From Runella sp. SP2 (GTDB lineage Bacteria; Bacteroidota; Bacteroidia; Cytophagales; Spirosomataceae), in contig NZ_CP031030.1 of NCBI RefSeq assembly GCF_003711225.1, forward strand, positions 4,960,001 through 5,024,000: 64,000 nucleotides of DNA. The letters are read 5' to 3'. Below, in pieces: positions 1 through 64,000 of the stretch. The notes under the pieces were generated by a model that had not been told where the DNA came from, made no database searches, and was given only the letters and a program-made list of their open reading frames with translations. Position 1 is the stretch's first letter. Every line of letters begins with the position of its first letter. The position numbers were made by a program, and so were the translations under genes.

Positions 1-783
1 TTTCGACATTCTCCTCGGATTGAGGTTTTTTTCCCCGATACCAGCACTGCTTTCCGCCCCTTTGAGGTCATCAAGCTCGACTATTTTCCGACCGAAACCA
101 ACGCAAAAGGAAGTTTGGACAGTGCAGTCTATACCCTTCTTTCGTTTGAACTCGCCAAAAACCAATCGCTTTCGGTACCAGTTTGGGTAAAAGAAGACCG
201 CGATTGTACGGCCATTTACTCCGAAGTCGATGCTATTAAATTGCGTGAACTCATCAAAGGAAATGTCGCCGATTCGCTTCACTTACAGGCTGATACATTG
301 GTTGTGGCGTTAAAAAGCCAAACCAACTACCCGTATTTGGTGCTCATTGGGTTACTCATCAGTTTGATTGGAACGGGCGTTTATTTACTCTTTGGAGAAG
401 CCTTGACCCGCCAGTGGGAGTTGTATCAGATGTTTTTGAGAAATCGGGAATTTAAACGAAGTTTTACCCGCCTTACCCGCGACATCAACGGCCCCAAAGG
501 CATCGAAAATGCCGAAAAAGTGGTGGTACTCTGGAAAATTTACTTGCAACGCCTCGAACGTAAACCTTACGTGACTTATACCACCAAGGAGATTATGGAT
601 AACTTGCCCGATGAACAATTGGCCGAAGCCTTACGGTCGATTGACGGGGTAATTTATGGCGGAGTATCGTCGAGAAATACCGCTGATTCTCTCAATATTT
701 TGCGGGATATTGCCGACCAGACCTACCGTAACAAACGCATTGAACTCCTCCAAAAAGGACGAACAAAAGCCAAACAATCTTAA
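1..783 (+). CDS. Membrane protein, 5'-truncated (possibly Bat-operon related)
   Basis: The frame is open from the first base of the window, so the true start lies upstream; 260 residues are visible. An N-terminal soluble part with beta-rich character is followed by one clear hydrophobic segment (about residues 139-162, around YLVLIGLLISLIGTGVYLLF) and a basic, helical C-terminal cytoplasmic domain of about 100 residues ending in a Lys/Arg-rich tail. The arrangement (exported beta domain, single membrane helix, helical cytoplasmic domain) resembles the membrane proteins placed next to vWA (BatA/BatB) genes in Bacteroidota aerotolerance operons, but no diagnostic motif is visible and that is only an inference from resemblance. 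The next gene starts 2 nt after its stop codon, so the two are probably co-transcribed. Confidence 0.6.
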   Translation, partial: FRHSPRIEVFFPDTSTAFRPFEVIKLDYFPTETNAKGSLDSAVYTLLSFELAKNQSLSVPVWVKEDRDCTAIYSEVDAIKLRELIKGNVADSLHLQADTLVVALKSQTNYPYLVLIGLLISLIGTGVYLLFGEALTRQWELYQMFLRNREFKRSFTRLTRDINGPKGIENAEKVVVLWKIYLQRLERKPYVTYTTKEIMDNLPDEQLAEALRSIDGVIYGGVSSRNTADSLNILRDIADQTYRNKRIELLQKGRTKAKQS

Positions 784-785
784 TC

Positions 786-1208
786 ATGGCCAATTTTATT
801 CTTCTATCCACGCCTATGCTTGGCAGTAGTTTTTCTGCTTATCGCGTAGCCATTATTGACGGGGCAAAAACTCCCACCCTCGCCGCATTTTATCAAGCCA
901 TCGAAAAAGGCTTGGGCTTCCCCGAAGATTTTGAACATAACTTAGAATCGCTTGACGAATTTTTGAACGATTTGGAATGGATTTCGGCGTCGGACGTAGC
1001 CATTTTTATCAAAAACTCGGACGACTTTTTAGCGCAGGAAAAACCCAAGAAGATTTTTGAACTCCTCAATTTACTCGATGCCACTGCCGAAGACTGGAAA
1101 TGGGTGGACGATGATATGGAACCCAAAAACGTCAAAATCGTTTTTCAAACCAGCGAACGCATTGCTTCATTGCTCGACGAAGAAGGAATCGCTTACGTGG
1201 CTCAATAA
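786..1208 (+). CDS. Barstar-family protein
   Basis: A 140-residue acidic protein. The central stretch FPEDFEHNLESLDEFLNDL (about residues 46-64) matches the helix-rich pattern by which barstar-like proteins are recognised (a Phe/Pro-x-x-Phe step, then N-x-x-[AS]-L-x-[DE]-x-L-x-D-L). Barstar is the tight cytoplasmic inhibitor of the secreted RNase barnase; members of the wider family occur without any RNase partner. No barnase-like ORF is visible next to it. The start is the ATG 2 nt downstream of the preceding stop, which implies translational coupling with the membrane protein. The 3' end overlaps the convergent yraN gene by 7 nt. Family assignment is good; an RNase-inhibitor role is unproven. 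Confidence 0.65.
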   Translation: MANFILLSTPMLGSSFSAYRVAIIDGAKTPTLAAFYQAIEKGLGFPEDFEHNLESLDEFLNDLEWISASDVAIFIKNSDDFLAQEKPKKIFELLNLLDATAEDWKWVDDDMEPKNVKIVFQTSERIASLLDEEGIAYVAQ

Positions 1209-1555
1209 AACGCGTCTTCGATGTGGTGAATCCGAATAGCACCTGGGTTAATAATGACTGAAACAACGTCAAAGCGAATGTCACCGTGCCAATCGCGGTC
1301 AAAAATGTAGTTTTCGGCGGCCTTCATAATGAGTCGGCGCTTGGTGGCATCCACAAACTCCTCGGGCATTCCGTAGCTGAGGTTCGTACGGGTTTTTACC
1401 TCCACAAATACCAAAATTTTGTTCTTTTTGGCAATAATGTCTATTTCAGCGTGGCGGTAGCGGTAGTTTCTGACAATGATTTCATAGCCTTTGTCGGCCA
1501 AAAATTCGGTGGCTTTGTCTTCGCCTTGTTTTCCAGTGTCCAAATGTTCTGCCAT
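1202..1555 (-). CDS. yraN: YraN family (UPF0102) endonuclease-like protein
   Basis: At 117 residues it has the normal length of the family. It shows the restriction-endonuclease-like core: GKQGEDKATEFLADKGYEI near the N-terminus, then RHAEIDIIAKKNKILVFVEVKTR, with the Asp of EIDII and the E-x-K of FVEVK forming the PD-(D/E)xK-type catalytic set. YraN proteins are predicted nucleases related to Holliday-junction resolvases; their biological role is not settled. It is convergent with the barstar-like gene and lies 11 nt downstream of the AraC gene on the same strand, so it may be transcribed with that regulator. Confidence 0.88.
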   Translation of the reverse strand: MAEHLDTGKQGEDKATEFLADKGYEIIVRNYRYRHAEIDIIAKKNKILVFVEVKTRTNLSYGMPEEFVDATKRRLIMKAAENYIFDRDWHGDIRFDVVSVIINPGAIRIHHIEDAFY

Positions 1556-1566
1556 GAGCGTGTGCG

Positions 1567-2442
1567 TTAGCCGCCCGCGCGTCTGTACTCTTTTTGGTAC
1601 TGCAAGGGCGATTTTCCAGTGAGGTTTTTAAATTGTCTGTTGAAGTTTGAGACGGTGTTGAAGCCGCTTTCGTAACAGATTTGGGTCACTGAAAATTTTT
1701 CTTCTATCAACAACTTGCACGCATAGCCCACCCGAATCTCGCTCACAAAGTCGGAAAAGGTCTTATTGGTACGGCTTTTAAAATACCGACAAAAAGCCGC
1801 TTCGGTCATATTGGTGAGCGCTGCTACTTCGTTGAGGCGGAGTTCTTCTTTGAAGTGTTTCATCACGTATTCGTGCACCTTCTGCATTCGCTCTGTTTCC
1901 GAAACTTTGTGGGTATTGACGTACCCAACGCTCGTAATATAGGTAGTTTCGGTAGAATGCGACAAGTAATTCAGCATGGTCAAAAGCTGAAGAATTGCCT
2001 CAAAACCATCAGTTTTCGACAAGCCACTCAAGCTTTGCCGTACGTATTCGCGGGCACCACCCACAATGTCTAGCCCGCGGTGGCTTTTTTGCAAAAGTTG
2101 CCTCAAAGCGTGCATTTCTGGTTTTTGAAAAAACGTTTCTCCCAAAAAATCTTCCGTAAAATACACCACAACTCCGTGCGTTTTCAGGTCGGTATTTCCC
2201 TCAAAATAAGTTCGGTCGCTACGCCAAAGGTGGGGAACGTTGGGTCCTAAAAAAACGGTATCACCAGCTTCAAAATGTCGAATATCGTCCCCAATAAACC
2301 GCGTCCCTGACCCTTCGAGTACCGTAAAAATCTGGTAATGGGGGTGAAAATGCCAATTAGGATCAAAATGAGCTTCAACTAGCTCAAGCGCCATAAACGA
2401 AGACGTGGGCGCACTTAGCTCTTTACGTAAAGGTATTCTCAT
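1567..2442 (-). CDS. AraC family transcriptional regulator with N-terminal cupin
   Basis: A 291-residue regulator. The N-terminal half (about 10-100) is a cupin-type sensor, with HFHPHYQIFTVLEGSGTRFIG and GPNVPHLW typical of the histidine-containing barrel of AraC-type sugar regulators. The C-terminal 100 residues hold the two helix-turn-helix motifs: LRLNEVAALTNMTEAAFCRYF and FSVTQICYESGFNTVSNFNR, ending in the family signature KSPLQYQKEYR. A sugar is the usual ligand of this architecture, but nothing nearby identifies it. The upstream region carries a 10-bp perfect inverted repeat (2476-2503) that could be an operator or the 3' hairpin of the helicase gene. yraN follows it by 11 nt. Confidence 0.88.
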   Translation of the reverse strand: MRIPLRKELSAPTSSFMALELVEAHFDPNWHFHPHYQIFTVLEGSGTRFIGDDIRHFEAGDTVFLGPNVPHLWRSDRTYFEGNTDLKTHGVVVYFTEDFLGETFFQKPEMHALRQLLQKSHRGLDIVGGAREYVRQSLSGLSKTDGFEAILQLLTMLNYLSHSTETTYITSVGYVNTHKVSETERMQKVHEYVMKHFKEELRLNEVAALTNMTEAAFCRYFKSRTNKTFSDFVSEIRVGYACKLLIEEKFSVTQICYESGFNTVSNFNRQFKNLTGKSPLQYQKEYRRAGG

Positions 2443-2475
2443 CTTGCGTGTGGGTTAGCTATTATTTAACAATAA

Positions 2476-2503
2476 TAACCAAAAAATGTTCCCTTTTTGG
2501 TTA
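2476..2503. other. 10-bp inverted repeat between helicase stop and araC start
   Basis: The arms taaccaaaaa and tttttggtta are perfectly complementary with an 8-nt loop. The site lies 26 nt after the helicase stop and 34 nt before the AraC start on the minus strand. It may be a weak terminator for the helicase or an operator for the regulator. No strong T-run follows on the minus strand, so the role is undecided. Confidence 0.4.
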
Positions 2504-2528
2504 AAATACAGCTAGAAACTAGGATGGC

Positions 2529-4439
2529 TTACATCCACTCCCACGCGCTTTGATAGGCGTCTATCGACTCCGCGTAGGTAATAAAATCGGCATAAAACGG
2601 AAGCTGAGCAAGCGTCGCGCTGTCACCTACAATGACCAATTTTTTACGCGCTCTCGTCATTGCCACGTTCATGCGTCGGATGTCTGATAAGAAACCTATC
2701 ACCCCTTCAGCATTGCTTCTGGTCATGCTGATATAGACAATATCTCGTTCTTGCCCCTGAAAACTATCTACGGTATTTACGGCAATAGAAGGCAAAAAAG
2801 ATTGCAAATCAGCGACCTGCGCCAGTTGTTCGCTAAGAACCTGGATTTGTTGTTTATAAGGCGAAATAATGGCCACACTTGGCACTTCGTTGGGCGTTTT
2901 GGTTTTGGAAGCCCATTCGGCCATAAACTGACTGAGGTGTTTGAGCAAAAGACCCGCTTCTTCGGGGTTGGTTGCGCTCGTGCCTTCTATTTTTTCGTCG
3001 AAACCACAGCCTGCAGTATCAATAAACAGCAAAGGTTTATCTTCCGCAAAAAGGCGTCGTTTGGCCACTGATACGTGGGCTTTCAACAGATTTTTGTAAA
3101 ACACCTGCGACGAATAACCCATAATTTGCTCGTTCATGCGGTATTGTTCTTCCAACAACGTCACGGCTTGCGGATGTAACTCAACGCATTTTTCGAGCAA
3201 CGTCTTACTCAATCCACTTTTAGCCGCTGTCTCTGATTTAATGGTAGGAGGGAGTTGGCAATGGTCTCCTGCCAATACCACTTTTTGCGCCTTGAGTATC
3301 GGAATCCAGCACGCAGGTTCTAGCGCCTGTCCTGCCTCGTCAATAATCACGGTTTGGTACTTTCCCTCTCGTACAGTATAATGATTAGAACCCACCAGCG
3401 TAGCCGTCACGACTTGCGTTTTGGTCATCAAATCATCAATGATGTACTGCTCCGTGTTTCCTACTTCTTTCATGATTTTGTGGGCTTCTTCAAAAAGCAG
3501 TTTGCGTTGGTCACGTTCCGATTTCCCAAAACTTCGCTTGTACTTGTGCGCCATGTTCTTGAACTCTTGCGCTTGTTTTTTGAGACGCTTGGCTTCTTTC
3601 ATTTGAGGGTGCTCGGACATCTTACCGTCGAGTGTCAGTGACATGAGTCGCTCGGTCACACGGGCAGGGTTACCGACTCGTAACACATTAATACCCTCTA
3701 AATGAAGCTTCTCACTTAACAAGTCCACCGCTGTATTGCTTGGCGCTACCACGAGTACTTTTTGATTATCGCGGCGAACCAGCGCTTTTATTGCTTGTAC
3801 CAGCGTGGTCGTTTTTCCCGTCCCAGGGGGCCCGTGAACAATCGCTAATTCGTTGGCTTTCAGAATAGTATGCACAGCACGCTGCTGCGATTCGTTGAGG
3901 CGTGGAAGCGCTATTTCGGGCTCATATTCTTTAAAAGTCGGGGTTTTATTTCCTGCCAAAACCTGTACCAGCTCTCTGGTTGGCGTAGCTACCCCTTCTG
4001 CTACCACCATCGCTTGCTTGAGGGCCGATTGCATTTCTTCGTAACTATTATCATCAAAAAGCACTTCCACGCCTAGTTTCCCGTCGCGGGTCCAGTCGGG
4101 CAGTTCGTCGGTTTTAAGCGTTATTCTCAGGCGATTACCACTTTGGTGGGCAATCGTGCCTTCTACTCGGTCATTTTTAGGGTCGTGGTTGCCAAAGAAA
4201 ACGGCAGGAATCCCAAAACGAAATTGGTGTGGAATGTCTTGGTGCGTTGTGCGTTCGAGTTCGACCGACAAATAATCACCTCTACTCATTTCCGAACCAC
4301 GTATCGCCACGGGATACCACGTGAGGCCATTGGCACGGCGCTCGGCTACCGAAGCTTGTTCTGTCAATCGTTGGTATTGGCGGAGATCTTCTTCACGCTC
4401 CACCTTCAGTAATTCCTGTAAGTTTTTGAAATAATTCAT
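2529..4439 (-). CDS. SF1B DNA/RNA helicase, IGHMBP2/Upf1-like
   Basis: A 636-residue helicase. It starts with a beta-barrel-like domain (roughly 30-150), then Walker A GPPGTGKTT (about 203-211), the GNPARV segment typical of IGHMBP2-like enzymes, Walker B DEAGQ (about 366-370), AGDHCQLPPT (motif III), EEQYRMNE (motif IV region), VNTVDSFQGQERDIVYISMTR (motif V) and NVAMTRARKKL (motif VI). This is the AAA_11/AAA_12 pair of Upf1-like superfamily 1B helicases, which move 5' to 3' on nucleic acid; bacterial members have no settled role. A TTG two codons upstream is also open, but the ATG is preferred because a TACTTTTG -7 box ends only 3 nt before it, which would give an essentially leaderless mRNA. 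Confidence 0.9.
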   Translation of the reverse strand: MNYFKNLQELLKVEREEDLRQYQRLTEQASVAERRANGLTWYPVAIRGSEMSRGDYLSVELERTTHQDIPHQFRFGIPAVFFGNHDPKNDRVEGTIAHQSGNRLRITLKTDELPDWTRDGKLGVEVLFDDNSYEEMQSALKQAMVVAEGVATPTRELVQVLAGNKTPTFKEYEPEIALPRLNESQQRAVHTILKANELAIVHGPPGTGKTTTLVQAIKALVRRDNQKVLVVAPSNTAVDLLSEKLHLEGINVLRVGNPARVTERLMSLTLDGKMSEHPQMKEAKRLKKQAQEFKNMAHKYKRSFGKSERDQRKLLFEEAHKIMKEVGNTEQYIIDDLMTKTQVVTATLVGSNHYTVREGKYQTVIIDEAGQALEPACWIPILKAQKVVLAGDHCQLPPTIKSETAAKSGLSKTLLEKCVELHPQAVTLLEEQYRMNEQIMGYSSQVFYKNLLKAHVSVAKRRLFAEDKPLLFIDTAGCGFDEKIEGTSATNPEEAGLLLKHLSQFMAEWASKTKTPNEVPSVAIISPYKQQIQVLSEQLAQVADLQSFLPSIAVNTVDSFQGQERDIVYISMTRSNAEGVIGFLSDIRRMNVAMTRARKKLVIVGDSATLAQLPFYADFITYAESIDAYQSAWEWM

Positions 4440-4442
4440 GCA

Positions 4443-4450
4443 CAAAAGTA
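4443..4450 (-). promoter_or_regulatory. Putative -7 box (TACTTTTG) of the helicase gene
   Basis: On the minus strand this matches TAnnTTTG, the -7 element of the Bacteroidota primary sigma factor. It ends 3 nt before the helicase ATG, so transcription would begin at or next to the start codon. No convincing -33 TTG was found at the usual distance. Confidence 0.35.
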
Positions 4451-4626
4451 GGCTATATTCTTCAAAACCTTGTCTTTTAAGAACAGGCTAGGTTTCTTCT
4501 AACGCCCCTTACAATAACATTTTTTTAACCAAAATTTATTCAAAATAAAACTTTTCAATCAAAATATAGTCGAAACCTGCAAATAAACAATAGGTTTTTA
4601 GCACTATTTCTCCATAAAATTGCATT

Positions 4627-5457
4627 ATGAAATACAGTATGAATTTGTTGCTTTGGGGCACTCAAATCGACGAGAGCCTCTTCCCGACACTTGAGTTGAT
4701 TCGGGAAATCGGATTTGAAGGGGTAGAAGTACCTATTTTCAATACCAACCCTGACGCTTGGCATCAGTGGCGTAAAAAATTGGACGAATTGGGGCTGCAC
4801 CGCGAATGCGACACTTTTTGTGGTCCAGCCGAAAATCTTATCAGCTCCGACCCTGCCATTCGTGCCTATGCGCTCGAAAACCTCAAGCGGGTTGTTGACT
4901 GTGGGGCGGTACTTGGAGCTACCAAGCTTATGGGGCCGTACCACTCGGCCTTGGGCGTTTTTACGGGACAACCTGCCACAACCGATGAGTGGAAATGGGG
5001 AGTAGAAGGAATTTACCAATTGGCCGACTACGCCCAGCAGCAAGGCATTTTATTGGGATTAGAATATCTCAATCGCTTTGAATTATACCTCACCAGTTGC
5101 GGCGACGAACTCACTCGCTTTGTGGATGACGTCAACCACCCCAACTGCAAAATCATGTTTGATACCTTCCATGCCAACATCGAAGAGAAAAACATTGGGG
5201 ATTGCATCCGCAGCATGGGCGACCGTATCGCGTTTATTCAGCTTTCAGAAAACGACCGCAGTACGCCTGGCAAAGGCAACGTGGACTGGAAAGGCACGTT
5301 CCAAGCCATCAAAGACATCAATTATGACGGTTGGTTGAGCATCGAAGCTTTCAGTCCGAAACTCCCTGCGGCTAATATTTGGCGCAAAATGTTTGATTCG
5401 GAAGAACAACTCATGCGCGATGGTTTGGCTTTTATCAAAAATTCTGTTCTAGCTTAA
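4627..5457 (+). CDS. Sugar isomerase/epimerase, ketose 3-epimerase-like TIM barrel
   Basis: A 276-residue TIM-barrel protein of the xylose-isomerase-like / D-tagatose 3-epimerase family, without a signal peptide. Residues aligning with the metal and substrate set of Agrobacterium D-psicose 3-epimerase (E150, E156, D183, H186, R215, E244, from memory) are E146, E152, D179, H182, R211 and E240, all with the same offset of four. The fourth metal ligand, His209 in that enzyme, is Gln205 here (FIQLSENDR). Hydroxypyruvate isomerase uses Gln at this position, so metal binding is probably kept. The gene precedes a Gfo/Idh/MocA gene by 58 nt and a large exported dehydrogenase-like protein, pointing to catabolism of an oxidised or uncommon sugar. 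Exact substrate unknown. Confidence 0.82.
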   Translation: MKYSMNLLLWGTQIDESLFPTLELIREIGFEGVEVPIFNTNPDAWHQWRKKLDELGLHRECDTFCGPAENLISSDPAIRAYALENLKRVVDCGAVLGATKLMGPYHSALGVFTGQPATTDEWKWGVEGIYQLADYAQQQGILLGLEYLNRFELYLTSCGDELTRFVDDVNHPNCKIMFDTFHANIEEKNIGDCIRSMGDRIAFIQLSENDRSTPGKGNVDWKGTFQAIKDINYDGWLSIEAFSPKLPAANIWRKMFDSEEQLMRDGLAFIKNSVLA

Positions 5458-5515
5458 CGACTCATATTCACACTGTTGTTTAATTCTAACAACACCCAAT
5501 CAACACTTTTTTCCC

Positions 5516-6637
5516 ATGAAAAAAATTAACATTGCCATTGTAGGTCTTGGTTTTGGTGCCGAATTTATTCCGATTTATCAGCGTCACCCACACGCCAATA
5601 TGTACGCCATTTGCCAACGTAACGTCGAAAAACTCAACGCCATCGGCGATGCTTTTGGTATTGACGTGCGCTATTCTGATTACGACGAGTTACTCAAAGA
5701 CCCAAATATCGACGCGGTTCACATCAACTCCCCCATTCCTAACCATGCCGAACAAAGCTTAAAAGCGCTTCGCGCAGGGAAACACGTCGCTTGTACCGTT
5801 CCGATGGCTACCAGTGTAGAAGAGTGCATGGAAATCGTGAAAACAGTCAAAGAAACGGGCAAAAAATACATGATGATGGAAACCGTGGTGTATGCCCGCG
5901 AGTTTTTGTTTGTCAAAGAATTATACGAAAAAGGCGAACTCGGAAAAGTTCAGTTCTTGAAAGCATCGCACCAACAAGACATGGATGGATGGCCTGACTA
6001 CTGGCCAGGTTTGCCTCCAATGCACTACGCGACGCACTGCGTAGGACCCGTGGCTGGTTTGCTCAAATTAGAAGCCGAGTATGTATCGTGTTTTGGTTCG
6101 GGCACGATTCGTGAAGAGTTAGCCAAAATCCACAACTCGCCTTTCGCGGTTGAGTCAGCACATATCAAGTTCAAAGACAGCGACTTGAGTGCGTACGTTT
6201 ATCGTTCGTTGTTTGATGTAGCACGCCAGTACCGCGAGAGCTTCGAAGTGTATGGTTCTAAGAAATCGTTTGAATGGCCACTCATCGAAGGCGAAGAGGC
6301 GGTGATTCACACGGCGAAAAAAGAAGAGCACGAAATTCCAGAGCGAGTAGCTACCCCAGATTACGCGCACCTTTTGCCCGCCGAAATTCAAGATTTTACC
6401 ACCAAAGGCGTTTATGACATTGCCGAAAACACGCACCTTTCATTTACCCAAGGCGCAGGACACGGTGGCTCTCACCCGCACTTGGTTCATGAGTTTTTGA
6501 TGGCTTTGGTGGATGACCGCGACCCATTCCCAAATGCTGCTCAGTCGGCCAACTGGACGTCAGTGGGTATTCTTGCGCACGAATCGGCCATGCAAGGCGG
6601 CAAACTTTTGCAATTGCCAGATTTCTTTAACGCATAA
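5516..6637 (+). CDS. Gfo/Idh/MocA family oxidoreductase, variant lacking the EKP lysine
   Basis: A 373-residue cytoplasmic protein with an N-terminal Rossmann fold (INIAIVGLGFGAEF, residues 4-17) and the C-terminal Gfo/Idh/MocA alpha/beta domain. In ordinary family members the sequence after GKHV is EKP, whose Lys is catalytic; here it is GKHVACTVPMA (89-98), so the Lys is replaced by Val95. The later motif that normally carries Asp and His (GxHxxD-like) reads HYATHCVGPV. It therefore belongs to a divergent subfamily whose chemistry may differ from simple NAD(P)-dependent alcohol oxidation. The isomerase upstream is on the same strand and probably co-transcribed. A strong hairpin begins 14 nt after the stop codon. 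Confidence 0.82.
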   Translation: MKKINIAIVGLGFGAEFIPIYQRHPHANMYAICQRNVEKLNAIGDAFGIDVRYSDYDELLKDPNIDAVHINSPIPNHAEQSLKALRAGKHVACTVPMATSVEECMEIVKTVKETGKKYMMMETVVYAREFLFVKELYEKGELGKVQFLKASHQQDMDGWPDYWPGLPPMHYATHCVGPVAGLLKLEAEYVSCFGSGTIREELAKIHNSPFAVESAHIKFKDSDLSAYVYRSLFDVARQYRESFEVYGSKKSFEWPLIEGEEAVIHTAKKEEHEIPERVATPDYAHLLPAEIQDFTTKGVYDIAENTHLSFTQGAGHGGSHPHLVHEFLMALVDDRDPFPNAAQSANWTSVGILAHESAMQGGKLLQLPDFFNA

Positions 6638-6650
6638 AATGCGATAATTT

Positions 6651-6691
6651 CTACAAACGTGATTGGTTCGGAAAACCAGTCACGTTTGTAG
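6651..6691. repeat. Perfect 12-bp-arm hairpin after the oxidoreductase gene
   Basis: The outer arms ctacaaacgtga and tcacgtttgtag are perfectly complementary, and inside them tggtt/aacca pairs again. It is the first member of a repeat-rich spacer sharing the words acgtttgtag and tggttcgg with the downstream direct repeats. It may act as a transcription stop after the oxidoreductase gene, though there is no long T-run. Confidence 0.7.
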
Positions 6692-6709
6692 AAAATCATA
6701 TTACAAAAA

Positions 6710-6913
6710 CCGCAAATGGTTCGGAGAACCAAAAACGTTTGTAGCCAAAAACGTTTATAGAAAATAACAATCACACCAAAAACCACAAATGGTTCGGAGA
6801 ACCAAAAACGTTTGTAGCCAAAAACGTTTGTAGAAATTAACAATCACACCAAAAACCACAAATGGTTCGGAGAACCAAAACGTTTGTAGAAAATAACGTT
6901 TATAAAAAATCAT
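6710..6913. repeat. Three direct repeats, period 73 bp
   Basis: Units begin at 6710, 6783 and 6856, each opening with cc(g/a)caaatggttcggagaac and continuing with one or two copies of caaaaacgtttgtag. The first two units are nearly identical; the third has lost about one internal 17-bp copy. The rest of the 324-bp spacer up to 6961 is AT-rich with no gene. Reading frames through the repeats are low-complexity artefacts. Confidence 0.75.
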
Positions 6914-6961
6914 ATCATAAAATCTATTTCCCTTAGTAACAAATAATTTTCTAACCATACA

Positions 6962-9900
6962 ATGAAACGCTTTCTAACCATTGTTTTGTCGGCGATTTTG
7001 TTGTGGCAGTGTGCCACTCAAAAAACAACGCAAACGACCCAAACCCAACAAGCGACCAAGCCCCGCCGCATTGAAATCCTATTTTTGGGTGACAACGGCC
7101 ACCACCGCCCCATCGAACGGGTGCCGTCTATCATGTCGGCATTGGGAGCAAAAGGCATCAATTTCACCTATTCGGATGACCTCAATGACCTCAATGCGAC
7201 CAACCTAGCCAAGTACGACGGAGTACTTTTGTATGCCAACTGGGACACCATCAGCAAACCCCAAGAGCGCGCGTTGGTGGACTACATCGCCAGCGGTAAA
7301 GGCTTTATTCCAGTTCACTGCGCTTCGTATTGTTTCCGCAATTCGGACGAATTGGTAAAAATCATGGGGGGACAATTTTGGCGCCATACGTGGGATACCA
7401 TTCGCCCCGTTTGGACTAATCCCAACCACCCTGCTATTATGGGTGCGAAGATGTTCAAAACGTTGGACGAAACTTACCTTCACACTAAACTGCAACCCGA
7501 CAACCTCGTGTTGACCGAGCGTGAAATTCAGCCCGACCAGTACAAAGACAAGCCCAATACCAAAACTGAACCTTATACGTGGGTTCGGACGCACGGCAAA
7601 GGCCGCATTTTCTACACGGCATACGGCCACGACGACCGTACGTGGAGCCAGCCCGAATTTATGACTTTGTTGGAAAAAGGAATTCGCTGGGCCGTAGGCG
7701 ACCAAGCCGTCAAAGATTTAGCCGCCCTCGACCCACTTCCGTTTACGTACAAAGAATCAAAACTTCCTAACTACGAAAAACGCCCAGGGCCACAACTCCA
7801 ACAAAATGCAGTTTCGCCGCAAGAGTCGATGAAGCATATCCAAGTTCCGACGGATTTTACATTGGATTTGTTTGCTTCAGAACCCAACGTGATGCACCCC
7901 ATTGCGATGAGCTGGGACGAGCGTGGGCGTTTGTATGTGCTTATTACCAAAGATTACCCCAACGAACGTAAAGACACAGGCGGTACGGACTATATCTTGA
8001 TTTGTGAAGATACCGACAAAGACGGTAAAGCAGATAAGTTCACTCGTTTTGCCGAAGGATTAAGCATTCCAACAGGGATGGTGTTTGCCAACGGTGGGCT
8101 TATCGTAAGCCAAGCGCCTCACATGTTGTTTTTGAAAGATAACGATGGTGACGACAAAGCGGACGAAAGAAAAATCTTGTTCTCAGGCTTCGGAACGGGC
8201 GATACCCACGCGGGGCCGAGCAACTTGCACTACGGTTTCGACAACTGGATTTGGGGATGCGTAGGTTATTCGGGTTTTGAAGGTAAGTTGAAAGAAAACG
8301 CCGATACCCTCAAGTTTGGCCAAGCACTTTTCCGTTTCAAGCCTGATGGCTCAAAAATGGAGTGGATGACCAGTACTTCTAACAATACGTGGGGCATGGG
8401 CTTCAACGAGGCTGGGGATGTATTTGGCTCAACCGCCAACAACTCGCACGGCTGGTACATGGCCATTCCTCACCGCTACTTTACGGGTAGCCTCGGTATG
8501 GGACGCGACAACGGTAGCCGTGGCACGGACACGCACAAAGACATGAAGCCTATCACGCCACGCATTCGTCAAGTGGACGTATTCGGTGGATTTACGGCCG
8601 CTGCAGGGCATAATTTCTACACGGCACGTGCTTTTCCTAAAAAATATTGGAATCAAATTGCGTTTGTAGCCGAACCAACGGGTCACGTATTGCACCAAAA
8701 CCAGCTCGTTAAACGTGGAACCGACTACGAAGATAAAGAAGCCTTCAACCTCATGGCGGGTGCCGACGAATGGTTCTCACCCGTATTTGCCGAAGTAGGC
8801 CCAGACGGTGCCGTTTGGGTAGCCGACTGGTATAGTTTCATCATTCAGCACAACCCTACTCCACAGGGTTTTGGCAATGGTAAAGGAAATGCCTACGAAA
8901 CCGACCTTCGCGATTATACCCACGGACGTATCTACCGCGTGGGCTACAAAGAAGCGCCTGCTTATACGCCAATGGCACTTAGCAAAGACCGTCCGCAAGA
9001 ATTGGTGGCGGCGCTCAAAAACACCAATATGTTTTGGCGTAACCATGCCCAGCGTATGTTGGTAGAGCGCGGCAACAAAGACGTTGTTCCACAGCTAATT
9101 GCGTTGGTCAATGACATGTCGGTGGACGAAATTGGCCTTAACCCTGCCGCTATCCACGCTTTGTGGGCATTGCAAGGATTAGGAGCTATGTCGGACGATA
9201 ACGTTCTTAAAGCGGTGGTAGGTGCGCTCAAGCATCCAAGTGCTGCCGTGCGTAAAAATGCAGTGCAAGTATTGCCTTCAACAAATGCAACTGCACAAGC
9301 GTTGTTAAACAACAATACCCTCAATGATTCAGAGCCGTTGGTGGTATTGAATACCTTGTTGAAATTTACCGAAACTCCCCTAACGTCTGACGTTGAGAAA
9401 ACGGTTTTGGCTCGTTTTGAGAGTTCAAACGAAGCCGACGACCGTTGGTTGCCCGATGCTTTCTCGGTTATTTTGAATGCGCATGGTGGTAAACTTATGC
9501 AAACTTACCTTGCTAAACGCACGGTAGGTCAACGTACCGAAACGAAGAGCAGCGAACCCAAAGCGGCCATGAATCACGACCACCACGCCATGAATCACGG
9601 CGCTGGCAATCAAGCGTCTGCTGGTGCAACAAAACCAGATTTGGCCATTACCAATATCACCATCAATCCTGCGGTGCCGTCGGTACGGGAGTCGGCAAGT
9701 ATTACCATTGAGATTACCAACAAAGGCGTAGCCATTCCGAAAGAAACGGTTCCTGTCGTAAAGGTAGCCATCGAAGGTTTAGGGCTTAAAATCAACTACG
9801 TAAGCTACCAGCTTAAAAACGGTATTGGTGCGGGCGAAACCATTCAGTTGGTTGAAAGCAACAACGGTCCGTGGGTAGGTCGTATGGGCTTCACGGCCGA

Positions 9901-10717
9901 ACAAGCAGGGAAATTGCGCATCAGCGCCACCATCGACGGCGACAATGCCATTCCCGAAGAGGACGATGTTAAAAACAACTCGTTGAGCAAAACCTTTGAC
10001 GTAAAACGCCCTGCCAAACTCTCAGACTTTGCCTTAGAACGCGCCGCTCGTAGCCAGGCTTCTTCTACCTCATTGAGTCCAGAGTCGTTATTAGAATTGA
10101 TTACCAAAGCCAATACGCTAGACGACGACGCTCGTTATGCGGTGTTAAAGGGAGTGGTTAACGGCTGGAATCCGCGTCGTAAAGTAAACACCAGCGATGC
10201 CAACAAACTATTGCTTGTCAGCGCAAAAGACGGTATTCCAGAGGATTTGAAGGGCAAATTTACGGGCATCATCGAGTCGTTTGGTGCCAATGCACTTGTG
10301 CCTGTTGACCCTAATTTACAGGTCATCAAAATCAAGTCGGTGAAAGAAGCGATGAAGTTTGACCTCAAAGAATTTACGGTAATTGCAGGAAAACCCGTAG
10401 AATTGGTATTCGACAACCCAGACGCGATGCAGCACAACCTCGTGATTGTGAAGCCTAAGGCCATGGACATCGTCGGAAACGCCGCTGATAAAATGATTAC
10501 GCAAAAAGACGCAGTGGAGAAAAACTACATTCCCAACTTACCTCAGGTAGTCGCTTTTACGCCTTTGGTCAACCCTGATCAGTCGTATCGCCTCACGTTC
10601 ACAGCTCCTACTGAGCCTGGTAACTACCCGTACATCTGTACGTTCCCAGGTCACTGGCGCATTATGAACGGAGTGATGAAAGTAGTGAAAGAAGAAGCAA
10701 AGCCTGCAACGAAGTAG
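6962..10717 (+). CDS. Multidomain lipoprotein: ThuA / quinoprotein-like propeller / HEAT / CARDB / cupredoxin
   Basis: 1251 residues with a lipoprotein signal (ILLWQC, lipidated Cys17), so it is exported and membrane-anchored. Domains in order: ThuA-like glutamine-amidotransferase fold (about 36-245, ending in RIFYTAYGHDDRTW); a sugar-dehydrogenase-like beta-propeller of the PVC-type membrane-bound dehydrogenase family (about 290-650) with Asp-rich DTDKDGKAD calcium-like loops; HEAT repeats (about 670-830); a His-rich linker (MNHDHHAMNH); a CARDB-like Ig domain (about 893-990); and a C-terminal blue-copper domain (about 1110-1245). Copper ligands are intact with azurin-like spacing: His1158, Cys1226, His1231, Met1235. 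Such proteins often end in cytochrome c, so copper may be the electron acceptor here. Probably oxidises a sugar in the periplasm or at the surface, linked to the preceding isomerase and oxidoreductase. Confidence 0.85.
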   Translation: MKRFLTIVLSAILLWQCATQKTTQTTQTQQATKPRRIEILFLGDNGHHRPIERVPSIMSALGAKGINFTYSDDLNDLNATNLAKYDGVLLYANWDTISKPQERALVDYIASGKGFIPVHCASYCFRNSDELVKIMGGQFWRHTWDTIRPVWTNPNHPAIMGAKMFKTLDETYLHTKLQPDNLVLTEREIQPDQYKDKPNTKTEPYTWVRTHGKGRIFYTAYGHDDRTWSQPEFMTLLEKGIRWAVGDQAVKDLAALDPLPFTYKESKLPNYEKRPGPQLQQNAVSPQESMKHIQVPTDFTLDLFASEPNVMHPIAMSWDERGRLYVLITKDYPNERKDTGGTDYILICEDTDKDGKADKFTRFAEGLSIPTGMVFANGGLIVSQAPHMLFLKDNDGDDKADERKILFSGFGTGDTHAGPSNLHYGFDNWIWGCVGYSGFEGKLKENADTLKFGQALFRFKPDGSKMEWMTSTSNNTWGMGFNEAGDVFGSTANNSHGWYMAIPHRYFTGSLGMGRDNGSRGTDTHKDMKPITPRIRQVDVFGGFTAAAGHNFYTARAFPKKYWNQIAFVAEPTGHVLHQNQLVKRGTDYEDKEAFNLMAGADEWFSPVFAEVGPDGAVWVADWYSFIIQHNPTPQGFGNGKGNAYETDLRDYTHGRIYRVGYKEAPAYTPMALSKDRPQELVAALKNTNMFWRNHAQRMLVERGNKDVVPQLIALVNDMSVDEIGLNPAAIHALWALQGLGAMSDDNVLKAVVGALKHPSAAVRKNAVQVLPSTNATAQALLNNNTLNDSEPLVVLNTLLKFTETPLTSDVEKTVLARFESSNEADDRWLPDAFSVILNAHGGKLMQTYLAKRTVGQRTETKSSEPKAAMNHDHHAMNHGAGNQASAGATKPDLAITNITINPAVPSVRESASITIEITNKGVAIPKETVPVVKVAIEGLGLKINYVSYQLKNGIGAGETIQLVESNNGPWVGRMGFTAEQAGKLRISATIDGDNAIPEEDDVKNNSLSKTFDVKRPAKLSDFALERAARSQASSTSLSPESLLELITKANTLDDDARYAVLKGVVNGWNPRRKVNTSDANKLLLVSAKDGIPEDLKGKFTGIIESFGANALVPVDPNLQVIKIKSVKEAMKFDLKEFTVIAGKPVELVFDNPDAMQHNLVIVKPKAMDIVGNAADKMITQKDAVEKNYIPNLPQVVAFTPLVNPDQSYRLTFTAPTEPGNYPYICTFPGHWRIMNGVMKVVKEEAKPATK

Positions 10718-10741
10718 AGTACTGTTATCCGTTAATGGTTT

Positions 10742-10778
10742 AGCCCTGCCAAGTTTTTGAAACTTGGCAGGGCTTTTT
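10742..10778. terminator. Intrinsic terminator shared by convergent genes
   Basis: A 15-bp perfect stem (agccctgccaagttt / aaacttggcagggct) with a 3-nt loop and a short T-run on the plus strand, placed between the 1251-residue gene and the convergent acyltransferase gene. Confidence 0.85.
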
Positions 10779-10782
10779 ATTG

Positions 10783-11874
10783 CTACACTTTAATGATAAT
10801 CCCCTTTTTATACATCACGTACAAAATCACAAACCAGATGGCTAAAAAGGTCAGTGCTCCTGCCAGAGAAGCGTTGTATTCGTTGACAAACCAAACCCCT
10901 ATCAAGTTTTTCTGCATCCACAATTGCGAACTTATCGGCCCGTCGGGAGTATCAATTTTTATCAGTGCCAACGTCCGAGGAATAATACCCGACAAGAAAA
11001 AAACCGTAATGGCATTCACGCCAAAAGCGACCACAGGCGTCGTCCACTTGCGATACCCTTGAACGTCGATGAGCCAATAGCACAGCGCCAACCCCACCAT
11101 TGCCCAACCTCCCGCGTACAACACGTACGAACTCGTCCACAACGATTTGTTGATTGGGAAAAACAAGTCTGCAATAAGTCCTGCAACAACCAATCCATTC
11201 CCCGCGGCAAATAACCACGCAATCCGCTCGGCCACAGGTTTATCGGTACGTAACCACTGCCCCGTCAATACCCCCAACAGACCCGTCCCGACGGCGGGAA
11301 TGGTGCTAAAGATTCCTTCAGGATCCCATACTTTAGCGGCTTTCCACAAGTGATTGGTGCCTAAAATGGCACGATCGACCCAAGCACCCAAGTTAGTTTC
11401 TGGTTCTAAATTCGCATAGCCAACCCCAGGAACAGGCACAAACGTCATCAGCACGTAATAAGCCAGCAGCACCAACGCCAGCAACCCGATTTGGGTCTTG
11501 CGGGTTGTTTTTATGTAAAGAAGCGAACAAACAAAATACACAATAGCGATGCGTTGGAGCACCCCAGGGATTCGAACCGTTTCAAAATTAAACTTTGGAT
11601 ACAAGCTCAAAAATAATCCCAAGCCAAACAGGGTCGCGCTTCGCCGTGCGATTCTGAGTACCGTGGGCGGATTTTTCCCCATTGCAAACGCGATAGAAAC
11701 GCCAACAATGAACAAAAAGAAAGGAAAAACAAGGTCGGTGGGCGTGCAGCCGTTCCAGTGAGCATGGAGCAACGGAGGATAGACGTGTCCCCAATCGCCT
11801 GGGTTATTCACCAAAATCATGGCGGCCACGGTCAGACCGCGAAACACGTCTAACGAGAGTAATCGGTTTTGCAT
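10783..11874 (-). CDS. Membrane acyltransferase, HGSNAT/YeiB-like (DUF5009)
   Basis: A 363-residue protein with about ten hydrophobic segments. The N-terminus RLLSLDVFRGLTVAAMILVN followed by LHAHWNGCTPTDLVFPFFLF is the signature of bacterial homologues of heparan-alpha-glucosaminide N-acetyltransferase (the LDxxRG and H-W-x-G-x-T-x-x-D-L-V-F-P motifs). The human enzyme moves an acetyl group across the lysosomal membrane to glucosamine; bacterial members are uncharacterised but are often found with glycan-degradation genes. An open frame runs four codons further to a TTG; the ATG giving MQNRLL is preferred. Confidence 0.87.
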   Translation of the reverse strand: MQNRLLSLDVFRGLTVAAMILVNNPGDWGHVYPPLLHAHWNGCTPTDLVFPFFLFIVGVSIAFAMGKNPPTVLRIARRSATLFGLGLFLSLYPKFNFETVRIPGVLQRIAIVYFVCSLLYIKTTRKTQIGLLALVLLAYYVLMTFVPVPGVGYANLEPETNLGAWVDRAILGTNHLWKAAKVWDPEGIFSTIPAVGTGLLGVLTGQWLRTDKPVAERIAWLFAAGNGLVVAGLIADLFFPINKSLWTSSYVLYAGGWAMVGLALCYWLIDVQGYRKWTTPVVAFGVNAITVFFLSGIIPRTLALIKIDTPDGPISSQLWMQKNLIGVWFVNEYNASLAGALTFLAIWFVILYVMYKKGIIIKV

Positions 11875-11956
11875 AGGGTTGGTCAATGAAGGGTTTTACC
11901 TACGCAAGATAGCCGTTTCAGTTAAGATTCCCACTGACCTTGCCCTCGCAGTGAGC

Positions 11957-12481
11957 TTAGTCCCAACTCATTTTATAACGAAGCGACACCAAGCCACTGC
12001 CATAAACTTTAGAATCAACAAGGGTCAACCATTTACGTTCTCTCAACTCTTTAAATAGCGGTTTTCCTGCGCCCAACACAATGGGGTGAATAGAAAGCCA
12101 AACCTCGTCCACCAATCCCAGGTTCATGAGACTACTGGCCAGTTCTGCTCCGCCAAAAAGCCATATATCTTTTCCAGGCAGCGATTTAATGGTACGTACT
12201 TGCCGTTCGATGTCGCCTTTGATAAGTTTTTTGCGTTCAAGTTTAAAGTCAGGGAGCGTATTCGAGAACACGTATTCGGTTAATTTAGGCATCCAAGCGG
12301 TTTCACCTTCGTTGGTCAACGCCATTTGGTAGGTTTTACGACCCACAAACACCGCATCAATCCGTTTAAAAAATTCATTCAGTCCATAGTCCTGGTCTGT
12401 AAAGCACCAATCGTACTCACCGTTGGGGCCTTCGATATACCCATCCAAACTCATGGCAAGACCTAAAATAACTTTTCTCAT
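11957..12481 (-). CDS. Dihydrofolate reductase family protein (RibD C-terminal-like)
   Basis: A 174-residue protein matching the RibD-C/DHFR-like family, which is distinct from housekeeping FolA. Visible marks are the start KVILGLAMSLDGYIEGPNGE, GRKTYQMA in the first third, DIWLFGGAELASSLMNLGLVDE (nucleotide-binding Gly pair) and a C-terminal LVSLRYK. Such proteins bind NADPH, but most have no known substrate. The next gene upstream on this strand (MmcQ/YjbR) ends 21 nt before it starts, so the two form a probable operon of small stress-type proteins. Confidence 0.85.
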   Translation of the reverse strand: MRKVILGLAMSLDGYIEGPNGEYDWCFTDQDYGLNEFFKRIDAVFVGRKTYQMALTNEGETAWMPKLTEYVFSNTLPDFKLERKKLIKGDIERQVRTIKSLPGKDIWLFGGAELASSLMNLGLVDEVWLSIHPIVLGAGKPLFKELRERKWLTLVDSKVYGSGLVSLRYKMSWD

Positions 12482-12501
12482 ATCGTTAGGGTTTTTCTGC
12501 T

Positions 12502-12843
12502 TTACTGAGTGGGTTTTTCCACTCGTTTCTTTGTTTTCATTGCTACTATATTTTCATAAGAGGTGTTCACACCTTCCTCAAAAGCGATGAGTCTTACTTT
12601 GTCCAAACTCACGTGTGTCCATCCTAGCTGCCCCCATTTATTAGGGACGGGATAAAAGGCTTCATCTTCACAAAAGATTGTTTGTTGTTCAGGAGTAAAC
12701 TTCAACGTTACCCATTTGTTTTCGATATTAAAGGTCGCAAAAATCTTTCCTTTTATTTTATACGCAGGTTTGTCAAAGTGCGCTTCTTCTTTTGCATTTG
12801 GCATATTGACCAATACTTCATGCGCTTTTTCTACATCTATCAT
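12502..12843 (-). CDS. MmcQ/YjbR family protein
   Basis: A 113-residue protein of the MmcQ/YjbR family (CyaY-like fold), recognised by A-H-F-D-K-P-A-Y-K-I-K-G-K-I-F-A-T in the first third and WVTLKFTPEQQ plus the central NKWGQLGWTHVSL. YjbR of E. coli has been described as a small DNA-binding-type protein without a settled function. Its ATG stands 13 bp from the edge of the ten-unit hairpin array, so the array occupies its whole upstream region and must contain or adjoin its promoter or leader. Confidence 0.85.
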   Translation of the reverse strand: MIDVEKAHEVLVNMPNAKEEAHFDKPAYKIKGKIFATFNIENKWVTLKFTPEQQTIFCEDEAFYPVPNKWGQLGWTHVSLDKVRLIAFEEGVNTSYENIVAMKTKKRVEKPTQ

Positions 12844-12855
12844 TTTATCAACTTT

Positions 12856-13430
12856 AACTTTCGGGAAGTTCCATTATCGTTGACAACCTTCCCGAAAGTT
12901 AGTCGTCGTTTGTCAACTTTCGGGAAGTTCCATTATCGCTGCCGACCTTCCCGAAAGTTAGTCGTCGTTTGTCAACTTTCGGGAAGTTCCATTATCGTTG
13001 ACAACCTTCCCGAAAGTTAGTCGTCGTTTGTCAACTTTCGGGAAGTTCCATTATCCCTGCCAACTTCCCGAAAGTTAGTCGTCGTTTGTCAACTTTCGGG
13101 AAGTTCCATTATCCCTGCCAACTTCCCGAAAGTTAGTTGTCGTTTGTCAACTTTCGGGAAGTTCTATTATCACTGCCAACCTTCCCGAAAGTTCGTCGTC
13201 GTTTGTCAACTTTCGGGAAGGTCTATTATCCCTGCCAACCTTCCCGAAAGTTAGTTGTCGTTTGTCAACTTTCGGGAAGGTCTATTATCACTGCCAACCT
13301 TCCCGAAAGTTCGTCGTCGTTTGTCAACTTTCGGGAAGTTCTATTATCGCCGCCAACTTCCCGAAAGTTCGTCGTCGTTTGTCAACTTTCGAGAAGTGCC
13401 ATTATCGTTGCCAACCTTCCCGAAAGTTAG
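12856..13430. repeat. Array of ten 58-59-bp tandem hairpin units
   Basis: Units begin (aactttcggg) at 12856, 12915, 12974, 13033, 13091, 13149, 13208, 13267, 13326 and 13384. Each holds a left arm aactttcgggaag, a 15-20-nt loop with the core attatc, a right arm cttcccgaaagtt, and a 12-14-nt linker with gtcgtttgt. In units 4, 5 and 9 the left arm ends gaagtt and the right arm begins aacttc; in units 7 and 8 they are gaaggt and accttc, so the arms co-vary and stay perfectly paired. The array fills the gap between the YdeI-like gene, whose stop codon lies in the last unit, and the MmcQ gene. Confidence 0.95.
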
Positions 13431-13930
13431 TTGTCGCGAAAATAACGCAGGGTTTGCCCATAATCCAAACCCATCGCCATGCCTCTTACCGCCATCGTAA
13501 TCCGTTTAGTTTTGGTCTCAATGGTTTTTGCCGATTCTATCCACTTTGTGTAATAGTTTTGGTGACTGAGCGGCAATTTGTTAAAATACGCCAACGCCTT
13601 GGGCTCATCTTCCAAACAAGCCAGTAAATCAGCCGATTGCGGCAATTCATCCGTATCAATCTCCAGCTCCACGCTCACCACGGCTCCTTCTTTTTTACGC
13701 AAGCCACGACGCATTTCTGCGTTGATTGGGATAATAAACCCTCCGTCACCCATCGGTAGCATGGCCACGAGTTTGATGACATAATCGTCCAACTTTCCTT
13801 TTACTCGGTACGATGCTTTTACGTTTGGGTTTAACGCATGGGCTATTTCAGGCAAAATTTCGATGTACGTCCAGCCCGTTTTTTCGCCTTTTTTGTCAAA
13901 CTTGCGTAGTTCTGCGGTAAATGAAACCAT
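13427..13930 (-). CDS. YdeI/OmpD-associated family protein with DUF1905 domain
   Basis: A 167-residue protein with an N-terminal DUF1905 beta-barrel-type domain (about 1-90: SFTAELRKF, GWTYIEIL, YRVKGKLDDY, PINAEMRRGLRKK, VSVELEID) and a C-terminal YdeI helical segment (PLSHQNYYTKWIESAKTIETK, about 118-140). Family proteins are linked to stress or antimicrobial-peptide tolerance in a few bacteria, without a known mechanism. The stop codon TAA and the last codons lie inside the final hairpin repeat, so repeat expansion or loss would alter the C-terminus. Confidence 0.85.
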   Translation of the reverse strand: MVSFTAELRKFDKKGEKTGWTYIEILPEIAHALNPNVKASYRVKGKLDDYVIKLVAMLPMGDGGFIIPINAEMRRGLRKKEGAVVSVELEIDTDELPQSADLLACLEDEPKALAYFNKLPLSHQNYYTKWIESAKTIETKTKRITMAVRGMAMGLDYGQTLRYFRDN

Positions 13931-14143
13931 TGCTTTTTGTATTTCGAGACATTTATCAAAACTTGGAAAGTCTGAGATGACACAACAAATTTAGTACCCT
14001 CCACTGACAACCCTATGTCAGTATTGTGAATCGACTTTCAAAAATATATAAAAATTTTTTGTCACTTGTGTCCAGTTTCCGTTTGGTCGTTCGTCATTCG
14101 TACAAATTCAATTATTTCGTATCACTAAAACACATTTACAACC

Positions 14144-14497
14144 ATGAACAAGTACCTATTTTCATTCTGGAACTCCATTCCTTCGGAAGACGCTTTTGCT
14201 AACCTTTCTCCTGAAGACATTCAAGCCGAAATCCAAAAATGGAACAACTGGATAGGTGGCATTGCGGCACAAGGCAAGTTAATTGCCACCGAAGCGCTTC
14301 ATCCAACGGGCAAAACAGTTTCAGGTTCCAACCACGTCATTACCGACGGGCCATTCACGGAAGGCAAAGAAATCATTGGGGGCTTTATGCTGCTCGCGGC
14401 CGATAGCATCGACGAAGCCGTTGAGTTATCGAAAGGTTGCCCCATCTATGAATCAGAAGGGCGCGTGGAAATCCGTCAAATTCAAAACTTTGCGTAG
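14144..14497 (+). CDS. YCII-related (DGPF) domain protein
   Basis: 117 residues, with the DGPF signature seen as TDGPFTEGKEIIGGFMLL (about 66-83) and EGRVEIRQI near the end. These dimeric alpha-beta-barrel proteins are the usual genomic partner of ECF42-type sigma factors, and here the sigma gene starts 7 nt after this stop codon. The biochemical role of DGPF proteins is unknown. The 213-bp gap before it holds only AT-rich sequence, presumably its promoter, and no recognisable gene. Confidence 0.88.
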   Translation: MNKYLFSFWNSIPSEDAFANLSPEDIQAEIQKWNNWIGGIAAQGKLIATEALHPTGKTVSGSNHVITDGPFTEGKEIIGGFMLLAADSIDEAVELSKGCPIYESEGRVEIRQIQNFA

Positions 14498-14504
14498 TTT
14501 CTGA

Positions 14505-15752
14505 ATGACAGAGGTTCACCAACTGGCGGAGCATCTTTTTCGGCACGAGTCGGGAAAGATGCTCGCCGTCCTGACACGTTTGTTTGGTTTTCCCAATTAC
14601 GACACCGCCCGCGATGTCGTGCAAGATACCCTATTGGCAGCCATGCAACACTGGAAAGTTCACGGCATTCCCGACAACCCCACGGGCTGGTTGTACGCAA
14701 CGGCCAAAAACAAAGTGCTTGACCGCCTCCGTCGCGAACGCCTGCACGATGAACTCAGTGTGCATTTATCTCATCAACTTCAATCGGAACAAGCCATGCA
14801 ACAGCATATCGACCAGCTTTTTTTGGAGCACGAAATCGAAGACAGTCAGCTTCGAATGATGTTTGCTTGCTGTCATCCTAGCTTACCTCCCGAAGCGCAA
14901 ATCACACTTATTTTAAGAACCTTGTGCGGCCTGAGCATTCCCGAAATCGCCAAAGCCTTTTTGTCGAACGACGAAACCATCAACAAACGACTGTATCGGA
15001 TCAAAGACAAAATTCGTAGTACGCCCATTGACTTGGACGTCCCGACGGGCAACGAACTTCTACCGCGTTTGGACGCTATTTTAAAGGCTATTTATCTACT
15101 TTTCAACGAAGGATATACTTCTCAATCGCCCGACCTACTCATCCGAAAAGACCTGTGCGAAGAAGCCCTGCGTTTGGGGACGTTGTTGTACCAACATCGT
15201 TACACGGCTTTACCCAAAACGGCGGCGTTGTTGTCGCTGATGTATTTTCAAGCCTCCCGCTTTGAGGCGCGCCAGGATGAAGAAGGAAATATTGTGCTGC
15301 TGGCGCACCAAAATCGCCAAAAATGGCATCCTCAGCTTATTAAACAGGGTATTTACTACCTTGATGAAGCCTCGCGCGGCGACGAAATCAGTTCGTATCA
15401 CCTCGAAGCGGCCATTGCCAGCTACCACGCCCGCGCCGAGACGTTTGAAAAAACCAATTGGCAAGCCATTACGTATTTGTATCGGTTGCTGGAACAAATC
15501 AACCCCAGCAGTATGGTGCAGTTTAACAAGGCCATCGCGATTGGGTTCGCCGACGGCCCGCAGCGCGGTATTGATGCCTTATTACCACTGACAAATTTGG
15601 CCAAAAACCAGTACTACCAAGTAGCTTTGGGGGATTTTTACGCCCAACTTTCCCAAAAAGCCACCGCCAAAGCCCATTACGAAACCGCCATCCAACTCAC
15701 GACCTCGAAAGCTGAATGGCAGTTGATTTGGAAAAAGATAGAAGCACTGTGA
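14505..15752 (+). CDS. ECF42-type RNA polymerase sigma factor
   Basis: 415 residues. Sigma region 2 is at about 20-85 (TRLFGFPNYDTARDVVQDTLLA and NPTGWLYATAKNKVLDRLRR) and region 4 at about 120-175 (SLPPEAQITLILRTLCGLSIPEIAKAF, written here as continuous helices). A long C-terminal TPR-like extension follows (about 180-415), which is characteristic of group ECF42. ECF42 factors lack a classical anti-sigma factor, are thought to be controlled by the C-terminal extension, and are encoded beside YCII/DGPF proteins, as here. A weak hairpin-like stretch follows the stop. Confidence 0.9.
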   Translation: MTEVHQLAEHLFRHESGKMLAVLTRLFGFPNYDTARDVVQDTLLAAMQHWKVHGIPDNPTGWLYATAKNKVLDRLRRERLHDELSVHLSHQLQSEQAMQQHIDQLFLEHEIEDSQLRMMFACCHPSLPPEAQITLILRTLCGLSIPEIAKAFLSNDETINKRLYRIKDKIRSTPIDLDVPTGNELLPRLDAILKAIYLLFNEGYTSQSPDLLIRKDLCEEALRLGTLLYQHRYTALPKTAALLSLMYFQASRFEARQDEEGNIVLLAHQNRQKWHPQLIKQGIYYLDEASRGDEISSYHLEAAIASYHARAETFEKTNWQAITYLYRLLEQINPSSMVQFNKAIAIGFADGPQRGIDALLPLTNLAKNQYYQVALGDFYAQLSQKATAKAHYETAIQLTTSKAEWQLIWKKIEAL

Positions 15753-15792
15753 GTCGCAGTGAGCGGGGTTGCTCACAACCCCGCCGCTCACT

Positions 15793-16671
15793 TTAATAAT
15801 CCACAGGCTCTAAAAAGCCCATCTTACCCGATTGATAATCTTGCAAGGTCTGCATGATTTCGGCTTGGGTGTTCATCACAAACGGGCCATAACTTACAAT
15901 CGGTTCGTTGATGGGTTCTCCTCCTAAAATCAACAAGCGAGTTTCATCGCCCTGTGCTGTGATGGTCACCCACTCCCCTTTTTGGCTCAATTTGGCAATG
16001 TTTTTCGCAGGAAGTTGTTTTTCGTTATTAAAACTCGCACTTCCCCGCGCTACGTGTACGGCTACGTTGAAACCTTCGGGCAATTGCAGGTCAAATTCAG
16101 TATTTCCTTTTACAATTACCTCCACCAAAAGAACGGGCGAGTAGGTCAATGCAGGGCCTTTTACCCCCGCTATTTCCCCCGAAATCACCCGCAACTGCGT
16201 TTGGTCGTTAAGCTGCACCGTTGGGATCTGTGCCGAGGTGAGTTCCTGATAACGCGGCTTTTCCATTTTGTGGGCGCGCGGCAGGTTGACCCACAACTGC
16301 ACAAAATCAAGCACACCACCTTGACGCGAGAAATTGATTTCGTGTTTTTCCTCGTGTACCAACCCCGAAGCCGCCGACATCCACTGCACGTCGCCCGCAA
16401 AAATCACCCCTTTGTTTCCTGCCGAGTCGCGGTGCTGCAATGCCCCGTCAAACACCACCGTTACGGTTTCAATGCCACGGTGTGGGTGTTCGTCCACCCC
16501 TTTGGGAATGGGGGAAGGTTTCACCTGCATAGGCCCGTGGTGGTCAAGCATCAAAAAAGGACTAAAATCGCTGAAACGCTGCGAAGGAATCATGCTTTGT
16601 CCCACAAAACCGTCGCCTACTTGCTGCGGACGGCCTACCCACGTATAGTCGATACTTTTGAATGATTTCAT
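15793..16671 (-). CDS. Pirin family protein
   Basis: A 292-residue bicupin. The N-terminal cupin carries the iron-binding set DEHPHRGIETVT (two His) and SGLVHEEKHE (His and Glu), matching His56, His58, His101 and Glu103 of human pirin. Bacterial pirins bind Fe and some show quercetin or quinone-related dioxygenase activity. Its ATG shares one base with the stop codon of the upstream alpha/beta hydrolase (TAATG), so the two are translationally coupled. The link to an MhqD-like hydrolase and MhqO-like dioxygenase suggests a role in quinone or electrophile handling; that is inference from context. Confidence 0.92.
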   Translation of the reverse strand: MKSFKSIDYTWVGRPQQVGDGFVGQSMIPSQRFSDFSPFLMLDHHGPMQVKPSPIPKGVDEHPHRGIETVTVVFDGALQHRDSAGNKGVIFAGDVQWMSAASGLVHEEKHEINFSRQGGVLDFVQLWVNLPRAHKMEKPRYQELTSAQIPTVQLNDQTQLRVISGEIAGVKGPALTYSPVLLVEVIVKGNTEFDLQLPEGFNVAVHVARGSASFNNEKQLPAKNIAKLSQKGEWVTITAQGDETRLLILGGEPINEPIVSYGPFVMNTQAEIMQTLQDYQSGKMGFLEPVDY

Positions 16672-17294
16672 TATTTGGTCGTTAAAATGTGATTGATGTG
16701 GTCGATTTCGTCCTGAAAAATACTGTGCGGTGCATTGGGATAAATTCTTTCGGTGACAGTTGCCCCCAAATTCCTAAACACTTCGCTGCTGTCTTGTACG
16801 CGGTCTTTGGGAACGTGCGCGTCCACGTCCGAACAACCCAAGAAAATCGGCGTTCCTGCAAAATTTCCCGTGTAGCGTTCGGTTTTTACGCTGTCTCCAA
16901 TGACGCCGCCGCTCAAAATAAACACGCCCCCAAAAGGCTGTGCATGGCGGGCGACAAATTCCGACGTCAAACACGCCCCTTGGGAAAAGCCCAAGAAATA
17001 CACGTTTTCCGACGAAATACCCGCCGCTTTCACCGTATCAAGCAACTCTTTCAACACGGCCAACCCCGACGACAAACCAGGTTCGTTTTGGGCTTCGGGA
17101 GCCAAAAAACTGTACGGATACCACGTATTTCCCGTCGCTTGGGGAGCGACTAGTGCAAAACCATCGACGGCCAATTCCGCCGCAAGGCTCAAAATACTCT
17201 GAGCGCTTGCGCCCCGACCGTGGGTCATAATGAGTACGCGTTTGGCTTGGTCAAGGGGTACACCCGCCCAAACCGTATTTTTTATCGTGTGCAT
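16671..17294 (-). CDS. Alpha/beta hydrolase, MhqD/carboxylesterase-like
   Basis: A 207-residue phospholipase/carboxylesterase-type hydrolase without a signal peptide. It has the nucleophile elbow GFSQGA (LGFSQGACLTSEFVARH, about 103-119), GCSDVDAHVPKDRV with the catalytic Asp, and PNAPHSIFQDE with the catalytic His. In Firmicutes, hydrolases of this type (MhqD) are co-regulated with MhqO dioxygenases in response to quinones and catechol-like electrophiles. Here the pirin gene overlaps its stop by one base and an MhqO gene lies 79 bp upstream on the same strand, with a short palindrome in between. Confidence 0.85.
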   Translation of the reverse strand: MHTIKNTVWAGVPLDQAKRVLIMTHGRGASAQSILSLAAELAVDGFALVAPQATGNTWYPYSFLAPEAQNEPGLSSGLAVLKELLDTVKAAGISSENVYFLGFSQGACLTSEFVARHAQPFGGVFILSGGVIGDSVKTERYTGNFAGTPIFLGCSDVDAHVPKDRVQDSSEVFRNLGATVTERIYPNAPHSIFQDEIDHINHILTTK

Positions 17295-17338
17295 TTTAGT
17301 TGTCAGTTAATAGTTATTTTTCCGAAAGGGAAACAAAG

Positions 17339-17361
17339 TCCCTCTCCTTTTAGGAGAGGGA
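17339..17361. repeat. Intergenic palindrome (tccctctcct / aggagaggga)
   Basis: A perfect 10-bp stem with a 3-nt loop between the MhqO-like gene and the hydrolase gene, followed by atttagggtgagg. This word combination recurs in intergenic regions of many bacterial genomes (established general observation). No strong T-run, so it is listed as a repeat rather than a terminator; it may lower read-through into the hydrolase-pirin pair. Confidence 0.6.
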
Positions 17362-17373
17362 TTTAGGGTGAGG

Positions 17374-18351
17374 TTACTCAATCCCGTATTTTTTATAAAC
17401 CGCTTCGATTGAAATAGGTTGCAACAACTGCTCAATTTTCTCACGATTGCGTTCTTGCCAAGGGGGAAGTTTTAAGGCTTGTCCCAATTTAGCTTTTTCT
17501 TCGTCCAACAAAAAGCCTGGAGGCGTGGTAGCTACTTCAAACAATACTCCGCCAGGTTCGCGGAAGTAAATCGAATGAAAATACTGACGATCAAGCACGT
17601 TGGTAGGCATAAATCCAGCCGACATCACGGCTTCTCTCACTTCCAACTGCGAAGCGTCGGTAGGCGTATCAAAGGCAATGTGGTGAACGGTACCCGCTCC
17701 GCCAAGTCCCCAGCGGTTGTTGCTATCCCAAACGATGTCCACGTACTGCCCCGCTCCCGTGTTACCTTTGGCCGCGTAACGACGTCTTGGGCCTGATTCG
17801 GCAATAAACTCGTAATTGAGCGAGTTGGCCAACAAAGCTTCGGTGCGTTCGTAGCTCGTTTCCCAAAGTTCTACGCCCCAAAATCCACGAATCGAATACT
17901 CAAGCGGAATGTGACCGTAAGTAAATCCTTGGCGAAAATCTGTATCGTTGGCAATCAACTCCAACCCTAAGCCATCGGGGTCTTCAAAATACACCACCAC
18001 TTCGTTGAAGCGTTGTTGGGGTGCTTTGTAAAGAATCCCGTATTGGTCAAAACGTTTCAACCAATAATCGAGAGCAGCAGTCGGAATCGAAAACGCGGTG
18101 GTAGCGGCTTGGCCTTTTCCGTGGCGGCCTTTTTGCGACCCAGCTCCGAACGGGAAGAAGGTCAAAATGCTACCTGCGTTGCCTGTTTCGTCCCCGTAGT
18201 AAAAGTGATAAACGTCGGGAGCATCAAAATTGACCGTTTTTTTCACCAAACGTAATCCCAAAAGACCTACGTAAAAATCAACATTTTGTTGAGGGTCAGC
18301 GGCAATGGCTGTTACGTGGTGTATTCCTTTTATTAATTGTGTCGTTTCCAT
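17374..18351 (-). CDS. Ring-cleaving dioxygenase, MhqO-like (VOC fold), copy 1
   Basis: A 325-residue protein with two glyoxalase/bleomycin-resistance (VOC) modules. The N-terminal module begins IKGIHHVTAIAADPQQNVDF and the C-terminal one contains GTVHHIAFDTP; metal-ligand His residues lie at HHVT and VHHIAF, with Glu in VLFEVATTPPGF. This matches MhqO, a putative hydroquinone/catechol-type dioxygenase induced by quinones in Bacillus. The gene is divergent from a MarR-GNAT fusion gene, and a 26-bp perfect palindrome lies between them. A second copy of the family is encoded at 22394-23353. Confidence 0.9.
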   Translation of the reverse strand: METTQLIKGIHHVTAIAADPQQNVDFYVGLLGLRLVKKTVNFDAPDVYHFYYGDETGNAGSILTFFPFGAGSQKGRHGKGQAATTAFSIPTAALDYWLKRFDQYGILYKAPQQRFNEVVVYFEDPDGLGLELIANDTDFRQGFTYGHIPLEYSIRGFWGVELWETSYERTEALLANSLNYEFIAESGPRRRYAAKGNTGAGQYVDIVWDSNNRWGLGGAGTVHHIAFDTPTDASQLEVREAVMSAGFMPTNVLDRQYFHSIYFREPGGVLFEVATTPPGFLLDEEKAKLGQALKLPPWQERNREKIEQLLQPISIEAVYKKYGIE

Positions 18352-18517
18352 GTTCTTATTTGTTTATTGTTATTCGGGTTGTTTTTGATGCTACAAAGGT
18401 CATGCAAAACCCCACGCCGTTCAATGGCGAAACACAGGAATACGTTGTCAAAATCAAGGAAGCTATTTTTTTCTCAAAATTCTGCTCGACGCTTGCGTTT
18501 ATTTTTGCAATTTATTT

Positions 18518-18543
18518 TATTTACGTAATTAATTACGTAAATA
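18518..18543. promoter_or_regulatory. 26-bp perfect palindrome, likely MarR operator
   Basis: The sequence tatttacgtaat|taattacgtaaata reads identically on both strands and contains two ttacgtaa words 12 bp apart. It lies in the divergent spacer 18 bp upstream of the MarR-GNAT start and 167 bp from the MhqO start. MarR proteins bind such AT-rich palindromes as dimers, so autorepression and control of the MhqO gene are likely; binding itself is inferred. Confidence 0.75.
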
Positions 18544-18561
18544 TTTAAACACAATAGTCGC

Positions 18562-19518
18562 ATGGATTTTTATCGTACCTTAGGCTACGTAGCGCTTGGG
18601 AGCTACATGCGCCGCCTCGGAGAAGTGAGCCTACAAGCATCGGCCCAAGTGTATCAGATGTACGGCATGGAAATGGAGGTTAAATGGTTTCCCGTTTTTT
18701 TGTCAGTAGCGCAAAACGAGGCCGAAACGGTTTCTAAAATTGCCGAATACATCGGTCAATCGCACGTTGGGGTAAGTTTGATGGTCAAAGAAATGACCAA
18801 AGCAGGTTTGTTTGAAACCCAAAAAGGCCCAACCGACAAACGTGAAACGCTCGTAAAACTCACCGAAAAAGGGCAAGAAATGAACCTTCGCATGAACGAA
18901 CTGCTGGAGGATTTGCAGGATACGATGAATGAAGTGCGCAACGAATGCGAAACTGACGTGCTGCGGTCGTTGATGGAATACGAACAAGTCATTCTGAAAA
19001 AACCACTGCCCGAACGCATCAAGTCACGCTTGAAACAGCGCGAGCGCAACAAAGTGACAATTGTGCACTTCAACCCCACCAACGAACTTCACCGCGAAGG
19101 TTTTAAACGCATTAATTACGAATGGATTGAGCGCTATTTTAAAGTAGAACCCCTCGACATGGAATCGCTCGAACATCCAGACAAATTCTACATCCAAAAA
19201 GGCGGCATCGTGCTATTGGCCGAGTACCAAGGGCAAATTGTGGGTACATCGGCCCTCAAACCCATGACCGACGATTGCATGGAATTGTCTAAAATGGGCG
19301 TGGATAACAACGCCAAAGGTTTGGGCATTGGTGAATTGTTGGGACAGTCTATCATTGATGAAGCGCGCCGAATGGGTTTAAAACGCTTGTATTTGGAAAC
19401 CAATTCGCGCCTGCTTCCCGCCCTCAACCTTTACCAAAAATTAGGCTTCAAAACCGTCAAAGACTTCAGCTCGCCCTACTCCCGCGCCGACGTGGCGATG
19501 GAGCTGTGGTTGGGGTAA
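18562..19518 (+). CDS. MarR family regulator fused to GNAT acetyltransferase
   Basis: 318 residues. The N-terminal part (about 30-145) is a winged-helix MarR domain: SKIAEYIGQSHVGVSLMVKEM (recognition helix) and the wing KGPTDKRETLVKLTEKG. The C-terminal part (about 165-318) is a GNAT fold with the acetyl-CoA loop seen as VDNNAKGLGIGELL and the end LYQKLGFKTVKDF. Bifunctional HTH/GNAT proteins of this kind are known in bacteria, but the acetylated substrate is generally unknown. It is transcribed away from the MhqO gene and a 26-bp palindrome covers its promoter region, so it probably represses itself and the MhqO/MhqD/pirin genes. Confidence 0.9.
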   Translation: MDFYRTLGYVALGSYMRRLGEVSLQASAQVYQMYGMEMEVKWFPVFLSVAQNEAETVSKIAEYIGQSHVGVSLMVKEMTKAGLFETQKGPTDKRETLVKLTEKGQEMNLRMNELLEDLQDTMNEVRNECETDVLRSLMEYEQVILKKPLPERIKSRLKQRERNKVTIVHFNPTNELHREGFKRINYEWIERYFKVEPLDMESLEHPDKFYIQKGGIVLLAEYQGQIVGTSALKPMTDDCMELSKMGVDNNAKGLGIGELLGQSIIDEARRMGLKRLYLETNSRLLPALNLYQKLGFKTVKDFSSPYSRADVAMELWLG

Positions 19519-19574
19519 AATTATTGCGTTTGGCGCTTTGTACTTAATCAATACAGGATTCTCGTAAAAGCTCC

Positions 19575-21323
19575 ATGAACCGTAAGACATTTATAAAGCA
19601 GCTTTCCGTGGTGGGATGCGCCGCCCCTTTTCTGCAAAATTCGCCTTTTTTAAAGCACGATTCGGAAGACGATTTCTACAAAAAAGTGGTAGAAGCCAAT
19701 GCGAAAGAACTCGCCAGGCTTACGCTTTCTCTAAACCAACCCATCAAACAACTTCGGCGGAGTTTAGGGTTTGACTTGGCCAATTTATCCGCGGGGTACG
19801 TCGAGCCTACTTCTCGTCATTTTCGTCAACCAGAGGTGCTGGGAATGATGGAAAAAATCATGTCCTTTTTGGAGAAAGAACAAAAACCCGACGGTACGCT
19901 CGACTTTGGCAATCTTTCGTCGCCGCCCGATACGGCTTTTATCATTGACCCACTTTGTGCGGCGGCCCGTATTATCAAAAATGAGCCCTCACTCCAGTCG
20001 ATTTTTAGACAGCTGCAACGTTTTATTCAAAAAGCCTGTAATCAACTAACCGTCGGTGGGGTGCATACGCCCAACCACCGCTGGGTAGTAAGTGCCGCCC
20101 TCGCCAAAGCCAACAGTTTGTTTCCCAACCCTGTGTATGTCAATCGGATGAACGAATGGCTTTCGGAGGTGGTGTTTCAGGACAAAGATGGGGTCTATCT
20201 TGAACGAAGCGTTACGTACGCCGAAGTGGTCAACCGCTCGTTGATTTTTATGTCGCACTACGGCGGTAAAACCCAACTGCTCGAAAAAGTGAAGAAAAAC
20301 CTCACTTGGCTTTATTACTGCATGGAACCCAACGGCGACATGGTAACGGTACAATCGCGCCGCCAAGACGCCTTTATGCTACGCCTCATCACCGAGTTTT
20401 ATGTGCACTATCGGTACATGGCGATTCAGCAAAACGACCCGCTTTTTGGCGCTATGGTGCAGTTTATTGAGACAATGCCCAATTTTCAAGAAACGGTGGA
20501 AAAAGATTTGCTTTACTATGTCCTTGAAAATCCGCTGTTGAAGAAAACCCCTATCAGCGGTTCTTTGCCTTTGGTTTATGAGAAAAAGTTTGACGGGATT
20601 TCGCTCTTGCGCAAACGCAAAAACAACGAAAGCCTTTACCTTTTTGCGGGTGCCGATTGGCCGATTCAAGTAGCTTCGGGACGCTCGACTAACCCCAACT
20701 TTTTTGCTTATCGCAAAGGTCAAGCCATCCTAAAACACGTTCGGCTTTCTACGTCTTTTTTCAGTACAGGTTATTTTCGGGGAAAGGGGATTGAAAAAAC
20801 GACGAAAGGGTATCGAATTGGGCAAACGATTGAGGCACCTTATTACCAGCCTTTGCCCAATAAATACAAAAAAGCCGACGGCGATTATCAGTTATCCCAA
20901 AGTACCGATGGCCGTTTTTGGAACAAAATGGACTTTGAACACCGCCCCGTCAGCAACGTTCAAGTCTTAAAAACGGAAATTATTTACGAAGAAAAAGACC
21001 AAAAACAACTCCTCCACTTGACGGTAAACGGACCAGAAGGCGTACGGGTCGTAGTGGAATTGTGTTTTCACGAACAAGGGGAATTAGCGCGTTGTGTTCC
21101 TTCCTCTGCCAACCCTACCGACCACTTTTTACCCGAAGGTTACGGCCAATTTAAAGCAGGAAATGACACCATTACGTTTGGCCCTGGCGTCAAAAAACAC
21201 GAATCCATCCGAGGCTTGGAGGGCGAGTTGTACAGTACCCATTTTGGAACATTACGCACCAGCGGGCGCTACGTATTCCTAACGGCCATTTGTCCGTTTC
21301 AGCACACACTAGAAATTTACTGA
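19575..21323 (+). CDS. Exported protein, polysaccharide-lyase-like (alpha/alpha-toroid plus beta-sandwich)
   Basis: 582 residues, not firmly recognised. The N-terminus NRKTFIKQLSVVGCAAP resembles a Tat signal with RK in place of RR, and the VVGC step could also be a lipobox. The first 300 residues are helical with GGVHTPNHRWVVSAALA and YLERSVTYAEVVNRSL. The second half is beta-rich (ISLLRKRKNNESLYLFAGADW, then VRVVVELCFHEQG). Helical toroid followed by beta-sandwich, with conserved Asn-His and Tyr in the helical part, is the layout of heparinase/hyaluronate-lyase-type polysaccharide lyases. That makes glycan cleavage in the periplasm plausible, but the substrate cannot be read from the sequence. 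It stands alone between a MarR-GNAT gene and convergent myo-inositol oxygenase. Confidence 0.6.
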   Translation: MNRKTFIKQLSVVGCAAPFLQNSPFLKHDSEDDFYKKVVEANAKELARLTLSLNQPIKQLRRSLGFDLANLSAGYVEPTSRHFRQPEVLGMMEKIMSFLEKEQKPDGTLDFGNLSSPPDTAFIIDPLCAAARIIKNEPSLQSIFRQLQRFIQKACNQLTVGGVHTPNHRWVVSAALAKANSLFPNPVYVNRMNEWLSEVVFQDKDGVYLERSVTYAEVVNRSLIFMSHYGGKTQLLEKVKKNLTWLYYCMEPNGDMVTVQSRRQDAFMLRLITEFYVHYRYMAIQQNDPLFGAMVQFIETMPNFQETVEKDLLYYVLENPLLKKTPISGSLPLVYEKKFDGISLLRKRKNNESLYLFAGADWPIQVASGRSTNPNFFAYRKGQAILKHVRLSTSFFSTGYFRGKGIEKTTKGYRIGQTIEAPYYQPLPNKYKKADGDYQLSQSTDGRFWNKMDFEHRPVSNVQVLKTEIIYEEKDQKQLLHLTVNGPEGVRVVVELCFHEQGELARCVPSSANPTDHFLPEGYGQFKAGNDTITFGPGVKKHESIRGLEGELYSTHFGTLRTSGRYVFLTAICPFQHTLEIY

Positions 21324-21332
21324 TACAAAAAA

Positions 21333-21356
21333 GGCTGCTTTCGTTGGAAAGCAGCC
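21333..21356. terminator. Terminator between lyase-like gene and myo-inositol oxygenase gene
   Basis: A perfect 10-bp stem (ggctgctttc / gaaagcagcc) with a 4-nt loop. On the minus strand it is followed by six T residues, so it best terminates the oxygenase gene; it lies 10 nt past the stop of the plus-strand gene as well. Confidence 0.8.
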
Positions 21357-21370
21357 CTCAAATACCTGTA

Positions 21371-22231
21371 TTAGAACTTCAAAGTACTTGGTAAATATTT
21401 GGCTACCAAGTCTTCGTAGTATGGTTTCAACTCTTGTACGTTTGGCGGATAAGGCACTTTTGAGTACAAATCGTACGGATTAAATTTGTTTACCCACTCA
21501 AACATTTTGTGGTCGTGCTTACTCATCAAGTGGTCGTAAGCGCCCTCACGGTGCTGTGAGTAAAACGAGTGATAACGGAGCATGTACAATCCTTCTTCAG
21601 GAATGTAGTTTTTCATGATTTGGTAGATGTACTCATCATGTCCCCAGCTCAATTTTACGTTGTCCAAACCGCAGTTTGGCTCATAAATACCATATTTTGT
21701 ATTAAAACGTGGGTCTGTGCTATCGGGATTCAAATCAAAAAACTCAGGATAAACGATGCGATCCGAGTGTTTGCAACCTACAGGGAAAGTATCACCAACT
21801 ACCGCCCATTGTGGCTCACCAAAAAGGCAAAGAACTTTACCCAAATCGTGCAAAAAGCCCGTCAAAACAAACCAATCAGGGTGACCATCTTGGCGAATCG
21901 CTTCTGACGTTTGGAGCAAGTGTTGAAGCTGATCCAAATCAGTGTCTGGATCCGAGTCGTCCACCAAGGTATTCAAAAACGCAACCGCATCCCAAATAGA
22001 CATTTCGCGTTTGTTGAACGCCAAAAATTCGCGTTCTTTCTCCACCACAAAATCGTAGGTTTGATAGGTGTGGTTCAGGCGATAGAACTCTCTAACGGTG
22101 TTTACCCGCTCAGAATCCTCATAGTTTCGATAATCATCCTTGGCTTTTGTGCCAGGTTCTGGGTAGCGTTCGAGTACGTCGTCTTCCCAATCTTCCAAGC
22201 TTTGAAGCGGTGTTGGATTTACATTTTCCAT
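21371..22231 (-). CDS. Myo-inositol oxygenase
   Basis: A 286-residue homologue of the di-iron enzyme that cleaves myo-inositol to D-glucuronate. All six iron ligands of the mouse enzyme (His98, His123, Asp124, His194, His220, Asp253) have counterparts: His104 in LQHLLQTSEAIR, His128-Asp129 in FLHDLGK, His198 in WGHDEY, His221 in RYHSFY and Asp254 in NPYDLY. The ATG giving MENVNP is chosen over an upstream start because the extra 14 residues (MVCHVASN...) are not family-like. The enzyme is mainly eukaryotic, though found in some Bacteroidota. No other inositol or glucuronate gene is adjacent; the upstream neighbour on this strand is an MhqO-like dioxygenase. Confidence 0.93.
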   Translation of the reverse strand: MENVNPTPLQSLEDWEDDVLERYPEPGTKAKDDYRNYEDSERVNTVREFYRLNHTYQTYDFVVEKEREFLAFNKREMSIWDAVAFLNTLVDDSDPDTDLDQLQHLLQTSEAIRQDGHPDWFVLTGFLHDLGKVLCLFGEPQWAVVGDTFPVGCKHSDRIVYPEFFDLNPDSTDPRFNTKYGIYEPNCGLDNVKLSWGHDEYIYQIMKNYIPEEGLYMLRYHSFYSQHREGAYDHLMSKHDHKMFEWVNKFNPYDLYSKVPYPPNVQELKPYYEDLVAKYLPSTLKF

Positions 22232-22393
22232 TTTTATGTTGTTAAGAATATTTGATGCGACATGACAAACCAAGCGGTTCTTTCATTGCAAGTATAAAAT
22301 ATAATTTTTCTACAAAATAATGGCACTGAGTTATTTTTCAATGCAAACGTTTGTAATTATTTAAAACAAACGCGTACCATGTTAAACGGTGCG

Positions 22394-23353
22394 CTACGCT
22401 CCCTGAATCACGGGCAAAACTGCCTCAATCGCCGCGCGGTTTGCTTCTTTGTCGTCGGGCAGCATGAGGTGCGTTCCAAGTTCTTCTTCCGACTCATCCA
22501 CCGCAAATCCTGGCGGAATGGTGGCCACCTCAAACAGCTGATGCGAAGGCACGCGGAAGTAAATCGAACGGAAATATTTGCGGTCGCGGACTTCGGTCAC
22601 TTGCATTCCCAATTCCTCCACCAACCGATGACGCAAAGCCAATAACGCTTCAAACGTTTCGACTTTCCAAGCCACGTGATGAACCGTTCCTAAGCCGTTT
22701 TTGCCGCGTGGCGCATCGGCCGCTGCCCGAACAAGCTCAAGGCAACTCCCTGCTCCTCCTTCGTTGACTTTCAGACGAATACGCTCGCCTTCCTGCCCGA
22801 TTTCAGCCATGTTCATTTCGGAAGTCAAAAACGCGCGAAGGACGTCCCAGTCGCTCGCCGCAACCCACAAAGTGACGTGGTGAATGCCTCGAATCCCTAC
22901 CTCAGCCGACACCTCGTCCGTGACGTAAGGAGTGCGGGTATCCGAATCGTCGGCAATGAGTTCCAACTGCAAGCCCGACGGGTCGCGAAACCAACGCACC
23001 TCTTGCCCAAACCGCTGCGAAGTGGTAATGTCAAACCCATTTTCAGTCAAACGTTCTGACCAAAATGCCAATGCCGTACTTGGCACCGAGAAAGCGGTGG
23101 AAATAATCAAACCCGTTCCTTCTTCACCCGCCCGCACGCCTTGGCCTTTGTACGGAAAAGTGGTAAAAACGGTACCAGGCGTACCTACTTGGTCGGCGTA
23201 GTAAAAATGATACACCGAATTATTATCAAAATTGACGGTCTTTTTGACCAAACGAAGTCCAAGAATTTTGGTATAAAAATCATAGTCCTCCTGCGCATCA
23301 TTGACGGTCGCTGTGACGTGGTGAAGTCCTTTGAGTAATTGCTGTGTGTTCAT
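22394..23353 (-). CDS. Ring-cleaving dioxygenase, MhqO-like (VOC fold), copy 2
   Basis: A 319-residue paralogue of the protein at 17374-18351, with the same layout: LKGLHHVTATVNDAQEDYDF at the start, IRGIHHVTLWVA in the middle, GTVHHVAWKVE, and HQLFEVATIPPGFA near the end carrying the metal Glu. The start is the ATG giving MNTQQLL; an open frame of eight codons further upstream enters the terminator of the AraC gene and is rejected. Likely acts on quinone- or catechol-type compounds. A terminator-like hairpin separates it from the upstream AraC gene, so it probably has its own promoter in the 20-50 bp before its ATG. Confidence 0.88.
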   Translation of the reverse strand: MNTQQLLKGLHHVTATVNDAQEDYDFYTKILGLRLVKKTVNFDNNSVYHFYYADQVGTPGTVFTTFPYKGQGVRAGEEGTGLIISTAFSVPSTALAFWSERLTENGFDITTSQRFGQEVRWFRDPSGLQLELIADDSDTRTPYVTDEVSAEVGIRGIHHVTLWVAASDWDVLRAFLTSEMNMAEIGQEGERIRLKVNEGGAGSCLELVRAAADAPRGKNGLGTVHHVAWKVETFEALLALRHRLVEELGMQVTEVRDRKYFRSIYFRVPSHQLFEVATIPPGFAVDESEEELGTHLMLPDDKEANRAAIEAVLPVIQGA

Positions 23354-23372
23354 AAGAAAATGGGGGTTAAAA

Positions 23373-23406
23373 AACATCTCGAAAGTTCTGAAACTTTCGA
23401 GATGTT
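23373..23406 (-). terminator. Intrinsic terminator of the AraC gene
   Basis: A perfect 15-bp stem (aacatctcgaaagtt / aactttcgagatgtt), a 4-nt loop and a run of T on the minus strand, starting 5 nt after the AraC stop. The word aactttcg is shared with the tandem hairpin array at 12856-13430. Confidence 0.85.
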
Positions 23407-23410
23407 AGCA

Positions 23411-24289
23411 CTAGACATTTGGAAGATTAGTTCTAAACTCAGTAAAAGCGACGTTCTCTGCTTTTTTAAAGACTTTGCTAAAGTGCGCCACATCTTCGTA
23501 ACCAAGCTGGTACGCTATTTCTTTGGCGCTTAACTCGGAATAACGCGCCAAACGCTTTGCTTCTAGTATTAAGCGGTTTTGGATAAAATCCTTGGCCGAC
23601 GTCCCCGTTTCGGCTTTGATAACGTCGTTGAGGTGATTGGCCGTCAGCAGTTGTCGATCGGCGTAATCGCCCACTTTGTGAAACTGCTTAAACAACTGCT
23701 CCACATCGTTTTTAAACTGCTTCACAATCTCCGACTTACGCTTGTCGAGGGGTTTATTGGGCAAATAATTAGCGGCTTTGAAGCGTTTGCATTGCACTAA
23801 AAACAGTTTTAACCACGCCCCCACGGCCTCCCATTTTTGCAGATTTGACTCCGCCACTTCGTTGGCAATGGCCGACAAAAACGGTTGAAGTTGACTCATT
23901 TCGGCGGCCGTCAGTTCGATAGGGCGAGATTCGTCGCAGTTAAAAAACAAATCCATGTCGTACAACTGCGCGGGAGCAATGCTATAATTTTGAAGAAAAT
24001 CGGGGCGAAACAACACCACGTGACCGCGCGGCGAGGGCTGCGTCAGGGTCACGTGGTGGATTTGCTCAGGCGACACAAAATAAACGGTGTTGGGCCGTAG
24101 CGGATAATTGGTAAAATCAATTTGGTGCGTTCCTTCGGCTTCTTCCACCACCAATACCGTAAAGTAATCGTGGCGGTGAGGCAAATCAGGCGTTTGGTTG
24201 CGGCGTTCTTCCACCTCCTGCATCGTCCGATACACAAACGGAACCGAAAGGTGCGCCTGCCGAATGTGAACGGGCTCTTTCTCAGACAT
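23411..24289 (-). CDS. AraC family transcriptional regulator
   Basis: 292 residues. The N-terminal cupin-like sensor spans about 20-110 (LPHRHDYFTVLVVEEAEGTHQID, here split by strands; VYFVSPEQIHHV). The C-terminal 100 residues carry the AraC helix-turn-helix pair (TANHLNDVIKAETGTSAKDFI and LSAKEIAYQLGYEDVAHFSKVF). The chosen ATG (MSEKEPV) overlaps the end of the upstream Dabb gene by 8 nt (ATGTCTGA), giving translational coupling; longer starts inside the Dabb gene are unlikely. Its target is unknown; the MhqO and inositol oxygenase genes just downstream are candidates. Confidence 0.87.
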   Translation of the reverse strand: MSEKEPVHIRQAHLSVPFVYRTMQEVEERRNQTPDLPHRHDYFTVLVVEEAEGTHQIDFTNYPLRPNTVYFVSPEQIHHVTLTQPSPRGHVVLFRPDFLQNYSIAPAQLYDMDLFFNCDESRPIELTAAEMSQLQPFLSAIANEVAESNLQKWEAVGAWLKLFLVQCKRFKAANYLPNKPLDKRKSEIVKQFKNDVEQLFKQFHKVGDYADRQLLTANHLNDVIKAETGTSAKDFIQNRLILEAKRLARYSELSAKEIAYQLGYEDVAHFSKVFKKAENVAFTEFRTNLPNV

Positions 24290-24584
24290 CATCCGAATCA
24301 TAGACAATGACCTTTTCCCACAAGTGCGCGCAGGTTTCCACAAATTTATGGTGAACAGGGTGGTCTTGGTAAATGTCTTGTGCCTCTTTGGTATCAAAAA
24401 GCATCAACCACGACACCGAATACGAACGGTCGATCACCCCACGGTGTGTATCGGCAACTTTGCCAATGTGGGCCAATTTTACGCCTTCAATCGACGTCAA
24501 GGTTTGCAAACCTGCCACAAGCACCTCACGGTCAGCGGCACTATCAGGGTTGTTTAAGAAAAAGAATACGTGGTGAACAAACAT
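24282..24584 (-). CDS. Dabb (stress-responsive A/B barrel) family protein
   Basis: A 100-residue dimeric alpha-beta-barrel protein: HHVFFFLNNPDSAADREVLVAGL at the start, then SYSVSWLMLFDTKEAQDIYQDHPVHHKFVE, the Dabb signature ending in HPxHxxFV. Related proteins include plant stress proteins and polyketide cyclases; the bacterial ones are mostly of unknown activity. The AraC gene overlaps its 3' end by 8 nt. Confidence 0.87.
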   Translation of the reverse strand: MFVHHVFFFLNNPDSAADREVLVAGLQTLTSIEGVKLAHIGKVADTHRGVIDRSYSVSWLMLFDTKEAQDIYQDHPVHHKFVETCAHLWEKVIVYDSDDV

Positions 24585-24660
24585 GCGTTTGGGAATTATT
24601 AGTTGGGTTATGATACAATTGGCAATAGAAGGCTAAAAATACATTTTTTTACCTTTTTTT

Positions 24661-26088
24661 CTACAAAGTTCGGCGCAAAGTAGCCGTCGGAATATCAAGT
24701 TGTTCGCGGTATTTTGCCACGGTTCGGCGGGCGACGGGATACCCTTTTTCGGCCAACAATTCGGCCAATTGAAAATCGTTCAGTGGGCTTTGTTTGTCTT
24801 CCTGCGCCACCAACTCCGCCAAAGCCAGCTGAATCTGCCGATTCGACACTTCTTCACCCGAGTCAGTTTTAACACCTTCCGTAAACAAATCTTTGAGGTG
24901 AATGACGCCAAAAGGCGTTTGGGCGTATTTACCGCTGGTCACCCTCGAAATCGTCGAAACATCCATCTGAATGCGTTCGGCTACGTCGCGAAGTACCATC
25001 GGTTTGAGCATCCGTACATCGCCCGTTCGGAAATAGTCTTCCTGCAATTTCACGATCGTACGCATCGACTTCAACATCGTATTCTGACGCTGCTGAATGG
25101 CGTCGATGAGCCAGTTAGCGGCATTAATTTTGGAATTAACGTAGGTATTGGCCGCTCGTGATTTCCCCAAGTCATGGGTATATGATTTGTTGATTTTCAG
25201 CGGTGGGATACGTCGATTGTTCAGTTCTACGTCTATCAAATCACCATCAACCGTGACGATATAATCGGGAATCACATTGTCTTTTACGCCCAACACTTCC
25301 GCTTGGTTGCTTGTACTAACAGGCTGAGGGTTGAGTGTTCCGACAAACGCCAATACATCTTTGAGTTGGTTAGCACTGATTCCAAGCCCTTTCATGAGCT
25401 TTTCGTAACTACGCCCCGCCAAATCCTCAAAATGTTTTTTGACCAGTTCTTTGGCCAACGCAGCTTCGGGTTCCTGACGTCGCTCCAACTGCAACAAAAG
25501 GCAATCTTGCAGGTTTTTGGCACCTAAACCCGCTGGTTCCATGTGGCGTAGCAGTTCAATCAACTCCACCATTTCACTGACTTCTACGTAAATCCCACTC
25601 GTAAACGAGACATCATCTGCCAGCGCCTCAGCGGTATAAGTCAGGTACCCTTCATCGGTCAGAGAATCTACCAAAAAATCGGCTAAAATCTGTTGCCGCT
25701 CCGTCAGCAAGAGCAAGTGAAACTGTTCCTTCAACTCTTGTCGCCAAGAAACATTTTCAACTACAGCAGGGGTGTAAGTCGTATCGTCGTCAGAATAATT
25801 ATTGATACGTGTTTTGTAATCAGGCACATCGTCGTCTCTAAACTCATCCCAATCCATGTAATCTTGCGTACGGTCATCGCCACGGTCACTGACACCACCT
25901 TCGGCGGCATTATCCCAGTCGTCGTCCGATGATTCTTCGTTTCCTTCGTCCAAAAAAGGATTTTCCTCCAGCTCGTTTTTGATATGTTGCTCCAACTCAA
26001 GGGTATTGAGTTGCAAAAAATTGAGCAGCTGTATCTGCGCTGGGGATATTTTGAGCGATTGTTTTTGTGTCTGAACTAAATTTAACAT
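24661..26088 (-). CDS. rpoN: RNA polymerase sigma-54 factor
   Basis: 475 residues. Region I at the N-terminus is Gln/Leu-rich (LVQTQKQSLKISPAQIQLLN), followed by an acidic region II (about 45-100), the core-binding domain, and the C-terminal DNA-binding part with the RpoN box ARRTVAKYRE at 453-462. Sigma-54 recognises -24/-12 promoters and needs AAA+ activators; no enhancer-binding protein gene is visible nearby. The upstream gene on this strand (PQQ dehydrogenase) is read from further right and ends 35 nt before the rpoN ATG. Confidence 0.95.
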   Translation of the reverse strand: MLNLVQTQKQSLKISPAQIQLLNFLQLNTLELEQHIKNELEENPFLDEGNEESSDDDWDNAAEGGVSDRGDDRTQDYMDWDEFRDDDVPDYKTRINNYSDDDTTYTPAVVENVSWRQELKEQFHLLLLTERQQILADFLVDSLTDEGYLTYTAEALADDVSFTSGIYVEVSEMVELIELLRHMEPAGLGAKNLQDCLLLQLERRQEPEAALAKELVKKHFEDLAGRSYEKLMKGLGISANQLKDVLAFVGTLNPQPVSTSNQAEVLGVKDNVIPDYIVTVDGDLIDVELNNRRIPPLKINKSYTHDLGKSRAANTYVNSKINAANWLIDAIQQRQNTMLKSMRTIVKLQEDYFRTGDVRMLKPMVLRDVAERIQMDVSTISRVTSGKYAQTPFGVIHLKDLFTEGVKTDSGEEVSNRQIQLALAELVAQEDKQSPLNDFQLAELLAEKGYPVARRTVAKYREQLDIPTATLRRTL

Positions 26089-26122
26089 AGCTGGCTGTTG
26101 GTGACCAAAACATTCTTATACA

Positions 26123-28225
26123 TTATGGTAACGTAAAAGCAACGTATTGATTACCTTTTTTTGTTCCAAGTTTCGTTCCTCCACAGGCCATCACAATGTA
26201 CTGTTTACCATTGACCTGATAGGTTGCAGGCGTTGCAAAGGCCGCCGCGGGGAGTTTGGTTTCCCAAAGCAATTTACCTGTTTTTTTGTCAAATGCCCTA
26301 AACATTCCATCTTTCGTGGCGGCAATAAACAGCAGTCCACTGGCCGTAATCACGGGGCCACCGTAGTTTTCTACCCCCGTATTTTTTATTCCTTTTTCGA
26401 GTAATGCAGGTTCATATCCAAAAGGAATTTTCCAACGGTATTCCCCCGTATTGAGGTCAATGGCGTTGAGTGTTCCCCAAGGCGGCGTAATGGCAGGAAG
26501 CCCTTTACTGTCCAAAAACTTATTGTAACCCGTACTTGTGTAAGGCAAGTAAGGCATTTTTGAATTACCGCCGCCGCTGGCTTCTTTTTTCTCTTCACCA
26601 AACAAAAATGCCACCAACGCCTGCTTGTCGGCCGCGCTGAGGGTCGTAAAACCTGGCATCATGCCTTTGCCCGACGTAATGAGGTTGGACACAAACGCTT
26701 TGTCGCGTTTGGTCGAAATATCCACCAACGACGGATACCCACTTTTGGTATTTCCCTTCCGTTCGGGGCCATGGCACGAGGTACAAAGCGTGGCATAAGT
26801 ACGTTCGCCCAGTGGCAAATGCGCCAAAGCGTCTTGCTTAGGCGTGTCTTTCATGGTCAAAATCCACGCCATTTCGTTGCTGTTTACGTACATGACGCCC
26901 TCAGGATCCACGGCAGCCCCGCCCCATTCGGCCCCACCGTCAAAGCCAGGAAAAATCACCGTTCCTTCTTTTGAAGGCGCGGCAAAGAGCGCATTCTTGT
27001 ATTTTTTCACGTTCGCAATTAGCTCTTCGCGGTTTTCGGCATAGGGACTGATTTCTTTCTCCGTCACCGTAGGCGACTGACGCGCAAAAGGTGCAGGTTT
27101 GGTCGGGACGGGCTGGGTAGGCCACGTTTGTTCGCCCACCAAATTGGATTTGTGTGCAGGTACTTCTTTGATGGGAAAAAGCGGCTTTCCCGTCACGCGG
27201 TCAAACACAAACACATAGCCTTGCTTGGTCACTTGGGCTACGGCGTCGATGTTCTTACCATTTTGCTTTACAGTCACCAAATTAGGCGGAGCGGGCAAAT
27301 CGCGGTCCCAGACGTCGTGGTGCATGGTTTGGAAATGCCATAGTCGCTTTCCTGTACGCGCATCCAAGGCCAGTAAACAGTTGGAAAACAAGTTTTGTCC
27401 TTTGCGGTTTCCCGCGTAGAAATCATAGGCCGCCGAGCCCGTCGGCACGTACAAAATGCCTCGCTTCCGATCCACCGACATTCCCGACCAGTTGTTGGCC
27501 GCCCCTACGTCAGTATTTTTATAGGCATTTTTGGGAAAGGTTTCGTACCCAAACTCTCCAGGATACGGAATGGTGTGGAAAGTCCACGCCAATTTCCCCG
27601 TTTTGACATTAAACGCCCGAATATCGCCTGGCGCAGCATCTGCTCCTTCCGACAACCGAACGGGCATCACAATCAGGTCTTCAAAAATTGTCCCAGGGGT
27701 GTTCGACACCATAAATTTATCTTTGGCCGATTCGGGCAGCCCCGTGTGCAAGTCCACCCGCCCATTTTCTCCAAAAGAAGGAATCGTTTTACCCGTTTTT
27801 GCGTCGATGGCATACAAATACGGCCCCATCGTGTGCAAAATTCGCTCGTCGTTTCCTTCCCGCCAATACGCCACACCACGGCTGGTACTCGCCCAGTTCT
27901 TGAGCGGGTCGCCAAACCGCCACAGCTCTTTTCCCGTAGCAGCATCCAACGCAAACGCCTGCACCGAGGCCGTTACGCCGTACAAAACGCCGTTGACCAC
28001 AATCGGATTTACCTGCATTTGTCCCGAATCAGGCGTGGCGTAGCTCCACGCGACTTTCAAGTTTTGCACGTTTTCGGGCGTAATCTGCGTAAGGGTAGAA
28101 TAGTGATTCCGCTCAGGGCCGCCGAGGTATTCTGGCCATTCTTCCGAAGAAGTTTGGATTTTATTTCCCCAAGGAAACTGAGCAGCCACGAGGGCGATAA
28201 GCGCAACGGGAAGGAGACGTTTCAT
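26123..28225 (-). CDS. PQQ-dependent dehydrogenase with cytochrome c domain
   Basis: 700 residues with an N-terminal signal peptide (MKRLLPVALIALVAAQFPWG). A beta-propeller of the quinoprotein alcohol/glucose dehydrogenase type makes up the body (repeated tryptophan-docking steps such as DAATGKELWRF, NVKTGKLAWTF, DARTGKRLWHF, DKKTGKLLWE). A cytochrome c domain is inserted at about 470-545, with the haem motif C481-T-S-C484-H485 and a distal Met in GMMPGF. The enzyme probably oxidises an alcohol or sugar in the periplasm and passes electrons to its own haem. PQQ biosynthesis genes are not visible, so PQQ must come from elsewhere. The ATG giving MKRLLP is preferred over a start three codons upstream because it begins the signal peptide. 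Confidence 0.9.
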   Translation of the reverse strand: MKRLLPVALIALVAAQFPWGNKIQTSSEEWPEYLGGPERNHYSTLTQITPENVQNLKVAWSYATPDSGQMQVNPIVVNGVLYGVTASVQAFALDAATGKELWRFGDPLKNWASTSRGVAYWREGNDERILHTMGPYLYAIDAKTGKTIPSFGENGRVDLHTGLPESAKDKFMVSNTPGTIFEDLIVMPVRLSEGADAAPGDIRAFNVKTGKLAWTFHTIPYPGEFGYETFPKNAYKNTDVGAANNWSGMSVDRKRGILYVPTGSAAYDFYAGNRKGQNLFSNCLLALDARTGKRLWHFQTMHHDVWDRDLPAPPNLVTVKQNGKNIDAVAQVTKQGYVFVFDRVTGKPLFPIKEVPAHKSNLVGEQTWPTQPVPTKPAPFARQSPTVTEKEISPYAENREELIANVKKYKNALFAAPSKEGTVIFPGFDGGAEWGGAAVDPEGVMYVNSNEMAWILTMKDTPKQDALAHLPLGERTYATLCTSCHGPERKGNTKSGYPSLVDISTKRDKAFVSNLITSGKGMMPGFTTLSAADKQALVAFLFGEEKKEASGGGNSKMPYLPYTSTGYNKFLDSKGLPAITPPWGTLNAIDLNTGEYRWKIPFGYEPALLEKGIKNTGVENYGGPVITASGLLFIAATKDGMFRAFDKKTGKLLWETKLPAAAFATPATYQVNGKQYIVMACGGTKLGTKKGNQYVAFTLP

Positions 28226-28458
28226 ACGTAACAAAAATGAAGTTAATGCTTTCTTTTAAAGTCAGCTTTTGGGGGTCAGTTACTCACAAAGACAATAGGC
28301 AATACACATATCTTCTTTGCATTTGGGCGGTTTTGCTTTAAAATCAAATAAAAATGTGTTGATTTGAACCCTTGAATAACATTTACTAGAAAAAACCGTT
28401 ACTTTCTCGGAGATTTAGTGATTATTTTGGCAAAATGTTTGCGGTAGCGTTTGGTATT

Positions 28459-29496
28459 ATGATGAGACGATTAGCTTTCACCTTCTTATTGGGACTCTGT
28501 TTGCGAGTAGGTTACGCCCAAGACCCGCAGTTTTCGCAATTTTATGCGAACCCCTTGTACCTTAACCCTGCTTTTGCAGGAGGAGATTTGGCGCCTCGTG
28601 TCATGATGAACTACCGTAACCAATGGCCTGGGTTATCGGCCAACTACGTTACTACCTCTTTTGCCGTTGATCATTATTTTTCCAATGTCAACAGCGGGGT
28701 TGGGTTGATGTTTGTCAATGATTCGCAAGGAACGGGAAGCCTTCGTAGTTCGGAAGTTTCAGGACAATATTCGTATCAGTTGCGGTTCAATGAAAGCACC
28801 GCTTTGCGCATGGGCTTACAAGGTACGTACGGGAATCGCCGCGCTAATTTATCGGATTTGACGTTTGGCGACCAATATACCAACCGTGGCTTTACAGGAA
28901 ATGCTACCGCTGACCCGATTGCACTTAACGGCTCACCTTCAACACATTATTTAAGCTTTTCAACGGGGCTTTTACTTTACTCCGACAAATATTGGATAGG
29001 CGTAGCAGCGCACCACATCAATCGCCCTGAACAAGGGTTTTTCCAAGTGGCTGACGGTACGCGCCTTCCCCTCAAAGGGAGTTTGCACGCAGGTTTACGT
29101 ATTCCGTTTGGGGGATACACGGGCTTGGGCGATGAATTAGACCGCGAAATGAGCATTTCGCCCGCCATCAATTATAAGTTTCAAGGAAAATACGACCAAC
29201 TTGATTTGGGCGTCTATGTCACCTACTCACCCATTGTCCTTGGGCTTTGGTACCGTGGCTTGCCCATCAAAAAATACGTTGCCAATATCTCTAACCGCGA
29301 GTCGCTCATTGCCTTGGTAGGTTACCGCCACGACCGTTTTTCGTTTGGGTATAGCTACGACATTACTGTGTCGTCGTTGGGGCTGCCTAGCGGCGGTTCG
29401 CACGAGATTTCGCTCGCTTACACCTTCGACTACGAGCCTTCACCCCGCAAACGCCGCGTGAAGAAAGACAAGCAATTGTCTTGTCCGAAATTCTAG
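28459..29496 (+). CDS. PorP/SprF family type IX secretion system protein
   Basis: 345 residues, with signal peptide (RRLAFTFLLGLCLRVGYAQ) followed by the family start DPQFSQFYANPLYLNPAFAG and a beta-barrel-like series of alternating segments ending in a basic tail (SPRKRRVKKDKQ). PorP/SprF proteins sit in the outer membrane and take part in type IX secretion or gliding-adhesin attachment in Bacteroidota; many genomes carry several copies next to large surface proteins, which is not the case here. ATG at 28459 or 28462 is preferred to 28435, whose extension would place a non-hydrophobic stretch before the signal peptide. Confidence 0.88.
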   Translation: MMRRLAFTFLLGLCLRVGYAQDPQFSQFYANPLYLNPAFAGGDLAPRVMMNYRNQWPGLSANYVTTSFAVDHYFSNVNSGVGLMFVNDSQGTGSLRSSEVSGQYSYQLRFNESTALRMGLQGTYGNRRANLSDLTFGDQYTNRGFTGNATADPIALNGSPSTHYLSFSTGLLLYSDKYWIGVAAHHINRPEQGFFQVADGTRLPLKGSLHAGLRIPFGGYTGLGDELDREMSISPAINYKFQGKYDQLDLGVYVTYSPIVLGLWYRGLPIKKYVANISNRESLIALVGYRHDRFSFGYSYDITVSSLGLPSGGSHEISLAYTFDYEPSPRKRRVKKDKQLSCPKF

Positions 29497-29511
29497 GGGG
29501 AACTGAGCACA

Positions 29512-30138
29512 CTACAACTTCACCTGATTCGCTACTACGTCTTTGAGGCGCTGGTCGTGGGTTACAACGACAAGGCTTGCGCCAATTTGCTCTGATTGAT
29601 TTTTGAGAAGCGTAATTACTTTGTCACAATTATCATCGTCCAAGCTCGAAGTAGGTTCGTCGGCCAAAATCACCGCAGGATTGTTCATCAAAGCACGGGC
29701 GATGCTCACGCGCTGCTGCTCCCCCTGGCTCAATTGGTGCGTTTTTTTGGATAAATGTTCGGCAAAACCCAACTCTTCGGCCAGCGCGCGAGCACGGTTT
29801 TTATCCTGAAATTTTTGGGCTAAATAATTGGGCAAAAGCACATTTTCCAACACGCTCAATGAGCTTACAAAGTGGGGTTTTTGATAAACAATCCCGATTT
29901 GACTTGCCCGAACTGCTGCCGCTTCTGCTACCGACAGTGGCGTTATGTCTTTGTCGCCAATCATGACGCTCCCCCCTTCGGGACGCAACAAAAGTGCCAT
30001 TAAGTGAAGCAAAGTAGTTTTTCCTCGCCCCGACTGCCCCAAAATCAACAGGGCTTCACGGTCGGCGCAAGTTATGTCTGGAAACGTAAAACGTTTTTGT
30101 GGACTATACGAAAACGTAAGGTTCTGGCAAGAAATCAT
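29512..30138 (-). CDS. ABC transporter ATP-binding protein (LolD/MacB-like)
   Basis: A 208-residue ATPase with Walker [10 protein letters not shown] (34-42), Q-loop VYQKPHF, signature LSQGEQQR, Walker [14 protein letters not shown] and switch His in VVTHDQR. The size and [17 protein letters not shown] match the LolD/MacB/FtsE type that works with a permease of the FtsX fold. No permease gene is next to it, so it must pair with a distant membrane subunit. The gene upstream on this strand (30203-31393) ends 64 nt before its start. Confidence 0.88.
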
Positions 30139-30202
30139 CGATCTTTATGAGTTAGGAAATTCGGGAAGGTTATTCTCCCGAATCACATCTTTTGTATCAC
30201 TT

Positions 30203-31393
30203 TTATTGTCGAAAACGGCGTTTCACGATTTCAAGCAAATCGCCAACGACATCTCCTGTCATGTCCCAAAGGTACTGCGACGCAAATTTATAAGTTATCA
30301 ACGAACGAGCCGTATCATAATCGGGAGCTTGTTCCAATTCCGAAATGGCCGTTTCGTAGGCGCTATTGCTTCCGCTGAACAAATGGTGAATAAACATAAA
30401 CTTCTGGTTCAGTGGAATGCTCTGCGAAATGCTCGTAATCGCCTGTTTCTGATAGACATCCGAAATACTCGATTGCTCTACCCGCAAACGGTCATTGAGT
30501 GACTCTTTTACCCCATTTTCACTTCCGCCAACCACCTGATTGAGGGTTGCGGGCGTAGGGTTCGCAGGAGCAGGCGGCGTATAGCTTACGGGCTCTTGCT
30601 TCCAGGCAGGCTCACTTGCTTTTGCTGGAATTGGCTCGGGCGTAGGAATAGCCGCAGGTGTAAATTCAGGTTCGGGTTCTTCTTCTGGCTCAGGTTCAGG
30701 AGTGAGTGTATCAAAAAAGGAGCGATTGGGCTCATCGACTACCTTTGGTGATTCAATGCGCGTTATTTTTTTGACAATATGGGTAAGGTCTAATGGTACT
30801 TTTGCCGAAAAATGCCCTACCCATTGCTCAATGTTATCCAATTCATCGGCGTGTTTTTGCAAGGCTTGCTCCGACCATTCAATCGCCTGATTCACGTAAA
30901 CGAAGCTGCGATCTTTCATTCCTTTGGCCAGCTCTTGCGGAATAAATTTATTAAACCGAATGTACTTACAAAGCTGCTGCACCAAATCGGCCGTCACCGA
31001 AAAATTAGCTTGGTCGCGAAAAAGCTCATTAAAATACGAGTTGGGATCAATCAATAATATCAAAGTATTTTTGGTTGCCTCCGATAAAATAGGCTCTAGT
31101 GCTTCTCGCTTGACCGAAATGTTGCGCGAGACAACATTCATAAATTGCTTCAAAGCTTCCTTAACCTCGCCCTGCTCAAAGTCAAAGTAAGGACTACGGA
31201 AGGTCTCCGCATCGGCTCGCCATCTTTCGTATAAACTACTGATAACAAACAGATTTATCTGTGGAATCGCTGTCAAATTCAGAATTTGCTGACCCGACGC
31301 CGTAGTGTTCTGGGCAAAGAAATCATCGCATACTTTCCGCGCAAACCGCTGGCTATAGTCGTTGAGTGCGCTGAGATTAAACTTGTGGAGCAT
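30203..31393 (-). CDS. Conserved hypothetical protein with Pro/Glu-rich linker
   Basis: 396 residues, no signal peptide or membrane segment. Two helical parts (about 1-225 and 290-396) flank a low-complexity region rich in Pro and Glu ([20 protein letters not shown], then repeated P-x-P). The C-terminal part ([20 protein letters not shown] and [17 protein letters not shown]) looks like a conserved cytoplasmic module. I do not recognise the family; similar proteins are common as hypotheticals in Cytophagales. It is divergent from thymidine kinase and upstream of the orphan ABC ATPase. Confidence 0.65.
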
Positions 31394-31486
31394 CCTAAAA
31401 TTTGTTTGTTTTGTAAAGGTAATCGGCGAAAATCAGTTATCCGAATTATTTTAGTTCATAAGTTACAAGAACGTCAACCCTACCGT

Positions 31487-32074
31487 ATGTTTATTGAACC
31501 CAATCATCATTCCCAACCTAAACAAACAAGCCTTGGCTGGATAGAAGTCGTCTGTGGTTCGATGTTCTCTGGCAAAACCGAAGAGCTTATTCGTCGCCTC
31601 AATCGTGCTAAAATTGCGCGTCAAAAAGTTGAAATTTTTAAACCCGCCATTGATAAACGTTATCATGACGAGGACATTGTCTCACACAACGAAAATTCGA
31701 TTCGCTCTACTCCCGTCAACACTTCCGAAGAAATACTCCTTTTCGCTGGTGATTGTGATGTGGTCGGCATTGATGAAGCGCAATTTTTAGACCAAAATCT
31801 AGTCGAAGTTTGTAATAAACTTGCCAGCAGCGGAAAGCGCGTCATCGTCGCGGGACTTGACATGGATTTTTCGGGAAAGCCTTTTGGCCCCATGCCACTC
31901 TTAATGGCTGTGGCAGAATACGTTACCAAAGTCCACGCTATTTGCGTCACCTGTGGCTCCGTGGCTCAATATTCCTACCGAAAGGTAACATCTCAAGATA
32001 AAATTTTATTGGGCGAAACCGACTCTTACGAGGCGCGTTGCCGAAGATGCTACCATTTGGGCGATTTGGCCTGA
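31487..32074 (+). CDS. tdk: Thymidine kinase
   Basis: 195 residues, type II thymidine kinase. Walker A GSMFSGKT (24-31), DEAQF in the middle, the thymidine-binding [17 protein letters not shown] segment (lasso region) and four Cys for zinc (CVTCGS and CRRCYH). It phosphorylates thymidine to dTMP for salvage. The upstream extension (67 residues to 31286) is the reverse frame of the divergent gene and is rejected; the ATG giving MFIEP is family-like in length. Confidence 0.95.
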
Positions 32075-32113
32075 TTCTTGTTAGCAATTTATATCGAATA
32101 AAAAACGCTATCT

Positions 32114-33343
32114 ATGCGAAATCTGGTTTCAACGTTGTGCTTTTTTCTGGTGTCGTGCGCGCTTTATGCTCAAGGAGGTTACTTATTGCTTTCGGGTAAA
32201 GTCATTGATAAAATATCCCAAAGACCTATTCCTCATGCGTACATTGGCATGATGAGCAAAGGCACAGGAACACTCACCAACGAAGACGGGCAGTTTTTCT
32301 ACCGTTTCCCGCGTATTGCGTCGGACTCAGCTTTGGTAGTTTCAGTTTTTGGCTACCAGCCTTTCCAACAAAAAGCCTCGTCGTTTCAACCCAACCAAAA
32401 AGATGTCGTCATTGAGCTTCAACCAGCCCAGCTACGGGTCGTGGACAGTTCGTACATCAAGTCGTTTGAAGCCCGAAATTGGGTATCGGAGGCTTTGCGT
32501 AAAATCAAGAAAAACAGTTCACCTAATCCGTATTTGTTGACAGGTTTTTACCGAGAATCGCTCCAGCAAAATGGCGAATTCGTGGACATTCGCGAAGCGG
32601 TTTTGCAAGCCGAAAAAGACCCGCGCCCCAAAATTTTGGTTCCTCAGAAGGTAAAGGCCCTTCGCGGGCGCAACTTTGCCAGTCAAAATCGCTCAAAAGT
32701 AATGGAAGGTTACGCTTTCCCGAACGGTGCCAGCATCGTGACCAACTCCATTGATATTTCTATCCCCGAATACCTCGACGGCAAAAATTTGTACGATTAC
32801 GCCTACGAACTCGACGATACCATTACCACGTACCTCGACAAACAAGTGTATCGGATTTTGTTCCGCCCCGTAAGCACGGGTATCAAAGCGGCGCGCAACG
32901 GAATTATGTACATCAATTCTTCAGATACGGCCATTGTTCGCATCGAATATGACTTTACCCCCGAAGGCGTCAAAGACGTTTTGAAAACCAGTGCGTCCGA
33001 CAAGATGTTTGGCAAAACCAAACGCGACGCCAAGCGCCTCTACACCTGCATTAGCTACAAACCTTTTGGTGGGAAATGGTATTTACAAGATTATCGAATG
33101 CTGTTGGATACCCAATTTGAACAAAAAAATACCCAAACATTAGGTACCATTAAGCTACAATTTGTCACCACCGACATCCAAAAAAGCAACGGTATGCGGA
33201 TTCCAGAAACGGATGTTTTGATAGACACCGAAAGTTTTACCCAGCAAACCGTTCCCAAATACGACGAGCTGATTTGGGGTAACTTCAACTTTGTCATTCC
33301 CTCCGAAGCCATGCGGCAAATCGTAAACGGCTTAGGGAAATAG
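32114..33343 (+). CDS. Exported carboxypeptidase-regulatory-like protein (CarboxypepD_reg/DUF5686 N-part)
   Basis: 409 residues with signal peptide (LVSTLCFFLVSCALYAQGG). A carboxypeptidase-regulatory-like beta-sandwich comes first (about 25-110: LSGKVIDKISQRPIPHAYIG, GTLTNEDGQFFYRFP), as in the N-terminal domain of SusC/TonB-linked and DUF5686 proteins. The rest (about 115-409) is mixed alpha/beta with TGFYRESLQQNGEFVDIREA, typical of the Bacteroidota surface or periplasmic family with that N-terminal domain. Function is unknown. The start follows thymidine kinase by 39 nt. Confidence 0.82.
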   Translation: MRNLVSTLCFFLVSCALYAQGGYLLLSGKVIDKISQRPIPHAYIGMMSKGTGTLTNEDGQFFYRFPRIASDSALVVSVFGYQPFQQKASSFQPNQKDVVIELQPAQLRVVDSSYIKSFEARNWVSEALRKIKKNSSPNPYLLTGFYRESLQQNGEFVDIREAVLQAEKDPRPKILVPQKVKALRGRNFASQNRSKVMEGYAFPNGASIVTNSIDISIPEYLDGKNLYDYAYELDDTITTYLDKQVYRILFRPVSTGIKAARNGIMYINSSDTAIVRIEYDFTPEGVKDVLKTSASDKMFGKTKRDAKRLYTCISYKPFGGKWYLQDYRMLLDTQFEQKNTQTLGTIKLQFVTTDIQKSNGMRIPETDVLIDTESFTQQTVPKYDELIWGNFNFVIPSEAMRQIVNGLGK

Positions 33344-33394
33344 CACAAATCGCAGTTTGAGAAAAGTGTTTTGAGCCAAGTGCCCCGCAGTGTA

Positions 33395-33424
33395 TTGTTC
33401 CTGAAAGTAAATTTTCTAACTTTA
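33395..33424 (+). promoter_or_regulatory. Putative promoter of S9 peptidase gene
   Basis: TTG (33395-33397), a 19-nt spacer and TAACTTTA (33417-33424) fit the Bacteroidota -33 TTG / -7 TAnnTTTG pattern except for the last base. The ATG lies 23 nt downstream. Confidence 0.45.
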
Positions 33425-33447
33425 AGGGCAATCCTTCATTTACTTCA

Positions 33448-35421
33448 ATGAAAACACTTCTTCAACCATTATTTGTACTTTTTTGGGTCGGAGCCCTTGC
33501 CCAAGTACCCACCATTTCCCAATCTCTTTCGATGAAAAGCGTCGGGAATCCGCAAATTTCTCCCGACGGCAAATGGGTAGCTTACGTTTTAACGGAAACC
33601 AATTGGGACGAAAACGCCTACGAAACCGAAATTTGGCTTGCCAACGTTACCTCAGGTGAAAAATTTCAGTTAACCAACTCCAAAAAATCCAACAGCAGCC
33701 CCGTTTGGTCGCCCGACGGAAAAGTGCTGGCGTTTCTTTCCACCCGCGACGATAAAAGTCAGATTTATTGGATTCGACCGCAAGGAGGCGAAGCCAAAGC
33801 ATTGACAAAATTTGAAACGGGTGTCTCCTCCTTCGATTTTGCTCCTGATGGTAAAAGCATCGTTTTTTCAGCCACGACACCCGATACCAAAGCCTTCAAA
33901 GAACGGGTAGAAAAATACAGCGATTACGAGGTAGTCCACGAAGACTACAAAATGACGCATTTATACACGCTTCCGTTTGCCGATACCCTTGGCAAACTTC
34001 CTACGCCCAAAGCGTTGACCAAAGGCACTGACTTTTCAGTGGGTGGTTTTTCATTTTCTCCCGATGGCAAAAAAATCGCTTTTGACGCGGCCAAAAATCC
34101 CGATTTAATCAATTCGCACACTTCAGATATTTACGTGTTGACGTTGGCGGATAGCTCGTTGGTTAAAATTGTTTCCCTCAAAGGTCCCGATTCTAACCCC
34201 GTTTGGTCGCCCGACGGCAGCCAAATCGCGTTTAGCACTACCAACGAAGACGAGTTCTTTTTCTACGCCAACCGCTACATTGCCATCGTTCCCGAAAAAG
34301 GAGGTACTCCCGTGGTAGTTAGCCAAAGTTTTGACGAAAACGCCAGCCTTTTAAAATGGTCGGCGAATGGGATTTGGTTTAGCGGACTTCAAAAAACAAC
34401 CGCCCACTTGTTTTTGCTCAACCCCAGCACGAAGAAATTCACCAAAATCACCCAACCTGCGGATGCGTTGGCCACTCAATTTTCGTTTTCCAACGACTTC
34501 CAACAACTTGCCTGCGTTTTGGCTTCCCCCAATCGCCTCGCGGAAATCGTCGTTTCATCCACCAATGCCTTTGCCCCCAAACCGCTTACCCAAATGGGTG
34601 AACAATTAAAACCATTTGCGACGGCCACTCGCGAGGTAGTGAGTTGGAAATCAAAAGACGGAACCACCATCGAAGGCGTATTGATCAAACCTGCCAACTT
34701 TGACCCTGCCAAAAAATACCCGTTGTTGGTGGTGATTCACGGCGGGCCTACGGGCATCGACCTTCCAAGCATTGCTGCCGATCGCTACTACCCCATCGAA
34801 TTGTTTGCGGCCAAGGGAGCAGTTATTCTCCGCCCCAACTACCGTGGCTCGGCGGGCTACGGCAAGGCATTTCGGGCGCTCAACGTCCGCAACTTGGGCG
34901 TCGGTGACTACGATGATGTCATCTCGGGCGTTGATTTTTTGATTGGGAAAGGAATGGTGGATAGAGACAAAGTGGGCGCTATGGGCTGGAGCCAAGGAGG
35001 GTATATTTCGGCATTTATCACTACGTTCAGCGACCGATTTAAAGCCACGTCGGTAGGTGCAGGGATTTCCAACTGGGCCACGTATTACCAAAACACCGAC
35101 ATCACTCCTTTTACCCGCCAATACCTCAAAGGAACGCCTTGGAGCGACCCCGAGATTTACCGCAAAACCTCGCCCATTTCGTACATCAAAACCGCTAAAA
35201 CGCCGACGCTCATACAGCACGGCGAGCTAGACAGGCGCGTTCCGATTGCCAATGCGTATGAACTTCGTTTGGCGCTGGAAGACTTCAGCGTTCCCGTTAA
35301 AATGGTCGTTTACAAAGGTTTTGGCCACGGCATTACCAAACCCAAACAAATGCGGCAGGTCATGGAAGAAAATTTATCGTGGTTTGGCCAATGGGTTTTT
35401 GGTGAAAATGCCGCTAAATAA
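33448..35421 (+). CDS. S9 family peptidase (prolyl oligopeptidase-like, exported)
   Basis: 657 residues with a signal peptide (TLLQPLFVLFWVGALAQ). An N-terminal beta-propeller with WD40-like PD40 repeats (ISPDGKWVAYVL, WSPDGKVLAFLS, FAPDGKSIVFSA) spans about 30-400. The C-terminal alpha/beta hydrolase domain has the catalytic triad Ser515 (GWSQGG), Asp595 (GELDRR) and His627 (GFGHG). Such dipeptidyl/acylaminoacyl peptidases cut oligopeptides in the periplasm, often after Pro or Ala. A metallopeptidase gene follows by 39 nt and is likely co-transcribed. Confidence 0.93.
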   Translation: MKTLLQPLFVLFWVGALAQVPTISQSLSMKSVGNPQISPDGKWVAYVLTETNWDENAYETEIWLANVTSGEKFQLTNSKKSNSSPVWSPDGKVLAFLSTRDDKSQIYWIRPQGGEAKALTKFETGVSSFDFAPDGKSIVFSATTPDTKAFKERVEKYSDYEVVHEDYKMTHLYTLPFADTLGKLPTPKALTKGTDFSVGGFSFSPDGKKIAFDAAKNPDLINSHTSDIYVLTLADSSLVKIVSLKGPDSNPVWSPDGSQIAFSTTNEDEFFFYANRYIAIVPEKGGTPVVVSQSFDENASLLKWSANGIWFSGLQKTTAHLFLLNPSTKKFTKITQPADALATQFSFSNDFQQLACVLASPNRLAEIVVSSTNAFAPKPLTQMGEQLKPFATATREVVSWKSKDGTTIEGVLIKPANFDPAKKYPLLVVIHGGPTGIDLPSIAADRYYPIELFAAKGAVILRPNYRGSAGYGKAFRALNVRNLGVGDYDDVISGVDFLIGKGMVDRDKVGAMGWSQGGYISAFITTFSDRFKATSVGAGISNWATYYQNTDITPFTRQYLKGTPWSDPEIYRKTSPISYIKTAKTPTLIQHGELDRRVPIANAYELRLALEDFSVPVKMVVYKGFGHGITKPKQMRQVMEENLSWFGQWVFGENAAK

Positions 35422-35460
35422 CCTACTCTTCTTTTTCTTAAATAAATACTCTTTACCTTA

Positions 35461-36987
35461 ATGAAAAAATTACTGTCTCTTTTGTTCTTCACTGCCGTGA
35501 TTGCTCACGCTCAGTCTCAAACAGACTTAGAAACAACCGTTAAAAAACACGTTAAAAACTACTACGGCAACCTCTACGATTTTATGAGTTTGCCGAGCAA
35601 TGCGCACATCAAAGAGCAAATCCAGCCCAACCTCGATTGGCTTAAAAAAGCGTTTGAAAAACAAGGATTCACTACTGAGTTTTTACCAACGGCAGGTCAT
35701 CCCGTCTTTTTTGCGGAAAAAAAATCGGCCAAACCTGCCCCTGGCCCACTCAAAACCCTGCTCTTTTACATGCACTTCGACGGGCAGCCCGTAGAGCCTG
35801 AAAAATGGCAGCAAGAATCGCCCTATAAACCCGTTTTGAAGAAAAAAAGCCCCAACGGACAATGGGAAACGATTTCTTGGGATAACCTTCAGACGGGCTA
35901 CGACCCCGAATGGCGGATTTTTGCTCGCGCCGTCTCGGACGATAAGGGGCCAATTTTGATGTTATTGGCAGCGTTGGACATGATGCAGAAAGAAAACGTG
36001 CAGTCGCCTTACCACCTCAAGGTGATTTTGGACAGTGAAGAAGAAATTGGTGCGCCACATTTGGCCGAAATGGTCAAAACGCACAAGGGAAAATTAGGCG
36101 CTGATTTTCTGATGGTGATGGATGGCGGACGACATTTGTCAAATGAACCTACCCTTACCTACGGCTGTCGCGGCATTGCGTCGATTACGCTGACTACTTA
36201 TGGGCCAAAAATCTCGCAACACAGTGGCCACTACGGCAATTATGCCCCCAATCCTGCGCTTAGGATGGCGCAATTGTTGGCCTCCATGAAAGACGAAGAC
36301 GGCCGCGTGACGATTCCTGGATACTACGACGGTATCACGATTGACGCCAGTGCGCGTAAAATTCTGGCTGCCGTTCCCGATGACCCTGAGTTGATTCGTC
36401 AAAAATTGGTATTTACCCAACCTGACAAAGTAGGTGCTAATTACCAAGAATCCTTGCAATACCCTTCGCTCAACATCCGTGGGTTGGTTTCTGCCAATAT
36501 TGGAGAAAAAGCCAATACGATTGTCCCCGACGAAGCCACGGCCGAAATCGACATCCGTTTAGTGCCTGAGTCAAGTCCAGAACGCTTGATTGGCTTGGTT
36601 AGAAAACACATCGAAGGCAAAGGGTATGTGATTTTGGATCGTAAACCAACCGATGCTGAACGCTTAAAATACCCCAAAATCGTCACTTTACTCGAACGCG
36701 AAGCGCGGATGTTGCCTTTCCGTACTGATTTTGGGATTTATCCTGACCGCTGGCTCACGGCAGTTATTGTTCGTACGTTTGGCAAAGAGCCGATTAAGAT
36801 TCGGATGACGGGCGGCTCAGTACCGATTGTACCCTTTTTGCGGGAATTGAATTTACCCGCCATTCATGTTCCGATGGTCAACTCGGACAACAATCAGCAC
36901 GCCGCCAACGAAAACCTCCGCCTCGGCAATTACGTAGAAGGAATAAAAACGTGGATGGCCATTTTGACCCAACCAGAAGTCAAATAA
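35461..36987 (+). CDS. M20 family metallopeptidase, exported
   Basis: 508 residues with a signal peptide (KLLSLLFFTAVIAHAQ). The M20 dizinc set is visible: His105 in YMHFDGQP, Asp160/161 in VSDDKGP, the Glu pair in DSEEEIG (193-195), and further His in NQHAANEN near the C-terminus. A dimerisation lid domain lies in the middle (about 220-375). M20 enzymes of this type (carnosinase/CPG2-like) hydrolyse dipeptides or C-terminal residues; pairing with the S9 peptidase just upstream suggests stepwise breakdown of peptides in the periplasm. Confidence 0.9.
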   Translation: MKKLLSLLFFTAVIAHAQSQTDLETTVKKHVKNYYGNLYDFMSLPSNAHIKEQIQPNLDWLKKAFEKQGFTTEFLPTAGHPVFFAEKKSAKPAPGPLKTLLFYMHFDGQPVEPEKWQQESPYKPVLKKKSPNGQWETISWDNLQTGYDPEWRIFARAVSDDKGPILMLLAALDMMQKENVQSPYHLKVILDSEEEIGAPHLAEMVKTHKGKLGADFLMVMDGGRHLSNEPTLTYGCRGIASITLTTYGPKISQHSGHYGNYAPNPALRMAQLLASMKDEDGRVTIPGYYDGITIDASARKILAAVPDDPELIRQKLVFTQPDKVGANYQESLQYPSLNIRGLVSANIGEKANTIVPDEATAEIDIRLVPESSPERLIGLVRKHIEGKGYVILDRKPTDAERLKYPKIVTLLEREARMLPFRTDFGIYPDRWLTAVIVRTFGKEPIKIRMTGGSVPIVPFLRELNLPAIHVPMVNSDNNQHAANENLRLGNYVEGIKTWMAILTQPEVK

Positions 36988-37294
36988 GTGTGCATAAATT
37001 TTAGTGTATTAGTAGTTTATTTCGCTTCGGCGAAGCGTAACCTTTGTAGTATAGAAATTCACCTATAAAGTTAGAATCCTTATGCTTCGGAGAAGCATAA
37101 CAAAAGCCAAAGAGTTATGCTTCTCCGAAGCATAAATTAGAAAAATCTCCTGCTGCTACTACAAATGTTGCGCCTCTACCGAGGCTACTTTGAATTACTC
37201 TAAAACTTTCGCTCAACTATTTAAATGGTTTTTTGTGTCGAATGGGCTTATTCGACATTCTGCATCGCTCGGGCGCCCCGTCTGCACTCAACAT
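36988..37294. other. Spacer with inverted-repeat cluster
   Basis: A 307-bp spacer between the M20 and pectinase genes without a supported gene. It contains a small hairpin at 37023-37037 (cgcttc/gaagcg), a hairpin at 37080-37100 (ttatgcttc/gaagcataa) and its inverted copy at 37115-37135. They share the word gcttcgg/ccgaagc. The remainder up to the pectinase stop is unremarkable. Confidence 0.7.
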
Positions 37295-39637
37295 TTATTT
37301 CTTGATTACAACTTTGCTCTTTACTCCTACGCCAAGTTCTACTTCTTTTTTGGCGCCAGCCGCATCGGTGCGGAGCAGTTTGATGGACTCCGAACGGTCG
37401 CCCATTACTTTGAGCAATACGTCCTTGTCTTTTCCGTACGTAATGCCGTCGAGCGTGATGTTTTTGCTGTTTTGCACTTGCATCACCGTTTTGTCGCTGG
37501 TCAACATCGTGACGTTTTTGAGGTTAATATTTTCACCTTCTACGCATACCAAGCCCTTGTTGGCCTCGATGTAGGCATTGTCAATGTTAATATTTTTGAT
37601 GCTCATTTCGGGCAAGCCTCGTACCATAATCGCCGTTTCTGCGCCTTTGCATACAATATTTTTGATGTAAAAGTTTTTAAACTGCGGCGTTCCTTCATTC
37701 AACGGCTCGGCTTTAATGACAGGCAACTCGTTGGATTCGCCTACCAACGCCACGGGATCTTTGGCCGCATAATACATGTCAAAAATGACGGCTTCGCCTG
37801 GGATTTCGGTCATGTTGATGTCGGTGACGTAAATGTCTTCTACTACGCCTCCCCGACCGCGGGCTGTCTTAAATCGAAGCCCCACGTCCGAGCCCATAAA
37901 CGTACAGTTGGAAACAAACATATTACGCACGCCACCCGACATTTCGGATCCAATCACAAAACCACCGTGGGCGTGATATACCTTGCAATCTCTGACGATA
38001 AAGTTTTCGGTAGGCACACCACGTTTGCGGCCTTGCTCGTCGCGCCCCGACTTAATCGTAATTCCATCGTCACCCGTATCAAAAGTACATCCTTCCAAAA
38101 TTCCGTTACGGCACGATTCCAAGTCGATGGCATCACTGTTTTGGGCGTACCAATAATTGCGCACATTTACGTTGCGAACGCTGATGTGGTCGCACAACAA
38201 CGGGTGAAGCGTCCAAGCGGGGGAATTTTGAAACGTAACTCCCTCAATCAAAACACTTTTGCAACGGGTTAGACTTACCATATTGGGGCGGAGAAAATCT
38301 TTGTACGACGCCAATTCGGCTTGGGTTGGATGCACTCCGTTCAAAATACGACCCGCGTTGGGCGTGTTATTTCCCTTTTTCGACTGCTCCGACGGGTACC
38401 ACATATCGCCTTTTTCGCTTATGACTCCTCCCGATTTTTGAAGAGCAATCCACTGCGAAGTCGTTTGTTTTTCGCGTTTGATGGCGCGCCAAACGTCACC
38501 ACCTCCGTCGATAACGCCTTCGCCCGTAATACCGATATTGGTCAAGTCCACGCCCCAAATCGGTGCCTGACAACGGTACGATTCTTGACCCTCCCAGGTC
38601 GTAACCACAATTGGATAATCGTCGTGGTTGCGGCTGTACTGCAACAATGCGTTTTTGGCCAAGTGAAGATTCACGTTTTTTTTCAGCACAATCGGCCCCG
38701 TTACCCACAAGCCTGCGGGAATCAGGACGGTTCCGCCACCTGCCTCGTTGCACACATCAATCGCCTGTTGAATCGCCTTGGTGTTGACGGTATAACCATC
38801 GGCTTTGGCGCCGTAACGAACGATGTTAAACGTATCTTTACGAAACGCGGGCGTAGCATACTTGGGGAGCTCAAACGCGTATTTATTCGTGAACTCCGAT
38901 TTTTTTACAAAACTTTTCAAATCAATCGGCAATTCCATAATACCTTCCATCACCAAACTCGCCATGACAGCAGCCCCGTATTTTGAGAAGTGGGTATCGT
39001 CGGTCAATCCTTTTGGATTTTTGGGGAAAACATTGGCTCCGTAGTGCAAAAACAACAACTTTGACGCCTCTACTCCGTGTTTTTCAATCACTTTTTGGCT
39101 TTTGGCGTGCAAGTCTATCATCGGCACTTTCAATTCTTTAGCCACCTCTTTCACTACTTGCGGATACTCGCCGTGCTGGTCCACAAACGCCCCATTTTCG
39201 TCAAATTTACGACGCATAACGGGCGTAATCAGCAACGGATTTCCACCTTTTGCACGGGTTTCGTTCACAAAACGAATCAAATTTTGGCGGTATAAAGTCT
39301 GTGCAGGAGCTGAGCGAGTGGTATCGGCCACTTTTTGGTCGTTGTGCCCAAACTGAATAAACACCCAGTCGCCCTTTTTCACCTGAGACACCACTTTTTG
39401 CCAACGGCCTTCGGTGATGAAGCTTTTGGTGCTACGACCATTCACGGCGTGATTCTGTACTTTTACCGCCTCGTTGAAATACGACGGCAGCACCATGCCC
39501 CATCCTGTTTCGGGCGCGTCGGCGGGGAGTTTATCGGCCAAAGTTGAGTCACCGCACAAAAAAATCGTCAATTTATCGTCGGCAGGGTGAAAGGCCGTCA
39601 GGGAAAGTAGCAGGAAAATACGAAGCAGTAGTTTCAT
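37295..39637 (-). CDS. Fused SGNH esterase and GH28 polygalacturonase-like enzyme
   Basis: 780 residues with a signal peptide (KLLLRIFLLLSLTAFHPA). The N-terminal domain (about 20-265) is SGNH/GDSL of the rhamnogalacturonan acetylesterase type: catalytic Ser31 in CGDSTLAD, FGHNDQK, and Asp213/His216 in DDTHF. The C-terminal domain (about 275-780) is a GH28 right-handed beta-helix: start FNIVRYGAKADG, catalytic Asp in NSD502AID, TGD523D524G, His557 in AHGGFVIGSE and the FKTARGRGG basic strand. Together they would remove acetyl groups and cleave galacturonan in pectin, acting in the periplasm or at the surface. No SusCD pair or regulator adjoins it. The ATG giving MKLLLR starts the signal peptide. 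Confidence 0.92.
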   Translation of the reverse strand: MKLLLRIFLLLSLTAFHPADDKLTIFLCGDSTLADKLPADAPETGWGMVLPSYFNEAVKVQNHAVNGRSTKSFITEGRWQKVVSQVKKGDWVFIQFGHNDQKVADTTRSAPAQTLYRQNLIRFVNETRAKGGNPLLITPVMRRKFDENGAFVDQHGEYPQVVKEVAKELKVPMIDLHAKSQKVIEKHGVEASKLLFLHYGANVFPKNPKGLTDDTHFSKYGAAVMASLVMEGIMELPIDLKSFVKKSEFTNKYAFELPKYATPAFRKDTFNIVRYGAKADGYTVNTKAIQQAIDVCNEAGGGTVLIPAGLWVTGPIVLKKNVNLHLAKNALLQYSRNHDDYPIVVTTWEGQESYRCQAPIWGVDLTNIGITGEGVIDGGGDVWRAIKREKQTTSQWIALQKSGGVISEKGDMWYPSEQSKKGNNTPNAGRILNGVHPTQAELASYKDFLRPNMVSLTRCKSVLIEGVTFQNSPAWTLHPLLCDHISVRNVNVRNYWYAQNSDAIDLESCRNGILEGCTFDTGDDGITIKSGRDEQGRKRGVPTENFIVRDCKVYHAHGGFVIGSEMSGGVRNMFVSNCTFMGSDVGLRFKTARGRGGVVEDIYVTDINMTEIPGEAVIFDMYYAAKDPVALVGESNELPVIKAEPLNEGTPQFKNFYIKNIVCKGAETAIMVRGLPEMSIKNINIDNAYIEANKGLVCVEGENINLKNVTMLTSDKTVMQVQNSKNITLDGITYGKDKDVLLKVMGDRSESIKLLRTDAAGAKKEVELGVGVKSKVVIKK

Positions 39638-39760
39638 TGGGTTGGTTTGAATAGCCATAATTTTCTACGAGATTAGCCCATAGAGTAGTACAAAACAACC
39701 TATTAATTGGATTTTTTTATGCAATCGTTATCGGTAACGTTGCCAAAAGCCCTGGTTTCT

Positions 39761-40315
39761 TTACTTAAACCACGGTTCCCAATCCAGACGGTACTTCAAA
39801 CCGCTTTTTCGTTCGCCCACCACTTTGGCAGGCACGCCCGCCACCATCGCCATCGGAGCCACATCTTTGGTAACGATGCTTCCTGCTGCCACGACGGCTC
39901 CTCGACCAACCCGCACGCCTGGCATGATGGTCACACGGGAGGCAATCCAAGCGTAATCTTCAATGACGACGTCTTTGCCCCAAACACGATGAAAATCGTC
40001 GTGGGGGTCGTGCGAGAGTGTCCAAATGTTTACTTCTTGGGCAATATCCACGTGGTTTCCAATCACCAATCGCCCACCTCGACCATCCAATAACGTACGT
40101 TTATTGATAAAGCAGCCGTCGCCGATTTCGATGTTCTTTCCATTCCGAAACTCCACTTTCATCATCACAAACCCTTTTTTCCCCAGTTTGCTTACAGTTT
40201 GGTGAATGAAAAAACGCCGAACAACATGAAAGGGAATCGACATGACCCATTCTCGAAAGAGGTAATCTTTGAAGGCTAAAAAAGCCGAATAGAGCGCAAT
40301 GATGGTTTTCTTCAT
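39761..40315 (-). CDS. Acyltransferase with left-handed beta-helix
   Basis: A 184-residue hexapeptide-repeat O-acetyltransferase. Repeating units such as VIGNHVDIAQEVNI, VIEDYAWIASRVTI and GRGAVVAAGSIVTKDVA form the left-handed beta-helix, and the His in LSHDPHDDFH is the usual catalytic region. Similar to colanic-acid/serine acetyltransferase types; the acceptor is unknown. It is divergent from L-2-hydroxyglutarate oxidase, and a TACATTTG -7 box ends 4 nt before its ATG. Confidence 0.88.
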   Translation of the reverse strand: MKKTIIALYSAFLAFKDYLFREWVMSIPFHVVRRFFIHQTVSKLGKKGFVMMKVEFRNGKNIEIGDGCFINKRTLLDGRGGRLVIGNHVDIAQEVNIWTLSHDPHDDFHRVWGKDVVIEDYAWIASRVTIMPGVRVGRGAVVAAGSIVTKDVAPMAMVAGVPAKVVGERKSGLKYRLDWEPWFK

Positions 40316-40319
40316 GCTT

Positions 40320-40327
40320 CAAATGTA
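40320..40327 (-). promoter_or_regulatory. Putative -7 box (TACATTTG) of the acyltransferase gene
   Basis: Perfect match to TAnnTTTG on the minus strand, ending 4 nt before the ATG, implying a leaderless or nearly leaderless transcript. The -33 element is not clear. Confidence 0.4.
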
Positions 40328-40339
40328 AGCAGATTCGCC

Positions 40340-40347
40340 TAACTTTG
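40340..40347 (+). promoter_or_regulatory. Putative -7 box (TAACTTTG) of the lhgO gene
   Basis: Perfect match to TAnnTTTG on the plus strand, 23 nt upstream of the TTG start. It is only 12 bp from the opposing -7 box of the acyltransferase gene, so the two promoters are back to back. Confidence 0.45.
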
Positions 40348-40370
40348 CAGCACACAAAACGCACACTCAC

Positions 40371-41576
40371 TTGGAAAAAACATACGACATCATCATTGTA
40401 GGAGGCGGTATCGTTGGTTTGGCAACGGCGCTTAAACTCAAGCAACAACGTCCCAAGACTCGGTTGTTGGTGATTGAAAAAGAAGATGAAGTAGCCATGC
40501 ACCAAACAGGCCACAACAGCGGTGTGATTCACTCGGGCTTGTATTACAAACCTGGTAGCCTCAAAGCAACCAATTGCATTCGTGGGTATCAGATGCTCAT
40601 TGACTTTGCCGAGCAAGAAGGCATTCCGTATGACCTTTGTGGGAAAATTGTGGTGGCAACCCGCCCCGAACAAGTGCCAATTTTGGAAGGACTTTACGAA
40701 CGTGGCTACCAAAACGGCCTGAAAGGCTTTAAGATGCTTGACTTGGCGGGTATGCGCGAATATGAGCCTCACGTACAAGGCATTAAAGGTTTTTTTGTCC
40801 CCCAAACGGGCATTATTAATTACAAGGCCGTTTGCGAAAAATACGCCGAAAAAGTGCGCGAATTGGGCGGAGAAATTATTTTTGGACAACGCGTTACGAG
40901 CATCCAGCAAGGGGAGAAATTCTCCAACGTCATTACGGAACAAAGTTACCACCAAACCAAACTCGTGATTAACTGCGCGGGGTTGTACTCCGACAAAGTA
41001 GCCCAGTTTACCCAGCAAGACCCGATTCACTTGCGTATTATTCCGTTCAGAGGAGAGTACTACGAAATTAAACCCGAGAAACAGCATTTGGTCAAAAACC
41101 TCATTTATCCCGTTCCCGACCCGAACTTCCCGTTTTTGGGCGTTCACTTTACGCGGATGATTGGCGGGGGCGTCGAAGCAGGACCAAATGCGGTGTTGGC
41201 TTTCCGCCGCGAAGGGTATAAAAAATTGGACATTCACGCCAAAGAACTTTGGCAAACGCTTACCTGGCCAGGTTTTCAGAAAGTAGCCGCAAAATATTGG
41301 CAAACGGGTTTGGGAGAAATGTACCGCTCGTTTTCAAAAGCGGCTTTTACCAAAGCCTTGCAAGAATTAATTCCCGAAATTAAAGAAAGCGACTTGGTGC
41401 CAGGCGGTGCAGGCGTGCGAGCCCAAGCGTGCGACCGCGACGGCGGCTTACTCGATGACTTCAGCATCATCGAACGCCCCAATGCCATCAACGTTTGCAA
41501 TGCCCCTTCTCCCGCCGCGACTTCGTCGTTGTCGATTGGCCAAACGGTGGCAGAATTGGCCTTGAAGCGGTTTTAG
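40371..41576 (+). CDS. lhgO: L-2-hydroxyglutarate oxidase
   Basis: A 401-residue FAD enzyme. The dinucleotide fold YDIIIVGGGIVGLATAL (5-21), the substrate-side HNSGVIHSGLYY and the C-terminal GGAGVRAQACDRDGGLLDDF are typical of LhgO/L2HGDH, which oxidises L-2-hydroxyglutarate to 2-oxoglutarate and passes electrons to the quinone pool. The start is TTG: no ATG or GTG occurs in frame upstream within about 30 codons, the Rossmann strand begins at residue 5, and a -7 promoter box lies 23 nt upstream. A perfect 12-bp hairpin follows the stop. Confidence 0.93.
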   Translation: MEKTYDIIIVGGGIVGLATALKLKQQRPKTRLLVIEKEDEVAMHQTGHNSGVIHSGLYYKPGSLKATNCIRGYQMLIDFAEQEGIPYDLCGKIVVATRPEQVPILEGLYERGYQNGLKGFKMLDLAGMREYEPHVQGIKGFFVPQTGIINYKAVCEKYAEKVRELGGEIIFGQRVTSIQQGEKFSNVITEQSYHQTKLVINCAGLYSDKVAQFTQQDPIHLRIIPFRGEYYEIKPEKQHLVKNLIYPVPDPNFPFLGVHFTRMIGGGVEAGPNAVLAFRREGYKKLDIHAKELWQTLTWPGFQKVAAKYWQTGLGEMYRSFSKAAFTKALQELIPEIKESDLVPGGAGVRAQACDRDGGLLDDFSIIERPNAINVCNAPSPAATSSLSIGQTVAELALKRF

Positions 41577-41584
41577 TTTTATAC

Positions 41585-41614
41585 GTGTTTGCGGTTACTC
41601 ACAACCGCAAACAC
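41585..41614. terminator. Terminator between lhgO and the FKBP gene
   Basis: A perfect 12-bp stem (gtgtttgcggtt / aaccgcaaacac) with a 6-nt loop between two convergent genes, followed by cttttctt on the plus strand. Confidence 0.8.
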
Positions 41615-41621
41615 ACTTTTC

Positions 41622-42476
41622 TTATTTATTCACAATCTCTACTTCAAAAAGCAGTGGAGCGTAAGGGCGAATCACAGAACCCGAACCAGTGGTGCCATAT
41701 CCCAACGATGAGGGGAAGATGAGGGTGGCTTTTTCGCCGAGACGCATCTTGCTAATTCCTTCCTCAAAACCTTTGATTACACCGCCAGAACCAATTCTCA
41801 CTGATATTTCTCCCGTATCAAACTGCTTGTCGGTCAGCAGTTTTCCTGTGTATTTCACCGAAACCACATCGCCTGATTTTACTTGGGCATTGGTAGTAGT
41901 AGTGGTTTGAATAAAGCGCAAACCAGAGGATGCTTTCTCAGTAACGGTTAAGCTTTTAGCCGCAATATAATCGTCGATTTGTTGTTCTTCGTTACGGACA
42001 TTGACAATCTCTACCTCTGCCCCTACGGCCGAATAAGCAGGTAACTGCGCATCCGATTGGCTCCCAAAAGCAAGCGTATGGTTCATCAAAAACAGCCCTT
42101 GCTCACCTTTGCGCATCATAGAAATGCCTTCGTCCATACCAAGAATGAGGCGATTTACGCCGTAGATATACGAAAAAGGAACATTTTTAGAACGCTCGGT
42201 ACTGTCAAATTTCACCCCCGACATTTTGAACAATGTATAGTGAATCGACACCTCATCCCCTTCGTTTGGTTTTTGACCCGTGGGATTGGTTTTCAAAATA
42301 TTGTAATACAAGCCCGATGTACTTTTTTGCATCGTAAGTTGCTTCGACGAGATATAATTTTGAATCTCCAACTCGTTCTGTTCGTACTGTTTTTGTGCAT
42401 CGTTTTCGAGCATGGTTTGACAAGAAACAATGCTCAGGGCGGATACTACCGCGATTACTAAGTGAATCTTCTTCAT
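41622..42476 (-). CDS. Lipoprotein with two FKBP-type peptidyl-prolyl isomerase domains
   Basis: 284 residues with lipobox SIVSC (Cys about 19). Two FKBP-like domains follow: the first (about 45-155) has GDEVSIHYTLFKMSGVKFDST and GMDEGISMMRKGEQ; the second (about 180-284) has GDVVSVKYTGKLL and KGFEEGISKMRLGEKATLIFP and GSGSVIRPYAPLLFEVEIVN. Prolyl isomerases of this type assist folding of exported proteins in the periplasm. The ATG giving MKKIHL begins the lipoprotein signal; the longer frame is rejected. An M16 gene ends 35 nt before its ATG on the same strand, so the two could be co-transcribed. Confidence 0.9.
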   Translation of the reverse strand: MKKIHLVIAVVSALSIVSCQTMLENDAQKQYEQNELEIQNYISSKQLTMQKSTSGLYYNILKTNPTGQKPNEGDEVSIHYTLFKMSGVKFDSTERSKNVPFSYIYGVNRLILGMDEGISMMRKGEQGLFLMNHTLAFGSQSDAQLPAYSAVGAEVEIVNVRNEEQQIDDYIAAKSLTVTEKASSGLRFIQTTTTTNAQVKSGDVVSVKYTGKLLTDKQFDTGEISVRIGSGGVIKGFEEGISKMRLGEKATLIFPSSLGYGTTGSGSVIRPYAPLLFEVEIVNK

Positions 42477-42511
42477 TTGTTTGTTGAGAGTGATTGGTAT
42501 CAACTCTATTT

Positions 42512-43783
42512 TTATCCTACAATTACTTGTTGCAAATCTTCCCATTGCCAGTACTGATTTGCTATTTTTTGAATATCCTCTGCCGTAACGACGCGCAATC
42601 GTTGGATATAGTTGGAATAAAATTCAACATCTAGTCCTTCTAGTACCATCAGTCGCACGCGATCAGCAATTTCAAAAGGCGTATTGAGTGATCCCGCAAA
42701 CTCTCCCGCTAAGTAATTTTTGACGGTTTCAAGCTCACTTTCTGGGACAAGCTCGGTCTGCAATCGGTGGATTTCTTTTTGGATTTCGTCCAAGGTCGCT
42801 TGGGCAAATTCTTTTTTAACATCAGTTCCAATCGCCCAATAACCCGCTTGACGCATCGGGACGATACTCGACGAAATGCCATAGGTAAAGCCTTTTTCTT
42901 CCCGAATATTACGCATCAATCGCGAACCAAAATAGCCGCCCAAAATTTCGTTGGCCACAATCATTCGGTAAAAATCAGGGTGTTGGCGTTTGAACAACAT
43001 CCGCCCTACCCTTACCGACGACTGTACAGCGTCTGCTTTGTCAACCCACAAAGGTTCGGTCTGCGAAACAATTTCTAGCGACTTATTCACTTCGGGCGAA
43101 GGCACCACCAAATGTTGTCCCAAATACTGGTTGACCAAAGCCACCTCAGCGTCACCCACCTGTCCAGAAAGGAATACGCGAAAAGGACGCGCTTTGATGC
43201 GATTCGTATAAAAATTTTGTAAATCAGCTACCGAAAGGGCTTTAATTGATTTTTCGTTTTGGCTTTTTCCGTACGGGTGCGTCGCGCCAAATAAGCGTTC
43301 TTTGAAGGTAGTTGTGGCTACGTACGCATTTTTTTCGAGGTTAATCCGCAGGTTTTGAAGGCTGATATTGCGCAGGTCATTGAACTCTTTTTCGGGATAA
43401 GTTGCCTCGTGGATAAGTTCCGACACCATTTCGAGAATTGCCCCGAGGTGTTTGGTTAGGCCATACACCATAATATTGGCGCGGTCGGGCGTGTGGCTCA
43501 AATCGACAAAAGCCCCAATTTGGTCAAAATGCCCGCTAATTTGAGCGGATGTCCGTTTTTGGGTACCTTCTGTTAACATTTTTACTCCAAAAAACGACGC
43601 CCCATCGACGTCTTCGTGCCACGTTCCTGCCTCAAACAGTACTTCTATTCGCACAACGGGTTGCTCGCCAACGTTGGCCACAAATAGCGGCTGACCGTTG
43701 TCAAGCACAACGCTCTGATGCGAAGGAAACTGTACGGTTTGAATGGTGCGGAAAGCGGGCGGTATCGTTCTATCTAATTGCAT
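42512..43783 (-). CDS. M16B-type peptidase subunit lacking the zinc motif
   Basis: A 423-residue pitrilysin-fold protein. At the place where active subunits have HxxEH the sequence reads DGASFFGVKMLTEGT (about 59-73), so zinc ligands are missing. The later R-Y pair common in substrate-binding subunits is kept in spirit (LMRNIREEKGFTYGISSS, about 280-297). In the two-subunit bacterial M16B enzymes one protein is catalytic and a sister is not, and they are normally adjacent; here no active partner lies nearby. No signal peptide. Probably the non-catalytic partner of a distant subunit. Confidence 0.88.
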   Translation of the reverse strand: MQLDRTIPPAFRTIQTVQFPSHQSVVLDNGQPLFVANVGEQPVVRIEVLFEAGTWHEDVDGASFFGVKMLTEGTQKRTSAQISGHFDQIGAFVDLSHTPDRANIMVYGLTKHLGAILEMVSELIHEATYPEKEFNDLRNISLQNLRINLEKNAYVATTTFKERLFGATHPYGKSQNEKSIKALSVADLQNFYTNRIKARPFRVFLSGQVGDAEVALVNQYLGQHLVVPSPEVNKSLEIVSQTEPLWVDKADAVQSSVRVGRMLFKRQHPDFYRMIVANEILGGYFGSRLMRNIREEKGFTYGISSSIVPMRQAGYWAIGTDVKKEFAQATLDEIQKEIHRLQTELVPESELETVKNYLAGEFAGSLNTPFEIADRVRLMVLEGLDVEFYSNYIQRLRVVTAEDIQKIANQYWQWEDLQQVIVG

Positions 43784-43899
43784 ATTGGTTGGAGTTCAAA
43801 ATGAGGGTTTCAAAATTACGGACTGTTTTGGTTTGATAGGTATTTTTAAGTAAATCGCAGTACGCCACAATTTGTTCCCTGTTCAACCCCCATTCGATT

Positions 43900-44802
43900 A
43901 TGTTAAACTTTCTACTGGCTGTTGTTTTCACGGTGTCGTTGTACTTGATTATGCGAGCGTTTCCTAAGTACAAAGTACAGCCTTTTCACGCGGTTTTTTT
44001 CAATTATTATTCGTGCGTGCTCATGGGGCTGCTTTTGATGCCCAACCGTCAGCAGTATTTTGGTACCGACTGGGGCTCTACGCCAACCTTATTGACACTG
44101 GCACTGGGGGCGATGTTTGTCGTGGTTTTTGCCCTTATTGGCATCACTACCACCAAAGTGGGCGTTACAGCAGCTTCGTTGGCAGGAAATATGTCGTTGG
44201 TGATTCCTGTATTGTTCGGACTATTTGTCTTCAAAAACAACAACAAAGACTTTACTTTTCTCAACTACCTTGGTTTATTACTGGCCCTTGTAGCGTTGGC
44301 CTTGAGTACGTTGAAAAAAAACAGCAACGCCGAATCTGTCAAAAAAGGAGCCGTGTTATTCTTACCCGTCATTCTCTTTTTGGCAAGTGGCACCAACAAT
44401 ACGCTTATTAATTACACCAGTTCTACTTCTTACCAGCCCAACGAATCATCGCTCTTTACGGCCATTGCCTGCACGGGCGCAATTCTGATTGGGAACAGTT
44501 ATTTGCTCATTCGAGTCTTGTTTTTTGGGGAAAAGGTGCAGTGGCAAAGCATCGTCGGAGGGTTGATTTTGGGCTTTCCCAACTTTCTATCTTTTTATTT
44601 TTTATTGGGTGCATTGAGTGACTTTGGCAACAGCGCGGCCTTTGTTTTTCCGATTTACAACGTTTTAAGTATGCTAACGTCGGCTTTTATGGCGTGGCTT
44701 TTGTTCAAAGAAACCTTAGAGCCGCTCAACAAAGTGGGTTTAGCCATCGCTGTGTTGGCCATTTTTTTGATTTCTTACCAAGAAATTTTGAGTGTTTTGT
44801 AA
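43900..44802 (+). CDS. DMT superfamily (EamA-type) transporter
   Basis: A 300-residue protein with about ten membrane helices in two repeats (first from the N-terminal FLLAVVFTVSLYLIM; second from about 150, VLFLPVILFLASG). Phe/Tyr-rich ends and small residues in helices fit the drug/metabolite transporter superfamily. The substrate is unknown. It faces away from the M16 gene with a 116-bp divergent spacer. Confidence 0.85.
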   Translation: MLNFLLAVVFTVSLYLIMRAFPKYKVQPFHAVFFNYYSCVLMGLLLMPNRQQYFGTDWGSTPTLLTLALGAMFVVVFALIGITTTKVGVTAASLAGNMSLVIPVLFGLFVFKNNNKDFTFLNYLGLLLALVALALSTLKKNSNAESVKKGAVLFLPVILFLASGTNNTLINYTSSTSYQPNESSLFTAIACTGAILIGNSYLLIRVLFFGEKVQWQSIVGGLILGFPNFLSFYFLLGALSDFGNSAAFVFPIYNVLSMLTSAFMAWLLFKETLEPLNKVGLAIAVLAIFLISYQEILSVL

Positions 44803-44888
44803 GAAGAGAAAGTAAAATATTCCCTTTGCTCGAACATTCTAGGCAATAAGTTCGTTTTTAAAGCGCAACCATTAACACAAACTCACAA

Positions 44889-45470
44889 ATGGCAACGATT
44901 AAATCTTTGTTTCTCATGCTATTATCGCTTTTATCAGGCATTTTTGCCAACAAAAAAGAAATTCAAACGAACACTGCCAACGTTAAACCTACCTCTTCTG
45001 TGTACGATTATAAAATGAAAGCCCTCATGGGCAGCGAACAAATCTCTTTGAGTAAGTACAAAGGCAAAAAAATTGTGTTGCTTAACGTCGCTTCAGCTTG
45101 TGGCTATACTCCTCAATACGCTGATTGGCAAAAATTCCACGAGCAATACGGCGATAAAGTGGTGGTTTTGGGCTTCCCTGCCAACAACTTCGGGTCGCAA
45201 GAATCAGGCAGTAACGACGAAATCGCTACTTTTTGCAAGAAAAACTACGGCGTAACGTTCCAAATGTTCTCAAAAATCGACGTGGTAGGCGAAAATCAGC
45301 ATCCACTCTACAAGTGGTTGTCCAACAAATCGCTTAATGGCTGGAACGATAAAGCTCCTACTTGGAACTTCTGCAAATATGTAGTGGACGAAAACGGAAA
45401 ATTGACGCATTTCTTTGCTTCAAAAATTAAACCTACTGACGAAGAATTCAAAAAAGCCGTAGGCATCTAA
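44889..45470 (+). CDS. Glutathione peroxidase (thioredoxin-dependent type)
   Basis: 193 residues with a hydrophobic N-terminal segment (IKSLFLMLLSLLSGIFA), so probably exported or membrane-tethered. Peroxidatic Cys71 lies in NVASACGYTPQ, with Gln104 in GFPANNFGSQE and Trp in PTWNF completing the triad. A second Cys116 (TFCKKNYGV) is placed as the resolving Cys of thioredoxin-dependent members. It reduces hydrogen peroxide or lipid peroxides in the envelope. A stem-loop terminator follows 46 nt after the stop. Confidence 0.92.
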   Translation: MATIKSLFLMLLSLLSGIFANKKEIQTNTANVKPTSSVYDYKMKALMGSEQISLSKYKGKKIVLLNVASACGYTPQYADWQKFHEQYGDKVVVLGFPANNFGSQESGSNDEIATFCKKNYGVTFQMFSKIDVVGENQHPLYKWLSNKSLNGWNDKAPTWNFCKYVVDENGKLTHFFASKIKPTDEEFKKAVGI

Positions 45471-45822
45471 TCAGAATGTCAAAAGGCAAATAAACGAATT
45501 ACGAGTTTTCTTTTATAACGGTTGAGTGCAGCTTACTTAGGTGGTTGCGCTCAACCGTTTTTTGTTAACGAGGTTTTGAGAAACCTCGGCGTGGGTTATA
45601 GTAACCCACGTCACCGATATGAGTAGCCCACGTCACATCACCAGCAACCTGCGCCACTGATATGAATGTTATAATATACTTTTTATGGCAAAAATAAAGT
45701 CAATTTAACTTTAAAAAAGCGTTATTTTATAAATATATCTTAAAAGAGGGCGATATTAAAACAATTTTTCAAATTTTGTTTCTTTATAACTCCACCGCAT
45801 CGACGATTCGATTTCTTTAACA
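45471..45822. other. Spacer with several hairpins and AT-rich leader
   Basis: A 352-bp spacer without a supported gene. Beyond the terminator at 45517 it holds hairpins at 45569-45588 (cgaggttt/aaacctcg) and 45590-45610 (cgtgggtta/taacccacg), direct copies of cccacgtcac, and two similar words (caccgatatgag, cactgatatgaa). From about 45660 it becomes very AT-rich up to the carbamoyltransferase start, where the promoter must be. Confidence 0.65.
45517..45563 (+). terminator. Terminator of the glutathione peroxidase gene
   Basis: Stem aacggttgag(t)gca / tgc(g)ctcaaccgtt with one wobble pair, 15-nt loop, followed by a T-run. Confidence 0.75.
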
Positions 45823-46770
45823 ATGCAACACTTTCTTTCTGTACACGACGTAACCAACATTGATACCCTTGTAAATGAAGGGCTTCAACTTAAAAAATCA
45901 CCTTTTGCCCACAAGCACCTCGGCGAAAACAAGACCATTGGTTTGCTGTTTTTTAACCAAAGTCTTCGCACGCGCCTGAGTACGCAGCGCGCCGCTCAAA
46001 ACCTTGGTATGAATACCATGGTGATGACCGTAGGGCAAGATAGCTGGGGCTTGGAATTGGAAGAAGGCGTAATCATGGACGGTGGAAATGCCGAACACGT
46101 GAAAGAAGCCGCCGCCGTGATGGGCAAATATTGCGATATTTTGGCCGTTCGGGCGTTTGCAGGGCTGCAAGACCGCGAGAAAGATTATGCAGAGTTAGTA
46201 ATGACGCAATTCAAAAAATATGCAGGGGTTCCTATCGTCAACCTTGAGTCGGCGACGCGCCACCCGCTTCAATCTTTGGCCGATTGCATTACAATCGAAG
46301 AATACAAAACCACGGCACGCCCCAAAGTTGTGCTCACGTGGGCACCTCACTTTAAGTCACTTCCGCAAGCGGTGGCCAACTCGTTTTGCGAATGGATGAC
46401 CCGCCGCGACGTGGAGTTTGTGGTAACTTACCCCGAAGGCTACGAATTGAATCCCGACTATCTGAACAACGCCAAAGTGGTCTATAACCAAGACGAAGCG
46501 TTTGCGGGTGCTGATTTTATTTACGCCAAAAACTGGTCATCGTACGAGCAATACGGCAAGGTGCTCACCAAAGACCCGTCGTGGATGATTACCCAACAAA
46601 AAATGGACTTGACCAACAACGGGAAATTTATGCACTGCTTGCCCGTTCGTCGCAACGTCAAAGTAACCGACGAAGTCATTGACGGGCCACAGTCTATCGT
46701 GGTGGAGCAGGCAGGTAATCGCCTCTGGTCAGCGCAGGCGGTATTGAAGCAGATTTTAGAAACGCTATAA
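45823..46770 (+). CDS. argF': N-acyl-ornithine carbamoyltransferase (acetyl- or succinyl-type)
   Basis: A 315-residue carbamoyltransferase. The carbamoyl-phosphate motif is seen as SLRTRLSTQRAAQNLG (47-62), the second substrate loop as MHCLPVRRNVKVTDEVIDG near the C-terminus, and GNAEHVKEAAAVMGKYCDI in between. In Bacteroidota and Xanthomonadales this enzyme replaces ornithine carbamoyltransferase and acts on N-succinyl- or N-acetyl-ornithine. A residue in the 90-92 region (Pro in the succinyl enzyme of Bacteroides fragilis, Glu in the acetyl enzyme of Xanthomonas, from memory) sets the choice; here it is Ala90-Glu91, which I cannot assign with confidence. The aminotransferase of the same pathway is encoded at 59837. 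Confidence 0.9.
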   Translation: MQHFLSVHDVTNIDTLVNEGLQLKKSPFAHKHLGENKTIGLLFFNQSLRTRLSTQRAAQNLGMNTMVMTVGQDSWGLELEEGVIMDGGNAEHVKEAAAVMGKYCDILAVRAFAGLQDREKDYAELVMTQFKKYAGVPIVNLESATRHPLQSLADCITIEEYKTTARPKVVLTWAPHFKSLPQAVANSFCEWMTRRDVEFVVTYPEGYELNPDYLNNAKVVYNQDEAFAGADFIYAKNWSSYEQYGKVLTKDPSWMITQQKMDLTNNGKFMHCLPVRRNVKVTDEVIDGPQSIVVEQAGNRLWSAQAVLKQILETL

Positions 46771-46795
46771 CGCTATTTTTCAACAAGTTACAACA

Positions 46796-46837
46796 AAAGC
46801 CTTTTGGTGAAATAGATTCATCGAAAGGCTTTTTTTA
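46796..46837 (+). terminator. Terminator of the carbamoyltransferase gene
   Basis: Stem aaagccttt / aaaggcttt with an 18-19-nt loop, followed by seven T residues. Confidence 0.8.
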
Positions 46838-46928
46838 TTTTTGGCAAAAAGTTTTGAAGATTTTTTTTGTTCCAGTGTAACCTTTGACCCCTCCTCTAGT
46901 AATCTCTTCATGAAAACCCAAACAGCGC

Positions 46929-47447
46929 ATGACCGACGAACAGGCTATGTATGCGGTAAGTCAAGGAGATTTGGACAAAGCGGCCATTTTGTACGAACGC
47001 TACAAAAAATCGCTCCTTAATTTCTTTCTCTACCGCCAAAACGACCGCGAAAACGCCCGTGATCTTACCCAACAGGTATTTTTACGGATGCTACGCTATC
47101 GGCATACCTACCGCGAAGGGGCGTCGTTTAGGACTTGGATTTTGGAAATTGCGCGCAATGTGTTCTTTGATTACCTCAAAAAAAATCCAACCCATACAGA
47201 CCTAAATGAAATAGCGGACATCGGCGATAGCTACGACGAAACCGAAGAACAACATCAGTTTTTGCACCGTGCGCTGGCTCAATTGCCTGACCAATACCGC
47301 GAAGTGCTTTTGCTGAGTCGGTTCCAAAACATGAGTTACGAAGAAATCGGCCAAAGTCTGGGGTTATCAGTGCCAAACGTAAAAGTGCGGGTCTTCCGAG
47401 CCATGCAAAAGCTCCGAGACTTATACATGAATGTTAGTAATCAATAA
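46929..47447 (+). CDS. ECF RNA polymerase sigma factor
   Basis: 172 residues. Sigma-2 region is at about 20-88 (NDRENARDLTQQVFLRMLRY, FRTWILEIARNVFFDYLKK) and sigma-4 at about 115-170 (LPDQYREVLLLSRFQNMSYEEIGQ, SLGLSVPNVKVRVFRAMQKLR). The next gene, with an anti-sigma-like N-terminus and a membrane segment, begins 45 nt later, so the pair forms a sigma/anti-sigma switch. The signal is unknown. Confidence 0.92.
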   Translation: MTDEQAMYAVSQGDLDKAAILYERYKKSLLNFFLYRQNDRENARDLTQQVFLRMLRYRHTYREGASFRTWILEIARNVFFDYLKKNPTHTDLNEIADIGDSYDETEEQHQFLHRALAQLPDQYREVLLLSRFQNMSYEEIGQSLGLSVPNVKVRVFRAMQKLRDLYMNVSNQ

Positions 47448-47492
47448 ACAACAAAGGTTGGATTTGAGAATCCAACTCCACCAAGGAACAAC

Positions 47493-48395
47493 ATGCTAAA
47501 CGAACAAATCATAACCGATTACTTATTAGGGCTTTTGCCAGAAGCCGAGCGGGTTGTGTTTGAACAACGCTTGGCCGTTGACCCGCTTTTACGAAAAGAA
47601 GTGGAAGAGCTGCAAGCAGTTTGGCAAGCACTGCAACGCACCGAAGCCGATACAGATAAAGACATGGACGATGCGTTTTACAAAGCCCTACAAGGAGAAA
47701 AAATGCTCGAAAGTACGGTAATTGCCTTTAAACCCACGCCGTGGAAAAGTTATTTACGGTACGCGGCCGCAGTCGCAGGGCTAGGGCTTACGTTTTGGGT
47801 AGGTCGTCAAACCGCCCCCGTCGAAATTCAGTACCGCACCGTGGCCGTACAAACGCCGTCGGAAGTTCCACAAAAAACAAAAGCAGAAACCCAAACTTCT
47901 ACTGAACTGCCGATGGAGTTGGCCAACGTTTCAAAATCATCCAATCCGAATATGATGCAAGAAATTGCGTCGCTTCGGAAAGAAATGAAAATGACGCAGG
48001 AATTGGTTATTTTGGGATTATTGAAAGACCATTCAGCCTCTGAGCGCCTCAAAGGCATTAACTACGCCGCCGCGCTCAACGACCCCAAACCCGCCGTGAT
48101 TCAAGCGCTTATCAACACCTTGCGGGACGACGAAAGTCTGAACGTTCGCCTATCGACCATCGAAACGTTGGAACGGTTTAAACCTACCGACGAGGTCAAA
48201 AAAGTACTCGTAAGTCAACTTACCCAAACCAGTGAGCCTACCGAGCAAACAACCTTAATCGAAACCTTAGTGCGCATGAGGGTTCGTGAAAGTTTGCCTG
48301 TCTTTGATAAATTACAAAAAGACACAAACGTGGACGAATCGGTAAGGGCATTGGCCAAAAGCAGTATGAATGAGCTTACTATGCTTACCGAGTAA
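47493..48395 (+). CDS. Anti-sigma factor-like membrane protein with HEAT repeats
   Basis: 300 residues. The N-terminus (about 1-60: IITDYLLGLLPEAERVVFEQRL) is typical of anti-sigma factors that hold ECF sigma factors, though without a Cys/His zinc motif. A single membrane helix follows at about 90-105 (LRYAAAVAGLGLTFWVG). The exported part has a coiled-coil-like stretch (LRKEMKMTQELVILGLLKD) and two to three HEAT repeats (PKPAVIQALINTLRDDESLNVRLSTIETLERF is split over them). This design suggests sensing by protein-protein contact in the periplasm. It sits between the ECF gene and the DUF4097 adhesin gene. Confidence 0.82.
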   Translation: MLNEQIITDYLLGLLPEAERVVFEQRLAVDPLLRKEVEELQAVWQALQRTEADTDKDMDDAFYKALQGEKMLESTVIAFKPTPWKSYLRYAAAVAGLGLTFWVGRQTAPVEIQYRTVAVQTPSEVPQKTKAETQTSTELPMELANVSKSSNPNMMQEIASLRKEMKMTQELVILGLLKDHSASERLKGINYAAALNDPKPAVIQALINTLRDDESLNVRLSTIETLERFKPTDEVKKVLVSQLTQTSEPTEQTTLIETLVRMRVRESLPVFDKLQKDTNVDESVRALAKSSMNELTMLTE

Positions 48396-48450
48396 GCAAA
48401 CAATTAACACATTATCAACTCTTTTCATTAACACATTTATGTACAATCCC

Positions 48451-49470
48451 ATGAAAACAGCCTCTTTTTTCATAGCCCTTTTCGTCGTTGCAACCACTGT
48501 AGTAGCGCAAGAAGCCAAAGTATTCAAGACCAAGTTTAGCGGGCCAGGCAAAAGCCTCGTCATGAACATCGATGCCAAACAACTCGACATGGAAGGCTAC
48601 AACGGCGACGAGGTTATCATCGAAGCCAAAGATGTCCCTTCTGTACCCAAAGACGCCGAAGGACTCCGCCCTTTGTCGGCCACGGGCGTTGACAATACCA
48701 ACATTGGGCTATCAGTCAATGCCAATGGCAACACGCTTACCATTACAACCGTGATGAAAGGTAAAACGATGTACAAAATTCGGGTTCCAAAAGAATTGGG
48801 CATTACAGTCAAAAAACGCCATTCCTGCTCTTGCAACGAAAACGGTATGAGTATTGCTGGCATGGAAGGCCCACTCGAAATCAACACCAATTACGAAGCC
48901 ATTACGCTCACCGACGTATCGGGGCCGATTGTTGCCAATTCGCAGCAGGGAAAAATCAAGGTAATTTTTAACGATAAAATGCCTGACAAACCTTCGTCGA
49001 TTGTCACGTATGGCAATGATGTGGACGTAACCGTCCCTGATAAAGCCAAGGTTTTATTCAGTATTTCATCGGCCAACGGCAATATGTTTACTGACCTTGA
49101 TTTGAAATCTTATACGACGCCGACCAAAACCGAAGGTTCGGTAGAAGAAAAACGCGCGCTTGATGCTGTCATTGCCCAGCGAGATGCTGACCGTACCGTG
49201 ACCGTAAACGGATATGCCTCTTCTTCGGGCTGGGGGCAGTCTAGGACTTTTTCTGGCTCAGCGGCGAGTGCTTCCGCGCCTGCCCCAAGTAGCGTCTATG
49301 TATGGGATGGCAATGAATGGAATGCGAATAATATCATCTCGACCAATGGCTTGTCTTATGCGTGGCTTGACTCCGACAAATCATTCCCCAAATACGTACT
49401 AAACGAACCACAAACCAAAATCATGCTTCGCACTACGCAGGGTAATGTTTATTTGAGAAAGAAAAAGTAA
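48451..49470 (+). CDS. Exported beta-helix/DUF4097-like protein of the ECF locus
   Basis: 339 residues with a signal peptide (KTASFFIALFVVATTVVAQ). The body is a repetitive beta-strand series (VIIEAKDV, LTITTVMKGKTMYKIRVP, LEINTNYEAITLTDVSGPIVANSQQG, VDVTVPDKAKVLFSISSANG), as in DUF4097 'putative adhesin' proteins that commonly follow ECF sigma/anti-sigma pairs in Bacteroidota. Contains Cys-Ser-Cys in HSCSCNENG. ATG at 48451 (MKTASFF) begins the signal peptide; an ATG four codons upstream is also possible. Likely co-transcribed with the ECF pair. Confidence 0.8.
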   Translation: MKTASFFIALFVVATTVVAQEAKVFKTKFSGPGKSLVMNIDAKQLDMEGYNGDEVIIEAKDVPSVPKDAEGLRPLSATGVDNTNIGLSVNANGNTLTITTVMKGKTMYKIRVPKELGITVKKRHSCSCNENGMSIAGMEGPLEINTNYEAITLTDVSGPIVANSQQGKIKVIFNDKMPDKPSSIVTYGNDVDVTVPDKAKVLFSISSANGNMFTDLDLKSYTTPTKTEGSVEEKRALDAVIAQRDADRTVTVNGYASSSGWGQSRTFSGSAASASAPAPSSVYVWDGNEWNANNIISTNGLSYAWLDSDKSFPKYVLNEPQTKIMLRTTQGNVYLRKKK

Positions 49471-49478
49471 CCCCCACA

Positions 49479-49509
49479 ATTGAGGCTGGCCCAAAAAGCC
49501 AGCCTCAAT
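49479..49509 (+). terminator. Terminator after the DUF4097-like gene
   Basis: A perfect 12-bp stem (attgaggctggc / gccagcctcaat), 7-nt loop; no long T-run. Separates the ECF operon from the TlpA-DUF3738 gene. Confidence 0.7.
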
Positions 49510-49552
49510 ACTAAAACAGCCATCCCACCTTATTAACATAACATCAAACCGC

Positions 49553-50752
49553 GTGAAGCATTTAGTCATCTTTGTATTGTTGGCCGTTTCTTTTCAGGCA
49601 TTTACCCAAACGGAATCCTTACTGGGCAAAAAATCCCCCGAACTGAAGTTTGAAACCATTGTCAATTTTGAGAAAACCAACGCCACGCTCAGCGACTTCA
49701 AAGGCAAGATTGTCATCCTTGATTTTTGGGCTACTTGGTGCGGGCCTTGTATTCAATCGTTTCCAGAATTAGAAAAACTTCAAGCCAAATTCCGCAACGA
49801 CCTTCAGGTCATTACCATCACAGACGACCCCGAAATGCGGATAAAACGTTTTTTGGAAAAGCGAAAAACAACCCTTCCCGTTGTGATTGATGAAAAAAGA
49901 GCGCTGGCGAAAATTTTCCCTCACCGCACCATTCCCCACACGGTCTTGATTGATAAAATGGGAACCGTACAGGCCATCACGACTTCGTCCGAGTTATCCG
50001 AAGCATTAATTAAGAACCTTCTTGCGGGGAAGGCTGTGAGTGTAAAGGAGAAAAAAGATGTCATTGATTTTGACCCTTCTTTGCCACTTTCTGGCAATGG
50101 CGACTTTACTTTTCAGCTTACCATTACCCCTTTTAAGGAAGGTTATCCCTCTTTTTGTAACCCAAAAGGAGGTGGTAGCATCTACGAAGGGCGGCGAATC
50201 GTTGCGACCAACCTTTCTCCCAAAACGTTATTTGAAGTTGCGCATCAATTTCCGCCAGGCATCCGAACAGTACTGGACGTATCTGACCCTTCAAAATTTT
50301 CTTGGAACGAGCAAAATTGTGTCTGTTTTGACTTAATCGTTCCCGAACACCTTGGCGAAAAACGGTTCGACATCATGAAGCAGCAATTAGAAATCTATTT
50401 TGGCTATCAATCATTGATTGAAGAGCGAGTACGCCCCGTAAAAGTTCTTCAAAGAATCAAGGACACCGCCGCCAAACTCACGGAGTCAAAACCAGAAACC
50501 ACCCCTGCCTCAAGCTACAGTGGAAAAGGATTATCCATGAAAGCGTCGGGCGTGGCAACCCTTGCAGATTTTTTGGAAAATCAAATTAACAAAACCGTCA
50601 TCGACGAAACAGGTCTAACAGGCTTGTACGATTTGGACATTCCTTGGTACAACGAAACGCCCAAACAAATTCACGAAGAATTAAGGAAAATAGGATTGCA
50701 GCTAGTTGAGGCCGAGCGAAAAATAAAAGTACTGGTTATCAAAGACAAATAG
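49553..50752 (+). CDS. TlpA-like thioredoxin fused to DUF3738 domain
   Basis: 399 residues with a signal peptide (KHLVIFVLLAVSFQAFTQ). A TlpA/ResA-type thioredoxin fold follows, with W62-C63-G64-P65-C66 and cis-Pro region TIPHTVLID. The C-terminal half (about 165-399) is DUF3738, recognised by the end TVIDETGLTGLYDLDIPWY. Fused forms occur in Bacteroidota, often near BlaR1/MecR1-like or ECF regulators. It may reduce exported disulphides. The start is GTG; no ATG is in frame nearby. A terminator follows the stop. Confidence 0.85.
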   Translation: MKHLVIFVLLAVSFQAFTQTESLLGKKSPELKFETIVNFEKTNATLSDFKGKIVILDFWATWCGPCIQSFPELEKLQAKFRNDLQVITITDDPEMRIKRFLEKRKTTLPVVIDEKRALAKIFPHRTIPHTVLIDKMGTVQAITTSSELSEALIKNLLAGKAVSVKEKKDVIDFDPSLPLSGNGDFTFQLTITPFKEGYPSFCNPKGGGSIYEGRRIVATNLSPKTLFEVAHQFPPGIRTVLDVSDPSKFSWNEQNCVCFDLIVPEHLGEKRFDIMKQQLEIYFGYQSLIEERVRPVKVLQRIKDTAAKLTESKPETTPASSYSGKGLSMKASGVATLADFLENQINKTVIDETGLTGLYDLDIPWYNETPKQIHEELRKIGLQLVEAERKIKVLVIKDK

Positions 50753-50766
50753 CCTCACAAACGTCA

Positions 50767-50799
50767 ATGGGCTGGCCTTATCGACCAGCCCATTTTTTT
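50767..50799 (+). terminator. Terminator of the TlpA-DUF3738 gene
   Basis: A 9-bp stem (atgggctgg / ccagcccat) with a 9-nt loop followed by seven T residues, overlapping the stop codon of the convergent toxin gene. Confidence 0.85.
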
Positions 50800-51166
50800 A
50801 TAAATCAACAGTTGTCAGTGTCACTGGAAATCCTTCATTCTCAATGTCATGATATAGCTTAATAAGCACCTCTTGGATTTTCGGCACTTGAGGAAGTATA
50901 TCGTCGTAGCGATTTGAAAACAGATTCAGCTGAAGAATGAATAGCGGTATATTGTACGTATTCTGCTGATAACGAATACTTTTATCATTGGTCACAAGCA
51001 CATGGAAGCCGTTATCTAACATTAGCCTTAGTAACTCTCCATTCTTTTTCCCCAGCCAATTTTGATCACGAATAGTAGTTACAGCTAAGGTTGTTGACTC
51101 AAAGCGATATTTGAGTTTAGTAGGCAGGTTTTCATCAAGCAGCACTCGCAAAGGCAGACGTATCAT
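50798..51166 (-). CDS. DUF5615 PIN-like protein (putative toxin)
   Basis: 122 residues. The PIN-like core is visible: LLDENLPTKLKYRF at the start (Asp and Glu of the active site) and VLVTNDKSIRY in the middle (Asp). DUF5615 proteins are the toxin partner of DUF433 antitoxins in VapBC-like systems and are predicted to cleave RNA. The ATG giving MIRLPLR overlaps the antitoxin's 3' end by 32 nt, which strongly couples translation. Small differences from true PIN domains mean nuclease activity is inferred, not shown. Confidence 0.85.
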   Translation of the reverse strand: MIRLPLRVLLDENLPTKLKYRFESTTLAVTTIRDQNWLGKKNGELLRLMLDNGFHVLVTNDKSIRYQQNTYNIPLFILQLNLFSNRYDDILPQVPKIQEVLIKLYHDIENEGFPVTLTTVDL

Positions 51167-51371
51167 GAGAAGTAAAATTACGTTTGGCAAAATCTAGCAC
51201 TGCCTGTATTTGTTCTTCTGAGATATAATCAAAGTCAGACAAAAAGGCGTGATACGAATCTCCATGATGCAAATAGTCAAACAAGTTTTTGACAGGGACT
51301 CGCGTTCCCCTAAATACAGGTGTTCCTCCCAAAATTTCGGGGTCTGACACAACAGCTTCTTCCAAAGTCAT
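51135..51371 (-). CDS. DUF433 antitoxin
   Basis: A 78-residue protein of the DUF433 family (VapB45-like): DPEILGGTPVFRGTRVPVKNLFDYL at the N-terminus (read as two overlapping pieces: ILGGTPVFRGTRVPV and KNLFDYL) with the HTH following, and ISEEQIQAVLDFAKRN near the end. It binds the DUF5615 toxin and probably its own promoter. Lies upstream of and overlapping the toxin gene. Confidence 0.88.
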   Translation of the reverse strand: MTLEEAVVSDPEILGGTPVFRGTRVPVKNLFDYLHHGDSYHAFLSDFDYISEEQIQAVLDFAKRNFTSHDTSAFASAA

Positions 51372-51412
51372 GATAATGGACGTTTTTCCTAACCAAAAAT
51401 ACTTTTTTTTCG

Positions 51413-51883
51413 CTACAATCTAAAATCTCTTTTACCTCCTGTTTTGGCAATAAGGCGGGTTTCTTTGATGACAATATGCTGGCTCATGGCTTTACACATG
51501 TCGTAAATAGTCAGCGCAGCTACGCTTGCTCCAGTCAACGCTTCCATTTCAATGCCTGTTTTCCCCGTCACGCTGGCGGTACATTCAATCACGACCTCGC
51601 GGGCTTCGTTGACCGATATTTCTACTTGACAGTTTTCGAGCCCCAACGGGTGGCAAAGTGGAATTAGCTCCCCCGTGCGCTTGGCCGCCATCACTCCTGC
51701 AATAATCGCGGTCTGAAAAACGGGGCCTTTTTTTGTATTAATTTCGTCGTTTTGGAGCAAATCCATGATTTCATCGCCCAATACCACAATAGTCCGCGCT
51801 TTGGCGACGCGTTTCGTGACTGCTTTTTCCGACACATCAACCATGCTGGGATTTCCGTCGGCATTCAAATGAGTAAGAGACAT
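51413..51883 (-). CDS. moaC: Cyclic pyranopterin monophosphate synthase
   Basis: 156 residues, normal length for MoaC. The signature is complete: PSMVDVSEKAVTKRVAKA at the start, GVMAAKRTGELIPLCHPLGL (substrate-binding Lys, Arg, His) and KTGIEMEALTGASVAAL. It converts the GTP-derived intermediate to cPMP in molybdenum-cofactor synthesis. No other moa gene is near. The start is the ATG giving MSLTHLN; the longer frame is rejected. It faces away from the ebo cluster across a 229-bp spacer with no other gene. Confidence 0.95.
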   Translation of the reverse strand: MSLTHLNADGNPSMVDVSEKAVTKRVAKARTIVVLGDEIMDLLQNDEINTKKGPVFQTAIIAGVMAAKRTGELIPLCHPLGLENCQVEISVNEAREVVIECTASVTGKTGIEMEALTGASVAALTIYDMCKAMSQHIVIKETRLIAKTGGKRDFRL

Positions 51884-52070
51884 TCCCTTCTTGTTTTTAT
51901 ATGCAAAGTAACAGGGTTTGATTCTCTTTTTAACCACATAAACCACTTAGTTTTTTATGATTCCTATTGTGAAAACTTCTATGTTCCCTATGTGGTTATC
52001 TAAGAAAGTCTAAACACGTCGATTTCCTAATTTTTATCATTGTATTGTCTGCGCTCATTGACTACCATTG

Positions 52071-52078
52071 TACCTTTG
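52071..52078 (+). promoter_or_regulatory. Putative -7 box (TACCTTTG) of the ebo cluster
   Basis: Perfect match to TAnnTTTG, 34 nt before the chosen eboA ATG. The nearest TTG at 52045 is slightly too far (23-nt spacer). It argues against the TTG start at 52068, which would lie upstream of the transcript. Confidence 0.4.
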
Positions 52079-52112
52079 TCATGGGTCTTTGAACAAAGAA
52101 CGACTGAATGCT

Positions 52113-52991
52113 ATGTATGAACCAATAAAGAGCTTGTTGTGGGAGATTTTGACCACCCACCTTACTACAGCCGAGTCGGAATGGCTCGAAAAACAGGGCG
52201 TCGCTCACCCGCTCGAATTGATGACCGCTTTTGTGGCCGCCCCGCGGTTTTTGTCCAAACGATTCGTTCAACCCAGCCCCGAACAAGCCGCCGAGCTTGA
52301 TAACCTCATCGAAGGTTTTTCGGTAGAAGGCTGGAGTTTTGTGCGCCTAAGCCGCGTGTGGCTGTTGAGCTGCTTGGATGCCTCCAACAAAGAAGCGTAT
52401 TGCCGCCACATCGAAACCCTCTTTGATACGGCCGAAATGAACGAGTTGGTGGCGCTTTATTCGGCGTTGCCTCTTCTGGCCTATCCCGAACAATGGCTGT
52501 TTAGGGCGACCGATGCCGTTCGTTCCAACATGGGCGTGGTTTATGAAGCCATTGCCTTGGGCAACCCGTACCCTTATCATCATTTTTCCGAATTGGCCTG
52601 GAATCAATTGGTTTTGAAGGGAATTTTTAACGACAAACCGCTTCACCTGATTTATGGATTGGAAGAACGTAGCAACGAAAAACTCGTGCTGACGCTATCT
52701 GATTTCGCGCACGAACGCTGGGCCGCAGGACGGTGGGTAGCGCCTCAAGTATGGCGACTGACCTCCAAGTTTTTGAACGAAACGTTGTTGGAAGATATGA
52801 AACATTTGTTTCAGTCAGACGTTGAATACGACCAACAAGCCGCAGCCTTGGCTTGTTATCATTCCAATTACGAGCCTGCTTTACAATTACTGGCGAGTTA
52901 TCCACATTTAGAAAAAATTGTTAACAATCACCACATTACGTGGACAAATCTTGAATTTTCTGACCTGAATACCTATGTGTCAAAACCATAA
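52113..52991 (+). CDS. eboA: EboA domain-containing protein
   Basis: 292 residues, nearly all helical, no signal peptide. Identification rests mainly on position as the first gene of an otherwise unmistakable ebo series and on its EboA-like helical layout (WSFVRLSRVWLLSCLDAS, EMNELVALYSALPLLAYPEQWLFRATDAVRSNMG split over helices). EboA proteins have no known activity; ebo genes are needed in cyanobacteria for moving a scytonemin precursor to the periplasm. The ATG is chosen over an upstream TTG because a -7 box lies between the two. Its end overlaps eboB by 17 nt. Confidence 0.85.
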   Translation: MYEPIKSLLWEILTTHLTTAESEWLEKQGVAHPLELMTAFVAAPRFLSKRFVQPSPEQAAELDNLIEGFSVEGWSFVRLSRVWLLSCLDASNKEAYCRHIETLFDTAEMNELVALYSALPLLAYPEQWLFRATDAVRSNMGVVYEAIALGNPYPYHHFSELAWNQLVLKGIFNDKPLHLIYGLEERSNEKLVLTLSDFAHERWAAGRWVAPQVWRLTSKFLNETLLEDMKHLFQSDVEYDQQAAALACYHSNYEPALQLLASYPHLEKIVNNHHITWTNLEFSDLNTYVSKP

Positions 52992-53997
52992 AGAACTTGA
53001 ACAAAACCCCTCTCACTTTGAAGAGTCGGAGGAGGTAGTCGCCCACACTGACTTGAGTTGGGAATCGCACCGTGACCTGATTCGTGGAATGCGTTTTTTT
53101 GACCCGCACATCCACATGGTATCCCGTACTACCGACGACTACGAGGCCATGCGCGACGCGGGCATTGTGGCGCTGATTGAACCCGCGTTTTGGGTAGGGC
53201 AGCCGCGCACGGGGCTTTCCACCTTCAAAGACTATTTTAGCAGCTTGGTCGGTTGGGAGCGTTTTCGTTCGTCTCAGTTTGGCATCAAACATTATTGCAC
53301 GATTGGCCTCAATTCCCGCGAAGCCAACAACGAGCCTTTGGCCGAGCAGGTAATGGAAATATTGCCGTTGTACCTGTACAAAGAAGGCGTAGTAGGGGTG
53401 GGAGAAATTGGGTTTGACGACCAAACGGCTGCCGAAGAAAAATACTACCGTTTACAGTTGGAACTGGCAAAAAAAGCCAAGTTGCCCGTGCAAATTCACA
53501 CCCCCCACCGCGATAAAAAACGCGGCACCGAGCGCAGCATGGCCATCGCATTGGAGCACGGTATCGACCCGTCGTGGGTGATTGTGGACCATAACAACGA
53601 AGAGACGGTAAAAAGTGTGCTCGACCAAGGTTTTTGGGCAGCATTTACGATTTATCCTTTCACCAAAATGAGCAACGAACGAATGGTGAAAATTGTGGAG
53701 CAATACGGCCCCGAACGCATCATGGTCAACTCCGCTGCCGACTGGGGAATTTCTGACCCGTTGGCAATTCCAAAAACGGCGGTTTTGATGAAACTCAACG
53801 GCATTTCGGACGAGGCCATTCGGTTGGTTACGTACCAAAATGCCATCGATGCTTTTGCCAAAAGTGGTCAAATTGACGTCAGCGATTTTGAAAATGGCCT
53901 GACCATTGACCAAAGCCAAAAATTTAATGGAAATACCATTTTGCGCGGAGGCCAGGAACCTGGCGCAAAAAAAACAAACACGCTGATTATCAAGTAA
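52975..53997 (+). CDS. eboB: TatD family metal-dependent hydrolase EboB
   Basis: 340 residues. After a 38-residue N-terminal extension rich in Glu/His comes the family start MRFFDPHIHMVSRTTDDYEAM with the metal-binding HxH (His-Ile-His), then GVGEIGFDD (Glu), VQIHTPH (His), WVIVDHNNEE (His) and SAADWGISDP (Asp), the full TatD/amidohydrolase set. The 17-nt overlap with eboA favours the long start; the internal ATG at 53089 is the alternative. Substrate unknown. Confidence 0.92.
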   Translation: MCQNHKELEQNPSHFEESEEVVAHTDLSWESHRDLIRGMRFFDPHIHMVSRTTDDYEAMRDAGIVALIEPAFWVGQPRTGLSTFKDYFSSLVGWERFRSSQFGIKHYCTIGLNSREANNEPLAEQVMEILPLYLYKEGVVGVGEIGFDDQTAAEEKYYRLQLELAKKAKLPVQIHTPHRDKKRGTERSMAIALEHGIDPSWVIVDHNNEETVKSVLDQGFWAAFTIYPFTKMSNERMVKIVEQYGPERIMVNSAADWGISDPLAIPKTAVLMKLNGISDEAIRLVTYQNAIDAFAKSGQIDVSDFENGLTIDQSQKFNGNTILRGGQEPGAKKTNTLIIK

Positions 53998-53998
53998 C

Positions 53999-54874
53999 GT
54001 GAGTAGCCTCAAACCCTATTTTCAACTCGCTCGTCCTGCCAACATTGTCACGGCAATCGCCGATATTTTGGCGGGGATGACCATTGCCCAGTTCGTTTTT
54101 GAACCCACTCCCAACAACGCCTATTGGCTGATTCCAGCCACGATAGGCTTGTACGGCGGCGGCGTGGTGATGAACGACGTTTTTGACGCCAAACTCGACG
54201 CCATCGAGCGCCCCGAACGCCCCATCCCAAGCGGCAAAGTATCGGTGCAGGCCGCTGCCATTTTGGGGGTTGGTTTACTACTTTTGGGCGTGTTAGCCGC
54301 CGCACAGTTCAGCATTCTAAGCGCCGAAATTGCCATTACAGTAGCTATTTTAGCCGTCATTTACGACCGTTTTGCCAAACATAGTGCTTTTTGGGGGCCG
54401 TTGACCATGGGGCTTTGTCGGGGAGGAAATTTGCTTCTTGGCATGAGTGCCGTTGAGCCTTCTTTGTCGGAATGGGGCTGGGTGGCGTTGGTGCCTATTG
54501 CTTACATTGGCGCTATTACGCTTATTAGTCAAGACGAAGTTCACGGAGGAAAACGGCGCTCGTTGTACATCGCTGCTTCCTTATATACTACCGTCCATGC
54601 AGTGCAATTTCTGGTAGCACACCAACAAGGAAATGCGCCATTGGCATTCCTTCTCATTGCTCTTCATGCGTGGTTGGTAGGGCGTCCTTTGTGGACAGCC
54701 ATACAAAATCCTATTGGCCCCAACATCGGCAAAGCGGTAAAATCTGGCGTTTTATCGCTTATTGTGATGGATGCGTCTTGGTGCGTAGTATTTGGGAACT
54801 GGCCTCTAGCCCTTGGTGTTCTGCTACTACTTCCGTTATCCATACGATTGGCCCGTATTTTTGCGGTGACTTAG
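53999..54874 (+). CDS. eboC: UbiA-like prenyltransferase EboC
   Basis: 291 residues with about eight membrane helices. The Asp-rich prenyl-diphosphate motif of UbiA enzymes appears as NDVFDAKLDAIERPERPIP (about 59-77) and the second one as DRFAKHS plus QDEVHGGKRR further on. It would attach an isoprenoid chain to an acceptor at the membrane. The start is GTG one nucleotide after the eboB stop. Acceptor and donor are unknown. Confidence 0.93.
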   Translation: MSSLKPYFQLARPANIVTAIADILAGMTIAQFVFEPTPNNAYWLIPATIGLYGGGVVMNDVFDAKLDAIERPERPIPSGKVSVQAAAILGVGLLLLGVLAAAQFSILSAEIAITVAILAVIYDRFAKHSAFWGPLTMGLCRGGNLLLGMSAVEPSLSEWGWVALVPIAYIGAITLISQDEVHGGKRRSLYIAASLYTTVHAVQFLVAHQQGNAPLAFLLIALHAWLVGRPLWTAIQNPIGPNIGKAVKSGVLSLIVMDASWCVVFGNWPLALGVLLLLPLSIRLARIFAVT

Positions 54875-54887
54875 CGAGTTTAAACTT

Positions 54888-56054
54888 ATGCAAATCTTAC
54901 AACAAACGTTTCAGGTACCTTATACCTATTCTATTTTTTTCACCAAACGACTATTCGACGTTGCCAATGATACGTTGCGTTCGTTCTTTGGTTCGTTTGG
55001 CCAAGCTGGCTTTCAACGTAAAGTATTGATAGCCATTGATGGAGGTTTTCTAGCTCATCATCCACAACTTCAAGAAGAGATTAACCTTTATTTTTCTTCC
55101 CTTGAAGACCTGGTGAAACTTGTGCCTCAGCTACTTGTTTTGCCTGGCGGAGAAGCGGCAAAAAACGACCCTAGCTTGTTCGACGAACTCGTAGAAGCCA
55201 TTGATAATTACGGCATTGACCGCCATTCGTTTGTCATTGGCATCGGCGGAGGAGCCATTTTAGACTTGGTCGGATACGCCGCAGCCGTATCGCACCGTGG
55301 TGTGAAGCACATTCGGATTCCGACGACGGTATTGTCCCAAAACGATTCGGGCGTAGGAGTGAAAAATGGCATCAACTACCGTGGAAAGAAAAACTTTTTG
55401 GGGACGTTTGCTCCGCCCGTAGCGGTGTTTAACGACTTGACGTTTCTCCAAACCCTCGACGACCGCGACTGGCGCGGGGGCATTGCAGAAGCCATCAAAG
55501 TTGCACTCATCAAAGACCAATCGTTTTTTGAGTGGATTGAAGTCAACGCCGAAGCCCTTGCCCAGCGCAATGAAGAGGTGATGGCTTACTTGATTCATCG
55601 CTGCGCCGAAATGCACGTTGAACACATCCGCAGCGGCGACCCCTTTGAATTTGGTTCTTCGCGACCGCTGGATTTTGGCCACTGGGCGGCTCACAAGCTC
55701 GAATACCTCACCGATTTTCAGGTGCGCCACGGCGAAGCAGTTGCCATTGGCATTGCCCTCGACTGTGTGTATTCGGTCAAAGTAGGAAAACTCACCAACA
55801 CCGAATTGCAGCGTATTTTAACGGTTATCCAAAAATTAGGTTTTGACCTTTACCACCCCAAACTCGCCGAAAACGACAAAATCAACCTTCGCAACGGCCT
55901 ACAAGAATTTAGAGAACACTTGGGCGGCCGCCTGACCATCATGCTCCTCGACCGCATCGGAAAGGGCGTTGAAGTCCACGAAATGGACGCCGACCTCATT
56001 GCTGAGTCAGTGGATTATTTGGAAGGGAATTATGCGAATTTGCTGGTCGGTTAA
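54888..56054 (+). CDS. eboD: 3-dehydroquinate synthase-like protein EboD
   Basis: 388 residues. The NAD-binding and catalytic core of the sugar-phosphate cyclase family is present: LPGGEAAKND, IGIGGGAILDLVGYAAA, RIPTTVLSQNDSGVGVKNGIN. Zinc ligands fit dehydroquinate synthase in spacing: Glu201 (IAEAIK), His265 (FGHWAAH) and His281 (RHGEAV). The KNGIN segment where AroB has other residues marks EboD-like cyclases, which probably use a different sugar phosphate. Placed 13 nt after eboC. Confidence 0.94.
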   Translation: MQILQQTFQVPYTYSIFFTKRLFDVANDTLRSFFGSFGQAGFQRKVLIAIDGGFLAHHPQLQEEINLYFSSLEDLVKLVPQLLVLPGGEAAKNDPSLFDELVEAIDNYGIDRHSFVIGIGGGAILDLVGYAAAVSHRGVKHIRIPTTVLSQNDSGVGVKNGINYRGKKNFLGTFAPPVAVFNDLTFLQTLDDRDWRGGIAEAIKVALIKDQSFFEWIEVNAEALAQRNEEVMAYLIHRCAEMHVEHIRSGDPFEFGSSRPLDFGHWAAHKLEYLTDFQVRHGEAVAIGIALDCVYSVKVGKLTNTELQRILTVIQKLGFDLYHPKLAENDKINLRNGLQEFREHLGGRLTIMLLDRIGKGVEVHEMDADLIAESVDYLEGNYANLLVG

Positions 56055-56069
56055 AAAACGTTTATTACC

Positions 56070-57266
56070 ATGAAAACTCCCTACGGACACCTCACTTATT
56101 GTAGCAACATTCACCCTGGCGAACGATGGGAGGATCATTTTAAAACCCTGCGCGACAACCTGCCGTACATCCAATCGCAGCTTTCGCCTAATGCTCCTTT
56201 TGCATTGGGGCTTCGTCTAGCCAACGACGCATCTATCGAGTTGGCGGAGCCTGAAAAATTGGCTGAATTTAAGGCATGGTTGAGCGCCAATAATATCTAC
56301 GTTTTTACCATGAACGGCTTCCCGTACGGCGGTTTTCATGCTACCCGCGTGAAAGACGATGTACACACGCCTGACTGGACCACCGACGACCGCACGGCTT
56401 ATACGCAGCGTTTGTTTGGGATTTTGGCCCAGTTACTACCCGAAGGAATGGAAGGCGGGATTTCTACTTCTCCCCTTTCGTACCGCTATTGGTGGGAAAC
56501 CGAAGAAGATAAACAACAAGCCATCAAAACGGCGACCGAAAATATTTTGCAGGTGGTCGAAACGCTAATGGAATTGCGGAAATCGACGGACAAACTCATG
56601 CACCTTGACATTGAGCCTGAACCCGACGGCATTTTGGAAAACGGGCAGGAGTTTATCGAGTGGTACAGTGAATATTTTTTACCAAAAGGCACTGCTTTTC
56701 TAGTCGAAAAACACGGTCTTTCTCCCGAAATCGCCCAAGAAACCTTGCTGACCCACGTACAACTTTGCTACGATGTTTGTCACTTTGCGGTCAGTTATGA
56801 AGAGCCACAAGTCATTGTTGACCAGCTCAAAGAGGTAGGAATCCGAGTTGGAAAAATTCAGATTAGTTCAGCCGTAAAGATGACATTGAACGACCAACGC
56901 GCTGAAAAATTAGACGCCATTAGAAGCTTCGACGAACCCGTGTATTTGCACCAAGTCGTCGCAAAAACCGAAGAAGGCACGTTCCAAAAATTCCCCGATT
57001 TGGCAGAAGCCCTCCAAGCCGACGCTAGTACCCACAACGAATGGCGGATTCACTTCCACGTGCCGCTGTTTATTGATTCGTACGGCTTACTTGACTCGAC
57101 ACAGGCTGAAATTGTGAAGACGCTCAATGTACATAAGGCTACGCCGTTTACCCAACACCTTGAAGTCGAAACTTATACCTGGGGCGTGTTGCCTACCGAT
57201 ATGCAAAAACCCATCGGCGAGTCTATTGTCCGCGAAATGCAATGGGTACAAGAACAACTCAAATGA
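56070..57266 (+). CDS. eboE: TIM-barrel metabolite-traffic protein EboE
   Basis: 398 residues, no signal peptide. A xylose-isomerase-like TIM barrel is suggested by HLTYCSNIHPGERWEDHFKT at the start, NIYVFTMNGFPYGGFH, LMHLDIEPEPDG and VQLCYDVCHFAVSYEEP, where Glu, Asp and His sit on strand ends. EboE proteins have no known reaction. Its stop overlaps the eboF start (ATGA). Confidence 0.93.
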   Translation: MKTPYGHLTYCSNIHPGERWEDHFKTLRDNLPYIQSQLSPNAPFALGLRLANDASIELAEPEKLAEFKAWLSANNIYVFTMNGFPYGGFHATRVKDDVHTPDWTTDDRTAYTQRLFGILAQLLPEGMEGGISTSPLSYRYWWETEEDKQQAIKTATENILQVVETLMELRKSTDKLMHLDIEPEPDGILENGQEFIEWYSEYFLPKGTAFLVEKHGLSPEIAQETLLTHVQLCYDVCHFAVSYEEPQVIVDQLKEVGIRVGKIQISSAVKMTLNDQRAEKLDAIRSFDEPVYLHQVVAKTEEGTFQKFPDLAEALQADASTHNEWRIHFHVPLFIDSYGLLDSTQAEIVKTLNVHKATPFTQHLEVETYTWGVLPTDMQKPIGESIVREMQWVQEQLK

Positions 57267-58636
57267 ACAAAACCGTTGTCATAGATATTGTTGGCCTGAG
57301 TGCCAATTTGATTGGAGAACATACTCCTTTTTTGAGCGAGTACGTTAAATCACGCCACACAACGCCGATTAAGCCCGTGCTGCCTGCCGTAACGACCACT
57401 TCGCAGAGTTGTTATGTAACGGGTAAATGGCCCTCGGAACACGGGATTGTGGCCAACGGCTGGTACGACCGCGAAGACGCCGAAATGAAGTTTTGGAAGC
57501 AATCCAACAAGTTGGTGAAAGCCGAAAAAATCTGGGATGCCGCCAAACGTCAAGACCCGTCGTTCACCTGTTCCAAGATGTTTTGGTGGTACAACATGTA
57601 CTCTACCGCCGACTTTTCGGTCACACCCCGCCCCCAATACCACGCCGACGGGGTGAAAGCACCCGATTGCTACGCCTACCCTGCATCGTTGCGCGACGAA
57701 CTTCAGCAAGATTTGGGACAATTTCCGCTGTTTAATTTTTGGGGACCCAATGCCAATATCAAATCGACAAAATGGATTGCCGATGCATCGCTGTGGGTTG
57801 ACCGCAAACATGACCCTACGCTGACGCTCATTTATTTGCCGCATTTGGATTATTGTTTACAAAAATTCGGCCCTGATTTTTCAAAGATTAGCAAAGAACT
57901 CAATGAAATCGACCAAGTCGTGGCCGATTTGGTGCGGCATTACGAAGCCAAAAACACCCGCATTGTTTTACTTTCCGAATACGGCATTAACCCCGTTCAT
58001 CGTCCCGTTCACATCAATCGTATTTTGCGCGAAGAAGGTCTGATTTCAGTACGTAACGAGCGTTGGTATGAGCTTTTGGACGCGGGTGCTTCTAAAGCAT
58101 TTGCTGCTGCCGACCACCAAATTGCCCACATTTATATCAATGACCCTGCCGTAAAAGCGCAGGTAAAAAAACGCCTCGAACAAACCGAAGGAATCGAACT
58201 CGTACTGGACGAAGATGGCAAAAAAGCGCATCACATCGACCACGAGCGGGCGGGCGACTTGGTCGCGGTAGCCAAGCCCGACAGTTGGTTTACGTACTAT
58301 TATTGGCTCGACGACGCCAAAGCGCCCGATTACGCGCATTTGGTTGACATCCACCGCAAACCAGGCTACGACCCCGTTGAGATGTTTATGGATCCCAAAA
58401 ATCCGTTTATCAAACTTCGAGCGGGCTATAAATTAGCGCGTAAGCTGCTCGGTTTCCGTTATTTGATGGACGTTATTCCGCTGGATGCTACGCTCATCAA
58501 AGGTTCACACGGAGGCATCAGCGCTTCACCCGAATTTTATCCCATTTGTATTACAGACACTCCCCTCACGCAGGCCGAACTCCAAGCTACGGATGTCTAT
58601 GAAGTGATTTGGGGGCATTTGTTTGAGAAAGCATAG
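57263..58636 (+). CDS. eboF: Nucleotide pyrophosphatase/phosphodiesterase-like protein EboF
   Basis: 457 residues of the alkaline-phosphatase-like NPP type. Asp8 (VVIDIVGLS) starts the metal site, Thr44 in LPAVTTTSQSCYVTG is the predicted nucleophile, and further ligands are in YLPHLDYCLQK (Asp, His), LLSEYGINPVH and KGSHGG (His). It would cleave a phosphodiester or diphosphate in the pathway product. The ATG overlapping the eboE stop by four bases (ATGA) is chosen; an upstream frame inside eboE is rejected. Last gene of the cluster; no clear terminator, but the next gene is convergent. Confidence 0.94.
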   Translation: MNKTVVIDIVGLSANLIGEHTPFLSEYVKSRHTTPIKPVLPAVTTTSQSCYVTGKWPSEHGIVANGWYDREDAEMKFWKQSNKLVKAEKIWDAAKRQDPSFTCSKMFWWYNMYSTADFSVTPRPQYHADGVKAPDCYAYPASLRDELQQDLGQFPLFNFWGPNANIKSTKWIADASLWVDRKHDPTLTLIYLPHLDYCLQKFGPDFSKISKELNEIDQVVADLVRHYEAKNTRIVLLSEYGINPVHRPVHINRILREEGLISVRNERWYELLDAGASKAFAAADHQIAHIYINDPAVKAQVKKRLEQTEGIELVLDEDGKKAHHIDHERAGDLVAVAKPDSWFTYYYWLDDAKAPDYAHLVDIHRKPGYDPVEMFMDPKNPFIKLRAGYKLARKLLGFRYLMDVIPLDATLIKGSHGGISASPEFYPICITDTPLTQAELQATDVYEVIWGHLFEKA

Positions 58637-58666
58637 GTTGGGTTTTTATCCGAGGAAAATAGGCTA

Positions 58667-59089
58667 TCATTTCTTTTTTCTCGGATAAACAACCTCATTG
58701 GGAAAACTAGCCTGAACAGGTATCATGTAAACAGTCAGCGTCCATTTACCTCTACTATTCCCCCTAAAAACTCGATCAATTTTGGCGTGATGGTATCCCA
58801 AACTTTTGATTGTTACTGCCCTTAATTTCTCAGCCAAGCTAATTTTTACCATTCCCAACGAATCCGTCACATACCTTCCCGTGGCCTCTCCAGCTTTATG
58901 TTTGTTTAACCAAATAAACGCACTCGGCATTGGCCTATTATCCTGAGCATCTTTTACATACACGACGAGACTATCCTTTTCCGTGGGAGTATATCTAGCC
59001 TCGTACCCTCTTTCTCCAAAGAGTTTTTCTTGGGCATTTGCGCTACTACACAAAAAGCAAAAAAGATAAATGAAGATGCGTTTTTTCAT
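58667..59089 (-). CDS. Small exported protein, carboxypeptidase-regulatory-like
   Basis: 140 residues with a signal peptide (RIFIYLFCFLCSSANAQ). A single beta-sandwich domain follows (VYVKDAQDNRPMPSAFIWLN, RYVTDSLGMVKISLAEKLR, VTIKSLGYHHAKID), like the CarboxypepD-regulatory fold with a C-terminal KKK. Function unknown. Convergent with eboF. Confidence 0.72.
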   Translation of the reverse strand: MKKRIFIYLFCFLCSSANAQEKLFGERGYEARYTPTEKDSLVVYVKDAQDNRPMPSAFIWLNKHKAGEATGRYVTDSLGMVKISLAEKLRAVTIKSLGYHHAKIDRVFRGNSRGKWTLTVYMIPVQASFPNEVVYPRKKK

Positions 59090-59168
59090 TGGTTAATTCT
59101 TAGCCGTAGAATCCAAAGAGACTTACAAAGCTATTTGATGAATATAACTACTATTTCCACAATTTCTT

Positions 59169-59687
59169 ATGAAGAATTTCCCTCTAACACTACTACTCTT
59201 GAGCCTACTAATCATCAATAGCTGCCAACCCAAAGATGATGCCTTACCCGCTCCTACGACTGAGGGGCTCAATACTTTTGGTTGTAAAATCAATGGAAAA
59301 GTATGGATTGCAGACGGCATTCGGAACGACCAAGGCCCCGCCGCCAAAGCCATTGAGGTAGAGTTTAAGCGGTTGAATGCTACTACTTTTTATTTGTTTA
59401 TCCATACCAATGCCAGCACCAAAGACCGCGTTCAGCTAACGCTGCCCAAAGGAGTCGTGGGTACTAATCTATTGGAAGATTTGTACGACAAACCTTTCGG
59501 GATTTATTACGACAACAATTTCAAGATTTTCAAGACAAAATCATCAAACCCAGGACAAGTCGTCATCTCCCGATTGGACACCGTGAACCGAATCGTCTCA
59601 GGCAGATTTGCGTTTGATGCCGAATTCGTTGTTTCCAAAGAAACAGTAAAAGTTACCGAAGGACGTTTTGATGTTAAGTATGAGTGA
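59169..59687 (+). CDS. Small lipoprotein (DUF6252-like)
   Basis: 172 residues with lipobox LIINSC (Cys 19 or so), then TFGCKINGKVWIADG, the pattern of a Bacteroidota-specific family of small lipoproteins (DUF6252-like; from memory). Beta-rich remainder. Function unknown. Followed by a spacer of 149 nt to argD. Confidence 0.72.
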   Translation: MKNFPLTLLLLSLLIINSCQPKDDALPAPTTEGLNTFGCKINGKVWIADGIRNDQGPAAKAIEVEFKRLNATTFYLFIHTNASTKDRVQLTLPKGVVGTNLLEDLYDKPFGIYYDNNFKIFKTKSSNPGQVVISRLDTVNRIVSGRFAFDAEFVVSKETVKVTEGRFDVKYE

Positions 59688-59740
59688 GGAGAATGAGCAA
59701 ATCCATTCACCTATTCCACCACATTCTCCGCCAGATTCGG

Positions 59741-59748
59741 TATCTTTG
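59741..59748 (+). promoter_or_regulatory. Putative -7 box (TATCTTTG) of argD
   Basis: Perfect TAnnTTTG match 88 nt before the ATG, followed by gcggag and a T-run, so it might also be part of a weak terminator of the preceding gene. Low certainty. Confidence 0.3.
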
Positions 59749-59836
59749 CGGAGTTTTTTTATTTTAAGTTAGTTTGATAACGTGTTTGTTGTACGACTAA
59801 CTAATAACAATTAACGGTGGCTTGCCACTTAGTATC

Positions 59837-60970
59837 ATGAACCTGTTTAACGTTTATCCGATTTACGACATCGAACCCGTCCAAGCGCAAGGCTCTTGGC
59901 TCTGGGACAGCAAAGGCGAGAAGTACCTCGACCTTTACGGCGGTCACGCCGTGATTTCGGTGGGTCATTGTCACCCCCATTACGTCGAAAAAATGACGGA
60001 ACAGTTGCGACGAATTAACTTCTACTCCAACTCTGTCAGGATACCGTTACAGGATGAATTGGCCCAAAAACTAGGCGACCTCGCGGGCTATCCCGATTAT
60101 ACCCTCTTTTTGTGCAACTCTGGTGCTGAAGCCAACGAAAACGCCATTAAGTTGGCCTCTTTTTACAACGGCGGTAGCAAAATAGTCGCCTTTACGAAGT
60201 CGTTTCACGGCCGTACGGCAGGAGCAGTTGCGATGACCGACAACCCGTCGATTGTTGCGCCTGTCAACTACAACAAACACGTCACGTTTTTGCCGTTCAA
60301 CGACGCCGAAGCCATTCGTCAGCATGACATGACCGACGTGTGTGCCATCATCGTTGAAGGCATCCAAGGCGTGGGTGGTATCCAAGTAGCATCAGAAGAG
60401 TTTTTGCGGGCCATCCGTCAGAAATGTGATGAAAGCAACGCTACCTTTATTTTGGACAGCGTACAGTGCGGTTATGGTCGTTCGGGCAAATTTTTCTCAA
60501 ACCAACACTACACCGACCTTCACGCCGACCTATACACCACGGCCAAAGGCATGGGCAACGGTTTCCCCATTGCAGGGGTTTTGATTTCGCCCAAGTTCCA
60601 AGCCAAATACGGCATGTTGGGAACTACCTTCGGCGGAAATCACTTGGCGTGTGCGGCGGGTATTGCTGTACTCGACATCATGAAGGAAGAAAACCTCATG
60701 GCCAACGCCGTAGAAATCGGGGATTATTTGATGAAAGGCATTGCCGAAATCGGTGGCTACAAAGAGCTTCGCGGACGTGGGTTGATGATTGGCATCGAAT
60801 ACGATTTCGCCATTGAAGACCTCCGCAACAAGCTGTTGTTCGACTATAAATTATTCACGGGCGTAGCAGGCAAAAACACCATTCGTTTGTTGCCGTCGCT
60901 CGCACTCAAAAAAGAAGAAGCTGATTTGTTTTTAGAAGCGTTGAGCAAAGAAGTTCGCGTTTTGGCCTAA
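59837..60970 (+). CDS. argD: Acetylornithine/N-acyl-ornithine aminotransferase
   Basis: A 377-residue class III PLP aminotransferase. Visible are the start LFNVYPIYDIEPVQAQGSWL, the PLP-phosphate loop NSGAEANENAIKLA, FHGRTAGAV, the Asp in ILDSVQCGYGRSG and the Schiff-base Lys237 in TTAKGMGNGFP. It transaminates N-acyl-glutamate semialdehyde in arginine synthesis, feeding the N-acyl-ornithine carbamoyltransferase encoded at 45823. The ATG giving MNLFNV is chosen over a TTG five codons earlier. Confidence 0.92.
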   Translation: MNLFNVYPIYDIEPVQAQGSWLWDSKGEKYLDLYGGHAVISVGHCHPHYVEKMTEQLRRINFYSNSVRIPLQDELAQKLGDLAGYPDYTLFLCNSGAEANENAIKLASFYNGGSKIVAFTKSFHGRTAGAVAMTDNPSIVAPVNYNKHVTFLPFNDAEAIRQHDMTDVCAIIVEGIQGVGGIQVASEEFLRAIRQKCDESNATFILDSVQCGYGRSGKFFSNQHYTDLHADLYTTAKGMGNGFPIAGVLISPKFQAKYGMLGTTFGGNHLACAAGIAVLDIMKEENLMANAVEIGDYLMKGIAEIGGYKELRGRGLMIGIEYDFAIEDLRNKLLFDYKLFTGVAGKNTIRLLPSLALKKEEADLFLEALSKEVRVLA

Positions 60971-61036
60971 TTAAAAGCTAGTCCCAAGATGTAATTCGGG
61001 ACGCTCATGGTATCACGTTTCTGACGTTATAATTGG

Positions 61037-61076
61037 AAAAACCCTGAAAAAGTAACCTATCTTTTTCAGGGTTTTT
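61037..61076 (+). terminator. Terminator of argD
   Basis: A perfect 16-bp stem (aaaaaccctgaaaaag / ctttttcagggttttt) with an 8-nt loop and a T-run. Confidence 0.92.
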
Positions 61077-61115
61077 ATTTATCTTTACCAAAGATACTTT
61101 TTAAATCAACTGACC

Positions 61116-61727
61116 ATGTTAACGAAAACCTCTCGTCGAAAAGCACTACTGCCTCCCCAAAAGGTGTCTATTGAAGAATATTTCAGGGCAGAAGACAAAT
61201 CCATTTATAAACATGAATACCATGACGGCATTATCAAAAAAATGGCAGGAGGACAATTAACTCATAATCGATTGGCTCAAAAAGCAGCCAATCTCATTGA
61301 TTCTTTTTTGGAAAGTAATGATGTAAATCTTGTGGTAAGTAACAGCGACACTAAAATCCGAATTGAGCAATACAACAAGTTTGTGTATCCCGATGCAGTA
61401 GTGATTTGTGAAAAGCCAGCGTTTTACCAAAACCGAAAAGATACAATTACCAACCCTCTTGTCGTCGTAGAAGTACTGTCCGACTCCACCAAAGAGTACG
61501 ACCGAACCCTCAAATACGAGTATTACCGTACCATTCCAAGTTTCAAAGAATACGTATTGGTACATCAAGACCGCAAACACGTATCGGTCTATACCAAACA
61601 ACCCGATGCCACTTGGATTGTCCGCGACTACGACGGCGACGATGCCACCGCTATTTTGTACGCCATTCAGCAATGTCCACTGTCTCTCAAACGTCTTTAC
61701 AGGGGACTAGAAATCATAAACCCATAA
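61116..61727 (+). CDS. Uma2 family (DUF820) endonuclease-like protein
   Basis: 203 residues. The PD-(D/E)xK-like core: EEYFRAEDKSIYKHEYHDG, YPDAVVICEKPAF (Asp) and NPLVVVEVLSDSTKEYDRTLK (Glu and Lys). Uma2 proteins are widespread nuclease-fold proteins of unknown role, frequently in many copies. Stands alone between two terminators. Confidence 0.88.
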   Translation: MLTKTSRRKALLPPQKVSIEEYFRAEDKSIYKHEYHDGIIKKMAGGQLTHNRLAQKAANLIDSFLESNDVNLVVSNSDTKIRIEQYNKFVYPDAVVICEKPAFYQNRKDTITNPLVVVEVLSDSTKEYDRTLKYEYYRTIPSFKEYVLVHQDRKHVSVYTKQPDATWIVRDYDGDDATAILYAIQQCPLSLKRLYRGLEIINP

Positions 61728-61728
61728 A

Positions 61729-61761
61729 AAAACCGCAAAGCACATACGGCCTTGCGGTTTT
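61729..61761. terminator. Shared terminator of Uma2 and argS genes
   Basis: Stem aaaaccgcaa / ttgcggtttt with a 13-nt loop. On the minus strand it is followed by seven T residues, so it is a strong terminator of argS and serves the convergent Uma2 gene too. Confidence 0.85.
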
Positions 61762-61781
61762 GAGAGACATTCGACATTCTC

Positions 61782-63560
61782 CTACATTCTATCGGGTACT
61801 TCAATGCCCAAAAGCTCCATTGCTTTACGAATCGAATCAGCAATGGCTTGGGTCAGTAGCAAGCGCACGTGTTGTGCCGCCGCGTTTGGCTCTTGTAAAA
61901 TCGAAACTTCAGCGTAAAACGTATTATATACCTTCGCCAATTCGTACGCATACTGCGAAATCAACGCGGGTGAGTAGTTACGACCCGCATCCGCTACGCG
62001 GTCAGGGAATTGCGTAAGGGCAAAAATCACTTCTTGTTCAGAAGCCGTTAGCGCTACCGTCGAGGCAGGTTTGTTCCAGTCAATGCCTAACTGCACCGCT
62101 TTGCGCAACACCGAACGCGTACGGGCGTGGGTGTATTGAATAAACGGCCCCGTATGTCCGTGCAACTCCACCGATTCGGCAGGGTTGAACAACATCCGTT
62201 TTTGCGGATCTACTTTCAACAAATAATACTTCAACGCCCCCAACCCAAGCATCGAGAACAGCTTTTGCTTTTCGGCCTCCGTAAAATCGTCGATTTTGCC
62301 TTTGGCGTTGCCTTCTTCGGCAGCGGCGGCGGTTACTTCTGCTACGAGTTCGTCGGCGTCCACCACCGTTCCTTCCCGCGACTTCATTTTTCCTGATGGC
62401 AAGTCCACCATTCCATAACTCAAGTGATAACAACCTTCGGCGTAAGTGCGACCGAGGCGTTTGAGAATGGCAAAAAGCACTTGGAAGTGATAATCCTGCT
62501 CATTTCCAACGACCCAAATCGACTTATTGGTAGAAAAATCGGTAAACTTCAAATCCGTTGTGCCTAAGTCTTGGGTAATGTACACCGAGGTACCATCGCC
62601 GCGCAGCACTAGCTTTTCGTCTAGCCCCTCTTCGGTCAAATCAATCCATACTGAATTATCGGGCTTTTTGAAAAACACACCTTTGGCCAAACCTTCTTCT
62701 ACGGCATCTTTCCCGAGCAAGTACGTATTTGACTCGTAGTAGGTTTTGTCAAAACTCACCCCAATTTTCTGATACGTATCGTTAAAGCCCGCATACACCC
62801 ACTCGTTCATGGTTTTCCAAAGCGTAACGGTGACCTCATCGCCCTGCTCCCATTTACGGAGCAATTCTTGGGCTTCGAGCATCCACGGCGCTTTTTTCTC
62901 GGCTTCTTCTTTGGTCATTCCCTCCGCTACAAGGGTTTGGATTTGCTGTTTGTATTCTTTGTCAAACAACACGTAATATTTTCCAATCAAGTGATCACCT
63001 TTCATTTCCGCCGACTCAGGCGTTTCGCCGTTACCCAGTTTGGCATAGGCCAGCATCGACTTACAAATGTGAATCCCACGGTCGTTGACAAGGCAAGTTT
63101 TGATAACGTCGTAGCCGTTGGCTTTCAAAATACGGGCGACCGAATCCCCCAAAAAGTTATTCCGTAAGTGCCCCAAGTGCAGCGGTTTGTTGGTATTAGG
63201 CGAAGAAAACTCCACCATCACCGACTGTCCATTGGGAGCGGCAAAGCCAAAGTTTTCGTCGAGAGCCAAGGCATTAAGGGCGCCCACCCAGGCTGATTCG
63301 TCAATACTAAGGTTCAAAAACCCTTGTACAACGTTGAAGTTGCTCACTACTCCCGACTTTTCCAACACGTATGCCCCGAGCGCATTCCCGATTTCGACGG
63401 GAGGCTTGCGGAGGCTTTTGGTGTACGGGAACGTTACGAATGTATAAAAACCTTCAAAATCTTTTTTGGTAGGTTGAAGTGCGATTGTTGACTCTTCAAC
63501 ATTATAAATCTCCTTTAATGCACTTTGGAGAGAAGTTTTGATAATGGCTTCGATTTGCAT
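61782..63560 (-). CDS. argS: Arginyl-tRNA synthetase
   Basis: 592 residues. The N-terminal Add-1 domain covers about 1-85, the HIGH motif is HLGH (128-131, in KPLHLGHLRNN), and the KMSKS-equivalent is KMKSREGTVV. The C-terminal anticodon domain ends in LLGIEVPDRM. It charges tRNA-Arg. The longer frame (48 more residues to 63704) is rejected: the added part is not family-like and runs through a -7 promoter box. Confidence 0.96.
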   Translation of the reverse strand: MQIEAIIKTSLQSALKEIYNVEESTIALQPTKKDFEGFYTFVTFPYTKSLRKPPVEIGNALGAYVLEKSGVVSNFNVVQGFLNLSIDESAWVGALNALALDENFGFAAPNGQSVMVEFSSPNTNKPLHLGHLRNNFLGDSVARILKANGYDVIKTCLVNDRGIHICKSMLAYAKLGNGETPESAEMKGDHLIGKYYVLFDKEYKQQIQTLVAEGMTKEEAEKKAPWMLEAQELLRKWEQGDEVTVTLWKTMNEWVYAGFNDTYQKIGVSFDKTYYESNTYLLGKDAVEEGLAKGVFFKKPDNSVWIDLTEEGLDEKLVLRGDGTSVYITQDLGTTDLKFTDFSTNKSIWVVGNEQDYHFQVLFAILKRLGRTYAEGCYHLSYGMVDLPSGKMKSREGTVVDADELVAEVTAAAAEEGNAKGKIDDFTEAEKQKLFSMLGLGALKYYLLKVDPQKRMLFNPAESVELHGHTGPFIQYTHARTRSVLRKAVQLGIDWNKPASTVALTASEQEVIFALTQFPDRVADAGRNYSPALISQYAYELAKVYNTFYAEVSILQEPNAAAQHVRLLLTQAIADSIRKAMELLGIEVPDRM

Positions 63561-63615
63561 AAGACGTGGTTCGTTGGTCTGCCTTCTAGTGTTAGTTGGC
63601 AACTTAAATAAGCCG

Positions 63616-63623
63616 CAAAAGTA
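63616..63623 (-). promoter_or_regulatory. Putative -7 box (TACTTTTG) of argS
   Basis: TAnnTTTG on the minus strand 56 nt before the argS ATG, with a TTTG 16 nt further upstream (63640-63643). Confidence 0.4.
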
Positions 63624-63692
63624 CGGCAAATTCGACAAGCAAATACTTGTATTCCCAAAAATTGGTTCTATTTTCGTATCATTCTCCACATT

Positions 63693-63700
63693 TAGCTTTG
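63693..63700 (+). promoter_or_regulatory. Putative -7 box (TAGCTTTG) of the terminal gene
   Basis: Perfect TAnnTTTG ending 7 nt before the ATG at 63708, giving a leaderless or nearly leaderless transcript. Confidence 0.4.
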
Positions 63701-63707
63701 CCATGAA

Positions 63708-64000
63708 ATGAAAAATAAGGTAGTTACCCTCCTATTATTGGTCATCAGTTGGCTAACACTCCCTGCATCGGCGCAGTTGGAACAGTCAGTGCGTTTAGAA
63801 TTTAAAGTAAACCAAAGCCTCGAAGAATACTTCGACGTCACTCCTTTGGACGAAGATGGGCTGCTGGTAACCCAGCGTAAAGAAGAATATTTTAAAAAAG
63901 AAAAATGGACTTTCTACCGATTCGACAACTTACTCAAACAGCGGTGGATGTCAGAATTTACGTTAGAAGACCAGCTTCACCCGATTAAGTCATACCACAA
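63708..64000 (+). CDS. Secreted protein, 3'-truncated by window end
   Basis: 97 codons are visible and the frame runs off the end. The N-terminus is a signal peptide (KNKVVTLLLLVISWLTLPASAQ) with a cleavage site after ASA; the mature part begins LEQSVRLEFKVNQSLEEYF and is acidic and aromatic. Not recognised. An ATG five bases upstream is out of frame and stops after two codons. Divergent from argS. Confidence 0.75.
   Translation, partial: MKNKVVTLLLLVISWLTLPASAQLEQSVRLEFKVNQSLEEYFDVTPLDEDGLLVTQRKEEYFKKEKWTFYRFDNLLKQRWMSEFTLEDQLHPIKSYH

Follow-up and report, generated by a model that had tools for sequence, protein, structure and literature searches.

What does a complete ebo cluster make in a bacterium such as Runella sp. 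SP2, and which process could its product serve? The locus raising this question lies at positions 52113-58636 of the window, the whole 64,000-nucleotide stretch of DNA that was analysed, and is a complete, already described ebo cluster. The cluster has been known since 2016, and no isolated Ebo lipid is reported in the literature searched.

The six genes and their families

A sequence-only reading of the window had proposed six plus-strand genes, eboA to eboF, in canonical order, and the open reading frames do lie in the order A-B-C-D-E-F. The junctions that it gave hold for B/C (1 nt), C/D (13 nt), D/E (15 nt) and E/F (-4 nt), but not for A/B, which is a 17-nt overlap (52975-52991) and not a gap. 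The E/F value presumes that eboF starts at the inner ATG at 57263. The eboA start at 52113 is also an inner ATG, enclosed in a longer frame from 52068 (TTG), and the resulting length of 292 aa agrees with that of the eboA frames at the related loci L038-L040.

The profile search proposed by that reading places EboA, EboC and EboE above the cut-offs of their NCBIfam Ebo models. EboA (52113..52991, plus strand, 292 aa) reaches 168.8 bits with the EboA domain model (cut-off 50) and falls short of the stricter subfamily model NF035937 (210 bits, cut-off 320); it is a predicted alpha-solenoid (HEAT/ARM-like), its structure model (pLDDT 93.8) showing helical repeats throughout. EboE (56070..57266, plus strand, 398 aa), named a TIM-barrel family protein by NCBIfam, scores 512.4 bits with NF035939 (cut-off 250). 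In the Pfam search, neither EboA nor EboE matches a family at E <= 0.001. EboB (52975..53997, plus strand, 340 aa) is a TatD-like metallo-hydrolase that passes PF01026 (53.2 bits, cut-off 27) and does not reach TIGR00010, the TatD DNase model (36 bits, cut-off 206); its residues H45, H47, E144, H175, H206 and D256 are kept in 81/81 aligned sequences. EboC (53999..54874, plus strand, 291 aa) is a UbiA-superfamily prenyltransferase (UbiA in Pfam, 82 bits; NF035940, 406.2 bits, cut-off 250), with the NDxxDxxxD positions conserved in 81-82 of the 82 sequences aligned.

EboF (57263..58636, plus strand, 457 aa) had been called an NPP-like phosphatase. Its family is confirmed by PF01663 (Phosphodiest, 217.4 bits, cut-off 23, scored on the longer frame from 57242), and Thr is retained at the nucleophile position. 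The positions which we take, as mapped on ENPP4, to be the ligands of the two NPP metals are nevertheless replaced, His by Q200 and Asp-His by E239-Y240 in 87/87 aligned sequences, D8 being found in 78/87. Because Gln, Glu and Tyr occupy these positions, the phosphatase reading of EboF is weakened.

Of the 80 named relatives that matched best (80 of 509 loci, therefore biased to near relatives), 69 show the identical six-gene order, which excludes chance as its source. In the same 80 loci, a short-chain dehydrogenase (c1) is a neighbour in 14, from several genera, and adjoins eboF in Larkinella; two other neighbours, c2 (13/80) and c3 (11/80), occur only in Chitinophaga loci.

EboD and the choice of cyclitol synthase

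EboD (54888..56054, plus strand, 388 aa) is a sugar-phosphate cyclase (PF01761, DHQ_synthase, 119 bits; PF24621, DHQS_C, 115 bits), whose type NCBIfam names '3-dehydroquinate synthase' (580 bits, cut-off 333). It is not the AroB of this genome, a role ruled out by a separate aroB (G000:C1:2062450), which scores 153 bits versus 122 for eboD, and by altered substrate residues. With EboA and EboE also matching Ebo families, neither of the outcomes that the sequence-only reading had named as counting against it arose. While E201, H265 and H281 are retained (84 aligned), the Lys, Arg and Asn that we assume to be the carboxylate/phosphate-side substrate residues of DHQ synthase (DHQS) are replaced by H243, S/A258 and D262, each in 84/84; the AroB of the same genome retains all three. 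Compared with ValA, a sedoheptulose-7-phosphate cyclase of the EEVS type, EboD has I247 opposite Leu and matches at D262 and H344, at what we take to be the ValA sites L267, D281 and H360, and it differs at H243 and H269. A 14-site fingerprint for such cyclases is named, with no positions, in the accessible text of its source (eLife 2015).

Exactly one cyclitol synthase lies within 8 kb of eboE in 40/40 listed plasmid ebo loci: EboD in 15 and inositol-3-phosphate synthase (MIPS) in 25 (40 listed of 48 records; EboD was placed by the 60 listed among 115 records, and MIPS by its complete set of 46). Of the MIPS loci, 24/25 are from Streptomyces, many apparently near-identical, and the remaining one is from Gemmatirosa. 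MIPS makes a phosphorylated cyclitol and the relatives of EboD an unphosphorylated one, so that the swap implies non-identical products.

EboD is also joined to a VTT/DedA domain in at least 17 proteins, both domains being found in 17/17 (scoring covered the 7998 candidates with the most words in common). H243 is present in all 17, and D262, W266 and H344 in all 16 that cover this region, across which the remaining fusion, P0128, has an alignment gap. The named fusions come only from Rhodobacterales, where we place the hosts partly from general knowledge, and one Pseudomonas; Salipiger has an EboD paralogue without the VTT domain. DedA proteins are described as candidate undecaprenyl-phosphate translocases in the part of PMC9876793 available to us.

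A small membrane protein that accompanies ebo

TMEM220 (PF15071), a small membrane protein of four helices belonging to a family named after a human protein, tracks ebo across Bacteroidota genomes. No bacterial function for it was found in the literature searched; it carries an invariant acidic site (N24, D25, D27, E91, R94, E95). Among the 192 genomes of an order set, EboE and TMEM220 are each found in 77 and both in 70, TMEM220 being absent from 7/77 EboE-positive genomes and present in 7/115 EboE-negative ones. In a phylum set of 325 genomes, which has genomes in common with the order set, it is found in 21/27 EboE-positive genomes (absent from 6) and in 23/298 EboE-negative ones; one match among the EboE-negative genomes of each of these two sets is below the Pfam cut-off. 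In family f25 (139 genomes), TMEM220 is present in 24/25 EboE-positive genomes (absent from 1) and in 7/114 EboE-negative ones. As this family was picked after three members (G317, G367, G416) had already been seen with a linked TMEM220, the counts were repeated without them: both are present in 21/22, and linked in 19/21.

Kinship alone was rejected as the cause of this association. Fisher p-values for co-occurrence ignore kinship, and permutation of genus states within families, which took in 190/192 genomes of the order set, is a partial correction: the observed overlap was reached in 0/20000 permutations for TMEM220, versus 12111/20000 for the single control, the SMR family of small four-helix transporters (48 genomes common to 77 with EboE and 95 with SMR), which shows no within-family association.

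Co-occurrence is accompanied by physical linkage in several lineages. TMEM220 lies within 6 kb of ebo genes in 9/70 (order), 6/15 (phylum) and 22/24 (f25, within 6 kb of eboE) genomes, in seven arrangements, linkage being judged by the places of EboE and EboC and liable to be hidden by contig breaks. Where the cluster is scattered, it is found close to single ebo genes, eboF at L142 and an eboD-like gene at L150. Linkage was not seen in 61 of the 70 both-positive genomes of the order set, including Runella, whose TMEM220 gene lies 2.3 Mb from the cluster and is therefore not visible in the window. A scan of ten plasmid ebo loci (one from Bacteroidota) with a narrow local profile did not find TMEM220; cyanobacteria (except one plasmid), Leptospira and eustigmatophyte plastids lie outside the survey.

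The possible product and the known systems

Taken together, the TMEM220 association, the synthase swap and the VTT-EboD fusion are pointers to a membrane-crossing lipid of prenyl-cyclitol type. The sequence-only reading had suggested a prenylated cyclitol-like lipid, an idea already in print, as far as the accessible texts go (Yurchenko 2016; Klicki 2018, PMC6282210). It gains support from the exchange of EboD for MIPS, from an active site unlike that of DHQ synthase and from the VTT/DedA fusion, its phosphatase part being the one that is weakened. We give roughly even chances to the canonical operon making such a lipid, which would cross the membrane and support the export of another metabolite. 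EboD would cyclise a sugar phosphate, probably sedoheptulose 7-phosphate, into a cyclitol, which EboC could prenylate at the membrane. The head group, or a precursor of it, might be modified by EboB, EboE and EboF, the EboA solenoid being a putative scaffold. The lipid would then cross the inner membrane and help another small molecule to be exported or handled in the periplasm; in Bacteroidota, TMEM220 would take part in this process and would act on the lipid on the periplasmic side. We propose more tentatively that ebo in Bacteroidota is a seven-component membrane-carrier system, in which TMEM220 may act on the flipped lipid at the periplasmic face, and whose parts vary (EboD or MIPS; a DedA-type VTT domain, as a candidate flippase, fused to EboD).

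Alternatively, the product could be an ordinary cyclitol prenyl ether that alters the membrane, with an indirect effect on scytonemin export and with TMEM220 as a broader lipid-handling protein. This fits a weaker NCBIfam match of EboC to geranylgeranylglycerol-phosphate geranylgeranyltransferase (87 bits), the occurrence of TMEM220 without EboE and the lack of recognised cargo genes beside the Runella cluster. We consider it rather unlikely, as ebo adjoins natural-product-type genes in Streptomyces and Mycetohabitans, and as each Nostoc ebo mutant made (eboD not among them) traps the same intermediate, the scytonemin monomer, in the cytoplasm, according to the accessible text of PMC6282210.

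The product might also be a prenylated aromatic signal or antioxidant of quinoline or shikimate type, in which case EboD would feed aromatic precursors into the pathway and a lipid carrier would play no part. To our knowledge, EboC-type enzymes have been assayed only from Maribacter, Zobellia and Algoriphagus, and all farnesylate quinolines, which is a point against the prenyl-cyclitol reading. One of them, Ubi-297, farnesylates 8-hydroxyquinoline-2-carboxylic acid and gave product with 6/14 acceptors; the acceptor panel described is aromatic, and the word cyclitol is absent from the paper (PMC9235831). The NCBIfam name of EboD is also in favour of an aromatic product, which is nevertheless unlikely given the non-DHQS residues of EboD, the second aroB and the 25/40 listed plasmid loci where MIPS, giving no aromatic precursor, replaces EboD. 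Finally, that TMEM220 and ebo, both patchy and mostly unlinked in the order set, merely share a life style (large-genome, surface-living Bacteroidota) is very improbable in view of the within-family permutation with its SMR control, the linkage in f25 and the proximity of TMEM220 to lone ebo genes.

If the seven-component carrier system is real, ebo would offer a lipid-carrier route for small-molecule export, separate from undecaprenyl phosphate, and a first functional context for the TMEM220 family. The TMEM220 link, the swap and the fusion make the function of ebo open to experiment. Together with the loss of EboF ligands, the TMEM220 link, the single cyclitol synthase and the fusion were not met in the literature covered, by literature searches and word searches inside ebo papers, supplements and most subscription papers lying outside.

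Among known systems, the DedA translocases of undecaprenyl phosphate are a working likeness only, through the DedA-family domain fused to EboD, the carrier role of an Ebo lipid being putative. The Streptomyces SCO3242/MIPS variant has, like Runella, EboA, TatD, EboE and NPP proteins and a UbiA-type enzyme in one gene run, but differs by MIPS in place of EboD, another prenyltransferase subfamily and an extra xylose-isomerase-like protein. The EDB cluster of Pseudomonas fluorescens NZI7 includes a full ebo cluster, as in Runella, and differs in yielding indoles, which repel nematodes (PMC6282210 and PMC9655573, accessible texts). Nostoc punctiforme has the EboA, B, C, E and F families in common with Runella; its scytonemin genes stand with ebo and its eboD apart (PMC6282210, accessible text), whereas no scytonemin gene was recognised in the translations of the window frames at 46000-64000. 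The earlier claim that the cluster here serves another purpose is therefore plausible, no cargo having been found. The closest system is the ABCDEF type of eustigmatophytes and bacteria, among whose carriers the accessible text of PMC5133447 names Bacteroidetes. Runella has the same six families, order and compactness, with nothing different inside the window, and adds to it a distant TMEM220 gene and data at the level of residues.

Content and active sites of the ebo cluster

The 7.6-Mb genome that carries the window contains six ebo genes at 52113-58636, all on the plus strand and with an intergenic spacing of at most 15 nt. EboC, EboE and the EboA domain pass the NCBIfam cut-offs, and the expected Pfam domains are found in EboB, EboC, EboD and EboF. 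The order ABCDEF, with all six genes, is found in 69 of the best 80 named loci (from 509); the remaining 11 read DEF (5), ABCDE (3), BCDEF (2) or EF (1), some being cut off by a contig or locus end. The sequence-only reading, which had claimed a complete cluster in canonical order, is borne out by the family matches and by this order; its junction lengths also hold, save that the first, given as 17 nt, is an overlap. As a cluster, ebo is real, canonical and described before. The closest named EboE relatives are from Runella species (98% identity in R. defluvii), and EboE is present in 77 of the 192 genomes of the order and in 24 of 25 genomes among those listed for the window's own family. EboE matches split in two pieces (genome and contig G157:C6, G132:C296 and G364:C1) are frameshifts or assembly errors.

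No natural-product genes were recognised among the window ORFs at 46000-64000. Downstream of ebo, a Uma2-family gene (61116-61727; PF05685, 102 bits) is flanked by putative argD-like and argS-like ORFs. A minus-strand ORF of 130 aa (50798-51190) presumably resembles a DUF5615 protein.

Active sites were compared in alignments of the window protein with the proteins of the best 80 named loci passing a length filter and with plasmid-locus proteins (EboD, 84 sequences, 78 from loci and 5 from plasmids; EboF, 87, 77 and 9; EboB, 81, 72 and 8; EboC, 82, 73 and 8). In EboD, residues E201, H265, H281, K159, K168, N169 and K204 are invariant and the same as in DHQ synthase (n = 84). At the positions which we take to face the carboxylate side of the substrate, the K, R and N of DHQ synthase are replaced by H243, S/A258 and D262, each in 84/84 sequences; the AroB of the same Runella genome retains K, R and N. 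At sites assumed to belong to the fingerprint of ValA, a sedoheptulose-7-phosphate cyclase, D262 and H344 agree with ValA, whereas H243 and H269 differ. A 14-site fingerprint is reported in eLife (2015). Six metal-ligand-like residues are kept in all 81 EboB sequences, and the NDxxDxxxD positions of EboC in 81-82 of 82.

In EboF, T44, N65, D196 and H416 are kept in 87/87 sequences and D8 is Asp in 78/87. When aligned with ENPP4, at what we assume to be the ligand positions, a His is replaced by Gln200 and an Asp-His by Glu239-Tyr240, in 87/87; because of these replacements, and if these positions are right, EboF would be no standard NPP enzyme. The EboA model (pLDDT 93.8) is an all-helical solenoid, whose top structural matches are HEAT/ARM-type proteins, at a match level common among repeats; the predicted fold fits a scaffold role.

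TMEM220 as a proposed partner of ebo genes

A small membrane protein is encoded immediately upstream of eboA in 18 of the best 80 named loci, by a gene that shares the orientation of eboA in 11 of them and diverges from it in 7; the protein is TMEM220 (PF15071; two members checked). Profiles were run genome-wide to score its co-occurrence with EboE. In the order, EboE and TMEM220 are each found in 77 of 192 genomes, and together in 70; EboC above cut-off, the positive control, accompanies EboE in 76, whereas SMR transporters, the negative control, are found in 95 genomes and with EboE in 48. With the genus as unit (190 of the 192 genomes, one tied genus being dropped), the joint counts are 32/3/4/52, and when genus states were permuted within families the observed overlap was reached in 0 of 20000 permutations for TMEM220 and in 12111 of 20000 for SMR. 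In the phylum (325 genomes), EboE is found in 27, TMEM220 in 44 and both in 21 (15/5/23/269 without the order). Family f25 (139 Bacteroidota genomes, nearly one per genus) was picked after three of its genomes showed linkage; EboE is found there in 25, TMEM220 in 31 and both in 24, or both in 21/22 without the three selecting genomes.

TMEM220 lies within 6 kb of ebo in 9/70 genomes of the order, in 6/15 of the phylum outside the order and in 22/24 of family f25 (19/21 without the selecting genomes). Seven arrangements are seen. Relative to eboA, TMEM220 either precedes it in the same orientation or diverges from it; relative to eboF, it either follows at the 3' side in the same orientation or converges with it. 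In the others it is placed 5' of eboE, 5' of a lone eboD-like gene or, in a scattered cluster, close to a lone eboF from which one small ORF separates it. The Runella gene (G000:C1:2741507-2741794, in the genome itself) is far from the window. EboE occurs without TMEM220 in 7/77 genomes (order), 6/27 (phylum) and 1/25 (family f25). A purely ebo role of TMEM220 is doubtful, because it occurs without EboE in 7/115, 23/298 and 7/114 genomes, respectively, and because in one EboE-less genus (loci L115-L118) it has its own conserved, non-ebo neighbourhood. Its neighbours there are a putative glycosyltransferase-like gene and a putative ABC-type ATPase gene.

The TMEM220 model has four helices (pLDDT 91.6), and a search against the PDB found no clear relative. 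The residues invariant in 81 sequences (N24, D25, D27, W31, Y35, E91, R94, E95 and G98) map to or near the helix ends in this model, and the helix order would place them on one common face. As the opposite face is richer in Lys and Arg in 60/81 sequences (poorer in 21/81), the conserved site is probably periplasmic.

Cyclitol synthases, VTT fusions and other neighbours

Among 40 of the 48 plasmid EboE matches, those listed and compared, EboD lies within 8 kb of eboE in 15 and inositol-3-phosphate synthase (MIPS) in 25, with both enzymes in 0 and neither in 0. The 25 MIPS loci among these matches are from Gemmatirosa, where MIPS adjoins EboC, and from 24 Streptomyces, many apparently near-identical. 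Five annotated Streptomyces loci have the order MIPS, SCO3242-family prenyltransferase, sugar phosphate isomerase, EboA, TatD, EboE and NPP. A 'ScyD/ScyE family' protein is encoded 5' of MIPS in 3/5 of them (L178:3930-5129, L181:3188-4390 and L184:2993-4192). Although the MIPS product retains its phosphate, the replacement of one cyclitol maker by another is what a prenyl-cyclitol product would predict.

A Salipiger EboD of 633 aa has a VTT (DedA) domain at its N-terminus; a second copy is unfused. The first 320 residues of the fusion gave 17 matches, all with VTT and DHQ_synthase domains, from sources including Salipiger, Alloyangia, Paracoccus, Sedimentitalea and Pseudomonas tohonis. The fused cyclase is EboD and not AroB, since H243 is kept in 17/17 and D262, W266 and H344 in the 16/16 spanning that region. 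DedA proteins are described as candidate undecaprenyl-phosphate translocases (PMC9876793). Three VTT matches outside ebo in the Runella genome weigh neither way.

Other genes are found near ebo loci. A putative pair, a 587-662-aa protein and a PF12902 ferritin-like protein, which may make a cargo, occurs in three phyla (Aureibacter, L173:2046-5106; Mycetohabitans, L177:4054-7072; Gloeothece, L192:10855-14136). A tryptophan 7-halogenase gene (L177:1-612) is also located close to the Mycetohabitans locus, tryptophan being also the origin of scytonemin and of the EDB indoles. Eight Chitinophaga loci (L064, L066, L067, L071, L079, L094, L107 and L109) have an eboC-eboD interval of 2.2-3.4 kb with opposite-strand ORFs, one putatively response regulator-like. 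In Larkinella (L088, L101 and L111), two short-chain dehydrogenase genes directly follow eboF, and the same family is found in 14 of the best 80 named loci, in several genera.

A proposed scheme and published ebo systems

We consider the following scheme most likely. EboD would make a cyclitol, onto which EboC would transfer a prenyl group; EboB, EboE and EboF would tailor the product, with EboA as organiser. The prenylated lipid would then be transported across the membrane and assist the export of a second molecule and, in Bacteroidota, TMEM220 would work at the far side. The interest of the cluster rests on three comparative links (swap, fusion and TMEM220) and on the EboF anomaly, which were not found in print in the literature searched.

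The operon is described by Yurchenko et al. (2016; PMC5133447), who propose sedoheptulose 7-phosphate as the EboD substrate and an isoprenoid-cyclitol as the product, and it is also reported from a eustigmatophyte endosymbiont (PMC6092422). In Nostoc ebo mutants, eboD not being among the genes studied, the scytonemin monomer stays cytoplasmic, and a lipid carrier is proposed (Klicki et al., 2018; PMC6282210). The EboC-type enzymes assayed by Moghaddam et al. (2022; PMC9235831) gave product with 6/14 aromatic acceptors, quinolines being the best, and the Pseudomonas EDB cluster leads to indoles (review PMC9655573). As the 2016 and 2018 proposals are in print, the main idea of the sequence-only reading, a prenylated cyclitol-like lipid acting as carrier or membrane component, is not new. 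It nevertheless gains backing by comparison, rather than by experiment, the EboD/MIPS swap pointing to the cyclitol step and the VTT-EboD fusion to the membrane crossing.
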